Shown here: positions 1 through 53,406 of the stretch, one piece after another | How positions within the stretch are numbered: position 1 is the stretch's first letter | Layout of the letters: every line of letters begins with the position of its first letter | From: a virus | Direction: 5' to 3' (one strand) | IMG/VR virus record: IMGVR_UViG_3300014914_000006 | Location: 1 to 53,406 of that record | Length of the DNA: 53,406 bases | Made by a program: the position numbers and the translations under genes | Notes under the pieces: generated by a model | The model's input: only the letters and a program-made list of their open reading frames with translations | The model's database searches: none | What the model was told of the DNA's origin: nothing

Positions 1-133
1 CTTTAGTTTTGAAACGAAACGAAAACAACTCATTGAACGAAAGGTATCAAAACTTGTATCAAATCCCCAAAACACATCTGAAAACTTTTTTTGAAAAATA
101 GAAAATAATTCATTGAACCTAAGGAGAATTAAA
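1..133. other. Left-end noncoding leader with direct repeats
   Basis: No gene is seen before the first start codon at 134. A 24-base unit occurs at 21-44 and again at 101-124 with 20 of 24 bases identical; the second copy ends in the AAGG ribosome-binding site of the first gene. An 8-base repeat GTATCAAA lies at 44-51 and 56-63. No convincing -35/-10 pair was found here, so the early promoter may lie in the right-end noncoding region if the genome is circular or circularly permuted. Confidence 0.5.
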
Positions 134-505
134 ATGAACGCAACTATCAACAACATCAGCAGAAACACTGTCAGAAAAATGTTGGCAAAAGAACATCAAC
201 TTGAAATCATTATGAAAACAGAGGAAGAATACAGAAAATTTGATGCTTTCATTTCTGTCATGCACAGTCTTGATCTTGACACTTCAGAAGCACATGCAAT
301 CAATGCTGGCACACTTGATCAATATGCAGATGCAATCAAGAAAGCAACAAGTCCGAGTGTTTTTCTGCAAAGAGAAGTTGAATCATGCTTGCCAGCAAGT
401 TGGCTTTATAGATTTGACAGTTTAGCTCAAAGACTATCAGGTGTTGAAAAAGAATCAATCACAGTAGATCAAAAATTAAAGTGTGCATTTTTCGAGGAGA
501 AATAA
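134..505 (+). CDS. Unknown early protein (123 aa)
   Basis: First gene of the rightward early arm. The ATG at 134 is chosen because AAGGAG lies at 121-126, eight bases upstream; an in-frame TTG at 113 has no such site. The protein is mostly helical in character, with many Glu, Lys and Ala residues and no motif, signal peptide or membrane segment that I recognise. It lies just before another small gene, typical of a phage early operon. No function can be assigned. Confidence 0.7.
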   Translation: MNATINNISRNTVRKMLAKEHQLEIIMKTEEEYRKFDAFISVMHSLDLDTSEAHAINAGTLDQYADAIKKATSPSVFLQREVESCLPASWLYRFDSLAQRLSGVEKESITVDQKLKCAFFEEK

Positions 506-507
506 TT

Positions 508-912
508 ATGATACAGAAATTCGTTGACAAGTTTATGGAAAACAAAGATGTGATTCGTGAAAACTTTGCAAAGAAACATCCTGAAAATTATACAGGAATT
601 GTCAAGTCAGTTGTTGAAATACTGAAAGATGACAGCTGGTATGAACAGCCAGATCACAGCAGGATTCATTTGATTGATGATGGTGATTATCAAGGCACAT
701 TTTTGTTTGTAATAGCAGCAGAAGGATATCAGCCATGTGTATATTGGTGTGTTCTTGTGTCATATGGATCTTGTAGTAGATGTGACACATTTGAAAGCAT
801 CAGGGAATATGGTGATGATAATCCAACAGAACAACAGCTGAATGATTATATGACCCTAGCACTTCACATTGTTCAAGGAATAAAAGAAATAAATAGTGAT
901 GATGAAAGCTGA
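508..912 (+). CDS. Conserved phage protein of unknown function (134 aa)
   Basis: Start at ATG 508, preceded by GAGGAGA at 494-500. The middle of the protein contains DDGDYQGTFLFVIAAEGYQP followed by a Cys-rich stretch, SYGSCSRCDTFE. I recall similar proteins in many phage early regions, always without assigned function, and the SCSRCD motif is their hallmark. The two close cysteines could bind metal, but that is a guess. It starts two bases after the previous stop codon, so the two are probably cotranscribed. Confidence 0.75.
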   Translation: MIQKFVDKFMENKDVIRENFAKKHPENYTGIVKSVVEILKDDSWYEQPDHSRIHLIDDGDYQGTFLFVIAAEGYQPCVYWCVLVSYGSCSRCDTFESIREYGDDNPTEQQLNDYMTLALHIVQGIKEINSDDES

Positions 913-924
913 AGGAGAATAATT

Positions 925-1509
925 ATGGATATTCCAACTGACATTGATCTGACTGTTTTTTCAGATGAACTGAAACAAGAACTTGAATATCGGATTGACT
1001 GTTTTGATGTCAATGACATTGAAAGTGAAGGTGACGAATTTCTGTATGAAGTGATCACTGATCTTGAAGGATTTCTTGTTGAACAAAACATCATGTCAAA
1101 ATGGAAAACAGAATTGCGGAAGTGGATGATTGCACGCAATGTATATATTGAAATCAGTGATGAAGAACTGAAAGATATGGTGATGCTTCCACGATCAGTC
1201 AAGAAATACGACTTTACATTGAACAAGACAAAATATATTTTCAATAAGCATTATCAAAACCCAGAAGAAAAGGAAGGATCTAAAATGTCAGAAGAAAATG
1301 AAAAGCAAATTGAAGCAAAAGATGAATTTGATTCTGTTGTGTGGAACATTTATATTACAGATCAAGAAGTGTCAGAATCAGTCACTGCTTTATGTGAAAA
1401 ACTTTCACTTTCTCGGAACATAGTTGTCGGACGGATACTGAAACGATATGCACCAGCATTGCTGAATAATGATAAAGAATTAATGTCAATTATTATAAAT
1501 GAAAAATAG
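925..1509 (+). CDS. Unknown early protein (194 aa)
   Basis: ATG at 925 follows AAGGAG with good spacing. The acidic N-terminal half (about residues 1-115) is joined by a charged linker rich in Glu and Lys (about 115-135) to a C-terminal segment (about 140-190) with predicted helices, including an ALCEKLSLSRNIVVGRILKR stretch that resembles a small helix-turn-helix or ribbon-helix-helix unit. That suggests possible DNA binding but is weak evidence. No family recognised. Confidence 0.7.
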   Translation: MDIPTDIDLTVFSDELKQELEYRIDCFDVNDIESEGDEFLYEVITDLEGFLVEQNIMSKWKTELRKWMIARNVYIEISDEELKDMVMLPRSVKKYDFTLNKTKYIFNKHYQNPEEKEGSKMSEENEKQIEAKDEFDSVVWNIYITDQEVSESVTALCEKLSLSRNIVVGRILKRYAPALLNNDKELMSIIINEK

Positions 1510-1520
1510 GAGTCAAACTC

Positions 1521-1802
1521 ATGGAACAGAAAATTTATGATTATGTCAATAAGAACATGAACCAAATAATTGATAAGTGGATAAGTCTGATTCAAGACAA
1601 GCATGGGCTGGCAGTCACAACTGCTTGTGAATTTTTTGGATGCTGTGAAGTTGCACTTGCTGATTATGTGTATGAATTTATGTCAGATGAAATTGATGAA
1701 GCAATTGAAATTGAAAAGCTGCAAGCAGAACAAGATGCAATTGAGCATCAAAAAGATATTGATATGCTGGACAGAGACTATGAAAACACTCGTGGACTAT
1801 AA
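1521..1802 (+). CDS. Unknown small acidic protein (93 aa)
   Basis: ATG at 1521 with TAGGAG upstream. The protein is helical and acidic at the C-terminus. It contains a TTACEFFGCCEVALADYVYE segment that could be a short helical DNA- or protein-binding unit. It lies in the string of small early genes and has no recognisable family. Confidence 0.65.
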   Translation: MEQKIYDYVNKNMNQIIDKWISLIQDKHGLAVTTACEFFGCCEVALADYVYEFMSDEIDEAIEIEKLQAEQDAIEHQKDIDMLDRDYENTRGL

Positions 1803-1818
1803 CTAAAGGGATTGAACG

Positions 1819-2118
1819 ATGCTACAAAAAGAAACACGCCCAACGGCTGATGAAGTGATTGAACATTATCGCAATATGCCAGAGTATCAAGAGACATTAA
1901 GGCAACATGAAACCTATCAAGTTTGCGGTGCCAGAGCAAGATATTCCGATGATGAAATGATTGAAATATTGAACAGTTCAGAAACACTTCTGGATGCCTC
2001 TGAAAAAAGTGGATTGTCACAGATTCATCTTTATCAAATGTCAAGAAAATTGCAAGCTGTTGATTATGAAATCAAGAAATTGAAATTTGTTACAAACGGA
2101 GAAAAGCAAAATGGATGA
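1819..2118 (+). CDS. Small protein with possible helix-turn-helix (99 aa)
   Basis: ATG at 1819 with AAAGGG upstream. Residues about 42-80 (YSDDEMIEILNSSETLLDAS and onward through SGLSQIHLYQMSRKLQ) read like a helix-turn-helix: a helix, a short turn, then a serine-rich recognition helix. It could be a small transcriptional regulator or DNA-binding accessory protein. The end overlaps the start of the next gene by eight bases, so the two are translationally linked. Function is inference only. Confidence 0.6.
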   Translation: MLQKETRPTADEVIEHYRNMPEYQETLRQHETYQVCGARARYSDDEMIEILNSSETLLDASEKSGLSQIHLYQMSRKLQAVDYEIKKLKFVTNGEKQNG

Positions 2119-2389
2119 ACACGTAAATGACTTCGCCACAAAATTGCATGAAGTAAATGTTGAAAAAAAGATATTAAGAATTGATCCTGAAACTAAGCTG
2201 AAACGAGCAAAAGAAGCAGTTGAAGATTATCGTGATTCAGTTGCATCAGGCTTCAACGATCTGATTAATAAAATCACTGAAGCATATGAAGGAATTATTG
2301 TGCAACTTCAAAATGACAACGATCAGCAGCTTGATCAGATTTATGATCTTCAGCAAGACATTGAGAAACTTAAAGAAGAAAGGAAATAA
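2111..2389 (+). CDS. Coiled-coil protein (92 aa)
   Basis: Start chosen at ATG 2111, preceded by GGAGAAAAG; an in-frame TTG at 2087 lacks a ribosome-binding site. Almost the whole protein is charged alpha-helix, and the last 35 residues (around QLDQIYDLQQDIEKLKEERK) form a clear heptad pattern, so it probably oligomerises. Overlaps the preceding gene by eight bases. No function assigned. Confidence 0.65.
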   Translation: MDEHVNDFATKLHEVNVEKKILRIDPETKLKRAKEAVEDYRDSVASGFNDLINKITEAYEGIIVQLQNDNDQQLDQIYDLQQDIEKLKEERK

Positions 2390-2390
2390 T

Positions 2391-2606
2391 ATGCCACGAC
2401 CACGCCCTGCAAGCGAAAAGACAATATTCTGGCTTAAAAAGAATGTTCATGGAAGTTGGGTCAAATTTATTGAATTTTTGGAATGTCAAATCAATTCACC
2501 ATTGGCTGGTACAAGAATCACAACGCAATGTCAAATGGATTTGCCAACTGTTTTGAGATTGAAAAAGCAAACGATTGTTCCAAGGAGTTCAAAAAATGAC
2601 AAATGA
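2391..2606 (+). CDS. Unknown small basic protein (71 aa)
   Basis: ATG at 2391 follows AAGGAAATA, one base after the previous stop. The product is basic, with a Pro/Arg N-terminus (MPRPRPASEKT) and one Trp-rich patch. It overlaps the start of the nuclease gene at 2596 by eleven bases, which argues for translational coupling. No family recognised. Confidence 0.6.
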   Translation: MPRPRPASEKTIFWLKKNVHGSWVKFIEFLECQINSPLAGTRITTQCQMDLPTVLRLKKQTIVPRSSKNDK

Positions 2607-3705
2607 AATCCATCCAAGCTCAGTTGCTAGAATATTGAAATGCGGCATGAGCAAAAACACGCCTGACACAATTATTGATTCGAGTTCGAAACCTGCAAGA
2701 ATGGGTTCTGCAATGCACGAAGTTCTTGCACATATGATCAGCAACAATCTTGAAGCACGCCCTGATCTGAAACCGTATTTAAAAAAGTATGATCTGGCAG
2801 ATGAAGATCAACTTGGATATTTGACATGGGCTGGCTTTGAAGCATGGAAAGAAATACGTGATGACATCAAAGTTCTTGGCATTGAAGCACAAGGAATTGT
2901 TCACATACAAGATGATTGGGCAGTGACAGGAACAACTGATCTATACGGTGAAACATTAACCGATGAACTCGTTGTCCTTGATTGGAAATCTTCACAAGCA
3001 GAATCCGACACGGAATCACAGTTGACAGCCTATGCCTTTTTGATCAGCAAAACTTTGAAAAAGAATTATGAAACAATTAAATTGATCACTGTTTGGGCAA
3101 GACTTCAAACAATCACCATTGTTGACATCACAGCTGCCGAACTTGAAAAGTTTGAAGATGATTTGATGGAGTCAATCGTGTCTGATCAGTATTCACCCGG
3201 TGATCATTGCTTGTATTGTTCACATCAATATGAATGTGAAGCAAAAAGTAAGATGTTGATTTCAGTTTCAAATGATCTTCAAATAAAAAGTGACAACTCA
3301 ATTGCAAGCATCATTGATCTTGCAAAGCAATATCCAAAAGTGAAGATTCTTGAACAAGCAATCAAAGATTTCAAAGACATTGTGAAAGATCATCTGAAGA
3401 ACAATGATCCAGTGCTGCTTGACGATGGGCAATATCTTGGATTATCAACACGGAAAACTGAAAAACTTGTATCAGACAAAGCATATGAAATGATTTGTGA
3501 AGAAATTGGAATTGAAGTGTCAGAATCATTCAACACTTTCAAAGATGCAATATCTTTGAACAAATCAAAAGCATTGAAAATTATTTCAGATCAAGCTCCA
3601 CGTGGAGAAAAGAAAGAAGCAAAAGCAGCTTTCATTGAAAAGCTGAAAGAAGAAAAAGCAATGACTGTAAGTGAAACATTCCTATTTAATATCTCTGGAG
3701 GATAA
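2596..3705 (+). CDS. Cas4/RecB-like PD-(D/E)XK nuclease with Fe-S cysteines
   Basis: A 369-residue exonuclease-type protein, most like the phage DUF2800/RecB-fold group. The RecB nuclease motifs appear in order: H41 in GSAMHEVLAHM, D115 in GTTDL, D129-W-K131 in VLDWKSS, and Q142-x3-Y146. Four cysteines, C16 near the N-terminus and C205, C208, C214 after the nuclease core, match the split Cys arrangement of the Fe-S cluster in Cas4 and AddB. The family degrades duplex ends to make single-stranded tails. The neighbouring annealing-type protein and SSB fit a phage recombination module. The ATG at 2596 (CAAGGAG upstream) is preferred over an in-frame TTG at 2575. The C-terminal 120 residues are helical and probably structural. 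Confidence 0.85.
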   Translation: MTNEIHPSSVARILKCGMSKNTPDTIIDSSSKPARMGSAMHEVLAHMISNNLEARPDLKPYLKKYDLADEDQLGYLTWAGFEAWKEIRDDIKVLGIEAQGIVHIQDDWAVTGTTDLYGETLTDELVVLDWKSSQAESDTESQLTAYAFLISKTLKKNYETIKLITVWARLQTITIVDITAAELEKFEDDLMESIVSDQYSPGDHCLYCSHQYECEAKSKMLISVSNDLQIKSDNSIASIIDLAKQYPKVKILEQAIKDFKDIVKDHLKNNDPVLLDDGQYLGLSTRKTEKLVSDKAYEMICEEIGIEVSESFNTFKDAISLNKSKALKIISDQAPRGEKKEAKAAFIEKLKEEKAMTVSETFLFNISGG

Positions 3706-3709
3706 TCTT

Positions 3710-3967
3710 ATGGGAAATAGATCGTATCCAGTAATAGGTCAAATGCAACCACAACGAAAATCAGGCAGGGTGTATTTTACAAAAAAACGCAAGTGCCAAC
3801 TATGCGGTAAAATATCAGAAAAAGGAAAAAGTTTTATTATTGATATTCAAGTGAATTATTTTAGGGGCGATGATGAAGTATTTTTGATTTGCAGTAAATG
3901 TGCTAGCAAACAAAAAGATAAATTGCTCAGTGAATTATTTGAAAAAATATTAGGAGACAGCAAATGA
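3710..3967 (+). CDS. Small zinc-ribbon protein (85 aa)
   Basis: ATG at 3710 follows GGAGGATAA. Two CxxC pairs, CQLCGK and CSKCASK, about 35 residues apart, form a probable zinc ribbon. The N-terminus is basic. It sits between the nuclease and the putative annealing protein and overlaps the latter by four bases (ATGA), so it may work in the same recombination module, for example by binding nucleic acid. The role is inferred from context only. Confidence 0.65.
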   Translation: MGNRSYPVIGQMQPQRKSGRVYFTKKRKCQLCGKISEKGKSFIIDIQVNYFRGDDEVFLICSKCASKQKDKLLSELFEKILGDSK

Positions 3968-5061
3968 ACAACAAGATTGAAAAGCCAAAAGATGAAAACA
4001 TGATTGTTGCTGTCAGTGATACATATGCAGCAATGATCAAGGGTGAAGTTGACATACAAATTGCAACAGCACACGCCTATCCACGCAGCATCACGAAGTT
4101 CAAAGAGCAAGTTCTTGCACTTGCAGGATTGGATGAAGAAACTGCACAAAGTTGTTTCTATGCTTTACCTCGTGCTGGCAAATTAATCAAAGGTGAGTCT
4201 GTCAGATTTGCAGAAATTGTTGCATCAAGCTATGGCAATTTACGTGTTCAATCAAGAGTCATTGGCATTGATGAAAAGTTTGTCACTTGTGAAGGAGTCT
4301 GTCACGATCTTGAAAACAACATTGCCGTTTCAGTTCAAGTGAAAAGACGGATCACAAAGAAGAACGGTCAACGGTATGATGATGACATGATAATGACATC
4401 TTCAAATGCTGGCTGTTCTATTGCTCTAAGAAATGCAGTTTTCAGAGTTGTGCCAAGAGCATTGATCAAAACTGTCATTGACAAAGTTGAAAAAACTGGC
4501 ATGGGTGATGAACGAACCTTTGACATGAAAAAGATCGCCTGCTTTGAACACTTCAAAAAGATGGGAGTTTCAAAAGAAGAACTGTTCAGAGTGCTTGACA
4601 AAAAAGGTGAAGATGATGTTGACATTGAAGATTTGTCAACACTCCGTGGTTTGCTCAATGCAATTGATGAAGGCACAGCAACAATTGAAGCAACATTCAA
4701 ACAGACTTCAAAAAGTGCAAATTTGAACGCTGGCAAGCATTCTACCAAAAAAGAGCCAAAACAGCCGAAAAACGAGTCCAAAACAGAAAGTGAGTCTGAT
4801 ACTAGCGAGAATAAGAAAGAATCGCCCACAAGCGAAGCCACGCAGCCTGACAAGCAACCAGAAGCACAGCAAGAAGAAACAAAGCCAGCTGAAGAAAAGC
4901 CAGCTGCAAATGTTGAAATGATGATCAATAAGTTTGGTGAACTCGGTATTGATAGTGATCAGCTTGCAGTTTACATCGGAAAGTCATTGAGTCAAATTGA
5001 TGATGATGACCACTTGATATTGATTGAATATTATAAAGAAGTTGTGGCAAATCAAAAATAG
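3964..5061 (+). CDS. Putative recombination (ssDNA-annealing-type) protein
   Basis: A 365-residue protein with a globular core (about 1-215), a low-complexity Lys/Pro/Glu/Ser linker (about 245-310) and a small C-terminal helical domain (about 313-363). The core contains PRAGKLIKGESVRFAEIVAS followed by YGNLRVQ, a pattern I know from a widespread phage family found beside RecB-like nucleases and SSB and often called recombination proteins. The core-linker-small-domain layout is also seen in RecT/Erf-type annealing proteins. The annealing role is inference from context and layout; no catalytic motif is expected. GGAGA precedes the ATG at 3964. Confidence 0.55.
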   Translation: MNNKIEKPKDENMIVAVSDTYAAMIKGEVDIQIATAHAYPRSITKFKEQVLALAGLDEETAQSCFYALPRAGKLIKGESVRFAEIVASSYGNLRVQSRVIGIDEKFVTCEGVCHDLENNIAVSVQVKRRITKKNGQRYDDDMIMTSSNAGCSIALRNAVFRVVPRALIKTVIDKVEKTGMGDERTFDMKKIACFEHFKKMGVSKEELFRVLDKKGEDDVDIEDLSTLRGLLNAIDEGTATIEATFKQTSKSANLNAGKHSTKKEPKQPKNESKTESESDTSENKKESPTSEATQPDKQPEAQQEETKPAEEKPAANVEMMINKFGELGIDSDQLAVYIGKSLSQIDDDDHLILIEYYKEVVANQK

Positions 5062-5073
5062 AAAGGAAGTCAA

Positions 5074-6135
5074 ATGACAGAAGAAACGAAAGAACTTGTA
5101 TTGTTCAACGCTGATGAAATCAGTCCGCAATTATTGTTTGAAGGTGAAACACTTGGCAATATGCTTGAAGATATTGCAGTCCAAGCTCGGTCAGTTATTC
5201 GTGACATATCAACTCCAGCTGGCAGAAAGAACATTGCTTCACTTGCTGCAAAGATTGCAAGAACAAAAACAACGATTGATGGCTTTGGAAAAGCTCTTGT
5301 GTCAGATTGGAAAACAAAGTCAAAAGCTGTGGATATTGAACGCAAACAAGCAAGAGAATTTTTGGATGCTTTGAAGGTTGAAATTCGTGACCCCTTGACT
5401 GAATATGAGAATAAAGAAAAGCAACGTATTAGTGACCATGAATTTTATATTTCAACAATACAAGGTGCTTGTGAAAGCACAGATGGACTTTCAGTTGAAA
5501 AACTTGAAAAACGGATAATTCTTGCTGACAAAGCCTATGATCGTAAATGGGAAGAGTTTTCAAAAAGAGCAAATGAAATAAAAGATGCTGCTGTTCTGAA
5601 GTTGAACAATCTTATTAATATTCAGAAAAAACGTGATGCTGAAAAAGCAGAACTTCAACGCTTGCAGAAAGCAGAAAAGGAACGCCTGCAAAAAGAACGT
5701 GATGAAAAACTAAAGCAAGAAGCATCTGACAAAGCACAGGCTGAAGCAGAAAAGAAAGCTGAAGTTGAACGTCAAAAACTGCAAGATGAAAAAGATGAAG
5801 CAGATCGCAAATTGAAGCAAGCTGCCATTGATGCTGAAAAAGCAGAAATGAAAGCGGAAATGGAAAAGCAAGAAGCAATTGAAGCCGAACGTGAAAGAGT
5901 TGCAAAAGAAAATGCTGCAAAAGAAAAAGCAGAATTGAAACATGCAAACAACAAACGCAACATTGAAAAAGTCAGACGTGAAGTCAATGAGGATTTGGCA
6001 AAATTCCTGATCGAGTGCTTAAAATTAGATGGAAAGGTGCTGTCAAGTATTAATCTTGACGTTCTGTCTTTGCAGCTAGTGGATTTTATTGACGCTGGCA
6101 ATGTCCGTCATTTGGAAATTAATTATACAAATTGA
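5074..6135 (+). CDS. Long coiled-coil protein of recombination module (353 aa)
   Basis: The N-terminal 120 residues include STPAGRKNIASLAAKIARTK and DALKVEIRDPLTEYENKEKQ, the signature of a conserved phage family of unknown activity that usually lies next to recombination genes. From about residue 170 to 300 the protein is an unbroken charged coiled coil of Lys, Glu, Ala and Gln. The C-terminal 50 residues are compact. Start ATG at 5074 has AAAGGAAG upstream. A structural or oligomeric partner of the recombination proteins is likely but unproven. Confidence 0.65.
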   Translation: MTEETKELVLFNADEISPQLLFEGETLGNMLEDIAVQARSVIRDISTPAGRKNIASLAAKIARTKTTIDGFGKALVSDWKTKSKAVDIERKQAREFLDALKVEIRDPLTEYENKEKQRISDHEFYISTIQGACESTDGLSVEKLEKRIILADKAYDRKWEEFSKRANEIKDAAVLKLNNLINIQKKRDAEKAELQRLQKAEKERLQKERDEKLKQEASDKAQAEAEKKAEVERQKLQDEKDEADRKLKQAAIDAEKAEMKAEMEKQEAIEAERERVAKENAAKEKAELKHANNKRNIEKVRREVNEDLAKFLIECLKLDGKVLSSINLDVLSLQLVDFIDAGNVRHLEINYTN

Positions 6136-6149
6136 ATAAGGAAAATTTT

Positions 6150-6563
6150 ATGAACTCATGCAATTTCACAGGAAGATTGACAAACGATCCAGATCCTAAA
6201 TTCACTGGCGGTGGCACGGAAGTTTCAAACTTCTGTGTTGCCGTTGATATGGGCAAAGACAAGCAAGGCGAAAAACAAACTGAATTTGTCAACATGACAG
6301 CCTATGGCAAAGTTGCTGAAACTATCAACAAGTGGATGTCAAAGGGATCTGAAATTGCTGTCACTGGAAAATTCAGAACTGACAGATGGGAAGATAAAGA
6401 GTCAGGTTCAAAAAGAAGCAAATGCTATATCGTGGTGGATTATTTTAATTTCATTGGCAGTAAACCAAAAACAGGATCGAATGAAAATTATAAACCACCG
6501 GGAACTCCACAATCACCAGCAAAAGAATATGATGAAGATGACAGTCAAGCAATACCTTTTTGA
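6150..6563 (+). CDS. ssb: Single-stranded DNA-binding protein
   Basis: A 137-residue SSB with an OB fold. The start NSCNFTGRLTNDPDPKF and the later EFVNMTAYGKVAETINKWM and GSEIAVTGKFRTDRWEDKE segments are typical. The tail is Pro/Asn/Asp-rich and ends in DDSQAIPF, the acidic tip that in bacterial SSBs recruits partner proteins. The product coats ssDNA during replication and recombination. ATG at 6150 (AAGGAAAA upstream) is preferred over the in-frame TTG at 6132. It is the last gene before a promoter-containing gap. Confidence 0.93.
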   Translation: MNSCNFTGRLTNDPDPKFTGGGTEVSNFCVAVDMGKDKQGEKQTEFVNMTAYGKVAETINKWMSKGSEIAVTGKFRTDRWEDKESGSKRSKCYIVVDYFNFIGSKPKTGSNENYKPPGTPQSPAKEYDEDDSQAIPF

Positions 6564-6565
6564 TC

Positions 6566-6593
6566 TTTACAAATCTATATTTTGTAGTATAAT
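6566..6593 (+). promoter_or_regulatory. Sigma70-type promoter
   Basis: TTTACA (6566-6571) and a perfect TATAAT (6588-6593) are separated by 16 bases, just after the ssb stop codon and reading towards the HNH and replication genes. It is the best sigma70-like match I found in the window. Transcription would start near 6600, placing the 6628-6694 hairpin in the 5' leader. Confidence 0.65.
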
Positions 6594-6627
6594 GGTTATG
6601 TTGACTCTGCAAACTCAATAACTATTA

Positions 6628-6694
6628 ATATTCCTAACTTGGGCATTCTAGCCACCTTGCAGGGTCAATCTAGGATGCTCTTGTTTGGGAATAT
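6628..6694 (+). ncRNA. Long imperfect hairpin in 5' leader of HNH gene
   Basis: Three stacked helices: ATATTCCTAA (6628-6637) with TTGGGAATAT (6685-6694); GGGCATTCTAG (6641-6651) with CTAGGATGCTC (6670-6680); and ACCT (6654-6657) with GGGT (6662-6665) closing a TGCA loop. Only small internal loops interrupt them. The structure ends one base before the ACGGAG ribosome-binding site of the HNH gene. There is no T-run after it, so it is not a standard terminator. It may control translation, be a processing site, or mark a mobile insertion. Confidence 0.55.
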
Positions 6695-6706
6695 ACGGAG
6701 AATCAC

Positions 6707-7243
6707 ATGAAAAAATGTAGAACTTGCGGTAAAAAATTGCCTTTGTCAGAATATTACAAACATTCTGAAATGTTAGATGGACACTTAAACATCTGCAAAG
6801 AATGCACAAAGAATAGAATCACAAAACATCGTGAAAACAATATTGATCGCATTCGTGAATATGATAGAAAAAGAGGATTGCTAGAACATCGAAAGTCTGC
6901 AAATAGAAAACGCTCTGTAAATTACAATAAACTAGAAACAACAAGGGCAAGACATAGAAAGTGTATAGCAAGAAATAAAGACAAGATGGCAATGTCAGCA
7001 ATATCTTACAGGAAAAAATATCCAGAAAAATACATTGCTAAAATAAAAACTGGCAACGCTATGAGAAATGGCAAATTAATAAAGCAGCCGTGTGTTAAAT
7101 GTGGATCTACTGAAAATATAAATGCTCACCATGAAGATTACAGCAAGCCGTTAGAAATTATCTGGTTATGCAGATTTCATCATGGAGAACGTCACAGAGA
7201 AATCAATGAACAAAAACGAAATAAATTAAAAAAAGTAAAATGA
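6707..7243 (+). CDS. HNH endonuclease, free-standing homing type
   Basis: A 178-residue protein. The N-terminus carries a zinc finger (CRTCGKKLPLSEYYKH, then CKECTKNR). A long basic helical middle leads to the HNH core: CVKCGSTENINAHHEDYSKP, then the IIWLCRFHHGERH segment. The paired CxxC and the HH...HH residues are the metal and catalytic centre. Such enzymes nick or cut DNA and spread by homing; some phage HNH proteins act in packaging, but this one sits between ssb and the replication initiator, far from terminase. It is preceded by its own promoter and hairpin, which suits a later insertion. Confidence 0.85.
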   Translation: MKKCRTCGKKLPLSEYYKHSEMLDGHLNICKECTKNRITKHRENNIDRIREYDRKRGLLEHRKSANRKRSVNYNKLETTRARHRKCIARNKDKMAMSAISYRKKYPEKYIAKIKTGNAMRNGKLIKQPCVKCGSTENINAHHEDYSKPLEIIWLCRFHHGERHREINEQKRNKLKKVK

Positions 7244-7260
7244 AACAAAGGAGTATAAAA

Positions 7261-8013
7261 GTGGCAAAAAGATTCACAGAAAAAAACAAATGGCATGACA
7301 CTTGGTATCGTGAACTGTCACCGAATGCAAAAAATGTGTATGAATATATGTGTGATAATTGCACGATTGCTGGACTGTTTGAAATTGATCACTGGCTGAT
7401 GGGAATGTTAATCGGCTTCTCTGAAGATGATGCAAAGAAAGCATTTCAAGAATGTTTGAAAGATAAAAAGGAGGGATCCATTAAAGTTGAGGTTGTCAAG
7501 GGCAAAGCATTTCTTTGGAACTATGTCAGACAGCAGCAACCGAAAGGATTGTATGACAGCAACAAAGCACACAAGGGATTAATTCGTGAGCTTGAAACAT
7601 TGTCATCAAAATTTGAAGGTGCAAAACTTGCACTTGAATGGGGATATAAGGAATCAAGCAAAGATCCAAAAGATGACAGCTTGAAAAGCAAAGTCGGATA
7701 CACAAAAGACTTTGAAAGGTTCTGGCTGGCATACCCACAACGCATTGGGTCAAACCCTAAGAAGCCTGCCTATGACAAGTTCAAGCAGATCATCAAGAAA
7801 GGTGAAGCAACAGCTGATGACATGATCACTGGTGCAAAACATTATGCTGATCACATGCACAAAATTGATCGTGTTAATACTGAATTTATAAAGATGGCAA
7901 AAACATTCCTGAACCAACGGGAATTTAATGATTACAAAGATCAAGTGCATCAGCCAGCAAAGATCTTGAGGAAAGAAGAAACTGGCGGCATTTCTCAATT
8001 CGGTGATAACTAA
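7261..8013 (+). CDS. Replication initiator / helicase-loader protein
   Basis: A 250-residue protein. The N-terminal part (KWHDTWYRELSPNAKNVYEY onward, about residues 1-90) looks like the winged-helix domain of phage replisome organisers. The C-terminal part contains FERFWLAYPQRIGSNPKKPA and a conserved helical tail ending in TFLNQREFNDY, a combination common in phage O/DnaD-like proteins encoded beside DnaB. GTG at 7261 is chosen because AAAGGAG lies seven bases upstream, while the in-frame ATG at 7240 has none. The stop codon overlaps the helicase start (TAATG). Confidence 0.75.
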   Translation: MAKRFTEKNKWHDTWYRELSPNAKNVYEYMCDNCTIAGLFEIDHWLMGMLIGFSEDDAKKAFQECLKDKKEGSIKVEVVKGKAFLWNYVRQQQPKGLYDSNKAHKGLIRELETLSSKFEGAKLALEWGYKESSKDPKDDSLKSKVGYTKDFERFWLAYPQRIGSNPKKPAYDKFKQIIKKGEATADDMITGAKHYADHMHKIDRVNTEFIKMAKTFLNQREFNDYKDQVHQPAKILRKEETGGISQFGDN

Positions 8014-10463
8014 TGAAAGCAAGCAAAACACCGCCACAAAATCTTGAAGCAGAAGCATCTGTGCTTGGCTCAATGTTATTGTTACCAGAACAGATCCCAC
8101 TGATTGTTGGTAAGCTGGATCAGAACGATTTTTATATGACACAGAATGCTTTGGTATATTCTGCCATGCTTCACTTGATTGACAAGAACATCAAGATTGA
8201 TCTTGTCACATTGAAAGAAAGACTTGTTTCATGCAATGAACTTGATGAAGCAGGTGGAATAAAACGCTTGATTGAACTTGAAGAAATTGTGCCACATGCA
8301 CAGAACTTGAAAGAGTATGTGGATATTGTTCACAACTATTCAATCAGAAGGAAAATGTTGTATGCTGCACAGATTACAACCGATCTTGCATATGACGGAT
8401 CAATACCACTTGATGACGTTGTTGATTCTGCACAAAGAGAAATTGAAGCAGTTGCAACAAGATTTGATATGATCAATCGTGGTTCTGGCATTGACAGCAA
8501 AGATCATCTGATGGAAGAAATCTATACTGAAATAAAATCAGATAGCACATTAGACAGATCGACCGGATATATTGGCATTGACTACTCGCTCGGTGGAATT
8601 AAATCATCTGATATGATAGTGCTGGCTGGTAGACCAAGTTCGGGCAAAGCACAGCCCTTGGATGCAAAAGTATTGACACCTAATGGATTTGTATTAATGG
8701 GAAGTTTGAAACTGAATGATTATGTTTTAACACCAGATGGCAGCAAGTCTAAAGTAATTGGCATTTATGAACAGGGAGTTAAATCAGTTTATGAATTGCA
8801 ATTTTCTGATGATTCAAAATCTCAATGCACAGAAGATCATTTGTGGTTGACAACAACACGCAATGAACGCAGATCAAGATTAAGAAAAGATGGAAAAGTT
8901 AGAACGCTCAAGGAAATTAAAAACACATTAATTAGACAAGATGGGCAAGCTGGAAACCATCAAATACCGTGGACAAAACCTGTGGAGTTCAAATCGCAAA
9001 AAGAAATACTGCCAATAGAACCATATCTATTGGGAATGTTTTTAGGTGATGGCAGATATGATAGAACAGTCAAAATATGGAATGAAGAAAAAGATTTGCA
9101 AGATAAAATAATTAGCAAATTACATATTGATGATACTGCAACAATAACAGAACCAAATATAATCAGGATTGAAAGAAAAAAACGAAATAATCAGAAATCT
9201 GAATTTGCTAAAAGTTTAGATGAATTAGGATTAAGCATTCCGGGGTCTGCCTATAAATTTATACCGTCAATCTATTTATACGCTTCCCCGTTTGACAGAT
9301 TGGAATTGTTAAGAGGATTAGTTGATTCTGATGGATATGTTAATAACGGTGCTTTAGTTGAATATTCTACTATTTCAGAAATGCTGAAAGATGATATTAG
9401 TTTTTTGATTCGATCTTTAGGTGGAAAAGTTACAGTAACAGAGAAACCAAAACCACGCTATACCTATAAGGGAGATATGAAAATAGGTAAATTGGCATAT
9501 CGCATTTTCTTTTCATTTCAAAATAATACAGTTCCAGTTTCATCAAAAAAACATTTATCAAGATGGAAAGGACTTAAACGTATAGCAGGTCACGCAATTA
9601 AATCTGTAAGATACATTGGCAAGAAAATATGCAGATGTATTCAAATAGAAGATCATAGAGGATTGTATTTGACAGATGATTTTATCCCAACACACAACAC
9701 AACGCTTGCATTGAACATTGCAAACAATATGGCAATTGCAAAGCACCGTGTGGTGATCTTCACGCTTGAAACTTCAAAGTCAGAAATATACAAAACATTT
9801 CTATCTATGAACGGTGGTGCTTTTAGATTCAAATTCAATCCATTCTGGAAAGATAAGTGGAACAGTCTTAATTCAGAATACACAAACAAAGCCCATGAGT
9901 TTTGCAAAAATCTTGATGTTCAAATTCGTGATGAAAAAGAGCTGTATAGGAATCCCAGAAAGATCAGAAATTATTTATTGCAGCAAGACAGAAAAAGAAA
10001 GATCGGTCTCGTCATCATTGACCAGTTTACGTTGATGAATCACGACCATAATCAGAACCGCAAAGACTTGAACATGGAAATGTCAAGCAACATTATCCAG
10101 AACATGTGCAAAGACTTAGAAATCCCAGTAATACTTTTGCATCAATTAAATAGATCGGTTGAAAAAGATGTCCGGTATCCAAACATGTCTGATCTCCGTG
10201 AATGTGGAGCATTGGAACAAGATGCAGATGCAATCATCTTTCTGTCAAAAGTAATTAAAGCAAATGAGTCAGGTGGCAGAATGTTTGACGAAAAAGGTAA
10301 AGATCGAATTTGCTCAATTGCGAAATCAAAACTCGGTGCTGTTGAAAGTTATTCAATGCAATTGGCAACAGACACAATGACATTCATTGCAGACAACGAG
10401 CAAGAAGAAATGATCAAATTGAAAATGGAAGAAATGAAAGGCACTCTTTCAAAATGGGAATAA
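8013..10463 (+). CDS. dnaB: Replicative DNA helicase DnaB with intein
   Basis: An 816-residue precursor. Residues 1-212 carry the DnaB N-terminal domain (PPQNLEAEASVLGSMLL) and the start of the RecA-like ATPase, up to the Walker A motif GRPSSGK. An intein of 350 residues follows (213-562), and the helicase resumes with TTLALNIANN. Walker B is in LVIIDQ (D670), followed by HQLNRSVEKD and SDLRECGALEQDAD, all standard DnaB motifs. Removing the intein leaves 466 residues, a normal DnaB size. The helicase unwinds DNA at the phage fork and presumably is loaded by the preceding gene product. Splicing is needed to rebuild the ATP-binding loop. Confidence 0.95.
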   Translation: MKASKTPPQNLEAEASVLGSMLLLPEQIPLIVGKLDQNDFYMTQNALVYSAMLHLIDKNIKIDLVTLKERLVSCNELDEAGGIKRLIELEEIVPHAQNLKEYVDIVHNYSIRRKMLYAAQITTDLAYDGSIPLDDVVDSAQREIEAVATRFDMINRGSGIDSKDHLMEEIYTEIKSDSTLDRSTGYIGIDYSLGGIKSSDMIVLAGRPSSGKAQPLDAKVLTPNGFVLMGSLKLNDYVLTPDGSKSKVIGIYEQGVKSVYELQFSDDSKSQCTEDHLWLTTTRNERRSRLRKDGKVRTLKEIKNTLIRQDGQAGNHQIPWTKPVEFKSQKEILPIEPYLLGMFLGDGRYDRTVKIWNEEKDLQDKIISKLHIDDTATITEPNIIRIERKKRNNQKSEFAKSLDELGLSIPGSAYKFIPSIYLYASPFDRLELLRGLVDSDGYVNNGALVEYSTISEMLKDDISFLIRSLGGKVTVTEKPKPRYTYKGDMKIGKLAYRIFFSFQNNTVPVSSKKHLSRWKGLKRIAGHAIKSVRYIGKKICRCIQIEDHRGLYLTDDFIPTHNTTLALNIANNMAIAKHRVVIFTLETSKSEIYKTFLSMNGGAFRFKFNPFWKDKWNSLNSEYTNKAHEFCKNLDVQIRDEKELYRNPRKIRNYLLQQDRKRKIGLVIIDQFTLMNHDHNQNRKDLNMEMSSNIIQNMCKDLEIPVILLHQLNRSVEKDVRYPNMSDLRECGALEQDADAIIFLSKVIKANESGGRMFDEKGKDRICSIAKSKLGAVESYSMQLATDTMTFIADNEQEEMIKLKMEEMKGTLSKWE
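8649..9698 (+). mobile_element. Intein in DnaB Walker A with LAGLIDADG endonuclease
   Basis: Intein residues 213-562 of the precursor. It begins with Ala (AQPLDAKVL) instead of Cys or Ser, and ends in His-Asn before Thr. W278 in TEDHLWL, C542 in CRCIQIED and T560 in PTHN match the Trp-Cys-Thr triad that defines class 3 inteins, which splice from the internal Cys. Two LAGLIDADG-like blocks, LLGMFLGDG and LLRGLVDSDG, keep both acidic residues, so the homing endonuclease may be active. Insertion is between the Lys and Thr of GK-T, the known DnaB-b site. Confidence 0.9.
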
Positions 10464-10477
10464 TGAAAGGTTAAATC

Positions 10478-10948
10478 ATGGAACAAAAACAAATTGATTT
10501 CAACGCAAATAAGCACCCACTTGTCATTGTCGATCCGATCAATCAAAAAGGTCAAGATCATAAGCAGATGACAAAAGACTTTATTGAATTTCACAATGCA
10601 AATAAAGCTGTTTATTCGATTTTCAAAAAGATTGCTCAAGAAATGTTTGACAAAGGCTTTGAAAGATTTTCGATGATCTCAGTGACCGAAAGATTCCGCT
10701 GGGAGTATGTAGAACAAACGACTGATAAGAACTTCAAGATCAATGACAAACACGGTTCATTTTATGCGAGATTACTTGCTTGCGATATGCCAGAACTTCG
10801 TAGCTGGTTCAAGTTCAAACGCTGCAAAGCTGATAATGATTTGTTTTATGAATTTCTGAAACATGAAACTGGTGTGATTGATCCCGTTGCAATATTTATT
10901 TCAAACAATGAAAGTGAGAAACAATGTCAAATCAAAGATACACTATAA
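10478..10948 (+). CDS. Conserved phage protein of unknown function (156 aa)
   Basis: ATG at 10478 with GAAAGG upstream. The DFIEFHNANKAVYSIFKKIA start, SMISVTERFRWEY middle and FYARLLACDMPEL segment match a family that I recall from many phage replication regions, always without a known activity. It is alpha-helical and soluble. Position directly after the helicase suggests a replication accessory role. It overlaps the next gene by 25 bases. Confidence 0.75.
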   Translation: MEQKQIDFNANKHPLVIVDPINQKGQDHKQMTKDFIEFHNANKAVYSIFKKIAQEMFDKGFERFSMISVTERFRWEYVEQTTDKNFKINDKHGSFYARLLACDMPELRSWFKFKRCKADNDLFYEFLKHETGVIDPVAIFISNNESEKQCQIKDTL

Positions 10949-11235
10949 AATGCTCTGTCTGTGAACGATCAATGTATATGTCAATTGAAGAACCAGTTGG
11001 CAAAGAAGTTTGCTGTCACTGCATGACACCAGAAGAAATATTTGAACTGAAAAAAGAACATGAAAAGATGATAAAAATTGGAAGTATCATGCTGGACTTT
11101 TTGAATCATGGTGAAGGATATATTACTGATAAATATTGTCCAGATGGATTGCTTCAATCGTTCACAGAAGAAACACAGAAACAGGCAAAGGAATTATTTG
11201 GAGATAAAATATGTCGGAACGCTTACTTGCAATAG
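10924..11235 (+). CDS. Small zinc-finger protein (103 aa)
   Basis: Overlaps both neighbours by 25 bases, so it is embedded in a tightly coupled operon. The N-terminus has CSVCERS and CCHCMT, two CxxC pairs about 20 residues apart, a probable zinc ribbon. The rest is helical. No family name can be given; it may bind nucleic acid or a replication partner. Confidence 0.65.
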   Translation: MSNQRYTIKCSVCERSMYMSIEEPVGKEVCCHCMTPEEIFELKKEHEKMIKIGSIMLDFLNHGEGYITDKYCPDGLLQSFTEETQKQAKELFGDKICRNAYLQ

Positions 11236-11768
11236 ACTTTGGCAGAACATTCGGATGGTGCTACGATCCATATGTCAAGGGCATGAGCGGAAGCATCTAT
11301 CTTGAAAGTGACAATGAGGGACATCGTTATTTGCAATTCCATAGATGGCTACAAATGCAATTCAATCAAGGGCTTAATCATGTCTCATATGAAAGACCTA
11401 TCGGATACCATCAGCCGATAACCATCAAGCCGTTTGCATTTTATGAATGCACAGTTTTAATGATGTGTGCATGTTACAATGTATCATTTTCATGCACATA
11501 TCCATCAACCTTGAAAGCATATACTACCGGCTCTGGAAAAGCTGATAAGAAAGATATGATTAAAACAATTCAACGTATCATACCAGACTTAGAATTAATG
11601 GATGACAATCATTGTGACGCAGTTGCTATCTGGCTATGGGGCAACGACAACGAAGCTCAAGCCGATGAAGTTAAACGAATCAAAGACCTGAAAGAGAAAA
11701 AGGCGGCTGATCGCAATAAAAAATCCGCTGAAAAGAAAGCAGCAAAAAATCAAAAGAAACTTTTTTAA
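11211..11768 (+). CDS. RuvC-like Holliday junction resolvase
   Basis: A 185-residue RNase H-fold nuclease. Acidic residues in the expected order are D9 in LLAIDFGRTFGW, E61 in VSYERP, and D131/D132 and D136 in MDDNHCDAVAIW. These would hold two metal ions and cut four-way junctions during replication, recombination or before packaging. The last 35 residues are a Lys/Ala-rich basic tail (KKSAEKKAAKNQKKLF), likely for DNA contact. Start at ATG 11211 with GGAG upstream. Many phages encode a resolvase of this type beside helicase and SSB. Confidence 0.85.
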   Translation: MSERLLAIDFGRTFGWCYDPYVKGMSGSIYLESDNEGHRYLQFHRWLQMQFNQGLNHVSYERPIGYHQPITIKPFAFYECTVLMMCACYNVSFSCTYPSTLKAYTTGSGKADKKDMIKTIQRIIPDLELMDDNHCDAVAIWLWGNDNEAQADEVKRIKDLKEKKAADRNKKSAEKKAAKNQKKLF

Positions 11769-11795
11769 TTTAACATTAACTGGAGGATTTTAAGA

Positions 11796-12146
11796 ATGAA
11801 CACAAAAGAACAGCAGCAGTATTTGATTGAAGATGAAATGCGGAAGGCACTTGATGTCTGGACCGAAGCCAGCAATGCCGTCAAGACTCTTGAAGAAAGT
11901 CACAAGCAAGCAATCAAAGAATTGAAAGATGAACAGAAAGGCGAAATGCAGAACAAGAATGAAGATTATGACAGCTCATTATCTGGCATCAAAAAGATTA
12001 TGAGAAAGCACGATCTGGAAATTCAAATCGTCACCATGAAAAATGGCACTGTCAAAGAAATCAGATTTGATAAAAGAATCACAATCACCGATGTTGACAG
12101 TGATGCTGCACAGACTTTGCCCGGCATGAAAGAAGATGACGAATAA
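11796..12146 (+). CDS. Coiled-coil protein of unknown function (116 aa)
   Basis: ATG at 11796 follows a strong GGAGG. Residues about 5-70 form one long charged helix with heptads; the C-terminal 45 residues (IQIVTMKNGTVKEIRFDKRI) look like beta strands. It resembles small phage proteins built as a helix plus a beta hairpin, but no family is recognised. It is followed by the 12155-12240 RNA structure. Confidence 0.65.
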   Translation: MNTKEQQQYLIEDEMRKALDVWTEASNAVKTLEESHKQAIKELKDEQKGEMQNKNEDYDSSLSGIKKIMRKHDLEIQIVTMKNGTVKEIRFDKRITITDVDSDAAQTLPGMKEDDE

Positions 12147-12154
12147 ATAAAAAT

Positions 12155-12240
12155 GCTGGATGGGTGTTGATAATCACCCCCATTTGTAAGCAGGTGGGGT
12201 CTGCCGAATATAAAGAATAAGTCAGAGACACCTATCCAGC
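12155..12240 (+). ncRNA. Structured RNA element upstream of C5 methyltransferase
   Basis: A 13-bp stem, GCTGGATGGGTGT (12155-12167) with ACACCTATCCAGC (12228-12240) including one G-T pair, encloses 60 bases. Inside, ACCCC (12176-12180) can pair with GGGGT (12196-12200), while GCAG (12190-12193) can pair with CTGC (12201-12204); the two helices interlock, which would be an H-type pseudoknot. The structure ends 18 bases before the methyltransferase start codon. There is no T-run. It may be a cis-regulatory RNA, possibly sensing a metabolite; that is inference. Confidence 0.5.
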
Positions 12241-12258
12241 TAACTTTGAAAGGTTAAA

Positions 12259-13341
12259 ATGGCTATAAATGTTTTATCATTATTTGACGGCATGAGTTGC
12301 GGACAAATCGCATTGAATCGAACCGGAATTGAATACGATAATTACTTTGCTTCCGAAATAGATAAATATGCGATTAAAGTTACTCGAGCCAACTATCCAG
12401 ATACTATTCAGTTGGGAGATATCAGGCATGTTGAAGCTGTTGATTTACCTAAGATTGATTTGTTAATAGGTGGTTCTCCGTGTCAGGGGTTTAGTTTTTC
12501 TGGCAAGCAATTAAACTTTGATGATCCTAGAAGCGCATTATTTTTTGAGTTCGTCCGATTGCTGAAAGAATGCAAGCCTAAATATTTCCTCCTTGAAAAC
12601 GTGATAATGTCTCAAGAAAGTAACGATGTGATTAGCTGTACGTTAGGTGAGATGTTCCCAAATTGCGTGAGCCAAAAACAACTTTTCCAAGCCGGTAGAC
12701 TTGAGCCTATTTGTATCAATTCCGCTTTAGTATCGGCTCAAAACAGGAAACGATTATATTGGACAAACATCCCAGGGCTTACGCAGCCAAAAGACAAAGG
12801 AATCATTTTAGAGGATGTATTGGAAGATTGCTCCAATTCAGTATATCAACGAGGCAGAGGCAATAACAAGGGCGGCATTAAAAGCAATAAAAGCCCTTCT
12901 ATAACATCTAGTCGGTGGGAAGAAAATGTAAAGGTTCCTGTTATTAAAATTAACAATGAACTGATATATAAGCCTCATAAGTCTCAATGTTTAGTGGCTA
13001 ATTATTATAAAGGTAGTGATAATCACGGAATGAGAACCGGCTGTATCGAAGTTGGTCATGCCGAAATAAACGGAAATGACATACTGAAAAGAGTATATTC
13101 ACCTAAAGGCAAATCTCCCACATTGACAGCTATTTGCGGAGGTAATCAAGAAAATAAGATAGCAATAGATCATAAAAGGTGGAGAAAATTAACTCCGGTA
13201 GAATGTGAAAAATTGCAAACTGTCCCGGACAATTACACAAACCACGTAAGCCCTACGCAACGATATAAAATGTTAGGCAATGGATGGACTGTTGATGTGA
13301 TAGTCCACATTATAAAAAGTATGAAAGATTGCCCAGAGTAA
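12259..13341 (+). CDS. DNA (cytosine-5) methyltransferase
   Basis: A 360-residue C5 methyltransferase with all main motifs in order: I (LSLFDGMSCGQ, SAM binding), IV (GGSPCQGFSFSG, catalytic C75), VI (LLENV, E113), VIII (SAQNRKRLYW) and X (MLGNGWTVDVI). The variable region (about 185-300) would set the target sequence, which cannot be read from the protein. It methylates cytosine in phage DNA, probably to resist host restriction. The ATG at 12259 has AAAGG upstream. Its codon choice looks less A/G-repetitive than the flanking early genes, consistent with separate acquisition. Confidence 0.93.
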   Translation: MAINVLSLFDGMSCGQIALNRTGIEYDNYFASEIDKYAIKVTRANYPDTIQLGDIRHVEAVDLPKIDLLIGGSPCQGFSFSGKQLNFDDPRSALFFEFVRLLKECKPKYFLLENVIMSQESNDVISCTLGEMFPNCVSQKQLFQAGRLEPICINSALVSAQNRKRLYWTNIPGLTQPKDKGIILEDVLEDCSNSVYQRGRGNNKGGIKSNKSPSITSSRWEENVKVPVIKINNELIYKPHKSQCLVANYYKGSDNHGMRTGCIEVGHAEINGNDILKRVYSPKGKSPTLTAICGGNQENKIAIDHKRWRKLTPVECEKLQTVPDNYTNHVSPTQRYKMLGNGWTVDVIVHIIKSMKDCPE

Positions 13342-13352
13342 AGGAAAAATGA

Positions 13353-13559
13353 ATGACCAACAGTCTAAGTGAAACACAAAAAGCCTTGTGCATATCTCAT
13401 TTGAAAAAACTTATTGAAGATATTGAAAATGGCGACCAGGAGCTTGTTGAAGTTGTTGTCAAAAATTCTGGACTTGTAAAACAAGTTGATTTCGTAATGG
13501 AAAAAGATGAATGGGTTGATGATTTTGAAAACTCATTGAATTGCAATAAAGCAAATTAG
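13353..13559 (+). CDS. Unknown small acidic protein (68 aa)
   Basis: ATG at 13353 with AAGGAAAA upstream. An acidic helical protein with no recognisable motif. It lies between the cytosine methyltransferase and the ASCH-type protein in the same operon. Confidence 0.55.
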   Translation: MTNSLSETQKALCISHLKKLIEDIENGDQELVEVVVKNSGLVKQVDFVMEKDEWVDDFENSLNCNKAN

Positions 13560-13568
13560 GAAAATAAA

Positions 13569-14261
13569 ATGAAAAATAAGAAAGCAACTGGAACAAAAGA
13601 ATACCCAATATTATTTAACGCTGAAATGGTGAAAGCCATATTGGATGGTCGAAAAACTGTTACGAGGCGACCGATTAAACCGCAGCCAATGCAAAATTAC
13701 GGACCAAGTGGAGAGCCAAATGGTCTTAGGTTCAAAGATATTATGGACAGTCTGCCATGTGATTTGATTGAATATTGCCCATACGGTCAAGTCGGTGATT
13801 TACTCTGGGTTAGGGAAAATTGTTATATTGCGCCGCCATTATTTGGCGATAAAGTGGATGAAAATTGCGTTGATTATAAAGGACAGGGTAGGGTTGTTGG
13901 ATACTCTGCAAGTATGGACTCTGAGTCTGTCCGTTGTGCTAATGATTATGGCGTAAAGCAAACTCCATCTATTCACATGTTCCGTTGGGCATCCAGAATA
14001 ACTCTCAGAATAAAATCTGTCAAAGTAGAACAGATACAAGATATTTGGCAGTATAAAGATGGTGGAAAAACAGAAGGTATCGCAGAGAATGGACAATTTT
14101 ACTATGACTATATTAGAAAAGAATATTGCCGAACATGTAGTGTGAGTGGTTTACAATCGTTATGGGATACCATTTATAAGAAACAGGGTTTAGGTTTTGA
14201 TGAAAACCCGTGGATATGGCTGATCGAATTTGAAGTAATTAAATCTGGAATGGATAAGTAA
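13569..14261 (+). CDS. ASCH-domain-like protein
   Basis: A 230-residue protein. The opening KEYPILFNAEMVKAILDGRK followed by TVTRRPIKPQP is the signature of a phage/prophage family with an ASCH (PUA-like) fold, and GDLLWVRENCYI fits the fold's central strand. ASCH domains bind RNA or modified nucleotides; phage members often lie beside modification genes. The exact role is unknown. The stop overlaps the next start (TAATG). Codon use resembles that of the methyltransferase upstream. Confidence 0.75.
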   Translation: MKNKKATGTKEYPILFNAEMVKAILDGRKTVTRRPIKPQPMQNYGPSGEPNGLRFKDIMDSLPCDLIEYCPYGQVGDLLWVRENCYIAPPLFGDKVDENCVDYKGQGRVVGYSASMDSESVRCANDYGVKQTPSIHMFRWASRITLRIKSVKVEQIQDIWQYKDGGKTEGIAENGQFYYDYIRKEYCRTCSVSGLQSLWDTIYKKQGLGFDENPWIWLIEFEVIKSGMDK

Positions 14262-15073
14262 TGACCGAAATTAAATGGACTGCTGAAAAAGTTGCTGGAT
14301 TATTACGTGAGAAATATAGCCACCCAAAATGGTCAACATTTTCTGAATTGCGTAACAGCACAGGATATGGTATGCGACAAAGATATTTTGATTTCTTTGC
14401 TATTAACACATGGCCTTCAGAACACATTAAAGTCTGCTATGAAATAAAAGTATCCCGTAGTGATTTCTTGCATGAGTTGGATAATCCAAAAAAACGTAAA
14501 GATGGGATGAATCTTTCAAATGAATTTTGGTTCATTGCTCCGAAAGGTTGCATCAAAGAAAGTGAAGTGCCTGAAGGTTGTGGCTATATGATGGCAACTG
14601 ATGGTGGAATGTTGAAAAGAATTATGGCAGCAAGATACAGTGAAACACAACCGATTGACGATGTGTTTTTATGCTCTGTTTTGCGTGCTGCTGACAATTA
14701 TGAATATTCAAATGCCAAAATATTTAAGTATGCTGGCAAAGATTTAACTGAAAAAGAGTTGCTGAAAATAGTTAAATCAACATTTGCGAAATGGCAAGAA
14801 TATGAAATTGAAGATAAAGTCAGAGAAAGAATCAAAGATATTAGAAAAGAGTATAACGATAAACAATTGTCATTGAAAGAAGATGAACGATATATTGCTA
14901 TTGGTAAAGAAATATCTCAGCTTCTTGACACTGACACTTATTATGGTTACAGCAAAATGATAAAAGAATTTTTTGATAATTTTGGTGCTGACAAAATAGA
15001 AAGTGCTATTGCTCATTTACAATATGCAAAAGATATAGTTGATAAATTCAAAATATTAAAAGGAGATAATTAA
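14261..15073 (+). CDS. MmcB-like PD-(D/E)XK-fold protein
   Basis: A 270-residue protein. Residues about 30-110 contain YFDFFAINTW, then CYEIKVSRSDFLHEL and NEFWFIAPKGCI, the core of the MmcB/VRR-NUC-like nuclease fold, where the E-x-K of YEIK is the catalytic pair. Related proteins are common in phages and are tied to DNA repair. The C-terminal 150 residues are helical and charged and have no clear family. It starts at the ATG that overlaps the previous stop. Confidence 0.7.
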   Translation: MTEIKWTAEKVAGLLREKYSHPKWSTFSELRNSTGYGMRQRYFDFFAINTWPSEHIKVCYEIKVSRSDFLHELDNPKKRKDGMNLSNEFWFIAPKGCIKESEVPEGCGYMMATDGGMLKRIMAARYSETQPIDDVFLCSVLRAADNYEYSNAKIFKYAGKDLTEKELLKIVKSTFAKWQEYEIEDKVRERIKDIRKEYNDKQLSLKEDERYIAIGKEISQLLDTDTYYGYSKMIKEFFDNFGADKIESAIAHLQYAKDIVDKFKILKGDN

Positions 15074-15364
15074 ATGGAAGAAATTAAACTTGAAGGAAAA
15101 GCAAAAGAAGCTGAAGAACAGACAAAGAAATCAATGGCAGAAACACAAGAAGTCAATGACAATCTGAAAGTGATTGCAGCAAAATCTGCCAGCCCGAAAG
15201 CAAACATAAAAGAAATCAAAGCAGAAATGACCAAAGAGTATTTCAAAGTATTTGCAGTTGGTGACGGCTACGATTTCAAAGGCAGAAAATTCAGATTGAA
15301 GCACATTGACAAGAATCACAATCACTTGATTTTTGAATCAGTCGATCTGCCAAAAACTCGATAG
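15074..15364 (+). CDS. Unknown small protein (96 aa)
   Basis: ATG at 15074, immediately after the previous stop, with AAAAGGAGA upstream. The N-terminal half is a charged helix. The C-terminal half (DGYDFKGRKFRLKHIDKNHN) is a predicted beta domain of the short SH3-like kind. No function recognised. Confidence 0.6.
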   Translation: MEEIKLEGKAKEAEEQTKKSMAETQEVNDNLKVIAAKSASPKANIKEIKAEMTKEYFKVFAVGDGYDFKGRKFRLKHIDKNHNHLIFESVDLPKTR

Positions 15365-15373
15365 GAAAATTAT

Positions 15374-15724
15374 ATGAAAACTGAACAATTAATATATCTG
15401 GCAAGTCCATACACAGATGATTCTGCAAAGATAGTCAATGAACGATATGAAGCAACATGCAAGATCACAGCTTTATTGTTGAGTCAAGGATTATATGTTT
15501 ACAGTCCGATTGTGCATGGTCATTGCTTGATAGGTTATGGACTTGAAACGGATTGGGAAAATTGGAAGCATTTTGACAAACTGATGATAGATAAATCTGA
15601 TATTATCTACGTGTTGATGATTGACGGTTGGAATGAGTCAATTGGTGTCAACGCTGAAATTAGATATGCGATTGACTTAGGCATGGATGTTAAATACTTA
15701 GATGTCAACGGAGAAATTCAATGA
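15374..15724 (+). CDS. DUF1937 / nucleoside deoxyribosyltransferase-like protein
   Basis: A 116-residue protein. IYLASPYTDDSAKIVNERYE at the start, YSPIVHGHCL in the middle and MIDGWNESIGVNAEIRYAID near the end match DUF1937, related to nucleoside 2-deoxyribosyltransferases. The conserved W-x-x-S-x-G-x-x-x-E block would form the nucleotide-binding site. It may act on modified or host nucleotides, which fits the surrounding DNA-modification genes, but the substrate is unknown. It overlaps the helicase start by four bases. Confidence 0.8.
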   Translation: MKTEQLIYLASPYTDDSAKIVNERYEATCKITALLLSQGLYVYSPIVHGHCLIGYGLETDWENWKHFDKLMIDKSDIIYVLMIDGWNESIGVNAEIRYAIDLGMDVKYLDVNGEIQ

Positions 15725-17091
15725 TTAAACCAAACGGAAATATTGAGCATATGAATTATCATCAATTTATTAAAACCAAAGAGCGTAACATTCAACCTAG
15801 TGGATTTTCAGATGATGTATCTGGATATGGATTATTTGATTTTCAGGAGCATTTAACTTCGTGGGCATTGGAGCAAGGTAAGTCTGCGATATTTGCAGAT
15901 TGCGGATTAGGCAAAACACCGATGCAACTTGTATGGGCTGATCGTATAGCTAGAAAATTTGGAAAAGTCTTGATCGTATCACCATTAGCAGTATCAGACC
16001 AGACAGTAAGAGAGGCTAAGAAGTTTGGCATTGACGGAGTTAAAAGATCGAAAAATGGAGACACTTACAGAATCACAGTTACTAATTACGAGAGATTGCA
16101 TTATTTTTCACCAGATGAATTTTCAGGGATTGTATGCGATGAATCATCAATCTTGAAAAACTATGCAGGCAAGACTCGTCAAGCGATAACAGATTTTATG
16201 CAGAAAATACCATACAGATTACTATGCACAGCAACTCCAGCACCTAATGATTATATGGAGCTTGGCACTTCATGCGAGGCGTTATCTATCATGCGTAGAG
16301 TTGAAATGTTAGCAATGTATTTTATACATAATAGCGGCAGCACTCAAGCATGGGATTTGAAAGGTCATGCAGCGGATGTGTTTTGGCGGTTCATGGCTTT
16401 ATGGTCTAGGGCGATGCGTAAGCCAAGCGATCTAGGATTTGATGATGGTGATTTTATTCTGCCAGAACTTAAGCATAATCTTATCACAGTTAAAAGTAAG
16501 CCTCTACATGGCGATTTGTTTCCGGTGGAAGCATTGACTCTAAACGATCAAAGGGCTGAACGTAGAAGCACTCTTGATGACAGGTGTAAGGCTGTAGCTG
16601 ATATTGCTAATAGTAATGACGATTCTTTTTTGGCATGGTGTTCTTTGAATGCAGAATCCGATTGTTTGACAAAATATATAAATGGTGCCGTATCAGTTAG
16701 TGGGTCTGATTCAGACGATGAAAAAGAACGTAAGATGATGGAATTTTCAGATGGCACTATCAGATGTCTTGTCACAAAACCAAAAATCTCTGGATTCGGT
16801 TTAAATTGGCAACATTGTAATCAGATGAGTTTCTTCCCATCTCACTCGCATGAGCAATATTATCAAGCCGTTCGTAGATGTTGGCGGTTTGGACAGGAAA
16901 ACGATGTAACAGTTAATATTGTTACTTCCGAAGGTGAGATAGCAGTTCTTGAAAACATGCGAAGAAAAGAAGTAGCAGCCAATGCAATGTTTGATTCGAT
17001 AATTAAACATATGACAAACGCTATTAAAAATATTGATAACACTTACAAACCAAATAGAAAAATGGAGATACCGGCATGGCTAAATGTATGA
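15721..17091 (+). CDS. SNF2-type superfamily 2 helicase/translocase
   Basis: A 456-residue ATPase. The first RecA-like domain has LFDFQEHLTSWAL, Walker A ADCGLGKT (about 59-66), VSPLAV, and Walker B CDESSIL (D140-E141-S-S). The second has SGFGLNWQHC and motif VI QAVRRCWRFGQ, typical of SNF2-like enzymes. It is shorter than cellular SNF2 proteins but close to phage relatives. The end overlaps the next methyltransferase by 16 bases; this helicase-methyltransferase pair recurs in phages and suggests joint action on DNA. Confidence 0.88.
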   Translation: MIKPNGNIEHMNYHQFIKTKERNIQPSGFSDDVSGYGLFDFQEHLTSWALEQGKSAIFADCGLGKTPMQLVWADRIARKFGKVLIVSPLAVSDQTVREAKKFGIDGVKRSKNGDTYRITVTNYERLHYFSPDEFSGIVCDESSILKNYAGKTRQAITDFMQKIPYRLLCTATPAPNDYMELGTSCEALSIMRRVEMLAMYFIHNSGSTQAWDLKGHAADVFWRFMALWSRAMRKPSDLGFDDGDFILPELKHNLITVKSKPLHGDLFPVEALTLNDQRAERRSTLDDRCKAVADIANSNDDSFLAWCSLNAESDCLTKYINGAVSVSGSDSDDEKERKMMEFSDGTIRCLVTKPKISGFGLNWQHCNQMSFFPSHSHEQYYQAVRRCWRFGQENDVTVNIVTSEGEIAVLENMRRKEVAANAMFDSIIKHMTNAIKNIDNTYKPNRKMEIPAWLNV

Positions 17092-18008
17092 ACCAAGTAA
17101 TTACAGATCAATATTCGTGTTATCATGGAGATTGTGTAGAATTAATTAAAAACATACCTGATGATTGCATTGGATTATCTGTGTTTTCTCCACCATTTGC
17201 AGAGCTATATGCTTATAGTGATAGTCCGAGAGACATGGGGAACAGTAAAAGTTATGATGAGTTCTTCCAGCAATTTTCATATCTCATTTCAGAGTTAAAT
17301 CGAGTTACGATGCCTGGCAGGATAGTTGCAGTTCATTGCATAGATATTCCGGCTATGAAAGAGCGAGACGGATATATTGGTCTAAAGGATTTTCCAGGTG
17401 ACATAATTAGAGCTTTTCAGAAATGCGGATTTATTTATCACTCAAGACATGCGATATGGAAAGACCCGTTGACAGAAGCGACTAGAACAAAGGCACTTGG
17501 ACTGATGCACAAGCAGCTATGCAAAGATTCTGCTATGTGCAGATCAGGATTGCCTGATTACGTGTTGGCATTTCGTAAAAAAGGTGACAATGCCATTCCT
17601 ATTGAAAAGCAGCATGGATTCACAGAATATCATGGCTCAAACATAATCACAGGCGAAGGTGTTAAACGAAGTCATAATATTTGGCGGTCTTATGCTAGTC
17701 CTGTGTGGATGGATATCCGCCAATCTAATACTTTGAACAAGAAAAATGCTAGAATTGAAAAAGACCAGAAACACATATGCCCATTGCAGCTAGATGTCAT
17801 TGAGCGAGTTGTGTCTTTATGGTCAGTTGAAGGTGACATCGTATTGACTCCATTTGGTGGCATTGGTTCAGAATCTTATGTCGCCATAAAGAACAATCGC
17901 AGGTCAATTTTATTTGAACTTAAAGAATCCTATTATGAGCAGGCGGTTATCAATTGTAATAACGCTGCAAATATTAAATATTCAGAAACCAATGATATGT
18001 TTTTATAG
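17076..18008 (+). CDS. DNA N4/N6 amino-methyltransferase
   Basis: A 310-residue enzyme of the beta-type motif order: catalytic motif IV SPPF (S38-F41) comes first, and the SAM-binding motif LTPFGGIGSESYVAI (about 257-271) comes last. SPP[Y/F] favours N4-cytosine methylation over adenine, but this is not certain. Motif I has Thr where Asp is usual (TPFGG for DPFxG), which is worth noting. GGAG lies nine bases before the ATG at 17076. It probably protects phage DNA or marks it for the partner helicase. Confidence 0.88.
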   Translation: MAKCMNQVITDQYSCYHGDCVELIKNIPDDCIGLSVFSPPFAELYAYSDSPRDMGNSKSYDEFFQQFSYLISELNRVTMPGRIVAVHCIDIPAMKERDGYIGLKDFPGDIIRAFQKCGFIYHSRHAIWKDPLTEATRTKALGLMHKQLCKDSAMCRSGLPDYVLAFRKKGDNAIPIEKQHGFTEYHGSNIITGEGVKRSHNIWRSYASPVWMDIRQSNTLNKKNARIEKDQKHICPLQLDVIERVVSLWSVEGDIVLTPFGGIGSESYVAIKNNRRSILFELKESYYEQAVINCNNAANIKYSETNDMFL

Positions 18009-18030
18009 AAGTTATATAAAAGGAAACATA

Positions 18031-18255
18031 ATGCTTAAAGAAAAATATTGTGACAGGTGCAAGAAGTTAAGAATGTTCCATGAAAAATATGGATGCTTGA
18101 AATGTGGAATAATACAACCTTGCAGAAATTGCAAAGAAGATTTCAGAAGCATCCAAGGGCAATTGACTTGTCAGAACTGCAAAGATGGAAACAAAAGAAA
18201 ACATGGTAATGTCAGAAGAATGAAAATGACCAACTTCAGACGGGAAACTTATTAG
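18031..18255 (+). CDS. Small multi-CxxC zinc protein (74 aa)
   Basis: ATG at 18031 with AAAAGGAAA upstream. Four CxxC pairs (CDRC, CLKC, CRNC, CQNC) in about 45 residues suggest two zinc ribbons back to back, followed by a basic tail. The pattern is like recombination- or transcription-related zinc-ribbon proteins, but no family is certain. Confidence 0.65.
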   Translation: MLKEKYCDRCKKLRMFHEKYGCLKCGIIQPCRNCKEDFRSIQGQLTCQNCKDGNKRKHGNVRRMKMTNFRRETY

Positions 18256-18266
18256 GGGAATTAATT

Positions 18267-18461
18267 ATGGCAATATCTGGGATCGAAGGGCTTCCGACCA
18301 GACCACATCCGATTGTCAGCAGAGTCACACAAAAACCTGCTGAACCCAAAAGAGCATCACTTGAACAAACGATCAAAGGTGGACCAAGACACAATCCACC
18401 AATGCCAACAGTCGGCAGCCTTGAAAAGTGTATCGGACAATCAATTGACATTCTAGCTTGA
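18267..18461 (+). CDS. Unknown small Pro-rich protein (64 aa)
   Basis: ATG at 18267 with AGGGGAATT upstream. The product is rich in Pro, Lys and Arg (GLPTRPHPIVSRVTQKPAEP) and probably unstructured. No function recognised. Confidence 0.55.
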   Translation: MAISGIEGLPTRPHPIVSRVTQKPAEPKRASLEQTIKGGPRHNPPMPTVGSLEKCIGQSIDILA

Positions 18462-18472
18462 AAGGAAATAAA

Positions 18473-18676
18473 ATGGGTGATGAACATTTGATCATGGCAA
18501 TCAACAATTTGACAAAAGCAGTTTGTGAATTTGCTGAACTTTACAGATCAGTCCACACTGTGCCAGAAGATGATCCTGATGCTCCGTCATGTTTAATTTG
18601 CAATGACACAGGAATATACATGGCTAAAATTGGTGAAACAAATTACCAAAAGAAATGTCATAACTGCAACAAATAG
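18473..18676 (+). CDS. Small protein with C-terminal zinc-binding pair (67 aa)
   Basis: ATG at 18473 with AAAGGAAA upstream is preferred over the in-frame TTG at 18458. A helical N-terminal half is followed by CLICNDTGIY and a C-terminal CHNCNK, two CxxC pairs flanking a DnaJ-like glycine turn. Probably binds zinc; role unknown. Confidence 0.6.
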   Translation: MGDEHLIMAINNLTKAVCEFAELYRSVHTVPEDDPDAPSCLICNDTGIYMAKIGETNYQKKCHNCNK

Positions 18677-18686
18677 AAAGAAGATT

Positions 18687-18884
18687 ATGATTGACACATT
18701 CAGAATCAAGCAGCAATTAATAGGCGGACCGCTTGATGGATCTGAAGTCAATGTTGCTGATTACAAAATACTTGCAATCCCGATGGTGACACAATTGAAA
18801 AATGGATCGATGCACTTCACATATTGCTTGTATGAAAAGAAAGATGGTGCTTTGCATTATATCGAAACTATGAAAGGGAAGTAA
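18687..18884 (+). CDS. Conserved small phage protein, GGPLDG type (65 aa)
   Basis: ATG at 18687 with AAAGAAG upstream. LIGGPLDGSEVNV followed by a short beta-rich part ending in MHFTYCLYEKKDGALHYIE is a pattern I recognise in many small phage proteins of unknown function. The stop overlaps the next start (TAATG). Confidence 0.65.
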   Translation: MIDTFRIKQQLIGGPLDGSEVNVADYKILAIPMVTQLKNGSMHFTYCLYEKKDGALHYIETMKGK

Positions 18885-19048
18885 TGACTATACCAGAAGA
18901 TGAAATCCCACAATTTCAATGGGATGAAATGGAAATGAGATTGGCAGAATCAAAAGAAGAAAATGATCTGCTGAAAGTTGAAAATGCAAACTTGAGAAAG
19001 CAACTTAAAATTGCAATTGAAGAAAACAAATCACTGAAAGGGAAGTAA
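18884..19048 (+). CDS. Short coiled-coil protein (54 aa)
   Basis: An ATG at 18884 overlaps the previous stop codon, with AAAGGGAAG upstream. The 54-residue product begins MTIPEDEIPQFQWDEMEM and continues as a leucine-zipper-like coiled coil with Leu/Ile at heptad spacing. It fills what would otherwise be a 166-base gap between two closely packed genes, which supports it being real. Confidence 0.6.
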   Translation: MTIPEDEIPQFQWDEMEMRLAESKEENDLLKVENANLRKQLKIAIEENKSLKGK

Positions 19049-19050
19049 TT

Positions 19051-19431
19051 ATGGCAAAGAAAACAAAAGCTGATCTGCTTCATCAAATTGTTAATCTTGA
19101 AAAAGAACGCAGCAAATCAAAAAAGAATTGGGATAACTTAAACGATCTGTCTAACAGGCAAGAAAAGAAAATTGCAGAACTTGAAAATAAACTTGAAAAA
19201 TCAGCCATTGAATTTATCGACAAAGAAAAAGAATTGTTAAATGAGAAAAGGCTTAGTAAATATTGGACAAATGAATACAATAAAGTCAGATTTGACCATG
19301 CTGATTTGTTCAAAAAGAATGAAGCACTTGCAGAAAAACTTGCAAAAGCATATCAATTCAAAATGAAATACGAAGTAATAAAGGAAGTCCATCTGTCAAT
19401 AATGACTGGTCTTGTAAAGTCATCTTCATAA
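19051..19431 (+). CDS. Coiled-coil protein, last gene of the left arm (126 aa)
   Basis: ATG at 19051 after AAAGGGAAG. Residues about 5-105 are a single charged coiled coil rich in Lys, Glu and Leu (KADLLHQIVNLEKERSKSKK). It resembles the preceding 54-residue protein in style, and the two could interact. It ends just before the large terminator-like hairpin. No function recognised. Confidence 0.65.
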   Translation: MAKKTKADLLHQIVNLEKERSKSKKNWDNLNDLSNRQEKKIAELENKLEKSAIEFIDKEKELLNEKRLSKYWTNEYNKVRFDHADLFKKNEALAEKLAKAYQFKMKYEVIKEVHLSIMTGLVKSSS

Positions 19432-19435
19432 CAAC

Positions 19436-19501
19436 AATTGGGTGCAGCTGTCAACGTGATCACCGGAGGGTAAAAATCACATTTTCAACTGACACCCAAT
19501 T
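19436..19501 (+). terminator. Large hairpin between convergent arms
   Basis: AATTGGGTG (19436-19444) pairs perfectly with CACCCAATT (19493-19501). Inside, CAGCTG can pair with CAACTG with one mismatch, and GTGAT (19456-19460) pairs with ATCAC (19476-19480). On the + strand the structure is followed by TTCTTT, so it can act as a terminator for the left arm. The T-rich tail is missing on the minus side, so termination of the right arm here is less clear. The multi-part stem is larger than an ordinary intrinsic terminator. Confidence 0.6.
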
Positions 19502-19505
19502 TTCT

Positions 19506-20522
19506 TTAATCTGCAATATCCTCAATTTCATCATTCAAAGCAAACTGATCAACGGGAGAATTTGGATCAACTGGTGCTGCTGGAATTGTTAAGTCAGCAC
19601 GAGTTCCTTTGGTCAGATCAGCAGCAACTGCTTGGACTGTCACATACAAAGTGTTAGTGTCTTGCGGAATCAATTTGTTGTATTGCCTTGGTGTGTCTGG
19701 AATCAAAACATAATCTGGATCGCCAGTGATCACGGGAGTTCCTGAAGTGTCATACCAAATATAAAATCTCCAAGGATCAGTATCACCAAACGCTTTTTTC
19801 CAAGTGAAAAAGAATCTTGCATATGTTGACAGATAAGCATAAGTCAAATTAATCAGATCAGGTGGAGCTGTCGGTTCCGCTGCACCTGATGATATTTCAA
19901 CTCTGAATTTATTGAATGCAATTTCATCTTTCCACAGATAACCCTGCAAGACAAATTCAATGTCATATTCACCATCTGCAAGCGTGATATTTGTAAGCTG
20001 CAAATCATCACGCAATGCAAAGCCCAGATATGTTCTGACAAGTGAAGTTGTGTCTGTTGCATAGATGTGATAGCCAGATTCATAATAATGCTTTCTTGAC
20101 GCCCTCAGAACGCTTTTGACAGTTGCCAGTATAGCGTGTGAAGAACGAAAAACTGATTTCTGTGTTGTATGATAAGCATGAGCAGCACGAAGCACGCTGG
20201 ACACTTTCTGAATAATGCTATGTTCTGGCTTCAATACTGACTTAACCCTTGTTATATCACTATGTTCTGTTGATAGAATTGACTTAATATGAGTTATAAC
20301 AGAGTGTTCAGCATGAAGGATTGATTTCCCCCAGCCTCGTGTTTCAGCTTCAATCAGATGTGCAGTTGACAGAACACTTCTAGGCTGCTTGTCATAAGCT
20401 CTGGTTGCTCGTAGGATTGACGTTGACCGTTCTGTTGGTATATCGAGTAGCCCAAGCGGAACAAACGCTTTATCAGCTGTTTTTATGCGATTAAACAAAC
20501 CCAGTGGAAGTGTGTCAGTCAT
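19506..20522 (-). CDS. Distal tail/fibre protein with 14-residue repeats (338 aa)
   Basis: Last gene of the leftward late arm. Residues 35-150 hold eight copies of a unit starting S-[IV]-[LF], most followed by an A-H-S/E-H-S core; seven of the eight steps are 14 residues (starts at 35, 49, 67, 81, 95, 109, 123, 137, with one 18-residue step). The C-terminal 130 residues contain a fibronectin-III-like segment (PPDLINLTYAYLSTYARF). The position after the beta-helix protein suggests a fibre or receptor-binding accessory. The stop-start overlap (TAATG) with the upstream gene shows cotranslation. Confidence 0.6.
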   Translation of the reverse strand: MTDTLPLGLFNRIKTADKAFVPLGLLDIPTERSTSILRATRAYDKQPRSVLSTAHLIEAETRGWGKSILHAEHSVITHIKSILSTEHSDITRVKSVLKPEHSIIQKVSSVLRAAHAYHTTQKSVFRSSHAILATVKSVLRASRKHYYESGYHIYATDTTSLVRTYLGFALRDDLQLTNITLADGEYDIEFVLQGYLWKDEIAFNKFRVEISSGAAEPTAPPDLINLTYAYLSTYARFFFTWKKAFGDTDPWRFYIWYDTSGTPVITGDPDYVLIPDTPRQYNKLIPQDTNTLYVTVQAVAADLTKGTRADLTIPAAPVDPNSPVDQFALNDEIEDIAD

Positions 20523-22144
20523 TATGCAACCTCAGCAAGTGGATCAATGTAAAGATAGCCAGCATTGTCTTGTTTGTTCAATGTGATTCTTAAAGGTGCA
20601 AGACAATCTTGTCCGACTGTGATCGTCATAGTCAGCTTGAATCCTGTCAGTCCAGAATCACCTGTCCAGACAGAAGCATCAGCTGTTAATGCAGCACCGT
20701 CAGGATCACGAGTTGTTTCTTGCTCACGGTTCACATCACCGCCATTATTTAGATAATCAAGTTCAAAGAAAAGTTCATCTTGTGTCGGATCTGCTGTATA
20801 AGATTTCATTGCACCATAAACGGTGATCGTATTGCTGCCAGCTTTCAATGGCAAGATGACAGTTTCCATTCCTTGTGTTCCAATTTCAAGCAGCGGTTCA
20901 ATCAATGGTGCTGTTGCAACATCATTCAGCATTTTGATTGATCCAGAATGTCCACCAGTTCTTGAAACACCTGTCTGCAATTCTGCTTCACCTCTTGACT
21001 GCCAAGTTTTCCAAGCACCTTTGACACCGTTATGATCTGAACTGAAAATGCCTTGATGATCGTCACCAGAAACAGAAGTTGCAGAAGCAAAAACTGCATT
21101 CCTTAAAACAATTCGTGTGTTTTTATCTGTGACAATATCAGCAACGGTATTGCCAGCAGAGAATGAAACATTTTGTGCATAGACATAAGGCAAATAATCC
21201 GTCAACACTTCAATGCCAGCATTCAATCCTGAAACTGTTTGGTTGATTCGTTTGAATGTGCAAATTCCAATTGTTGCATTTGCAGCAATTTTGAATCCAC
21301 CACCAGCAGAGCAATCCATATTTATAACTGCACGCAAATGGGTATCCACATAGAATGCAAAGTTGTCAGTTGAAACTGCTTCACAATCAATCAGTGAAGC
21401 ATCGCTCGGAGTTGTTGCAGCAGTTGCATGAATGCCATATCCAATTGTTCCAACGCCTTTACATCTGACAAGCATGACATCTTCATCAATGTAAATTCCA
21501 GCAGCTTGACCAGCTGTTTTGATTCCTTCACAGTCATATGCAAAAGATCCATCTGAACTTGAACTGAATTTAATACCACCACCGACTGTTGAATTTGATC
21601 GTGCTGTTCCTGTGCATCCAAAAAGTCCCACATTTGCTGCATGAACATAAATTCCACGTCCTTCAGTTGTGCTTGCAGACATATCTGCTTGACCTTCACA
21701 ATACTTTGCAACGATAGAAGCAATAGAAATATAAATGCCCATTGATGTGCCGCCACTTGTCACAGAATTATAACCACGCAATCTGTGATATTCAGCACCA
21801 CCTGATCCGTTCATCTGCATATAATGAGTGTATGAACTTGCAAAAGTTGCTTCTGCATAATCAGCAACATCACCGTCCCATGCTGCTTGTGCTGCTACTG
21901 GTCTAGAAGAATAATGATCATCCCCTGGTTTCGGCCATCCTATATATTTTGTAGCTGCATCATTTAATTGTGTGATACTTGATGTGTATGCTTTTGATGT
22001 TCTTCTAATCCAGACATTATTGCCAGCACCAAAGTTTGTTTTGAATGTATTAAATGCACCAACTCCACCAGGAGCAGGAGCTTGAACATAACTGGTACCA
22101 TCTCCATTATTAGATGCTGACTGATCAACATATTGATTCGCCAT
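20522..22144 (-). CDS. Tail spike/fibre with right-handed beta-helix
   Basis: A 540-residue protein. From about residue 110 to 370 it has regular short strands with small and Gly residues (GIYISIASIVAKYCEG, GIYVHAANVGLFGC, GIYIDEDVMLVRCKG, GIHATAATTPSDASLIDCE). This is the rung pattern of pectate-lyase-like beta-helices with a Cys at the end of many rungs. The last 130 residues form a separate beta domain. Such proteins bind, and sometimes cleave, surface polysaccharides of the host. No catalytic triad can be pointed out. GGAG precedes the ATG. Confidence 0.75.
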   Translation of the reverse strand: MANQYVDQSASNNGDGTSYVQAPAPGGVGAFNTFKTNFGAGNNVWIRRTSKAYTSSITQLNDAATKYIGWPKPGDDHYSSRPVAAQAAWDGDVADYAEATFASSYTHYMQMNGSGGAEYHRLRGYNSVTSGGTSMGIYISIASIVAKYCEGQADMSASTTEGRGIYVHAANVGLFGCTGTARSNSTVGGGIKFSSSSDGSFAYDCEGIKTAGQAAGIYIDEDVMLVRCKGVGTIGYGIHATAATTPSDASLIDCEAVSTDNFAFYVDTHLRAVINMDCSAGGGFKIAANATIGICTFKRINQTVSGLNAGIEVLTDYLPYVYAQNVSFSAGNTVADIVTDKNTRIVLRNAVFASATSVSGDDHQGIFSSDHNGVKGAWKTWQSRGEAELQTGVSRTGGHSGSIKMLNDVATAPLIEPLLEIGTQGMETVILPLKAGSNTITVYGAMKSYTADPTQDELFFELDYLNNGGDVNREQETTRDPDGAALTADASVWTGDSGLTGFKLTMTITVGQDCLAPLRITLNKQDNAGYLYIDPLAEVA

Positions 22145-22147
22145 TGT

Positions 22148-23389
22148 TTAGCTCCATTCAACTGTTATGTCATTGGCGAAATTATCACGGGAATAAACAC
22201 CTTCAACCACAGTTTCACGTATCCAGATCCCGTATATATCTGTGTCTGCTAAAGCTCCGATCTGCAAAGCATCGTCATAGGTATCAGGTGCAGAGAAAGC
22301 AACAGCACCGGGAGTTGTTTCTTCGGTTGCTGGATTTTCAAACTGCAATGTGCTTGGTGCATCAAGACCAAGATCCATTTCAGGCAACACTTCAACTGTG
22401 TCACCAATATCCCATGCTTGTGCAGTGAAATCACGAAGTCCACCAGTTGCGTCTGCTGAATAGCAAGTGTTTCCACTTCTGAAAAAGACATATCGACAAT
22501 CATCTTTTGTGACGTTTTTAATCCAGAATGATCTTTCAGGGAATGAACTTCCATCAGTCAAATCAAAATTATCTGCTGCAATTGTTACAGCATCAACTAA
22601 GGTTGTTTGAACTCCGTCACCTTCAGCTGCTTTGATGTAAGCTCTGACATCGTTCATAGTGTCAGCACCATCTTCATTTTTAACTACAACAAGATGGAAT
22701 CTTTCTTTGCCACTGCCAGCAGTTTCATATCCTTCAAAGTCTGGGATCACTTCACCAACTGGATTTGTTAATGCAAGAACGTCATTCTGATCACTTCCCG
22801 GTAAACTTGCATAGGTCACTGTGACAATCAAGAACTTTTCTCTGCTTGCAGAAAACAGTTCATAAACTCCATCGCCAGCTGAAACGTCAACGAGTTCACC
22901 ATCACCAGAATCTCCCGGTGCTTTCCACGATAAACTATCATCTGACAGATCATAATACAGTGTGCCAGATCCGACTTCGTTTGCAAAGCCAGCATTGTTG
23001 ATGACAACGCCTGTGACGTTTGTTGGAGTTGTTATGTCCATGCCGGGAATTTCATCCGTTGTTCTCCAGTTACCACCAAAGAACAGTTTGAATGTGTCTG
23101 TCACAGCAGGAGTTGCTGGAAGAACTTTTGCAAGCTGAAGTTCATCATCAACTGCAACAAAGTCTTTGACATGAAAATATATTCCACGCAAAGCAGCTGT
23201 AGTTGTGTTTGCTTCAAATCTTCCAATTGCTCCATTCCAAGCATCATCTGCTTGTGTTAATGCAGCACATTGAATTGCCAGTGTGCTATTTGTTCCGTCA
23301 CTTGTAAGAACAGCAGATGCTTGACCGTCTGCTGAATTAATCTTCAAAGGATAATACCACTTCAATTTGTCTGCTGTTGGAATTGCCAT
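22148..23389 (-). CDS. Tail-associated structural protein (413 aa)
   Basis: Starts MAIPTADKLKWYYPLKI, a short N-terminus that I associate with phage distal tail proteins. The rest is beta-rich, acidic and rich in Thr, Asp and Gly, as in fibre or baseplate proteins. TAGGAGAA precedes the ATG. It lies between a small beta-domain protein and the beta-helix spike, so a tail tip or fibre role is likely. No catalytic motif seen. Confidence 0.6.
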   Translation of the reverse strand: MAIPTADKLKWYYPLKINSADGQASAVLTSDGTNSTLAIQCAALTQADDAWNGAIGRFEANTTTAALRGIYFHVKDFVAVDDELQLAKVLPATPAVTDTFKLFFGGNWRTTDEIPGMDITTPTNVTGVVINNAGFANEVGSGTLYYDLSDDSLSWKAPGDSGDGELVDVSAGDGVYELFSASREKFLIVTVTYASLPGSDQNDVLALTNPVGEVIPDFEGYETAGSGKERFHLVVVKNEDGADTMNDVRAYIKAAEGDGVQTTLVDAVTIAADNFDLTDGSSFPERSFWIKNVTKDDCRYVFFRSGNTCYSADATGGLRDFTAQAWDIGDTVEVLPEMDLGLDAPSTLQFENPATEETTPGAVAFSAPDTYDDALQIGALADTDIYGIWIRETVVEGVYSRDNFANDITVEWS

Positions 23390-23401
23390 TTTATAATTCT
23401 C

Positions 23402-23947
23402 CTATATCGAAATTGTTAAAGTTAAATTCGGTGATGTTCCTGACAAACTTGCATCAGTTGGAATTGGCGGCAATCCTTCGATGAAAAACGACCAAGCATC
23501 ACCAGCACTTTCTTTTCCTTCATTTGTCACTGCTTCAATATTAAATATTCCTTGATAGCCGTCATCATCAATCAAATTTTTTGCTGACTGTGCTTTGAAC
23601 AATGGAAGTTCATCGTCAGCATCATGTGATTGAATCCAAATATCATCAAGATAGATTCTGTAAAAGTTTGCAGTTGTGATTGATGACCAATAAAACCACG
23701 GTCTACGGATTAGCGGAAGATACTTTGAATTGACAACTTCATCTTCATTTGCTTCATGGATTTCAATTGCATACAGATTAGCAAGATTGACAATCACAGT
23801 TCTTGCTGTTACGTCACCAAATTGCAGCGGTCCAAATATTGATAATCCGTTCAAGAAAACATAAGCAACTTTACCAACAGATCCATTCCATGCAATTTCT
23901 GCAATTCGATCATTCAATATTGTTAAGTCATAAGTATCAATAATCAT
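23402..23947 (-). CDS. Tail protein with fibronectin-III-like domain (181 aa)
   Basis: The middle (FYWSSITTANFYRIYLDDIW and then GIFNIEAVTNEGKESAG) follows the fibronectin-III strand pattern, which is frequent in phage tail tips. The N-terminus is a small beta segment (LNDRIAEIAWNGSVGKVAYV). GAGGAA lies upstream of the ATG. Its place between tail-tip candidates supports a structural role. Not assignable further. Confidence 0.55.
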   Translation of the reverse strand: MIIDTYDLTILNDRIAEIAWNGSVGKVAYVFLNGLSIFGPLQFGDVTARTVIVNLANLYAIEIHEANEDEVVNSKYLPLIRRPWFYWSSITTANFYRIYLDDIWIQSHDADDELPLFKAQSAKNLIDDDGYQGIFNIEAVTNEGKESAGDAWSFFIEGLPPIPTDASLSGTSPNLTLTISI

Positions 23948-23950
23948 TAT

Positions 23951-24547
23951 CTATTCCTCTGGAGCAGCTTGCACTTCAACTGGTATTGATTCACTTGCAC
24001 CAAATAATCCCGTAACATTCAGATTGGTGCTGCCAATTGTTCTTCCGATTATATTTATCAATGGTCCCTGTGTTGATACTTCAACAAGTCCATTTACATC
24101 ATACCAAAATACTTGATTCGGCGTGAGTCCAGCGTAATATGTCAAAGGTATTTTTTCACCAACATAAATTTTAATTGAACCTAATCGTTTGCCTTCGTAA
24201 TTTCTGATATGAGGATTTGCAATAAACAACATTGATTCCCTGCGATAATCAGAATCATATAACTCACAATGATATGCTCCAAACTTATCCTTGTTGGAAG
24301 ATGCTTTCAATTTTACTTCTTCATCATTATCAGCATTTTGAGTAATTTTAATAGCATCAGTATCCAATGGAAGTTTTAACACCACTTGATTGAAATATGG
24401 AATCCTGCCACCCCAGATCATTATCTTTGCTTCTTCGCCGGACAATAACAACTGTTCACCTTCATAAAGATCAAGTTCAAAGAATGCTTGTGGATGCTGA
24501 ATTAAATCAATGTATGATGGCAAATCTATTTTAGATGCCACTTTCAT
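23951..24547 (-). CDS. Tail protein with C-terminal Ig-like domain (198 aa)
   Basis: ATG at 24547 follows AAGGGA and is preferred to the TTG/GTG codons at 24583/24580, which would overlap the upstream gene. The last 55 residues (VEVSTQGPLINIIGRTIGST and on) resemble a bacterial Ig-like (Big_2) domain. The central part is beta-rich with no clear family. It belongs to the tail-tip cluster. Confidence 0.55.
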   Translation of the reverse strand: MKVASKIDLPSYIDLIQHPQAFFELDLYEGEQLLLSGEEAKIMIWGGRIPYFNQVVLKLPLDTDAIKITQNADNDEEVKLKASSNKDKFGAYHCELYDSDYRRESMLFIANPHIRNYEGKRLGSIKIYVGEKIPLTYYAGLTPNQVFWYDVNGLVEVSTQGPLINIIGRTIGSTNLNVTGLFGASESIPVEVQAAPEE

Positions 24548-24572
24548 AATTCCCTTATTTTTTGGAGTTGCA

Positions 24573-26603
24573 TCACGCACCAAGCCGAGTTCCTTTCACT
24601 GTAATTGTCATGGCAGTTATCGTATTGACAGCACGCACATCACCAGACTCATAGGTATATTGCGTGCTTTGCTTTGCTATTAAATACAAATAACCATCTT
24701 CATCAATTTTGCTTTTATCAAGTTCACCCAATTGAATATTATAATAAGCATCGTTGGTGCATGGAGCACCTGCCTTAAGAAAAGCAACATTTTTTATTGA
24801 ACCGCCAACAGCATTATAATTGTTCTCATTTGCTTCGGGGGGCCATTGATCTTTACCGTTTCCCCAATAATGAATTGACATGTCCGGTTCACCCGGAGGT
24901 ATTGGATTATTGCTTGCATCTGGAAAAACATTGTTGCCTACTCTTGAACCACGCATATAAATATTATTAATTGCAGCATCATCTTCAAGATTTAATTTCC
25001 CAATGTTAATTCTTAAAATCGTTCTAAGCTCATGCGGATAATCCCAAGAAGGTTCTTCTCGCTCAAAAAAAAGATTATTAGCTTTAAGTCCGAGCGGAAC
25101 ATTTGTGAACACATTAATTGTATAACGTCCCTTTTTATCAAATTGTTTAGAGTAAAGAATTTCCGCTTTGTCACCATGAAATTTGACAACATGCAATCCG
25201 GTTATTTGTCCTTTATCATCTAAAAAATTTGCATCACGATAATCCGTATTATAATTTGTATAATTACCAAACGGAGTCATCATCGGACTTTTAGGCAAAA
25301 GCATAATTAATTTATTTGTGGAGCTTGGCAATATAAATGTTTCGCCAGTGGTGCTTGATGAAATAGAAATATTTAATCCATCCTTGTATGTTTCTTCGAT
25401 GTATTCTTTTGAAAAGCCTATTATATTTCTAAGCCGAACAAATGAAGTTGTAATTAATTGATTGCCTTTGACAACTGCTGAATTATAATCCCAAGTGCCA
25501 GTATCAAATATATCATCCAGAATATCTGTTAACCCGGTAACTTTATCGTAATGAACACCTTTATAAATCCAAAAGTCATCTTCTTTTTCGTAATCGCCAT
25601 CAAAAGATCGTTTTGCAATTATCAATTCAATTCGTGCAACTCCATTAGAACAAAATACAAGTGCATATAACGATCCACTTTTAATAAACACAATACTTCC
25701 GAATATATTTTGAATTGCAGTAATACTACCACTTCCGATATTAGCATCTATTTCATAAATATCATTACCAAGATCATCAACATAAATGACAATCGGTTTT
25801 CCATTTGCTGAATACTTTCTGATTGTGTTTCCAAACGCAACAAAAAATTGATTTGATATTCCTGAAGTATGACCGATTGCTGTTGCTCCATCAATTCGAT
25901 CATAAAATTCATTATGCAAATAAAATTCACATAATAGGTTTTCAGGCTTTTCAACTTTATTGTTATCCGATGCTGTGCTTAATGGAAATAAAGCACCTAA
26001 AATATTCCAGATCAGTATCTTTGAACTTGTTAAACAAGCAATTGTCAATTTCGGACGCATTGTGTTCATCTGTTCATCATATCTAAATTGACTTGCATTC
26101 ATCAAGGAAGAAAGACTGCTTGCACCACCAATCATATGATTTCCCATATCATCTTCATTGGGTGTTCCACCGCCACATAAATTCAAGAAAGCACCAGAAT
26201 CTTTTGGATCTGCTTTTGATTCAACAAATCCTTTTGCAAGATCAGAATATTGATCTGAACAATGATGCAAATATCCTTTCTGTGCAAACGAGTTCAAACC
26301 AGTTGATGGATTGTATGACTTTTTCCAACACTTAGGAGGATCTTCTCCCGGCTCAGGAGTCCAATCGTCATAATCTGGATCATCCTTATGCGGTTCTGTT
26401 TGTCTGTAAATGAACCATTCCCACGGATTAAGATTTGCAATTGTTCTGATCGAATTAATCAACAATGCAACTTGTTCAATGTCACCACATCTTCTTTTAA
26501 TGTTGATCTGTGAAAGCACGCCAGTTTCTTCATCTGCTTGAAGTCTAATTGTAAAATTATCATTAGGATTTCTAGGCTCAAAAACCTTGTATGGTGTTCC
26601 CAT
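24573..26603 (-). CDS. Large tail-tip protein of unknown fold (676 aa)
   Basis: The second largest tail protein after the tape measure, placed three genes downstream of it, where siphophages usually carry tail-tip or baseplate proteins. It has no recognisable motif. Asp, Asn, Tyr and Gly are abundant, fitting an extracellular beta protein. A Cys/Pro patch (EPGEDPPKCWKKS) lies near residue 90. Its start overlaps the upstream stop (TAATG). The role is inferred from position and size. Confidence 0.5.
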   Translation of the reverse strand: MGTPYKVFEPRNPNDNFTIRLQADEETGVLSQINIKRRCGDIEQVALLINSIRTIANLNPWEWFIYRQTEPHKDDPDYDDWTPEPGEDPPKCWKKSYNPSTGLNSFAQKGYLHHCSDQYSDLAKGFVESKADPKDSGAFLNLCGGGTPNEDDMGNHMIGGASSLSSLMNASQFRYDEQMNTMRPKLTIACLTSSKILIWNILGALFPLSTASDNNKVEKPENLLCEFYLHNEFYDRIDGATAIGHTSGISNQFFVAFGNTIRKYSANGKPIVIYVDDLGNDIYEIDANIGSGSITAIQNIFGSIVFIKSGSLYALVFCSNGVARIELIIAKRSFDGDYEKEDDFWIYKGVHYDKVTGLTDILDDIFDTGTWDYNSAVVKGNQLITTSFVRLRNIIGFSKEYIEETYKDGLNISISSSTTGETFILPSSTNKLIMLLPKSPMMTPFGNYTNYNTDYRDANFLDDKGQITGLHVVKFHGDKAEILYSKQFDKKGRYTINVFTNVPLGLKANNLFFEREEPSWDYPHELRTILRINIGKLNLEDDAAINNIYMRGSRVGNNVFPDASNNPIPPGEPDMSIHYWGNGKDQWPPEANENNYNAVGGSIKNVAFLKAGAPCTNDAYYNIQLGELDKSKIDEDGYLYLIAKQSTQYTYESGDVRAVNTITAMTITVKGTRLGA

Positions 26604-27634
26604 TATGTATCAAATTTCTCCCAGTCACCACCACCACCGCTTGATTTCATAAGCAAAGCGTATTTATCACCTGCTTCATTTTCGCCAAGATATTCAATAA
26701 CATCAAATTCAGATCCAACGTGTGAAAATTCAAGCTGTGAATTTCTCACGCCAACTGTTGATCCAGATGAAACTGCTAGATTCACACGACCCATGAACAT
26801 CCTATCAGTTGGAGCAGCACATCCAATGTCAAGATAGTTGACAGATTCACCACCAAGATTCACATAAACAACTGGTGGTGCATCAACGTCTGATTGTTTT
26901 AATTTGAAATATCCATCATCATCATAGCCATTGTCTGGAATCAAAGCACAGCCAACGCCAATCGCTTCAGGTGTTTGATTTGCATATTGCAATCCGGGCT
27001 TTTTGTTGTTGAATTTGACAATTGCTCTGTGCGGAGTTTCATCCCATTCCTCTAATGGTGCATATGGATCTTCTTCCCAAATGATGCTTAACAATCCATG
27101 TGGATTTGGAATGCAATAAACTGTATTGTGTTTATCTTCGCCACTTTCAGGGTCATAATCGGGATCGTGATAAATATCTATTTCTGAAAATGAAGTCTTG
27201 AACCATCTGACAATATTGATTAATGCAAATCCGTCAATATATGCAAAGCCAACTTCATTAGCAACCAAGTTGTCAGTTGTGATCCCAATGTTTCCAAAAT
27301 CTCTTGGCAATGCACGTCTGCCTACCATTGTTCTGCTGCCTTGTATTCTCACAAAGTCAGTATCAAATGATTCAACAATTCCAATTGCAGAATTTGCTGG
27401 CAATATTTCATTCAATGGAATATCAACTGAATTTGATATTTCTATTCTATGATTTGGCTCAACAAACATTGAATCAATTTGAGCAGGATTTAACATTGCT
27501 CCATCCGGAGTATTTACCATTTGCAAGCCCGGACCAGTTTTCATATTGTTCAATTGATTAACACTTTCAACAATTTTATTATAATCAATTGCTCTTGGTC
27601 TGCGTTTGATCTTTTCTATTCGTTTGAATGCCAT
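26603..27634 (-). CDS. Tail structural protein (343 aa)
   Basis: The N-terminus (RPRAIDYNKIVESVNQLNNM, then GPGLQMVNTPDGAMLNPAQ) is like that of small phage tail proteins whose helical start is followed by beta strands. The rest is beta-rich with Gly/Asn turns. It probably belongs to the tail tip. It overlaps both neighbours through TAATG junctions. No enzymatic motif seen. Confidence 0.55.
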   Translation of the reverse strand: MAFKRIEKIKRRPRAIDYNKIVESVNQLNNMKTGPGLQMVNTPDGAMLNPAQIDSMFVEPNHRIEISNSVDIPLNEILPANSAIGIVESFDTDFVRIQGSRTMVGRRALPRDFGNIGITTDNLVANEVGFAYIDGFALINIVRWFKTSFSEIDIYHDPDYDPESGEDKHNTVYCIPNPHGLLSIIWEEDPYAPLEEWDETPHRAIVKFNNKKPGLQYANQTPEAIGVGCALIPDNGYDDDGYFKLKQSDVDAPPVVYVNLGGESVNYLDIGCAAPTDRMFMGRVNLAVSSGSTVGVRNSQLEFSHVGSEFDVIEYLGENEAGDKYALLMKSSGGGGDWEKFDT

Positions 27635-28533
27635 TATATTATGCCCAATAATCCGAGCTTGTCACCGCCCAAGCCCAAAGCTCCAAGATTTCCGTATTCA
27701 TAAACTTGTGCAACGTGTGCTGATTTTACAAAGTATTCTCTGGTATGAACCGTTTTCCCTTCAATAACCGCTGTCTTGTCAATAAAACTTTGCCTTAACC
27801 AAACGTATTCCCAGCCTTCTTTGTCATATGTAGCAGTGTCAAATTCATTACCTTTTACTGGAACTAATTTCAATACTTTAATTTCTTGTCCAGTAATATT
27901 CGGAGCAATTAAAAAGTTGTAGGTAATTCTCCACGCTTTACCCTGTCTACGTGCTGCATTTGCACCATTGAAAAGAACTTCACCTTTTGCCCAACCTTTG
28001 AAATTTGCTTGATTTACTTTACCAGTCAATTCAAGAATCTGTCTCCACATTTCAACACTGATTGAATTGACTGATCTTGTTTCACGATATGAAGCAGTTG
28101 GTATAATTACATCAACGCCAGATATACTTCCGTCTGGTTGTAAACCTATCACTTTACTTTTCTTTGAATCTTCAGATTCTGGTTCTGGAAAATTTTGCTG
28201 TGTATACGCTTCGTTGATATGCAGCGGTTCTGTGCCAACATCAAATTGATAATTCTGCAAATTTCCTTCTTCATATTGGACATTTTCATATGTAACAATA
28301 AGTTGAACAACTCCATTATCTTTCACACCAGTTGAATTTACAACCTTCAAAGTTCTGTCCACAGCAACAAGATTTGTTCCGTATAAATCACCAAGCTGTG
28401 GACCAAATGGTTCACACTCAATCGGATCGTCAAGATGTTTAATAAAAAATATTCTGACAAATTGTGTCCCACGATCAAATGTTTGGATATAATTTCTGCT
28501 TGTGACTTGCTCTTCAATAATTGGCTCAGTCAT
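27634..28533 (-). CDS. Tail protein following tape measure (299 aa)
   Basis: First gene downstream of the tape measure, the usual place for a distal tail protein. The sequence is beta-rich (FDRGTQFVRIFFIKHLDDPI), with a central acidic linker (PEPESEDSKKSK) and a C-terminus rich in Gly and Leu. No domain can be named, so Dit-like function is only positional. The start follows GGAAGG. Confidence 0.5.
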   Translation of the reverse strand: MTEPIIEEQVTSRNYIQTFDRGTQFVRIFFIKHLDDPIECEPFGPQLGDLYGTNLVAVDRTLKVVNSTGVKDNGVVQLIVTYENVQYEEGNLQNYQFDVGTEPLHINEAYTQQNFPEPESEDSKKSKVIGLQPDGSISGVDVIIPTASYRETRSVNSISVEMWRQILELTGKVNQANFKGWAKGEVLFNGANAARRQGKAWRITYNFLIAPNITGQEIKVLKLVPVKGNEFDTATYDKEGWEYVWLRQSFIDKTAVIEGKTVHTREYFVKSAHVAQVYEYGNLGALGLGGDKLGLLGII

Positions 28534-30809
28534 TATTCTTGGCTTCCTTCCTGCTTTACTATATTTACAAATCCTTGTAATTGACCCATTATCTCTGCTA
28601 ATGCGTCATTTGTTTTTGCAGTATTGTCTGCTATTCTACCAACAACACCTTCTTGAGCAATTTCACCAGTTCTTGCAAATGCAAAAGTTCCTTGTGTATC
28701 CCATAGAGCATCTTTTTTCGCACTTGTCCAAGTGGCTTTAACCGTTTCACGTTGATTCAAAGCCAATTCTGGATTATCAATTTTTAATCCAAGTTTAATC
28801 GCCTTGTTTAACAATGATTGAGATTCACGAGCGAATTTCTTCAAACTCTTGCCATACATTTCAGATTTAAGAGCAGCTTCAATTTTTGCATTTTTCTTTG
28901 CCGCTTCTTTATCACGTTTTTCTTTTTTCGCTTCCTGATCTTTGGCATACTTTTCTTGAATCTTAGCTATTTCAGAATATTGTTTTTCAAACTCTGCTTT
29001 GTCCAGACCAAGTATTTGCGACACATCAAAACCAGCACCGGCTGCATCTTCAAGTAATCCCATAAGCTGCTGTTGCATGGTTGCTTTGTTACCAGTCAAT
29101 TCAACTTCAAAGCCAGTTGCTCCAGCAAGTCTGTTTGCAACTTCTTGTTGCCATTGTTTTTGACTTACTACTTTTCCACTTTCAGGTGACACTGTTCTTT
29201 GACCAGTTTGCTGGATTCCTGTTTCTTCAAGTGCTTTTTTGAAGTCAGTATCAGATGCAACTTTTGCCATGTCTGCAACGATCTTGTCCATAAGCCCTTG
29301 AGATATTGCAGCAGTGTTTCTTCCTTCAACATCTTTTCTTGTCTGATCAGATAATTTACTTTTCCAGTCAGCACCATATCGTTCAGCAATTGGTTTTTCA
29401 GCAGCATCAAAACTTGCTTGTTCTGCAAGTTTCTTTTGCATCTTCTCCACTTCATCAGTTGTTTCTTTGATCATTCGTTTGATTTCACTGAATGATGCTG
29501 TTGCTCCGCTTGTGATCGCTCCAAATGCTGCTGCTAAAGCTGCAACAGCTTTTATTGCCAATCCCCAAACGCCACCAGTGAAGATCATTGTAAATGCTTT
29601 CAAAGCCAATCCAGCTGCAATCAATGCCATGCCAAGTTTCAAAACAAACATGACAAGAGTGCCGATTTGTTTGATCACTTTAGGATTTTTTGAAATCCAT
29701 TCTTTAAGAGCTTTGATCCAGACTAATGCTTTTTTAATAAATTCACCGACAGCTGGAACTAAAGCATCACCAATTTCAACAGCAACCGCAATTAAACTTT
29801 GCTTCAATTGATTCATTTGAAATACAAGTGTGTCTGACATCTTGCCAAATGCTTCTTGAGTTGCACCAGCTGATTCATACATCTTTCCCAAGTCTTTAGT
29901 ATAGCCAGCAACATCTTGCAGCACAGCAGCAACTCCACGAACCGCTTGCACGTTTGGAAATATCTTTGCTAAATCTTCGGGTGATGCTCCTTTCAATCTA
30001 TTTAATACGCCAACAAATCCTTCAGTTTTCAATGTTGCTGTATTCATTTCAAAGCCATATTTCTTTGCAGCTTTGGAAGCATCATCGGTCGGCTTCATAA
30101 ATGATGATAGAATTGCATTCAACGATGAAACAGCAATTTCTGTTCTGACACCATTTCTGGTCATTGTTGCAAGTGCAGCACCCATTTCCTCAAGTGGAAG
30201 TCCAGCCACTGAAGCAGTTGAAGCAACCATACCAATGCTAGGTGCAAGCTGTGCAAAGGTTGTTTTTCCACGAGCAACAATTGAAAACAGAACATCTGAA
30301 ACTTGTCCTGCTTTATCAGCTGACATTTGATATGAATTTAAGATTGTTGTGATTGCATCAGCGGACACACCTGTTGAAGTTAATCCAGCAGCAGCACCTT
30401 TTGCAGCAACTTCAAGAACGCCCATTGCTTTTGAGGGATCAACACTTGCTGACAAAATATCATACAAACCTTGTGAAAGTGTTGCTGTTGATTCGCCTAA
30501 TTCCATAGACATTTTAGAAATGCCTTCAGAGAATTTTGGCAAGAATTCTTTTGAAGCAGCGGCATCAAGCATTGTGTTGACAATTGCCATTTGCTTGCCA
30601 AAGTCAGCTGCAAGTTTTACGCTTAATGCAAGCGGTGCAACCATAACTGTGCCAACTTTGACCATTGACTTGCCAACTTTGGTGATGTCTGCTGCAAACT
30701 TTTGAACACGTTTTCTTGCCCCACCAAGTTTTTTCTTTAATGCAGCATCACGAGCCGTTATTTCAACATATGCCTCACCAGCTTTGACTGCTCCGCTGTC
30801 ACCTGCCAT
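28533..30809 (-). CDS. Tail tape-measure protein
   Basis: A 758-residue protein, the largest late gene product. The N-terminal segment (AYVEITARDAALKKKLGGAR), a long stretch of small residues with TTILNSYQMSADKAGQVSDV and AVSSLNAILSSFMKP, and hydrophobic helices around residues 380-440 fit phage tape-measure proteins of the TIGR01760 type. It sets tail length and helps DNA passage through the membrane. It follows the tail-assembly chaperones, as in nearly all siphophages. CGGAGA precedes the ATG. Confidence 0.93.
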   Translation of the reverse strand: MAGDSGAVKAGEAYVEITARDAALKKKLGGARKRVQKFAADITKVGKSMVKVGTVMVAPLALSVKLAADFGKQMAIVNTMLDAAASKEFLPKFSEGISKMSMELGESTATLSQGLYDILSASVDPSKAMGVLEVAAKGAAAGLTSTGVSADAITTILNSYQMSADKAGQVSDVLFSIVARGKTTFAQLAPSIGMVASTASVAGLPLEEMGAALATMTRNGVRTEIAVSSLNAILSSFMKPTDDASKAAKKYGFEMNTATLKTEGFVGVLNRLKGASPEDLAKIFPNVQAVRGVAAVLQDVAGYTKDLGKMYESAGATQEAFGKMSDTLVFQMNQLKQSLIAVAVEIGDALVPAVGEFIKKALVWIKALKEWISKNPKVIKQIGTLVMFVLKLGMALIAAGLALKAFTMIFTGGVWGLAIKAVAALAAAFGAITSGATASFSEIKRMIKETTDEVEKMQKKLAEQASFDAAEKPIAERYGADWKSKLSDQTRKDVEGRNTAAISQGLMDKIVADMAKVASDTDFKKALEETGIQQTGQRTVSPESGKVVSQKQWQQEVANRLAGATGFEVELTGNKATMQQQLMGLLEDAAGAGFDVSQILGLDKAEFEKQYSEIAKIQEKYAKDQEAKKEKRDKEAAKKNAKIEAALKSEMYGKSLKKFARESQSLLNKAIKLGLKIDNPELALNQRETVKATWTSAKKDALWDTQGTFAFARTGEIAQEGVVGRIADNTAKTNDALAEIMGQLQGFVNIVKQEGSQE

Positions 30810-30810
30810 T

Positions 30811-31103
30811 TTATTTCTCCGTAAACTTTTTCACATACTCTTTCCACTGCTGGATACTTTCAATTCGCATCGAGCCTTTTTTTCTTTTATTGCCTTTCAA
30901 TTCAATGAATGGATTAAAATCTTCTGGCAACATTTTCTTTTTACCCCATTGATTATGAATCAAAGCAGCAAGCAAAGAAAATTTATCCCATTCTGCTTTT
31001 TGACGACCTTTCCACATCCATTGAAGTTCACGCAATGATAATGGATTTGGATTGACACCAATGACTCCAGCAAGCTCAAAGATGTCTTTCCAAGTTACAA
31101 AGG
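30811..31103 (-). CDS. Tail assembly chaperone, T part (read by -1 frameshift)
   Basis: This frame has no good start of its own (only a TTG at 31035), yet it is open from the slippery site to 30811. After the shift it reads P-F-V-T-W-K-D-I-F-E and continues through LRELQWMWKGRQKAEWDKFS to the stop. It is therefore the C-terminal half of the GT fusion chaperone, by analogy with lambda gpGT. It ends two bases before the tape measure, which its G and GT forms are expected to coat during tail assembly. Confidence 0.8.
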
Positions 31104-31529
31104 GGCTTCGTCACCTTTTACAGTTTCAGCTTTTGCTTTTGATGCTTCACTTGGTTCTGGGAAGAAACTCACAAGAGCATTCAAAGCACATTGCATTGCT
31201 TGCAAGATTTGATCTGATTCAATTGCTTCACAGAAATCATCAAGTGAAAGCCCATGTTTTTCAACTCCACAACTTTCATAAAGAAAGATTGCAAGATGTC
31301 CAACATTACCCCAAACAGGCACAGACATTTCAATGATTCGATTGCTTGCTTCTGTGAAAGAATCAATTTCTATGCCAGCATTCTTTTCTTCAAAGTCTGC
31401 TGCTGCTGTCATTCCTTTGACAAATGCTTCAATTGTGCCAACGCCAGTCCGATCTTCAAATCTTCTGATCGTATTGACAGTGACTTTCGGCAACCATTTA
31501 CGACCTTTTGCATCAGTAAAATCCATCAT
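31095..31529 (-). CDS. Tail assembly chaperone, G part
   Basis: A 144-residue protein made without frameshift. The N-terminus (MMDFTDAKGRKWLPKVTVNT) and helical body fit tail chaperones of the lambda-gpG kind. The gene ends CCT TTG TAA, placing CCCTTTG directly before the stop. Order is tail tube, G, GT, tape measure, as in classical siphophages. GGAGGA precedes the ATG. Confidence 0.8.
   Translation of the reverse strand: MMDFTDAKGRKWLPKVTVNTIRRFEDRTGVGTIEAFVKGMTAAADFEEKNAGIEIDSFTEASNRIIEMSVPVWGNVGHLAIFLYESCGVEKHGLSLDDFCEAIESDQILQAMQCALNALVSFFPEPSEASKAKAETVKGDEAPL
31098..31104 (-). promoter_or_regulatory. -1 frameshift slippery site CCCTTTG
   Basis: On the minus strand, C-CCT-TTG is a perfect X-XXY-YYZ heptamer in the frame of G, followed at once by the TAA stop. 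Slipping back one base gives CCC-TTT-GTA and opens the T frame. The T frame is closed upstream by a TGA ten bases before the site, so the shift has to occur here. Confidence 0.8.
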
Positions 31530-31563
31530 AATAAATCCTCCGGTATTTGTTTTTCATTAATCA

Positions 31564-31971
31564 CTAGCTTGAAGGTGAAATTTCTTCAGGGATTCCACGA
31601 ATTCTAAAAGTGGTGCTGAAAGTAACAGCATCATTCAATGGTTCTCCACGAGAGAATTCAGTAACAGCAACATCAGACTTCCAGCCGTAACCATCACGGT
31701 CAAGAAATTCAACATCTTCAATGACAGTGCCAGCCATAAAAGCTGCTTGCACCGCTGCGATAATTCCAGCAGTGTCATTTGGTCTGTCATTCAATAAAGT
31801 AAAAGTGATTGTTCCTTCAGCAAGACCAGCAATAAAAGATTTCCAACCTACATTTGCTCTTGTAGTATCTTCAATTTCATCACGAGTCATTGAAACATCG
31901 ACATCTTGGGCAATACCTACTTCAGTACCACCGATCTTTAATACGCAATCAAAACCTGCCATTCCAGCCAT
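31564..31971 (-). CDS. Major tail (tube) protein
   Basis: A 135-residue protein. GFDCVLKIGGTEVGIAQDVD at the start and VSMTRDEIEDTT are typical of TP901-1-type tail tube subunits. The remainder is beta-rich (EGTITFTLLNDRPND). ATG at 31971 is seven bases from AAGGAG; an earlier ATG at 31977 is too close to it. The protein forms the tube through which DNA passes. Its place just before the chaperones confirms the call. Confidence 0.88.
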   Translation of the reverse strand: MAGMAGFDCVLKIGGTEVGIAQDVDVSMTRDEIEDTTRANVGWKSFIAGLAEGTITFTLLNDRPNDTAGIIAAVQAAFMAGTVIEDVEFLDRDGYGWKSDVAVTEFSRGEPLNDAVTFSTTFRIRGIPEEISPSS

Positions 31972-31993
31972 TGTCATTCTCCTTATAAAAGTG

Positions 31994-32266
31994 CTACATT
32001 ATTTTGATATGTTTATTCACCATGCCGATTGAATTGAACCAGCCCACACGACCGTCATTCAAACGAACTTTATACCATATAGTTCTTGCAGCATTGTTTG
32101 TTCTTCTGATTTCTAATATCTCAAATTTTGGGTCTTTCACGTTTTCAATTGATTGATCTTGTTTCAAACCACAAAACAGTTCATCACGATGCACAGGCAT
32201 CAACTGCAATGATGCAGCAATCGTGTATTTCTTTCCTGGTGTTAATTGAAAGTATTTCATTGCCAT
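31994..32266 (-). CDS. Small protein with SH3-like appearance (90 aa)
   Basis: A 90-residue protein of short strands (KYFQLTPGKKYTIAASLQLM, then FEILEIRRTNNAARTIWYKV and DGRVGWFNS) like a bacterial SH3-type barrel. It lies between the tail terminator and the tail tube, so it probably belongs to the virion or the tail assembly path. No exact family assigned. Confidence 0.55.
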   Translation of the reverse strand: MAMKYFQLTPGKKYTIAASLQLMPVHRDELFCGLKQDQSIENVKDPKFEILEIRRTNNAARTIWYKVRLNDGRVGWFNSIGMVNKHIKIM

Positions 32267-32280
32267 AATATTTTACCTTT

Positions 32281-32715
32281 TCAAATTTTCAAAGCTCTTG
32301 CTGTTAGTCTGATTAATCTACCAGGAAAAGTATTTACACCACCAACATCCATCGGTGATCCTGCTATACAACCCCAATTCGTATATCCTTCAGCCGTCAT
32401 AATAGAATCAAAATGTGCTCGGTGTAAATACTCCCAAAGCTGCATTGATAATAAATCCAAATCCTTCATTGACTGTTCTTTGTCATCATAGATATTTACA
32501 TCAACAGCAAACTCAGACCCGATATTTTTTCTAGTGCCAAAATCAGCACCGCCATGTGAGCTAATAAATATTGCAGGATATTCAGCATCATCTGGAATCT
32601 TAAAGCCAGTAAATATTGCAGGTGCTGCAACTCCGCTTGTAAACTCGTATGTTGCAAGTTGACTTGTAATTGAAGTGTTCATCAAAATAAATTGTTGTAT
32701 AACTTTTTTAATCAT
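32281..32715 (-). CDS. Tail terminator / completion-type protein
   Basis: A 144-residue protein in the gene-order slot of the tail terminator, between the HK97-gp10-like protein and the tube. It has the mixed alpha/beta profile of that family: an N-terminal helix, EYPAIFISSHGG, EFAVDVNIYDDKEQS, and a C-terminal strand GRLIRLTARALKI. It would cap the tube end and join it to the head. The sequence match to a named family is moderate, so this is partly positional. Confidence 0.65.
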   Translation of the reverse strand: MIKKVIQQFILMNTSITSQLATYEFTSGVAAPAIFTGFKIPDDAEYPAIFISSHGGADFGTRKNIGSEFAVDVNIYDDKEQSMKDLDLLSMQLWEYLHRAHFDSIMTAEGYTNWGCIAGSPMDVGGVNTFPGRLIRLTARALKI

Positions 32716-33179
32716 TTTTTTGTCTTTCTGCTATTCAAATTTCTACCTGCTGAAGTCCCATCTAAATCCATTCCCTTGAAAAATTTTGGGAAATTCTTTC
32801 TTGCACTTGTTAATGCTGGTCCCATAAATGGTCGTGCTGGAAGATGAATTACTTTTTTTGTAGTTACTTTTATGATCGCACCAAACTCTTGATATTTCCC
32901 ATAAAATGCCATACGAGTCGGACCGACAAGAACCGAAGCAGCACCATTCACTGCTGTCTTAATGCTGCTACGTAAATGATTGCTTTGAATATTTGGTGGT
33001 GTTCCTGGTTCACTTGGTTTTCCAACTTTACCCTGTCCACGCCTGCCACTTTTCATACTGCTTTTGGCTTCACGCTCAACAGCAGCACCGCATTGGACAA
33101 GCGGCTTTATTGTTGATTGCTCAACAGCTTTTCGGACACCTTTTTCATCCAACCAGAATTTGCCTTTTGCTTCGATCAT
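32712..33179 (-). CDS. HK97-gp10-like neck/tail completion protein
   Basis: A 155-residue protein. EREAKSSMKSGRRGQGK, then LRSSIKTAVNGAASVLVGPT and YGKYQEFGAIIKV followed by LPARPFMGPAL are the hallmarks of HK97-gp10-like proteins that link head and tail. A basic tail closes it. The start overlaps the upstream stop (ATGA). Confidence 0.88.
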   Translation of the reverse strand: MIEAKGKFWLDEKGVRKAVEQSTIKPLVQCGAAVEREAKSSMKSGRRGQGKVGKPSEPGTPPNIQSNHLRSSIKTAVNGAASVLVGPTRMAFYGKYQEFGAIIKVTTKKVIHLPARPFMGPALTSARKNFPKFFKGMDLDGTSAGRNLNSRKTKK

Positions 33180-33760
33180 GTTATTGGATTCTCAATCTTT
33201 TCTAAAAGTAAAGTCTTTGTCAATGCACCTGGCACACTTTCAACTGCCGTCACTCGATAAAAATTGCTCACTGTATATTGTTCAGATGCTTCAATGATTG
33301 CTGCTTCTGCCACCGCATCTGTGGCTGTTTTTGTTATCGGTTTATTTATCTTTTCAAGTGTCAATCTCTTTGTGAGTCCACCTTTCAAAAATTCAACTGC
33401 TGTGACTCGATAAAAGTTTTCAATTTGTTCATCAGATGTCACTTCAAACAATATCGGATCCGTTGTTCCTATTGATGATCCAGAATCATTTATTGATTTG
33501 CAATATGCCCAATAAACACCTGCTTCAAGTGTGACTGTTGCTTTGCCAGTTACGTTATCAAAGACAGCTGATGGAGTTGTTAACCATGAACCACCATCTT
33601 CTTTGACATATAAATTGTTCACTGTGCCAGCGTCATAGCCTGTCAATGTAGCTTCAACAGTTGGTGCTTCATTACTTGATGGAATCGTCATAGTCGGTGC
33701 TGATGGAGTTCCACTTCCACCGCCAATGTCATATCCGATAGGTGCAATTATTACAGGCAT
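33176..33760 (-). CDS. Virion protein with Ig-like domain and internal duplication (194 aa)
   Basis: Residues about 20-110 resemble an Ig-like beta sandwich (GSGTPSAPTMTIPSSNEAPT and on). Two near-copies of a 29-residue unit, starting NFYRVTAVE and ending NPIT or KPIT, occur at 115-143 and 166-194, with a Glu/Ala helix between. The position before the neck protein suggests a decoration or neck component. No known family. Confidence 0.55.
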   Translation of the reverse strand: MPVIIAPIGYDIGGGSGTPSAPTMTIPSSNEAPTVEATLTGYDAGTVNNLYVKEDGGSWLTTPSAVFDNVTGKATVTLEAGVYWAYCKSINDSGSSIGTTDPILFEVTSDEQIENFYRVTAVEFLKGGLTKRLTLEKINKPITKTATDAVAEAAIIEASEQYTVSNFYRVTAVESVPGALTKTLLLEKIENPIT

Positions 33761-34773
33761 TATGGGTCCACCAGTTGAGTCCGACCAGCCGGAGTTGTTT
33801 CATTGTATTGTGTCTTATTAATTACAGATCCATCTTTGTTCAATGCTTTGTGTTCTTTCAATGGAGTGGAATCATCATCATCAAGTGTGACAATTGTTTC
33901 ATTGTCAACGTCATACGCTTCTGATCCTGTCATCAGCTTTCTTGTTAATGTCACAATTGCATTGATCAAGTTTTGATTTGTCACAGTTGCAGGATCAGCT
34001 GGCAAATTATCAGTCTTTGCTTTGATTGCAGTTGTCAATGCACCAAGAGCAATAAGCAATGCTTCATTTTGATCAACCTCTGCAATGACAGCAATTCTAT
34101 TTGCAGTTGCATTTGCTTCTGTAGCTATCCCAGATATGTCAGCAGGATTCCAACTGCCAGCATTATGTGAACCTGTTAATTGTGCATCAACAGCAGCAGC
34201 CGTGATGTCATTCAAACTATCAAGTGTCTGTTTTGTTCCTGCAATCGTGAAGTCAGCCTTATCTGTCAAAGAGCGTGTGACGTATGCCCATATATCTGCA
34301 ACTAAAGTGCCAACGCCTGTAAGTGTTCTTGTTCCTGCACTCCAGACAGCCGAGGTTACGTCCACAACTAATGTTCCGAATGAGGTTAGTGTTCTACTAC
34401 CTACAGCCCAAACATCAGCTGCTGAATGACTTGATCTTGTTGAAACAGCTACATCAAGATTTGTGTCAACAGTTGATTTTATAGAATCAGTATCAAGAAT
34501 GATATTCTCTAACAACTCGCTTCCTTCGCCGCCTTTATATCTATCAAAGTTTGATAACGAAACTCCACCATCAACTGAAAAATAATATTGCCCATTGTCA
34601 GGAGCATTATATTGGTATTTATAAAATACTTCAAAAGTGGCTGCATCATTAACCTCGGTCATTGCTGCACCATCGACCACTTTGACATTATCAGATATTC
34701 GCCAGCCTGATATTGTTGGAGTCAATCCTTTTTCTGGTATTCCATTTTTATAAAAGAATGCTGTTATCCACAT
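33760..34773 (-). CDS. Virion protein with WxxGxRTLT-type repeats (337 aa)
   Basis: The N-terminus (MWITAFFYKNGIPEKGLTPT) is a beta domain. Around residues 118-172 a motif V-W-x3-[GT]-[ST]-R-[TS]-L-T recurs three times (VWAVGSRTLTS, VWSAGTRTLTG, IWAYVTRSLTD). Similar tryptophan/RTLT repeats occur in fibre-like phage proteins. The C-terminus is helical, then charged. The start overlaps the small upstream gene by 10 bases. Confidence 0.55.
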   Translation of the reverse strand: MWITAFFYKNGIPEKGLTPTISGWRISDNVKVVDGAAMTEVNDAATFEVFYKYQYNAPDNGQYYFSVDGGVSLSNFDRYKGGEGSELLENIILDTDSIKSTVDTNLDVAVSTRSSHSAADVWAVGSRTLTSFGTLVVDVTSAVWSAGTRTLTGVGTLVADIWAYVTRSLTDKADFTIAGTKQTLDSLNDITAAAVDAQLTGSHNAGSWNPADISGIATEANATANRIAVIAEVDQNEALLIALGALTTAIKAKTDNLPADPATVTNQNLINAIVTLTRKLMTGSEAYDVDNETIVTLDDDDSTPLKEHKALNKDGSVINKTQYNETTPAGRTQLVDP

Positions 34774-34928
34774 TTTGACTCACCTTTTTGGATTTCCATA
34801 ATTTGCTTTCTTATTCCATCTGCATTTTGCTGCACTGTTTTTGCTCGCATTTCAAGTTGACCTATCTCAAAAACACAATCAGCAAATGCTGCTTTTAATT
34901 CTAGTAATTTCTGTTTTTCATCTGACAT
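34764..34928 (-). CDS. Small helical protein (54 aa)
   Basis: ATG at 34928 with GGAGGGAT upstream. The product, starting MSDEKQKLLELKAAFADCVF, is one long helix of mixed charge, possibly a coiled coil. It overlaps the next gene by 10 bases. A strong ribosome-binding site and tight packing support it being real. Confidence 0.6.
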   Translation of the reverse strand: MSDEKQKLLELKAAFADCVFEIGQLEMRAKTVQQNADGIRKQIMEIQKGESKCG

Positions 34929-34945
34929 AATTTTATCCCTCCGAA

Positions 34946-35365
34946 TTAAACTTCTATAATATCCTCTGCGTCAGCAAACCAATTTGCCTCGTAATCTTCT
35001 GTTAATTTATTGCCGTTGCCGTCCAATTGAATTTCACCGTCAACAACAACATACCGTTGTTGTATATTACTTTTCTTCCAATTAGCATACAGTTTGCTTG
35101 TCAAGTCGGATACCGTTCCACTTAATAATTCAGCAAGCATAGCTGACTGCTCTAGCGGTGAATCATCTGGAAACAAATCATTAATTCCAATCGTTTTTAT
35201 TTCCCGTTCAATTCTATTTTTATCACCGCCTTGCCGTGCAGCCAAATCTTTGAATAATCCTAACTCGGAAATAATTGTATAATTCATCGAATTTAGGGTG
35301 AAACTTATTATTTTCCAGTATTCACCAACATAATTTTTATAAATGTATTCTTTTCTCAGAGCCAT
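34946..35365 (-). CDS. Unknown virion-region protein (139 aa)
   Basis: ATG at 35365 after AGGATAA is preferred to a start at 35383. The protein starts MALRKEYIYKNYVGEYWKI. I recall small proteins of this kind beside fibre genes in phages, without function. It has a beta start and a helical middle. No further call. Confidence 0.5.
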   Translation of the reverse strand: MALRKEYIYKNYVGEYWKIISFTLNSMNYTIISELGLFKDLAARQGGDKNRIEREIKTIGINDLFPDDSPLEQSAMLAELLSGTVSDLTSKLYANWKKSNIQQRYVVVDGEIQLDGNGNKLTEDYEANWFADAEDIIEV

Positions 35366-35375
35366 TTTATTTATC

Positions 35376-36923
35376 CTATACAATGTTAGTTATTATGCCA
35401 CCTGTGACTGTTACCGTTTTGCCATCCGTTGTTGTGAAATTACCAGTTGCTCCTGCTGCTGCACCTATTCTAAAAAGAGTTGAAGAACTCACATCTCCAA
35501 CAACATCAAGCGGATAAGCTGGAGCATTTTTGTTGATTCCTATGCGACTTGTTCCAGCATCTAAAAAGAAACAATTGGCATTGGTATCGCTTTCAATTCT
35601 AAAATCAGTATCGAAACCAAGATTGTTAAAAACGATTTCAGCGGTTGCTTTTTCAACAATAAAATCCCAAGTCGTTCCTGTATAAACTATAGACACATCA
35701 TTGCCTAATCCCAACCGGAATTTAGTATTGTCCTGTGGAATATCAACGTATCCTGATGTAAGGAATAAATCTATCTGGTTTATTCCCATAGCAAAACTAT
35801 TCAAGGTCGCATTGGTTATACTCTTGCCGATTGCTAAGGCATAGGATGCTCCATAACTTACTTCATTGTTATAGCCTATCGCTAAACTAGCCCAGCCTTT
35901 TGCCCGTGGTCCATCACCAAAACCTTGACTGGGACCAATTGCAGTTGCATAATTCGCCTCTGCAAGAGCGTCAAATCCAATCGCTACTGAACTATAACCT
36001 TGTGCAGATGCTCGATCGCCAATCGCAACCGCTGCCGGTTGCAACGCCTCAGAGTTGGTTCCGAGTGAAACTGAATAGTGAGCTACCGCATTCACACCAA
36101 ACCCCAGACCAACAGATCCATGTCCTTGTGCTCTCGCAGCATAACCCATAGCGACACTAAAATTACCAGATGCGACTGTAGCTTGTGCTGGCATTATTTG
36201 ATAACCACCAGCAGCAAAGGATGATATACCTGAAGCAATCGACCTATCGCCAAAAGCTGCGGAATAATTGCCACTAGCCTCACAGTCATAGCCCATCGGT
36301 AAAGCATAATTACCTATAGGAGATGTATTGCTAACACTTTGAAGGATTCCAAATCTCAAACTCTGAATTTCTTGTATCGCTATTTCTGCTTCTGTTAACT
36401 CATAAACCTCAAATCTATAAATGTTCAAAGTTCCACCAAAACCGCCAAAATCCTCTAACTTTGGACCAGTCGCCGCTGTCGCTTGAAAGTATGCTACATC
36501 TTCTGCAAAACCTGATAATACTCCAGCACCCCAAGTAATATCCCATCCACCGACGCTTAATTTAGGAGCCATAAAACTTATGACCTCAATCTTGTAATCA
36601 ACTTTATACCATTTCCCAATAGTTAAGGTGGTTCCGTATTGTGTTAAAGCTGTGAATGCTGTCGTTGTCTGAACGTAATTATCTGGTCCAGATATAGGCG
36701 TCCATGCACTTGAAGCATCGGTCCAGCCTGTTTCACCATTGTCAAATTCACCGTTAACAACAGTAGACGATTCCGCTATGCCAGCAATTAACTTCTCATA
36801 AACGGTTAAATTTTGAACATCACTATCACCGATATTGGTAAGATCAAACCCCTGCCAATCTTTATCGGCATCTATTATTAATGCAGAAACTAATCCTGAA
36901 AATGACGTATTATCTAATAACAT
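35376..36923 (-). CDS. Fibre/adhesin with YadA-like head repeats
   Basis: A 515-residue protein. From about residue 205 to 370 there is a run of 14-16-residue units such as SVAMGYAARAQGHGSVGLGF, AVAIGDRASAQGYSSVAIGF and NYATAIG. These match the left-handed beta-roll of the YadA/trimeric autotransporter head (A-x-A-x-G). The N-terminal 180 residues include a carbohydrate-binding-like stretch (NGEFDNGETGWTDASSAWTP). The C-terminus contains GTSRIGINKNAPAYPLDVVG, a motif common in phage fibre tips. It probably binds the host surface. ATG at 36923 is taken. Confidence 0.75.
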   Translation of the reverse strand: MLLDNTSFSGLVSALIIDADKDWQGFDLTNIGDSDVQNLTVYEKLIAGIAESSTVVNGEFDNGETGWTDASSAWTPISGPDNYVQTTTAFTALTQYGTTLTIGKWYKVDYKIEVISFMAPKLSVGGWDITWGAGVLSGFAEDVAYFQATAATGPKLEDFGGFGGTLNIYRFEVYELTEAEIAIQEIQSLRFGILQSVSNTSPIGNYALPMGYDCEASGNYSAAFGDRSIASGISSFAAGGYQIMPAQATVASGNFSVAMGYAARAQGHGSVGLGFGVNAVAHYSVSLGTNSEALQPAAVAIGDRASAQGYSSVAIGFDALAEANYATAIGPSQGFGDGPRAKGWASLAIGYNNEVSYGASYALAIGKSITNATLNSFAMGINQIDLFLTSGYVDIPQDNTKFRLGLGNDVSIVYTGTTWDFIVEKATAEIVFNNLGFDTDFRIESDTNANCFFLDAGTSRIGINKNAPAYPLDVVGDVSSSTLFRIGAAAGATGNFTTTDGKTVTVTGGIITNIV

Positions 36924-36935
36924 TTTATATTCCAA

Positions 36936-37319
36936 TTACATTAAGTGTAAAAGCCATCCAACTAAAGCAATAACAATTGTGACAATCATTCCGACTGAAA
37001 ACCTGCTTGTTTCTTTTGAGTCTGCAAGTGCTTGATGTTTTTCAGCACAAACCTCTTTGTGTGCTGTTAGTTTCTCTGACACTTCTGTTGATTTGGTTTT
37101 TGCTTCATCAGATTTTACAAACAATCTTTCAAAATACTTGCTTGCTTTTTCTGTAAAATCTTTTTGTGACTCTTTGATTTCTTCAACATTTTCAGCAACA
37201 GCTTTTGCAGATTCTTTTTGAACATTGACATGACCTTCAACTTTCGCTTCAAAAGTATCCATTCTGCCTTCCAATCTAATTATTTTATTCTCATTGCTTT
37301 GAGGTGTTGGCTCAGTCAT
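36936..37319 (-). CDS. XhlA-like coiled-coil membrane protein
   Basis: A 127-residue protein: a long charged coiled coil (about 15-100) ends in one hydrophobic segment, FSVGMIVTIVIALVGWLLHL, at the C-terminus. This is the build of XhlA-type holin partners and some spanin-like lysis proteins. It lies next to the holin and lipoprotein genes and has AAGGAAATAA upstream. Lysis involvement is likely but not proven. Confidence 0.65.
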   Translation of the reverse strand: MTEPTPQSNENKIIRLEGRMDTFEAKVEGHVNVQKESAKAVAENVEEIKESQKDFTEKASKYFERLFVKSDEAKTKSTEVSEKLTAHKEVCAEKHQALADSKETSRFSVGMIVTIVIALVGWLLHLM

Positions 37320-37638
37320 TCTTTATTTCCTTCTTGAGTTCTGCATTTTCTTTTTTCAATTCAATATTTTCTTTCAATGCCAAAACCAACAAACGCAAAT
37401 CTTTCAGATGAAGTGCAGCATATCCACCAAGATTCATCTTTCCTGCAAAGTCAGTTCCACCAACTGTGACATTGATCTTCTTGTTTGTTGCAATGATCAG
37501 ACTACCGTTTGACTCCTCCGGAAACTTTGCAATTGAACTGTATACCACACGATCTTTCACCCCGATCAAGCAACCAGTCATGCTGCTGCAAAACAGAATC
37601 AGCATCAGGAGCAATGTCACTCGGATCAAGTGTTGCAT
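37312..37638 (-). CDS. Lipoprotein, possible outer-membrane spanin
   Basis: A 108-residue protein starting at ATG 37638 with a lipoprotein signal: MQHLIRVTLLLMLILFCSSM followed by T-G-C, a lipobox whose Cys (residue 23) would carry the lipid. After a beta part, the C-terminus is a Leu/Lys/Glu coiled coil (LKKENAELKKEIKND). The gene begins inside the previous one in another frame, as in Rz/Rz1 spanin pairs. Calling it an o-spanin is inference; it is longer and less proline-rich than classic Rz1. Confidence 0.6.
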   Translation of the reverse strand: MQHLIRVTLLLMLILFCSSMTGCLIGVKDRVVYSSIAKFPEESNGSLIIATNKKINVTVGGTDFAGKMNLGGYAALHLKDLRLLVLALKENIELKKENAELKKEIKND

Positions 37639-37747
37639 TGTCAGGTTCTTCAACTGAAACAGTGGCTGATGTTGTAAGCATTTTTGATAATACATTTGAT
37701 ATGATCTCCGCAATAAATTTGAAAACAGGTGCAAGTGCAGCCCACAT
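37502..37747 (-). CDS. Small protein overlapping lipoprotein gene (81 aa)
   Basis: An 81-residue protein with GGAG before the ATG at 37747. It begins MWAALAPVFKFIAEIISNVL, an amphipathic or weakly hydrophobic helix, then turns acidic. The lipoprotein gene starts inside it in another frame and overlaps it by 137 bases. It could be a membrane-anchored lysis partner such as an i-spanin-like protein, though it lacks a clear membrane span. The overlap makes it the more doubtful of the pair. Confidence 0.5.
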   Translation of the reverse strand: MWAALAPVFKFIAEIISNVLSKMLTTSATVSVEEPDNATLDPSDIAPDADSVLQQHDWLLDRGERSCGIQFNCKVSGGVKR

Positions 37748-37749
37748 AA

Positions 37750-38058
37750 TTATTCTCCGTTACCGTTTGGTGGAGTCACATTCTTTGTCATTTCAATTTC
37801 AGCTGCTGCACGTTTGACATCGGCTCTAGTTTTCATGTATCCAAGATCAGTCAGAGTTTTGCCAGCAAAAGCAATTGCTGCCATGATACCACCAACCCAA
37901 GTTGCTGCTGCTGTGCCTTCAACTATACCAGTGATCTGTGCAGAAAAAGCAATGACAACACCAATGATCATAATGACGATTGCAAACCAACCGTGTGCTT
38001 TTGCAGTTGCAAACTCACTTGTTTTGATTCCATCTTTGAAAACTTCTTTTAATTCCAT
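37750..38058 (-). CDS. Holin
   Basis: A 102-residue protein with two membrane segments: about residues 24-46 (WFAIVIMIIGVVIAFSAQ) and 52-70 (AATWVGGIMAAIAFAG), joined by a short loop, with a charged C-terminus. This fits class II phage holins. GGAGG precedes the ATG. Holins make holes in the inner membrane at the end of infection. Its neighbours are lysis-like genes, but no endolysin follows it. Confidence 0.75.
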   Translation of the reverse strand: MELKEVFKDGIKTSEFATAKAHGWFAIVIMIIGVVIAFSAQITGIVEGTAAATWVGGIMAAIAFAGKTLTDLGYMKTRADVKRAAAEIEMTKNVTPPNGNGE

Positions 38059-38074
38059 TGTAAAATCCTCCGAG

Positions 38075-38272
38075 TTAATATTTCAATTCACGTATGCTGA
38101 TGACATCATCAACATCTATATCCTCATTGATAAATACTTCATCAATAGAAATGACAGCTTTGTTGATTAGCATGTTTCCAAAAAACGCAACTGGCACGCC
38201 AAGAACTTCATCATATCCACCCTGACCGTCATCAACTTTTTCAATCCTATACCGATAGTATGTTGTTTTCAT
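38075..38272 (-). CDS. Unknown small protein (65 aa)
   Basis: A beta-rich acidic protein (TTYYRYRIEKVDDGQGGYDE), preceded by AGGATCA and packed between the connector and holin. No family recognised. Confidence 0.55.
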   Translation of the reverse strand: MKTTYYRYRIEKVDDGQGGYDEVLGVPVAFFGNMLINKAVISIDEVFINEDIDVDDVISIRELKY

Positions 38273-38273
38273 T

Positions 38274-38807
38274 TTATCTGATCCTTAAATCAAAGCTGTA
38301 TGGTCGGAGTTTCTTCATAATCTTTGCTGTGAAAAACTGTTCATAATCAAGATTGTTTGAACTGCCATTTGGTCTGTTCCAATATGCTTCATAAACAAGA
38401 TCAAGCAAGACTTGTTTCAGCCCAGCAGGACAATCAGTTCCATCTGTATTGTAGCCAGCTCCATAGGTTACTTTCCAGCGTTTTGTGCCAGATCCAAATG
38501 AATCATATGTGCTGTTGCATTTGAACTCTATCCGCATTTCAGTATGGATAAAATCTTCAGTCAATTCGGTATCGTCATAATTATCTTCAATCTTTGTAAC
38601 TGAATTAATCGGAAGTAATTGTGGGCGTAAAGATTTATTGCCACCATCGCAATTTGCAATAGCAGTGTCATCACCATCATGAAAATATATTCCAGTTTTC
38701 TGTGCAATGAAGTTCTGCATTGATTCAATGATAATTGTCACCAAAGTATCTTCCGATGGTGCTATTATCTGCAAGAACTGTTTTGTTGTTGTAAGATCAA
38801 CGATCAT
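38274..38807 (-). CDS. Head-tail connector (HK97 gp6-like)
   Basis: A 177-residue helical protein. TTTKQFLQIIAPSEDTLVTI at the start, INSVTKIEDNYDDTEL in the middle and CPAGLKQVLLDLVYEAYWNR near the end fit the phage gp6-like connector/adaptor family. The protein would form the ring between portal and tail. ATG at 38807 follows AGGTGA. It sits downstream of the glycosyltransferase cassette, away from the portal and capsid, which is unusual. Confidence 0.72.
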   Translation of the reverse strand: MIVDLTTTKQFLQIIAPSEDTLVTIIIESMQNFIAQKTGIYFHDGDDTAIANCDGGNKSLRPQLLPINSVTKIEDNYDDTELTEDFIHTEMRIEFKCNSTYDSFGSGTKRWKVTYGAGYNTDGTDCPAGLKQVLLDLVYEAYWNRPNGSSNNLDYEQFFTAKIMKKLRPYSFDLRIR

Positions 38808-38988
38808 TATTTTCACCTATTGTTTGAATTTCATTGACGTTTCCAATAATCACAAGCATTTTGCACGCTTCAAGTTTTCTTGCTTGTGAATAACCCATCA
38901 TATCCTGATCACCTTTGAATCTTCTGAATAGTCCTTCAGATGTTGATATTGCACCTTCTGTCAGCCATTTAATCAAAACTTTCTTCAT
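38797..38988 (-). CDS. Unknown small protein (63 aa)
   Basis: ATG at 38988 overlaps the stop of the glycosyltransferase gene (TAATG). The protein is basic and helical, with LIKWLTEGAISTSEGLFRRF. No clear family. It overlaps the connector gene by 11 bases. Confidence 0.5.
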   Translation of the reverse strand: MKKVLIKWLTEGAISTSEGLFRRFKGDQDMMGYSQARKLEACKMLVIIGNVNEIQTIGENNDR

Positions 38989-39734
38989 TACCAATATTGT
39001 CCTACGCCATTAGTTCCAAAATGCAGCACATTATTTGAATCTGGTGCTGGTGCAGATTTCACTTCAGGAAATTTCTTTTGAACCTCTTTCCACCATCTTG
39101 AATCTTCTTTCCTGTTTTCTCTGAACTTCACTTCATCCCAAATCCACTTCGGGAATGCCATGTTGCATCCCATGATTGCAGCTGTTCCATTTTCAAATCC
39201 TCTGTGTCCTATTCTACTGCAATTTGAAAGCATCTTCAGCTGATCATAAGTGTCAACAGCTTCTGGAATCAGTTTGATTTCAGGAATAAAATATCTGGGT
39301 CCAACAAAGACTTTCTTCATCTGATCTTTGCTGATGAATACAGAATCAACATATACTTGACAATGGATACTAGCACCCATTTTCCAGCCAACATATGACC
39401 ATTTATTGAGCTTGCCAGAATAAATATCTCTGTATGTTTCAATGAAATTCTTTGGGAATGTGCAATCAGCGTCAATCGTCACAATTATATCAATATCTCT
39501 GCAATGCTCTTGTATGGCATTGTTAATTGCAATGCCACGTGAATATGCGTTTGGGTGAAGATCGTGACGGGAAACGTGTATATTATCGCTCTGGTCAAAG
39601 GCTGGTGATATGTCCATACTGTCAAGAGCAACAATAACTTTGTCAGCTTTGACAGTCTGATTTCTAAGTGCATGAATGATCTTTGACCACTCTGCATATT
39701 GTTTGTGAAATGCGATAATCAAAGCAATTTTCAT
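38988..39734 (-). CDS. Family 2-type glycosyltransferase
   Basis: A 248-residue GT-A fold enzyme. It starts KIALIIAFHKQYAEWSKII and has the nucleotide-sugar region VALDSMD, a TIDADCTFP segment with D88-x-D90 for metal and UDP binding, and a C-terminal acceptor region. It would transfer a sugar to a phage or host molecule. It is the last gene of the five-gene cassette. It overlaps the methyltransferase by four bases. Confidence 0.82.
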   Translation of the reverse strand: MKIALIIAFHKQYAEWSKIIHALRNQTVKADKVIVALDSMDISPAFDQSDNIHVSRHDLHPNAYSRGIAINNAIQEHCRDIDIIVTIDADCTFPKNFIETYRDIYSGKLNKWSYVGWKMGASIHCQVYVDSVFISKDQMKKVFVGPRYFIPEIKLIPEAVDTYDQLKMLSNCSRIGHRGFENGTAAIMGCNMAFPKWIWDEVKFRENRKEDSRWWKEVQKKFPEVKSAPAPDSNNVLHFGTNGVGQYW

Positions 39735-40315
39735 TTTTCTATTCTTTCAAATACCATCACGTTTTTCCAATACCACCATTGCACGTTGGATTCTTTCCAA
39801 GATTTTCTAAGATTTTCAGTCATGCTTTTCTTGAAGGTCAATCCCTTGCTTTCAATCTTGTCAATCCAATATTGATGTGGTTTTTCATTGACATGATTGT
39901 TGCCACCTTGATTCGGAACAGCACCAGAAAAAATCAACCATTTTCCAGCAATGTCAAGAATGTTGTCAATTGCAACATCTTCAAATTCAGCATCAATATG
40001 TTCAATTACCTCAAGGCAGAATGCAAGTTCTGCTGGCTGACATCCAATATTGTTTTTCAAATTTGCAATCCTAATGTTTTTAGGATCATAAGCAAAATCT
40101 TTTGAGTGTTCAGAAGCATCAATGCCATAGACTTCAACGCCAACATTGTTAAATTCGTTCAAGTGATTGCAAGGACCGCAACCAATATCAATGACTGTTT
40201 TTGGGTGAAACAGATCAACAATTGAATCAACCATAAAACGAGCTTGTTCAATGTGTGCTGGAAGTGCCTTGCCAGTCATCCATTCTTTGTTGTAAATATC
40301 AGATTCATTTTTCAA
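39731..40315 (-). CDS. SAM-dependent methyltransferase (194 aa)
   Basis: A class I methyltransferase: motif I is TVIDIGCGPCNHLNEF (about 39-54), the acidic end of strand 2 is VYGIDAS, and the motif IV region is AFCLEVIEHID. The family often methylates small or sugar molecules; the cassette context suggests modification of a glycan. It is not a DNA methyltransferase, as the catalytic PP motif is absent. It overlaps both neighbours. Confidence 0.82.
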   Translation of the reverse strand: MKNESDIYNKEWMTGKALPAHIEQARFMVDSIVDLFHPKTVIDIGCGPCNHLNEFNNVGVEVYGIDASEHSKDFAYDPKNIRIANLKNNIGCQPAELAFCLEVIEHIDAEFEDVAIDNILDIAGKWLIFSGAVPNQGGNNHVNEKPHQYWIDKIESKGLTFKKSMTENLRKSWKESNVQWWYWKNVMVFERIEK

Positions 40316-40868
40316 AGTTCACCACTCCACAAATATGATTGTTATTGCCTTGAATGATCTTCACTTTGCCATATTTCTCAAAATATTTAATTGCTGCTTC
40401 ATCATTTGCCCAGCCGATCAGATGTCCATCATCAATCAGTTCACGTTTTGTTGGCATTCCACGAGGAACTGAAAAGATCAAACGATATTTTGCAACCATT
40501 TTGATTCTGTTCATTATGTTTGCGAGTTCTTCCCATGTGAAATGTTCGAGTGTTTGACAACAGACAACAGTGCCAAATGAATTTCTCCAATGCTCGCCAA
40601 GTTTAGTTACATCACCTTTCAAGAATATCTTATCTGGCATTTGCTCTTTTGCTTGCTCGATTAAATATGAACTAATATCCATTCCAACATACTGTGTTTT
40701 AGGATCAAGATATTTGCAGAAACGACCAAATGCACAGCCGATCTCAAGAACTGATCCTTTGACATTTCTGACAGCTGATGCAAACTCCATTGAACGATCT
40801 CTGAAGTCATTTTTGTCAGTGTATTTCTTGCCTTTCATGTTCCACCAGTCAAAACTATTTGCTTTCAT
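40305..40868 (-). CDS. SAM-dependent methyltransferase (187 aa)
   Basis: A class I methyltransferase: GSVLEIGCAFGRFCKYL is motif I and QYVGMDISSYLIEQAKEQ the second strand; TVVCCQTLEHF marks motif IV. It differs from the next methyltransferase but has the same general type, so the two may methylate different positions. AAGGAA precedes the ATG. Target is unknown; sugar or glycolipid methylation is inferred from neighbours. Confidence 0.82.
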   Translation of the reverse strand: MKANSFDWWNMKGKKYTDKNDFRDRSMEFASAVRNVKGSVLEIGCAFGRFCKYLDPKTQYVGMDISSYLIEQAKEQMPDKIFLKGDVTKLGEHWRNSFGTVVCCQTLEHFTWEELANIMNRIKMVAKYRLIFSVPRGMPTKRELIDDGHLIGWANDEAAIKYFEKYGKVKIIQGNNNHICGVVNFEK

Positions 40869-41442
40869 ATTCTTTCCTTATTTGTTTGTAAAGTTCATAT
40901 TCTTTTGCAGCATTATGACTTCCAATTGGTGACAGTGTTCTTTCTTGTTCGTGCAGAACTTCAGGTGCTTTGTCATATTCCCAATAATGATATGGCTTTT
41001 TATACCCCCAGAAATCAAAGCCATACAAATCACAATGTTTCAATCCCACTGTTTTATGCACCCAATAAATGAATGTGATCCCTGTGCTTGGCTTATGCCC
41101 TAAAAGACTCCAAAGTTCTTGATGGATTTCTTTTTCAATGAATCTGATTCTTGTGTTCATTGGAACTTTTCTTCCGGCAAGATGTATTCTGTTCGGATCG
41201 GGCCATGTGCAATAAACTTTGTCAAATGGTCCATATTCCCATCGTTCAAGATATTCTCCACCGCATGGTGTATCGTTCAAGCAAGTCACATAGATGTTTG
41301 CTTTCTTGCCATAATCTTCTGTATGAACCGGCTTAAATCCTTGAAATCTGACAACATAATCATGGCTGTCAATTTGATTGCCGAGGCATTTACCAAATTC
41401 ACCAATTCCATTTCCGACTATTGCCATAACATCAGGAAACAT
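40855..41442 (-). CDS. Sialyltransferase-like (GT29-type) glycosyltransferase
   Basis: A 195-residue protein. IVGNGIGEFGKCLGNQIDSH followed by DYVVRF corresponds to the sialyl motif L of GT29 (VGN...S.D.VxRF). PSTGITFIYWV (118-128) and LYGFDFW correspond to motif S. HYWEYD matches motif III, and H176-x4-E181 matches the very short (VS) motif. GT29 enzymes transfer sialic acid from CMP-sialic acid; family membership is based on these motifs, and substrate is not shown. ATG at 41442 is taken. It lies in the capsid-side sugar cassette. Confidence 0.72.
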   Translation of the reverse strand: MFPDVMAIVGNGIGEFGKCLGNQIDSHDYVVRFQGFKPVHTEDYGKKANIYVTCLNDTPCGGEYLERWEYGPFDKVYCTWPDPNRIHLAGRKVPMNTRIRFIEKEIHQELWSLLGHKPSTGITFIYWVHKTVGLKHCDLYGFDFWGYKKPYHYWEYDKAPEVLHEQERTLSPIGSHNAAKEYELYKQIRKEYESK

Positions 41443-43462
41443 CAATTTTCCATTTCTGCATATTTGTATATGCTCTTTTCACGATCTCTGGAACATCCCA
41501 GTCAACTGCTGATAATATCCCGTCACCACAATCACCAATTTCACCATCCCAATTATGCCATGCTGCCATTCTTTCATTTCTTGCATTGTCATCACCATCA
41601 CGCTTCAAATAAAAATCATGTTTTGCTTGCATGATCTGCTTTGGCAGACAATGACCAAGATGATAAATTCGTGCTTCAGGAATAAGCAACGCTTCTTTTT
41701 CTCTGATGCTGTGCAATCGTTTGTGATTAGCATCAACCATTGTTGGATGTTCTTTGAAGTGATATGACTTTCTTAAATACGACCAACGATAATGCGGACA
41801 TGCAGAACCGCCATCTTGAAGTGGCAATCCCCAACGCCATGATCTTTTTAGCTTCGGATCGTCATGCACATATTGCTTCAGATTGTGCCAGAAATTAATC
41901 CATCTAGGACATCCGAAATCAATATCTGCTTCAATCCATTTGTCAAGACCAGTCCAGATTTCATCACCGTCAAGCAAGATGTGATAATTGCCCGACATCT
42001 GATCAAGACACCAGTTCCGCATTTGACGTTTATCATTCCATACTTTTTCAAGCATGATGATTTTATTATCGGGATCTGGAAAGTTTTTAATTCTTTCAAG
42101 TGATCCATCGTCAATATTCTGTGCATGATATGTCTTGCCATAAGCAATGACAATTTCATCAACGTATGGATAAATACTTTCTAATGATTCAGAGCAAACG
42201 CCCCAATATGCAAGCAACTGTGCTGAAATCTTTTTCTTTTTGATTGTGTGAAATCTCAAATCCTCAACAGATGATTTCATTGCTTCCATGCCAAATGTTT
42301 CAGCTTCTTTTTCTGGTTCAATCAAATTAGCATACGTTTCTTTTTCTTTGACAACCGTGTTGACAAGTTCTTTGTATGCTTCACGGTCATTCCATTTTGC
42401 ATATGATATTCTACTGCCATACACTTCATGCAATACGGGCAGATCATACACAACAACTGGTGTGCCACAAGCGAGTGCTTCCATCGGCACCATGCCACAT
42501 CCTTCAAATAAACTTGGAGCAAGAACAATGTCAGCATTCAGATAATATTGATACTTTGTTACATCGTTGATTTGCTCCAATATTTTATACTTATGTTTTG
42601 CAGTGTCAGCTGGAACTTTCTTTGGCTGACCGATCATCATAAGATCCATATCACAATCAAGTGCTGCGATTGCTTCAAGAGCAACGTCACCGCCTTTATA
42701 TTTTGGTCCACGTGCTGACCAAACCGCATACGGTCGCAAATACGGACTGTCAAGTTTCTTTGCTTCTTCAAGCGCAAACGTATTAACGGCTGGAAGTAAA
42801 ACACCAATCTCAGAAACGTCACGATTGACAAACTTTGCAAGATACTTTGCTGACTCTTTTGAATTTGCGATTAAGTAATCAGCTTGAGTGAACAATCCTG
42901 ATCTGATATTTAATTGTTTTGCATAGTCTGGGCAAAATTCAGCCACCCAGTTTGGTGTTTCAAAGTTAAATATAACAAGCGGTATGTGTGGATTATCTTT
43001 CTTCCACTGAAAAGCTGCCCGACCAATTGTGCTTTTTGTATCAGTCACATACATATCAAGATCCATTGGAATTTCATCCGAGTTCCATATTCTGATCTTC
43101 AGATTTTCGTACTTCGGATAATCATTCATCCAAAGCGGATATCTGTCTGTAACAACATACACTTCAGCACCAAGTTCAGCCAGATTCAAAGCATATTGAT
43201 AAAGATGCAATCTGCCACCAGAATACCATGGGCTTGTTTCTATGAAAATGCCAATTCTTTTTATTCTTGTATTCACGCCAGCTGGCTTTCCAATTCTGCC
43301 ATGACTTTTATGTGACAATCTTCTGTGACCAATCTTTCCTTCTTTCAGCATTCTTTCAGCATCAGACCGAAGCATGACTTTGATTAGATCGCCAGAATTG
43401 ATGGTGACTTTATCGCCATTACTATTAATTACATCTTGCTTTATCAACGATCTGTAATACAT
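41432..43462 (-). CDS. Double glycosyltransferase (GT4 plus GT-A) with N-terminal module
   Basis: A 676-residue fusion. Residues 1-45 form a small module (TINSGDLIKVMLRSDAERML, then KEGKI). Residues about 66-390 form a GT-B glycosyltransferase with SARGPKYKGGDVALEAI and the E320-x7-E328 signature (FEGCGMVPMEA, then LACGTPVV), as in GT4. Residues about 410-676 are a GT-A-like domain with LLDGDEIW (D498-x-D500). The two catalytic domains could add sugars in sequence. It is unusually large for a phage enzyme. AAGGATC precedes the ATG. Confidence 0.82.
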   Translation of the reverse strand: MYYRSLIKQDVINSNGDKVTINSGDLIKVMLRSDAERMLKEGKIGHRRLSHKSHGRIGKPAGVNTRIKRIGIFIETSPWYSGGRLHLYQYALNLAELGAEVYVVTDRYPLWMNDYPKYENLKIRIWNSDEIPMDLDMYVTDTKSTIGRAAFQWKKDNPHIPLVIFNFETPNWVAEFCPDYAKQLNIRSGLFTQADYLIANSKESAKYLAKFVNRDVSEIGVLLPAVNTFALEEAKKLDSPYLRPYAVWSARGPKYKGGDVALEAIAALDCDMDLMMIGQPKKVPADTAKHKYKILEQINDVTKYQYYLNADIVLAPSLFEGCGMVPMEALACGTPVVVYDLPVLHEVYGSRISYAKWNDREAYKELVNTVVKEKETYANLIEPEKEAETFGMEAMKSSVEDLRFHTIKKKKISAQLLAYWGVCSESLESIYPYVDEIVIAYGKTYHAQNIDDGSLERIKNFPDPDNKIIMLEKVWNDKRQMRNWCLDQMSGNYHILLDGDEIWTGLDKWIEADIDFGCPRWINFWHNLKQYVHDDPKLKRSWRWGLPLQDGGSACPHYRWSYLRKSYHFKEHPTMVDANHKRLHSIREKEALLIPEARIYHLGHCLPKQIMQAKHDFYLKRDGDDNARNERMAAWHNWDGEIGDCGDGILSAVDWDVPEIVKRAYTNMQKWKIDVS

Positions 43463-44206
43463 CTATTGATCCTTATCCTTGTCAGCAACTTCAATTGATG
43501 ATCTTGATACAAAATTAAGATCAAATAATTCAATGACTCTGAATGAAGCAGAATCACCAAACAATTCAACTTTTGCACGATTATCTTTTAATAATACAAT
43601 GATCTTTCCGTCAAAGTTTTTGCCGTTGAACATTGTCTTGACCAGATCGCCTTCTTCAAGTTCTTCAGAATCGGGATCTGATTCAAGTGGAACACCTTTC
43701 AAGACTTTTCTGGCAAGATGACAGCCAAGAATGAAACTGACTTTTCTTTGCTTCATCAATGATTTAATTTGCTTTTCGATCTTTGATGGGTTTTCATTGA
43801 AGTCAAATGAAATCAACATGACATGTTCTGCTTCTGTCAAAACTTTATACCGATCTTTGACTTTCAGCAAAGCATGTTCAATTGTCAGTTTGTCATCACC
43901 AGAATTTGGCTTTGGTGCAATGTAATTCATCAGCATTGCATAAACAGAGTTTGCTGGCATTCCTAAAAGATCAGCTGTTTCTTTGATGATTTCTTTGTTG
44001 TTGTCATAGATTAAATCGCCTTTGGTTTTCTCACTTCCCATAGGCAATACAGCTTTCAGCTTGATCTTGCCAGCTTTGATCTTCTTTTCTTTTAGCAATT
44101 TCTCAAGTTCAGGACGTTGCCTAATATCAAAATGTGATCCTTTTGAAATCTTCACTCTGACATCATTCTGCATTCTTTCAAAATCTTTTAGTGCGGTCAC
44201 GATCAT
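43463..44206 (-). CDS. Unknown protein next to capsid gene (247 aa)
   Basis: ATG at 44206 follows GGAGGATA and is preferred to one at 44248. The N-terminal 42 residues (DVRVKISKGSHFDIRQRPEL then EKLLKEKKI) resemble the N-terminal module of the adjacent double glycosyltransferase. The middle holds helices, and the C-terminus holds a KOW/Tudor-like beta segment (EEGDLVKTMFNGKNFDGKII). No family found. It could be a head-associated protein or a partner of the sugar cassette. Confidence 0.6.
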   Translation of the reverse strand: MIVTALKDFERMQNDVRVKISKGSHFDIRQRPELEKLLKEKKIKAGKIKLKAVLPMGSEKTKGDLIYDNNKEIIKETADLLGMPANSVYAMLMNYIAPKPNSGDDKLTIEHALLKVKDRYKVLTEAEHVMLISFDFNENPSKIEKQIKSLMKQRKVSFILGCHLARKVLKGVPLESDPDSEELEEGDLVKTMFNGKNFDGKIIVLLKDNRAKVELFGDSASFRVIELFDLNFVSRSSIEVADKDKDQ

Positions 44207-44283
44207 TTCATATCCTCCGGTTTTATAAAAAATTTCAATCTGATTCACTTCAATAAATGAAACTGACAGAAAGTTTTTTAATA

Positions 44284-44319
44284 GGTGGTGCAGAGTTGAA
44301 AGATAAACTCCACACCACC
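44284..44319 (-). repeat. Intergenic hairpin between capsid and downstream gene
   Basis: GGTGGTG...GAGTT (44284-44297) pairs with AACTC...CACCACC (44306-44319): 12 of 14 positions pair around a two-base internal mismatch and an 8-base loop. On the minus-strand transcript it follows the capsid stop codon and comes before the next gene. No T-run follows, so full termination is doubtful; it may stabilise capsid mRNA or reduce expression of the next gene. Confidence 0.6.
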
Positions 44320-44345
44320 CACGCCCTTACCAAGAGAATAATATT

Positions 44346-45764
44346 TTAACTTCCTTGACCAACTAAAATACTGAATGCACGTTCAAACATAGGCTGTCCA
44401 CCAGCAAGACCGTCAACACGGTAAGCAATGGCACCTTTTTTAAACTCTGCATGTTCACTTCGAGCAATTGCAACTTCTTCTTCAAGGACAAACCAGTAAT
44501 TCATCAGGTTGCCGAAGATGATGTCACCAACTGTTCCGAGTGCAGAACAATTATGACTTATGAAGTATGGATGATTATCCAAACGATCATAAGGACCAGA
44601 TCCCACTGAATTGGAGAATAAAGGATCTCCGTTGGTATCTTTTTGCTTTTTCAAATACTTCAGAACCAAGTCAGCCATGATAAAGCCAGCACCGTTACGG
44701 TGAGCAGCTTTGACTTCGTGTTCCAGATTGATCAGATCATCATACACAACTTGCAAGTTTGTTTGACGACCGACGGTTCTGATTCCAGCCATGACAGTTA
44801 TGCCAAGAGGCTGTGCAACTCCTGAACCTGACATGATTGCTTGATCAAACTTGGCGATCAATGCAGCACGCAATTTTGAAACAAGTTCATTTTCAAAAGG
44901 TAACCGTGAACGCATCAGCAAAGTTTTGGTGAAACTTGTGTATGCTTTCAGAGGATAGCAATTGATTGTGACACGTTCAAAATCAATTTCAGTATCAGGA
45001 GCATCTGATTTTTCATCAGTCCATTCAACTGCAATACCACCAAATTCATTGCTGTCATCTTGCTCAAGTTTTGTTTCAACAAGTGAGCCGCCGACAGTGG
45101 TCTTTTTGTTTACTCGCATATACAGACTCGGTTCATCAAATGGCAACTGAAGGATCTGATTGCCGTAATCGGGCCATACTAAGTTAGCACGACCACCGGC
45201 TGCATCATTGTCTGTTGAAGCCATCGGAAGTGCCTTGCCACCAAACGGCATACCGGGCAACATTCTACGAAGTAAAGAATGCGGAATGACAGCTTGAAAT
45301 CCACCACCCTGTTTGTTGCCGATGTCACGAATTGCAGCAGATTTCGGAGTCAAGATGTTCAGTTCTTGATCTTTCATGTTCCGTTCGCCGTTCTTCATAA
45401 AATTGAAAAACGCTTCACCCTGCAAATGCTCGTGCTTTTCTTGTGAAGTATTATCAAAGACTTTGACATCATCAACTTTCTTGCCAGCAAGTGCAGCTTC
45501 ATCGGGAATAACAACTTTCTTGAAATCAGCAGCTTTTGCAAGTAGCAGATCAACATTTTTCTGTTCTTCCGCTTCTTTAATTGCTTCGGTAAGTTCATCA
45601 GAAATACTTTTGACTTCTGCATGTGCAGTGTCATAGGCTTTCTGGGCAATTTCAATGTCAGCTTCAACTTCTTTTTCCGTTGCGTCTGCAACAGCAACTT
45701 TCATTGCTTTCATTGTTTCAACAGCTTTTTGCAGCTTTGCTTGGAGTTCTTTTAACTTATTCAA
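44346..45764 (-). CDS. Major capsid protein (HK97 fold)
   Basis: A 472-residue protein. Residues 1-115 are a charged helical delta-type scaffold (LKELQAKLQKAVETMKAMK), which the preceding protease would remove. The capsid fold follows, with PMASTDNDAAGGRANLVWPD, VEWTDEKSDAPDTEIDFERV, the long spine-helix region FENELVSKLRAALIAKFDQA and GSGVAQPLGI. The start codon is TTG at 45764, with TAGGAGA seven bases upstream; no nearby in-frame ATG has such a site. A TTG for the most abundant virion protein is unexpected. Confidence 0.92.
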   Translation of the reverse strand: MNKLKELQAKLQKAVETMKAMKVAVADATEKEVEADIEIAQKAYDTAHAEVKSISDELTEAIKEAEEQKNVDLLLAKAADFKKVVIPDEAALAGKKVDDVKVFDNTSQEKHEHLQGEAFFNFMKNGERNMKDQELNILTPKSAAIRDIGNKQGGGFQAVIPHSLLRRMLPGMPFGGKALPMASTDNDAAGGRANLVWPDYGNQILQLPFDEPSLYMRVNKKTTVGGSLVETKLEQDDSNEFGGIAVEWTDEKSDAPDTEIDFERVTINCYPLKAYTSFTKTLLMRSRLPFENELVSKLRAALIAKFDQAIMSGSGVAQPLGITVMAGIRTVGRQTNLQVVYDDLINLEHEVKAAHRNGAGFIMADLVLKYLKKQKDTNGDPLFSNSVGSGPYDRLDNHPYFISHNCSALGTVGDIIFGNLMNYWFVLEEEVAIARSEHAEFKKGAIAYRVDGLAGGQPMFERAFSILVGQGS

Positions 45765-45774
45765 TGTAATTCTC

Positions 45775-46836
45775 CTATAAGTTTACGATTTTGGAAGCAA
45801 GCTCTGCCGATAGAGCTTGATACTTCACAATATCTTCATCCATCGAGTGAACATCAACAGTGGCAACTGTTTTGTCCGGCTCAATATTCGGATCTTCAAT
45901 TGTGTCATCTTCATCATCCGCATCATCACGACTGTTGCCTGACAGTGTGACATCAGATGACAAGACTTTTATTTCAACACTGATAATTTTCGCTTCAGTG
46001 ATTTCATATTCATCATTCGTTTTGATTACATCAAACAGAATATTTGTGCAGCATTTTTCAATATCATCAGTCACTTCAATGTCAACTGGAATCTTGCCAG
46101 ATGCTCCACGCTCTTTGATCGACTTTGTGAAAGCTGAATCAGCAACTTTGAAAGTTTCAACAAAGACATTTTCATAATAGACACCAACGCCATCGTCATT
46201 GATCTTCAGCTTGAAAAGTGGTTCTTCTTTTTCTTCAGTCTTTTCAACTTTGTCACTGAACAATGCAGCCATGACATCTTTCATCAGAATTTTGCTTTGA
46301 ACTGACTTGCTTAATGCTTCAGCATTTGCTGGAACTGGAACAGCAGACACTTCAACAATTTCAGCTTTTGTGATGTCATAGCCAAGGATTTCTTTATAGC
46401 CATATTCATTTTCTTTTTCGGCTCTGATTTCTTCCCACTCTAAAGGGATGAAGCCAATTGACCAAGCACGCATATATTTCTTTTTGTAAAGTTCCCAAAC
46501 TTCACGAGCAAGTTCAGTTTCTTCATGGAACTGCACAGTCAATTCAGTTTTGTTTTTGAACACTCTGACATTCAATGCTCTTGCAATGGGTGGTATGCTG
46601 TGATCATGTGCCCAGAGCATGACAGGATTTTTTAAGAAAGCATCCCAGATCAAACCATCTGAACGAACATTATCACCATCACGATCTTTGCTCGAAGTTG
46701 TTGCAATGATCTTCATTGTCCGATCTTTTTCGTTGATCGAAATGATGTCATAGTTGACAACATGCAGCATTTTTTCACCCTTGACAATCTCTTTGACATT
46801 AAGATTTGGGATTTTATCTTCTGCTTTTGGTGGCAT
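45775..46836 (-). CDS. Prohead protease (S78) with C-terminal extension
   Basis: A 353-residue protein. The HK97 prohead protease core (about 20-190) has ATTSSKDRDGDNV, PVMLWAHDHS with the catalytic His region (77-79), RAWSIGFIP with catalytic S126, and IVEVSAVPVPANAEAL. It matures the capsid by cutting the delta region. The C-terminal 160 residues are an acidic extension not part of the core family and may have scaffold-like properties. AGGAGA precedes the ATG. Confidence 0.9.
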   Translation of the reverse strand: MPPKAEDKIPNLNVKEIVKGEKMLHVVNYDIISINEKDRTMKIIATTSSKDRDGDNVRSDGLIWDAFLKNPVMLWAHDHSIPPIARALNVRVFKNKTELTVQFHEETELAREVWELYKKKYMRAWSIGFIPLEWEEIRAEKENEYGYKEILGYDITKAEIVEVSAVPVPANAEALSKSVQSKILMKDVMAALFSDKVEKTEEKEEPLFKLKINDDGVGVYYENVFVETFKVADSAFTKSIKERGASGKIPVDIEVTDDIEKCCTNILFDVIKTNDEYEITEAKIISVEIKVLSSDVTLSGNSRDDADDEDDTIEDPNIEPDKTVATVDVHSMDEDIVKYQALSAELASKIVNL

Positions 46837-46864
46837 AATACTTTCTCCTGAAATACTCTATTTT

Positions 46865-47023
46865 TTATTTATCTTCTTTGTATGTGTTGTCAGTAATTTC
46901 TTCACCAGTTATTTTGTCAACATATTTGACTGTGCCTTCAAGACCATTCTTTCCTTCAGTATACACCAGTTCAACATCTTTGATCTTATCGTCTGGAATA
47001 TAAGGTGGTGGCTGTAATCCCAT
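46865..47023 (-). CDS. Small protein (52 aa) between protease and MuF gene
   Basis: A short gene whose ATG at 47023 overlaps the MuF stop (TAATG). The product, MGLQPPPYIPDDKIKDVELV and on, has a Pro-rich start and then beta strands. It fills an otherwise empty gap. GGAG lies about nine bases upstream of the start. Unknown function, probably a small virion or assembly protein. Confidence 0.6.
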   Translation of the reverse strand: MGLQPPPYIPDDKIKDVELVYTEGKNGLEGTVKYVDKITGEEITDNTYKEDK

Positions 47024-48651
47024 TATTTGACTCCTAACATATCTTCAATGATTTCTTCAATTCCTCTTGGTAATGTTGCAATTTTATATGATGGATTTGT
47101 ATATTTCACCAATGCTTCAGCAATTGTTTCTTTGTGGTTTGTTGCTGCATATTGACTAATGTTTTCTTGTGTCCATTTTTTTCCCCATAGCCATTGATTG
47201 TTTGCTGCCATATCTCCAATTGCTGCAATGTGTTTTTCCAGTGTCAAATGATGTGCCAGTTCATGCCTCATTGATGATCTGACCATTTCATTGTATGATT
47301 CATCTGCATACACTCTATATCCTAATACTGATTCTTGTTTTTTTATTCTGTCAATTAGTGCTTCTGAAAAATCATTCATGGAAGTCAATTTTAATTTTAC
47401 ATCAGGATGTAATTCTTTCCAACGTCCAATATTTGCCATACCGCCAGATGACGATGTGTTGTATAGAATGTCAATGTCAACTTTCATGTTCGGGAACTTT
47501 TCACGCAAATCAGAAAAACCAAGATTCATGCTGTTCATGTTCTTCAGCTTTTCTTCTTCGGTTTTCCACTTCTTGCCCCATGATTGCCATTGTCTGCCAG
47601 CAGAATCTTTGACTTCTTTCACATAATGCAGTTCAGCCCAATCAACAGCTTCTTTCAATGTTTCTTTCGGAGTATATGCAGCAAATTCTGCTGGTATGAT
47701 CTCACCAGTGACCGCTGGAGCAACTTGCTCTGATACAATGACTGGTTCTGCAACTGATGCTGGTGGAAGCGGTGCAGGTGCAGCTGGCTTCACAGGTTGT
47801 GTGCTGACAGTAGGTTGATCAACAACAACACTTGCAGCTTCAAGAACTGGAAGCAATGTGCAAGCACAATACGGATGCAAAGGTGGGTGCTGAATCGGTG
47901 TGCTTGTTGTATAATTTTCAATCGTTTCACCTGATTCAAGAAATGCTCTGCCTGTTTTGACTTTAATTCCATCCATTGCTGTGCAAGCTGCACAAACTCG
48001 ATCATCTTTTGCTGTTAACCATTCAAGCACTTCAACGCCAATTGATTGATAGTTTGCCATAGTGCCATGATTGAAAGCCCAGTTTGTTTCAGTCACTGCA
48101 ATCATCTTTGCACGTTGTGCAGTGTATACTGGGTCGAGCTTTTTAATTTGCTTTGCAATCCATGCTGCTGATCTGCCTTGTCCAGTTGTTGGATCGACAT
48201 AATTATATGCTTGATCGTAGACTTTCTGTATTTTAGTTGCGTTTGTTTTTGTAACTTTAGAAACACCAAGCTCAGGATCTTTCAATCTGTTTTCTAAATC
48301 TTGGCGAGTTCCTTCAAGAATAAAGCTGCTTGGCTCTGTGCCGACAAGTTTGATTGATTTCATACCGAGTTCTTCAGTTGCTTGATCGTATCCTTCTGCC
48401 ATAACAAATGTCAGTCTTGAATATTCAACGTCATACAGATCAGAAGCCCATCGTGTTTGATAGTCAACTGGAAGTGGAGTCAAACCTTTTCTTGCTCGTG
48501 TTGCTGATTCTTTTACTTGACGATCAAACAAACGCTTGATTGCTTTTTGCATTTGATGCCACAGCTTTTTGACTTTAATATCACGAATAAGAACAAGTGG
48601 ATTGTTCCTCATTTTCTGTGATAGTCTATTCCTAGTCATAGTTGCTGGCAT
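47023..48651 (-). CDS. MuF-type minor head protein with C-terminal zincin-like domain
   Basis: A 542-residue protein. Residues about 30-270 are the Mu F / SPP1 gp7 head domain: IAVTETNWAFNHGTMANYQS and the Cys/His cluster (C220, C223, H260, C262, C264). A Pro/Ala/Val linker (about 275-310) leads to a C-terminal domain (about 320-542) with the zinc-protease motif H463-E-L-A-H467 and a downstream ETIAEAL (E509) as likely third ligand. MuF proteins sit at the portal; effector-like C-terminal domains are known in the superfamily. Protease activity is inference. Confidence 0.82.
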   Translation of the reverse strand: MPATMTRNRLSQKMRNNPLVLIRDIKVKKLWHQMQKAIKRLFDRQVKESATRARKGLTPLPVDYQTRWASDLYDVEYSRLTFVMAEGYDQATEELGMKSIKLVGTEPSSFILEGTRQDLENRLKDPELGVSKVTKTNATKIQKVYDQAYNYVDPTTGQGRSAAWIAKQIKKLDPVYTAQRAKMIAVTETNWAFNHGTMANYQSIGVEVLEWLTAKDDRVCAACTAMDGIKVKTGRAFLESGETIENYTTSTPIQHPPLHPYCACTLLPVLEAASVVVDQPTVSTQPVKPAAPAPLPPASVAEPVIVSEQVAPAVTGEIIPAEFAAYTPKETLKEAVDWAELHYVKEVKDSAGRQWQSWGKKWKTEEEKLKNMNSMNLGFSDLREKFPNMKVDIDILYNTSSSGGMANIGRWKELHPDVKLKLTSMNDFSEALIDRIKKQESVLGYRVYADESYNEMVRSSMRHELAHHLTLEKHIAAIGDMAANNQWLWGKKWTQENISQYAATNHKETIAEALVKYTNPSYKIATLPRGIEEIIEDMLGVK

Positions 48652-48679
48652 TATTTTATCCGTTCAGTTTTATTTTATT

Positions 48680-49456
48680 TTACAGTTCCTCAACACTAAC
48701 ATCTCCAATATACATCTTTGAATCCACTGCTGAACCAATATGCCACATGGCACTATAAACACCATTGAGACTCGGACCAGGAAAGATATTTGGACCTCCG
48801 CCATTTCTTTGATCGACTGTTTTTGGTGCTAAAAGATACCGACCAGCACCATCAATTTCTTTGATGAAAAATGTAATTGCCGTTCCAATGTAATCAAATA
48901 CAACTTCAAAATCTATATCGTTGATACTTGAATGCAATGGAAAATCTATGTGATTGAAATCAGCACTGGCAGCAAGTGCCATTCTATCACCATACACGGC
49001 TCCCGGACCCTTAGGAGTCATTTTAATACTTGATAGATTCCAATTATAATTTCCTGATAAATTCATTTCAAAGGTGAACTTATTTACAACAGCATCGTCA
49101 CTGTATGAAGTCAGTCTAATTATGCAACCATTTGCACAGTTTTCAAAATTAGCCATCTTCCACAGGAACCGAAATCGTTTACTGCCTCTTGGATTACCAG
49201 CAACAGCAACCCCCGGAGTTGCTGTAAAGTATCCATTTGGATTTGTCAATACTCCATCCATGTCAAACCACATAATGTCATTATTGAACTTTCTTGATGT
49301 TGGAATGCTCGTTTCATCTGTTAGCACATTCAGTTGATTACCTTCAAATGTTTCATGCACAAGATAAACTATAGGAGCAGAGCCACCAGCACGCAAGATA
49401 GATGATCTTGGTGTTAGTTGTCTTGGATTTAATGGGTTTTGTCTTTTAATCGGCAT
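48680..49456 (-). CDS. Head-region structural protein (258 aa)
   Basis: A beta-rich protein with LVHETFEGNQLNVLTDE and WFDMDGVLTNPNGYFTATPG, looking like a lectin-type (concanavalin-like) jelly roll. It begins MPIKRQNPLNPRQLTPRSSI. The place between a small head protein and the MuF gene suggests a capsid fibre or decoration protein. No active site is seen. AGGATAA precedes the ATG. Confidence 0.55.
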   Translation of the reverse strand: MPIKRQNPLNPRQLTPRSSILRAGGSAPIVYLVHETFEGNQLNVLTDETSIPTSRKFNNDIMWFDMDGVLTNPNGYFTATPGVAVAGNPRGSKRFRFLWKMANFENCANGCIIRLTSYSDDAVVNKFTFEMNLSGNYNWNLSSIKMTPKGPGAVYGDRMALAASADFNHIDFPLHSSINDIDFEVVFDYIGTAITFFIKEIDGAGRYLLAPKTVDQRNGGGPNIFPGPSLNGVYSAMWHIGSAVDSKMYIGDVSVEEL

Positions 49457-49467
49457 ATCAATTTATC

Positions 49468-49710
49468 CTACCAGTATGCAACAGTTGCAATTGTGTCAGG
49501 TGCTGTGCCTTTGAAATAGATGTCTGCTTCCATTGCAAAGATGTCAATGCTTGCACCTGCTTCAAGTTTAATATCCTGTGATGCTGAATCACCAACAAAG
49601 ATTGATGCACCGTTTGCAAGATTCGCAACAATTGTGACTCGTGAAGTGTTCTTTTCTCCAATAGCAGCTGCACTTGCTGCTGCAACAATGGTTTTTGTTT
49701 TGAATGACAT
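49468..49710 (-). CDS. Small head decoration-like protein (80 aa)
   Basis: An 80-residue protein of short strands with ANLANGASIFVGDSASQDIK followed by LEAGASIDIFAMEADIY, the pattern of small phage structural proteins placed between portal and capsid. Probably a decoration or head-fibre subunit. AAAGGATAATT precedes the ATG. The family name is not certain. Confidence 0.6.
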   Translation of the reverse strand: MSFKTKTIVAAASAAAIGEKNTSRVTIVANLANGASIFVGDSASQDIKLEAGASIDIFAMEADIYFKGTAPDTIATVAYW

Positions 49711-49732
49711 TTTTAATTATCCTTTATACAAG

Positions 49733-51172
49733 TTATTCAGCATTGTCAGTTTCATCATCTTCATCTGGTTCATCTGGTTCATCAATGTCATCAGTGTCAG
49801 ATTCAGTTTCATCATCTTCAAGCCCATCAAGATGTTCATCTTCTGTCACTGTTGTTTCATCAACTTCTGGTTCTGGCTCGCTCGGATTCACTTCAACGAG
49901 TGCCATCGGTCTTAAATATATATCTTCTTGATCTTCATCAATTAGTTTTCCAAACATTTCACGAACCTCATTCACTTTCAAATAAGGCAAGATCGGTGTT
50001 ATTGCAATAGCAAGTTCAGCAAGATCAGCTTGCAATGCTTTAACTTGTGACCAATCGAATTTGAACATTAAATTTGTGTCGGGATCTTTTATCCGTAGCA
50101 GATTGATTGTCATTGAGTCTGCAAAATCATTCCACAGACTGATCATTGTGCCACGATAGAATATTTTTTCAGCTGCTTCAAGATTCGGTGATGACAATGG
50201 ACTGTTTTCTTGAGCAACACGAGCATGAACCAAAAGCGGTGGAACACCAAACGCTGCACAGATATGACTTTCTGCCATTGACGATAAACCGGGCCAGTCT
50301 AAATCTTTCAGCGGTGCAATGAATGATGCACTTGCACCTTCACCTGTTAAGAATAAAGGACCGCCACGCTTGCCCTTGCCAACTGCTTCTGCAAGAAGTT
50401 CACGCATTTCATTTTGTTGTGTTGGTGTAAACTCCTCAGGTTGATGAAGTATCATGCCCGGCACTTTCATGTTTTCGAGCATTTCAAGAATGTAATTATC
50501 CTTTTCACTATCCAGCTTAAAATCCCTATAACAGGCTTGCATTGGAGCAATGCCGTCAACCAATGATTGCGGGTCAACAAATCTTCTGTATATCATTGCT
50601 TCTGGCATTACTGTAAATTGTTTTCCTGATGGGATGTTCACTTTGAAGTGATCAATGAATCTTGATTGTTCATCAGATCCAATTGTTAATTTTGGAATAA
50701 GTTTGCACCACGATGTTGGCAAGGGCCAAAGCTCTGCAACTTCACCAGCTTTGTTAAACCACTTCCAGATGAATGATTGACCTGTCAGATCCATGTGACT
50801 GATGTCAAATTCATATAAATTCGTTTGTGTTAAATATGCGTTTGGTCTTTGTATGACTTCAAGCTCTTGCATTCCATCAACAATATTCCATTTCTTTTCA
50901 TCGTCATAGTATCCGATTTCAAGATTTGCTTCAGGAAAAGATGTCATATGCTTTCTGACACAAGCATAAATCATTGCATGAAATTTGAATACCACTTCTT
51001 GCTCTGTCTGTGATAAGTTTCCCCACATTTCCGATAAACTGACAGAGTTGCTTCCAAAGATCGAGTCCCAGCCAGTTGATGCAGACATCAATCCATCTTG
51101 TGCAGTTGCTTGACCTTTTGACCGTATGACTTTACGGATCGCCCATTTTGCAATGCTTTTATATAGATTCAT
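49733..51172 (-). CDS. Portal protein (HK97 type)
   Basis: A 479-residue protein. NLSQTEQEVVFKFHAMIYAC then RKHMTSFPEA, DLTGQSFIWKWF, WPLPTSWCKLIP and APLKDLDWPGLSSMAE followed by GVPPLLV fit HK97-type portals. The C-terminal 60 residues are extremely acidic (DDETESDTDDIDEPDEPDED). The protein forms the dodecameric DNA entry channel and docks terminase. It overlaps TerL by four bases (ATGA). Confidence 0.92.
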   Translation of the reverse strand: MNLYKSIAKWAIRKVIRSKGQATAQDGLMSASTGWDSIFGSNSVSLSEMWGNLSQTEQEVVFKFHAMIYACVRKHMTSFPEANLEIGYYDDEKKWNIVDGMQELEVIQRPNAYLTQTNLYEFDISHMDLTGQSFIWKWFNKAGEVAELWPLPTSWCKLIPKLTIGSDEQSRFIDHFKVNIPSGKQFTVMPEAMIYRRFVDPQSLVDGIAPMQACYRDFKLDSEKDNYILEMLENMKVPGMILHQPEEFTPTQQNEMRELLAEAVGKGKRGGPLFLTGEGASASFIAPLKDLDWPGLSSMAESHICAAFGVPPLLVHARVAQENSPLSSPNLEAAEKIFYRGTMISLWNDFADSMTINLLRIKDPDTNLMFKFDWSQVKALQADLAELAIAITPILPYLKVNEVREMFGKLIDEDQEDIYLRPMALVEVNPSEPEPEVDETTVTEDEHLDGLEDDETESDTDDIDEPDEPDEDDETDNAE

Positions 51173-52596
51173 CGACTCATTCCCATTCTACCCTTGCCAG
51201 TGATTTCTTTGTATAGAGCAACAACAAGACTGTCAACTTGATCATCATGCTTTCCAGATGGAAATGACAAGAACTCTGAAATCCATTCTCTATTCCATTC
51301 TGATTCAACAAGATAAACATGACCAGCTTCAAATATTGGTTCAAGTATGCTTGCACGAGCAACTTTGTCTGTTTGTGGTGTGACTTTTCTGACAACAGCT
51401 TTGCCATGCAGCACATCTTTGATCAAATCATAGGTATCCTTATATCCTGCAACAACTTCAATGACAACTCTGACTTCCATGCCGTCATCTTCAGCAGCTG
51501 CAATCATCCATTTGTTTCTTTTAGTTGCTGTCAATTGTCCACGCTTAACGTCACTGATATAAATTGCTCTGTTTTCAGCATCATATGCAGCATAAGTTCC
51601 AACTGTATAATCGGGATCAGATTTCACACGCTCTTTTTCAGATGAAGCAAGATCCCAACCCCTATACCAAATTAATCCATCAGGAACATCTTTTGCTTTA
51701 ATAATTTTACATAGATCAGCACGAAGCATATTGCCTGTTCTTGGTTTTGGCTCCTGTAAGCCTTGGGATTGCCATGCATACAATCCCATAAAGGATCTCA
51801 TAGTTTTATACCACTTTTCAGTGAACCGCTCTGTGAATAGATATTCTTTTGTGTTTTCATCTTGAGCTGGAAATTTTAACATCTCAAATTCAGGGAAGTC
51901 CTCATCATAGTCTTTTGACAGTTTGTCATTCTTCCTTTCGATAGTGCCGACAACATCATCTTCATGCCATCTGTTCGCAACAATGACAACTGCATGAACA
52001 GGTGCCAGTCTTGTCAGCAGATCAGATTGAAATGACTCCCATTTCTTTCTTCTGATTGTTTCTGATTCAGCCTCTTCACGGTTTTTGTAATAATCGTCAA
52101 CAATCAAAATGTGAGCACCACGACCGGTGATTGTGCCACCGATGCCAGCTGAATGCACAGCACCTTTGCCACCTGTGACATTCCAACTGCCTAAAGCAGA
52201 CCGATCTTGTTTGATTCCGAAGCCGTGTGATGCTCCAACAGTCTGTGTGATCGCTCTGCAATCATATGACATGCTTGAAGCCAGTATGTAGTTATAAGAA
52301 GCAATTATGACTTCATGGTCACGATTTCTAAGCAGATGCCAAGCTGGATAACGTCTTGAAGCAACATCTGATTTACCGTGCCTTGGTGGAATACATATGC
52401 AAACATAAGCAGATTCGCCCGATTCAACTTGCTTTGTGACCTTATCGAGTGCATCAAGCATGGCTGTGGTATGTCTGCCGTATGTATAATCTTTTGATGG
52501 CGGATATAATCTGAAAAATACAGCGAATGACTCAACCGACTGTCTGGTGATCAGTTCCTCAATCGCATGTCTAGATTTTACTGATCCGTCACTCAT
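51169..52596 (-). CDS. terL: Terminase large subunit
   Basis: A 475-residue packaging motor. Walker A is PPRHGKS (P70-S76) and Walker B is HILIVDDYY (D167-D168). The nuclease domain has D315 in YRGWDLASS, E380 in VVIEVVAGY and D451/D452 with D455 in KHDDQVDS, giving the RNase H-type metal site. ATG at 52596 (overlapping the TerS stop by eight bases) is preferred over a start at 52665, which would add a hydrophobic stretch. It translocates and cuts DNA into the prohead. Confidence 0.95.
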   Translation of the reverse strand: MSDGSVKSRHAIEELITRQSVESFAVFFRLYPPSKDYTYGRHTTAMLDALDKVTKQVESGESAYVCICIPPRHGKSDVASRRYPAWHLLRNRDHEVIIASYNYILASSMSYDCRAITQTVGASHGFGIKQDRSALGSWNVTGGKGAVHSAGIGGTITGRGAHILIVDDYYKNREEAESETIRRKKWESFQSDLLTRLAPVHAVVIVANRWHEDDVVGTIERKNDKLSKDYDEDFPEFEMLKFPAQDENTKEYLFTERFTEKWYKTMRSFMGLYAWQSQGLQEPKPRTGNMLRADLCKIIKAKDVPDGLIWYRGWDLASSEKERVKSDPDYTVGTYAAYDAENRAIYISDVKRGQLTATKRNKWMIAAAEDDGMEVRVVIEVVAGYKDTYDLIKDVLHGKAVVRKVTPQTDKVARASILEPIFEAGHVYLVESEWNREWISEFLSFPSGKHDDQVDSLVVALYKEITGKGRMGMSR

Positions 52597-53053
52597 TGCC
52601 AGGTTCAGAGTTAGGATCAACATCACTAGCAGCATCATTTTTGTTAAGGACAGCAAATTCCGCAATTGATATTCCCTGTTCTTTCATAATTTCCAGCAGT
52701 TCTTCATCCGTGTGTTCGCTCAAAGGATTGTTGGTAACTGTCTGATGAATGTGGTTCGTGTTCTTCCAATCTGATGGCATTCTGTTGATCAGCCAGAACA
52801 CTTGTGCTTTGACATTGCCTTTGATAGCTGACTTCAACAATGCCTCCTCAACCATCACTGTTCTTGCTTTGCGTGCTTGTATAGTGGCATCACTGTATTT
52901 CAGAAGAAAGTCTTTATGCTTTGGATCGCCACTCTTACGCCAAACCATTAATGTTGCTCTAGTGAAATTAGCAGCTTTCAATGCTTCCTCTTGAAACGCA
53001 CCTTGAGAGATGTGCTCTAGGAACTCATTCTTTTGTTCTTCTGAAACAGGCAT
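52589..53053 (-). CDS. terS: Terminase small subunit
   Basis: A 154-residue protein. The N-terminal part holds a helix-turn-helix (SQGAFQEEALKAANFTRATL followed by MVWRKSGDP), the DNA-recognition part of small terminases. The centre (KARTVMVEEALLKSAIKGNV) is a predicted helical oligomerisation region, and the C-terminus is acidic. It is the first gene of the late arm and directly precedes TerL. The nearby inverted repeat could be its binding site. Confidence 0.85.
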   Translation of the reverse strand: MPVSEEQKNEFLEHISQGAFQEEALKAANFTRATLMVWRKSGDPKHKDFLLKYSDATIQARKARTVMVEEALLKSAIKGNVKAQVFWLINRMPSDWKNTNHIHQTVTNNPLSEHTDEELLEIMKEQGISIAEFAVLNKNDAASDVDPNSEPGNE

Positions 53054-53078
53054 GTTCTCACGCTTTTAGTATCATTTC

Positions 53079-53161
53079 AAATGGGACAAACATATATAGC
53101 GAGCATTTCGTAAAATTTGTAAAAAGTCGTTTTCTCTTTCTTAAATATGTTAGTCCCATTT
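53079..53161. repeat. Inverted repeat upstream of terS
   Basis: AAATGGGACAAACATAT (53079-53095) is the reverse complement of ATATGTTAGTCCCATTT (53145-53161) except for one base, with 49 bases between. The left arm begins 26 bases upstream of the terS start. Candidate roles are a terminase (pac/cos) recognition site, a regulator operator pair, or a hairpin in the terS leader. Confidence 0.65.
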
Positions 53162-53250
53162 CACGATTGTTGTTTTTTCTTTTTTTTTCGGTTTTTTTTG
53201 CTCAAAAAATCACTAAAAATTAGAACAAGAAAAACTTAAGATTTGAGATA

Positions 53251-53277
53251 ATTATACAACTCAATTAATCTTTTCAA
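53251..53277 (-). promoter_or_regulatory. Candidate minus-strand promoter for late arm
   Basis: On the minus strand TTGAAA (53277-53272) and a perfect TATAAT (53256-53251) are 15 bases apart, a little short of the ideal 17. Transcription would start about 190 bases before terS. A weak call. Confidence 0.4.
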
Positions 53278-53360
53278 GCTAAAAGACTTAAGATTATTTT
53301 GTTAAGAAAAGAAGTGAGACCCATGCAAGAGTCTTTGAAGATTCTAGTAAGATGCTTTGA

Positions 53361-53378
53361 TGACCCTATTAAGGGTCA
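53361..53378. promoter_or_regulatory. Palindromic operator-like site
   Basis: TGACCCT and AGGGTCA are a perfect inverted repeat around ATTA. The size suits a dimeric DNA-binding protein. It lies next to the tandem 12-base repeats. The protein that would bind it is not identified. Confidence 0.5.
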
Positions 53379-53406
53379 CAAGTAAAGGTAAAAGTAAAGG
53401 TAATAA

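Follow-up and report, generated by a model that had tools for sequence, protein, structure and literature searches.

The window analysed here is the whole of a viral contig of 53,406 bases, designated C1, which lies within a 1.9-Mb metagenome bin (76% complete). It is the genome of a tailed phage. The minus strand carries terminase, portal, Mu-F head protein, prohead protease, HK97 capsid, connector and tape-measure genes, and the plus strand carries replication and DNA-modification genes. Neither end repeats nor tRNA were found in the contig. The gene order lpxK-kdsB in the bin (KdsB equivalog, 5e-95, NCBIfam) suggests that the host is Gram-negative and probably a proteobacterium. When 58 related host genomes were searched for the terminase, there was a single distant match (24% identity); thus, it is binning alone that links the phage to this host.

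Five open reading frames of the minus strand, at 38988-43462, form a cassette of sugar- and methyl-transfer genes in the late head region, with overlaps of 4-14 bases between neighbours (Table 1). All five are where the sequence-only reading had placed them. Its statement that they lie between the capsid and connector genes holds for the flanks, but one unassigned frame intervenes on each side, the first encoding 261 residues and the second 65; the GT4 frame begins directly after the former. At 0.380, the GC content of the cassette differs little from that of the structural genes (0.401); by composition, then, the cassette is not a fresh foreign insert. At 37000-47000, promoter-like and terminator-like sites are not enriched over shuffled sequences.

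Table 1. Genes of the cassette and its flanks, with the profile matches on which each assignment is based
Feature	Coordinates	Strand	Evidence
Prohead protease (flank)	45775..46836	-	PF04586 3.5e-10
HK97-type major capsid protein (flank)	44346..45764	-	TIGR01554 3e-53; PF05065 7.1e-45
261-aa protein between capsid gene and cassette	43463..44248	-	No Pfam, PHROG or NCBIfam match of weight
Double glycosyltransferase, 676 aa	41432..43462	-	PF00534 (Glycos_transf_1) 7.8e-19; PF00535 0.037; PHROG glycosyltransferase 2.7e-18
GT29 glycosyltransferase, 195-196 aa	40855..41445	-	PF00777 1.6e-9
Class I SAM-dependent methyltransferase 1	40305..40868	-	PF13649 7e-13; PF08241 2.5e-12
Class I SAM-dependent methyltransferase 2	39731..40315	-	PF13489 1.2e-6, over cut-off
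Probable GT2-type (GT-A) glycosyltransferase, DAD motif	38988..39734	-	PF00535 (Glycos_transf_2) 8.7e-4
65-aa frame between cassette and connector	38797..38994	-	Open reading frame only
Head-tail connector (flank)	38274..38816	-	PF05135 2.2e-7; phrog_442 head-tail adaptor 3.9e-11

The GT4 half of the proposed double glycosyltransferase is well defined (approximately residues 82-410, with the E-x7-E motif EGCGMVPME). Its C-terminal part is GT-A-like and contains DGDE, but the GT2 signal there is weak and under the cut-off. The GT2-type protein at the far end of the cassette scores 19.7 bits against a cut-off of 23.3, just below threshold, which makes its assignment likely but short of certain. 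Both proposed class I methyltransferases proved to be such, each with a match above a Pfam cut-off. Residues 1-50 of the 676-residue protein and the 261-residue protein upstream give reciprocal best pairwise scores, with 1 of 2000 shuffles scoring as well; this is suggestive of a shared segment, and we offer it as a lead only. The idea that a DUF7210-type domain in this segment tethers the GT4 enzyme to the head is likewise no more than a lead, as nothing in the window matches the DUF7210 profile at E ≤ 10.

The protein of 195-196 residues (start codons ATG at 41442 and TTG at 41445) is almost certainly a member of family GT29, judging from its profile match, motifs and predicted fold. It scores 38 bits against PF00777, for which the curated cut-off is 23, and this is its sole family match of weight in Pfam. 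All four sialylmotifs claimed for it are present: L (VGN at position 10 and QIDSHDYVVRFQ at 24), S (KPSTG at 118), III (HYWE at 153) and VS (H177-xxxx-E182). At the DNA level, the motif-L pattern has a single occurrence in the window, and 100 shuffles gave none. A profile built from 61 relatives (A2) finds ST3Gal-I as the best match in the PDB (1.5e-25), together with ST6Gal-I, ST8Sia III and ST6GalNAc II, followed by the GT42 enzyme CstII. The AlphaFold (AF2) model (pLDDT 79, pTM 0.80) has the predicted GT29 fold, a modified GT-A fold with no DxD, and all 30 Foldseek matches against the PDB at E ≤ 0.001 are GT29 sialyltransferases, with GT42 next in rank. Two other identities were rejected. 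A GT42 (CstII-type) enzyme is disfavoured by a profile score of about 3e-8 for CstII, as against 1.5e-25 for ST3Gal-I, and by fold ranks of 31 and below. For an FkbM methyltransferase there is no Pfam match at E ≤ 1, and no unrelated family fits better than GT29.

It is clearly unlikely that the fold has been kept while the enzyme has decayed or been repurposed, without CMP-ulosonate transfer. Two features favour decay: the protein is short (196 residues), and its motif L reads RFQ where the relatives have RFN, so that Q35 stands in place of an N found in 10 of 11 sequences of alignment A1. Against it, the reading frame is intact, and other phage and bacterial members are equally short. Moreover, the protein shares ten conserved residues (G11, G22, I25, D26, D29, R33, G46, G122, H177 and E182) with 54 viral relatives, H177 and E182 being invariant across all 55 sequences.

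Sialyltransferase family GT29 is best known from animals, and it has so far been treated as a eukaryotic family with few bacterial members. The earlier view of GT29-like proteins as unexpected in a phage is not supported, given how common they are in viral contigs; GT29 is widespread in uncultured phages. An IMG/VR scan with the motif-L DNA pattern gave at least 80 loci, of which 80 were fetched, and all 84 in-frame motif-L matches in them are GT29 (below 5e-12 with a profile built without them), as against none in 80 random viral loci. PF00777 is matched by all 61 relatives tested at E ≤ 0.01, and no PHROGs family matches any of these 61 sequences at E ≤ 0.001. Single-protein searches of IMG/VR with the window GT29, major capsid and GT4 proteins found no relatives, nor did a search of INPHARED with the window GT29. 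A different viral GT29 retrieved one INPHARED record, Stenotrophomonas phage DLP6, in which the gene is annotated as a hypothetical protein and adjoins genes annotated as a methyltransferase and a nucleotide-diphospho-sugar transferase. Among bacteria the family is rarer than in phages: of 398 genomes of the phylum, 9 have it, counting the window's own. A tree of 146 GT29 domains joins the window protein in a pair with its nearest relative, viral locus L025 (34% identity; support 0.83), in a group that is otherwise mostly bacterial.

Alpha-2,3/2,8-sialyltransferase is a name given to GT42 enzymes. One Azotobacter phage paper mentions a putative gene of that name. A 2018 survey of GT29 in Scientific Reports (PMC5811610) reports bacterial members, and neither viruses nor phages appear in its main text. 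The open-access literature searched yielded nothing on the function of phage GT29. Nor did the papers searched contain a characterized bacterial or uncultured-phage member, or a link of such a member to a virion operon or to CMP-Kdo genes.

In other phages, GT29 is associated with genes for the synthesis of CMP-activated ulosonates, and this link across phages is the new part of the present work. A CMP-ulosonate synthetase domain (CTP_transf_3, over cut-off) occurs in 11 of 50 GT29 viral contigs and in none of 50 control viral contigs (one-sided Fisher p 2.6e-4), the controls having been drawn by random 14-mer and being unmatched in phage type. KdsA, the Kdo-8-P synthase, is found in 6 of the 50, every one of which also has CTP_transf_3, and NeuB in 3. 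In two loci, L040 and L046, the genes run cytidylyltransferase, KdsA, glycosyltransferase-like gene, GT29. The presence of these genes near phage GT29 makes it very probable that the donor is a CMP-activated ulosonate.

Which ulosonate this would be is less clear-cut. In the two loci tested with NCBIfam (L040 and L391), KdsA is named Kdo-8-P synthase and the cytidylyltransferases match KdsB-type profiles best, over cut-off in L391 only. The cytidylyltransferase of a further locus, L060, is PseF/NeuA-like; so are those adjacent to GT29 in bacteria of the window protein's own clade, which are not KdsB, and this speaks for a nonulosonate donor in that clade. For the window phage we somewhat favour CMP-Kdo, because its bin appears equipped to make Kdo. 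CMP-sialic acid itself, the donor proposed earlier for assay, is not favoured, since the bin has kdsB and no detectable neuB (the bin being 76% complete and the link one of binning). A CMP-nonulosonate of sialic, legionaminic or pseudaminic type would be the second choice, given the clade evidence and the incompleteness of the bin.

Another reading is that these glycosyltransferases act on modified bases of the viral DNA, much like the DNA glucosylation of T4-like phages. The phage does possess a C5-cytosine methylase and an N6/N4 methylase, but these lie approximately 20 kb away, in the early region and on the other strand. The GT29 enzymes whose activity is known use CMP-ulosonates; among the genes tested, none matched a dCMP hydroxymethylase or a DNA glycosyltransferase family. 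We regard such action on the DNA as extremely unlikely.

The sequence-only reading left the target of the cassette between the capsid or tail and the host surface. The neighbourhoods of related loci are instructive in this respect. Locus L060, from an unrelated, SU10-like phage, has the order portal (PF23899), capsid (PF17236, 7.5e-70), GT4, C-methyltransferase, GT29, cytidylyltransferase (PF02348), adaptor (PF24175, 2.3e-15); its cassette occupies the same slot as that of the window. In L025, the tail module is followed on its own strand by a run of glycosyltransferase, methyltransferase and GT29 genes, an assignment made by reading and accompanied by a PF13578 match and a weak PF13704 match. 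Methyltransferase 2 of the window is 27% identical to a methyltransferase of a GT29-bearing phage contig (L074/L391). Methyltransferase-like genes lie within three genes of GT29 in 17 cases in 78 loci, as against none of 770 control genes, a count that is descriptive only because the HMM used was partly trained on those loci. Other loci argue against a virion acceptor: many phage GT29 genes lie outside structural modules, some in O-antigen-like islands and others beside nucleotide-metabolism genes. For example, the GT29 gene of L040 is downstream of ribonucleotide reductase genes, and that of L391 lies in a large O-antigen-like island with GDP-mannose dehydratase, KdsA and KdsB.

Such islands favour a role at the host surface, in which the cassette would attach a methylated residue of Kdo or sialic type to the LPS core or capsule late in infection and so block superinfection or re-adsorption of released virions. 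Bacterial GT29 genes likewise occur in capsule or polysaccharide loci, for example on an E. coli plasmid, in a capsule locus that also has kdsB, and on a Roseobacter plasmid; marine viral genomes are reported to contain LPS genes, KdsA and NeuA among them (PMC5332604). Nevertheless, the cassette contains no membrane enzyme, flippase, polymerase or lipid-carrier transferase, and none of its five proteins has a hydrophobic 19-residue segment above 1.35. The membrane flippase and polytopic glycosyltransferase of gtr-type serotype conversion have no counterpart in it, and no gtr-type genes were present among the window genes tested. The late head-operon position also fits virion proteins better. 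Action on the host surface is a serious alternative, if the less likely one.

A virion acceptor is favoured because of the head-operon position, the shared slot in L060, the run in L025, the lack of hydrophobic segments and the mycobacteriophage precedent; on this analysis, the probability that the cassette serves virion glycosylation is even or slightly better. Specifically, there is an even chance that it constitutes a soluble pathway that furnishes a virion protein with a methylated glycan bearing an ulosonate, with the acceptor, donor, order of steps and methylation target being those that we infer below. The cassette would be expressed alongside the late head genes. Its first steps would fall to the GT4/GT-A double enzyme and the GT2-type enzyme, which would attach between one and three neutral sugars to a virion protein through serine, threonine or another side chain, candidates being the capsid protein, the neighbouring 261-residue protein and a tail protein. 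The GT29 enzyme would then terminate the chain by transferring an acidic ulosonic sugar from its CMP-activated donor, with His177 presumably as general base by analogy with ST3Gal-I. Both methyltransferases may O-methylate the sugars, and CMP-Kdo could be drawn from the LPS pathway of the Gram-negative host.

GT29 is thus common in uncultured phages and tied to genes for CMP-Kdo and CMP-nonulosonates. We put forward, tentatively, the broader suggestion that GT29 enzymes serve a wide range of phages as Kdo or nonulosonate transferases and that the window phage and SU10-like phages display an acidic, methylated virion glycan. It is equally tentative that phages using GT29 in this way would often have their own KdsA/KdsB or NeuB genes alongside. 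No description of an ulosonylated phage particle was found in the papers searched. If virions do bear such sugars, this would be a new route to an acidic, host-like particle surface, with effects on adsorption, stability or recognition. It would also provide readily assayed GT29 enzymes that are small and soluble, and a large sequence set for the question of the origin of the animal and plant enzymes.

The window protein has motifs L, S, III and VS and its fold in common with the GT29 sialyltransferases ST3Gal-I, ST6Gal-I, ST8Sia III and ST6GalNAc II. It differs from the solved catalytic domains in being approximately 70-120 residues shorter and lacking a membrane anchor, and only 14-21% of residues are identical over structural alignments. 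It belongs to the same family as the bacterial GT29 proteins (PMC5811610) and as an uncultured Caudovirales phage protein (A0A6J5NLG3; UniProt/BFVD) named glycosyl transferase family 29. With respect to the donor, the closest parallel is the plant enzyme RCKT1/MGP2 (PMC11288761), a GT29 protein reported as a CMP-Kdo transferase, using CMP-Kdo rather than CMP-sialic acid; the KdsA and KdsB genes adjacent to phage GT29 suggest the same donor. The plant protein differs in being a Golgi enzyme that acts on pectin rhamnogalacturonan-II.

Lipid-linked O-antigen systems are unlike the present cassette, whose proteins have no hydrophobic segments. Closer in gene content are the mycobacteriophage systems, in which, according to the passages available from PMC11600133 (citing Freeman et al. 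2023), glycosyltransferase and O-methyltransferase genes modify the phage capsid and tail tube. Those passages and the ones from PMC11256854 do not mention GT29 or a CMP-ulosonate link. The mycobacteriophage glycans are reported on capsid and tail tube; those phages infect mycobacteria, whereas the cassette occupies a capsid-connector slot in what is apparently a phage of a Gram-negative host. In Che8 and cluster O phages, as described in the same passages, tandem glycosyltransferase genes are accompanied by an O-methyltransferase gene; in the window, too, glycosyltransferase and methyltransferase genes stand in one run.

Over their N-terminal ~50 residues, the 676-aa double glycosyltransferase (GT4 protein; 41432-43462, -) and the 261-aa protein encoded between the capsid gene and the cassette (43463-44248, -) are reciprocal best pairwise matches within the set of phage proteins sampled. 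Neither stretch matches a known domain.

Other genes of the phage are listed in the table. The protein with YadA head repeats is possibly a trimeric adhesin-like fibre, and the apparent intein of the DnaB helicase appears to sit between the N- and C-terminal domains of the enzyme.

Features of the phage outside the cassette (window coordinates)
Feature	Position	Strand	Domain match
519-aa protein, YadA head repeats	35376-36935	-	PF05658, 9e-13
DnaB helicase with apparent intein	8013-10463	+	LAGLIDADG homing endonuclease domain PF14528, 5.4e-7
C5-cytosine methylase, early region	12259-13341	+	
SNF2/ResIII-type helicase, early region	15721-17091	+	
N6/N4 methylase, early region	17076-18008	+	

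GT29 genes are repeated in some comparison loci: four stand in a row in L057 (2449-5259, -); in L050 (2080-8569, +) two such genes and a third, recognized as GT29-like by reading, are interspersed with methyltransferases. L079 and L098 each carry three GT29 genes, tandem or repeated.

In bacteria, a GT29 protein is encoded in a capsule locus on the E. coli plasmid NZ_CP137739.1 (L019, 7044-8579, +), alongside kdsB and capsule export genes. In a Lachnospiraceae bin (L207), a cytidylyltransferase fused to a KDN-9-phosphatase/KdsC-like domain (936-2096, -) is encoded close to GT29.
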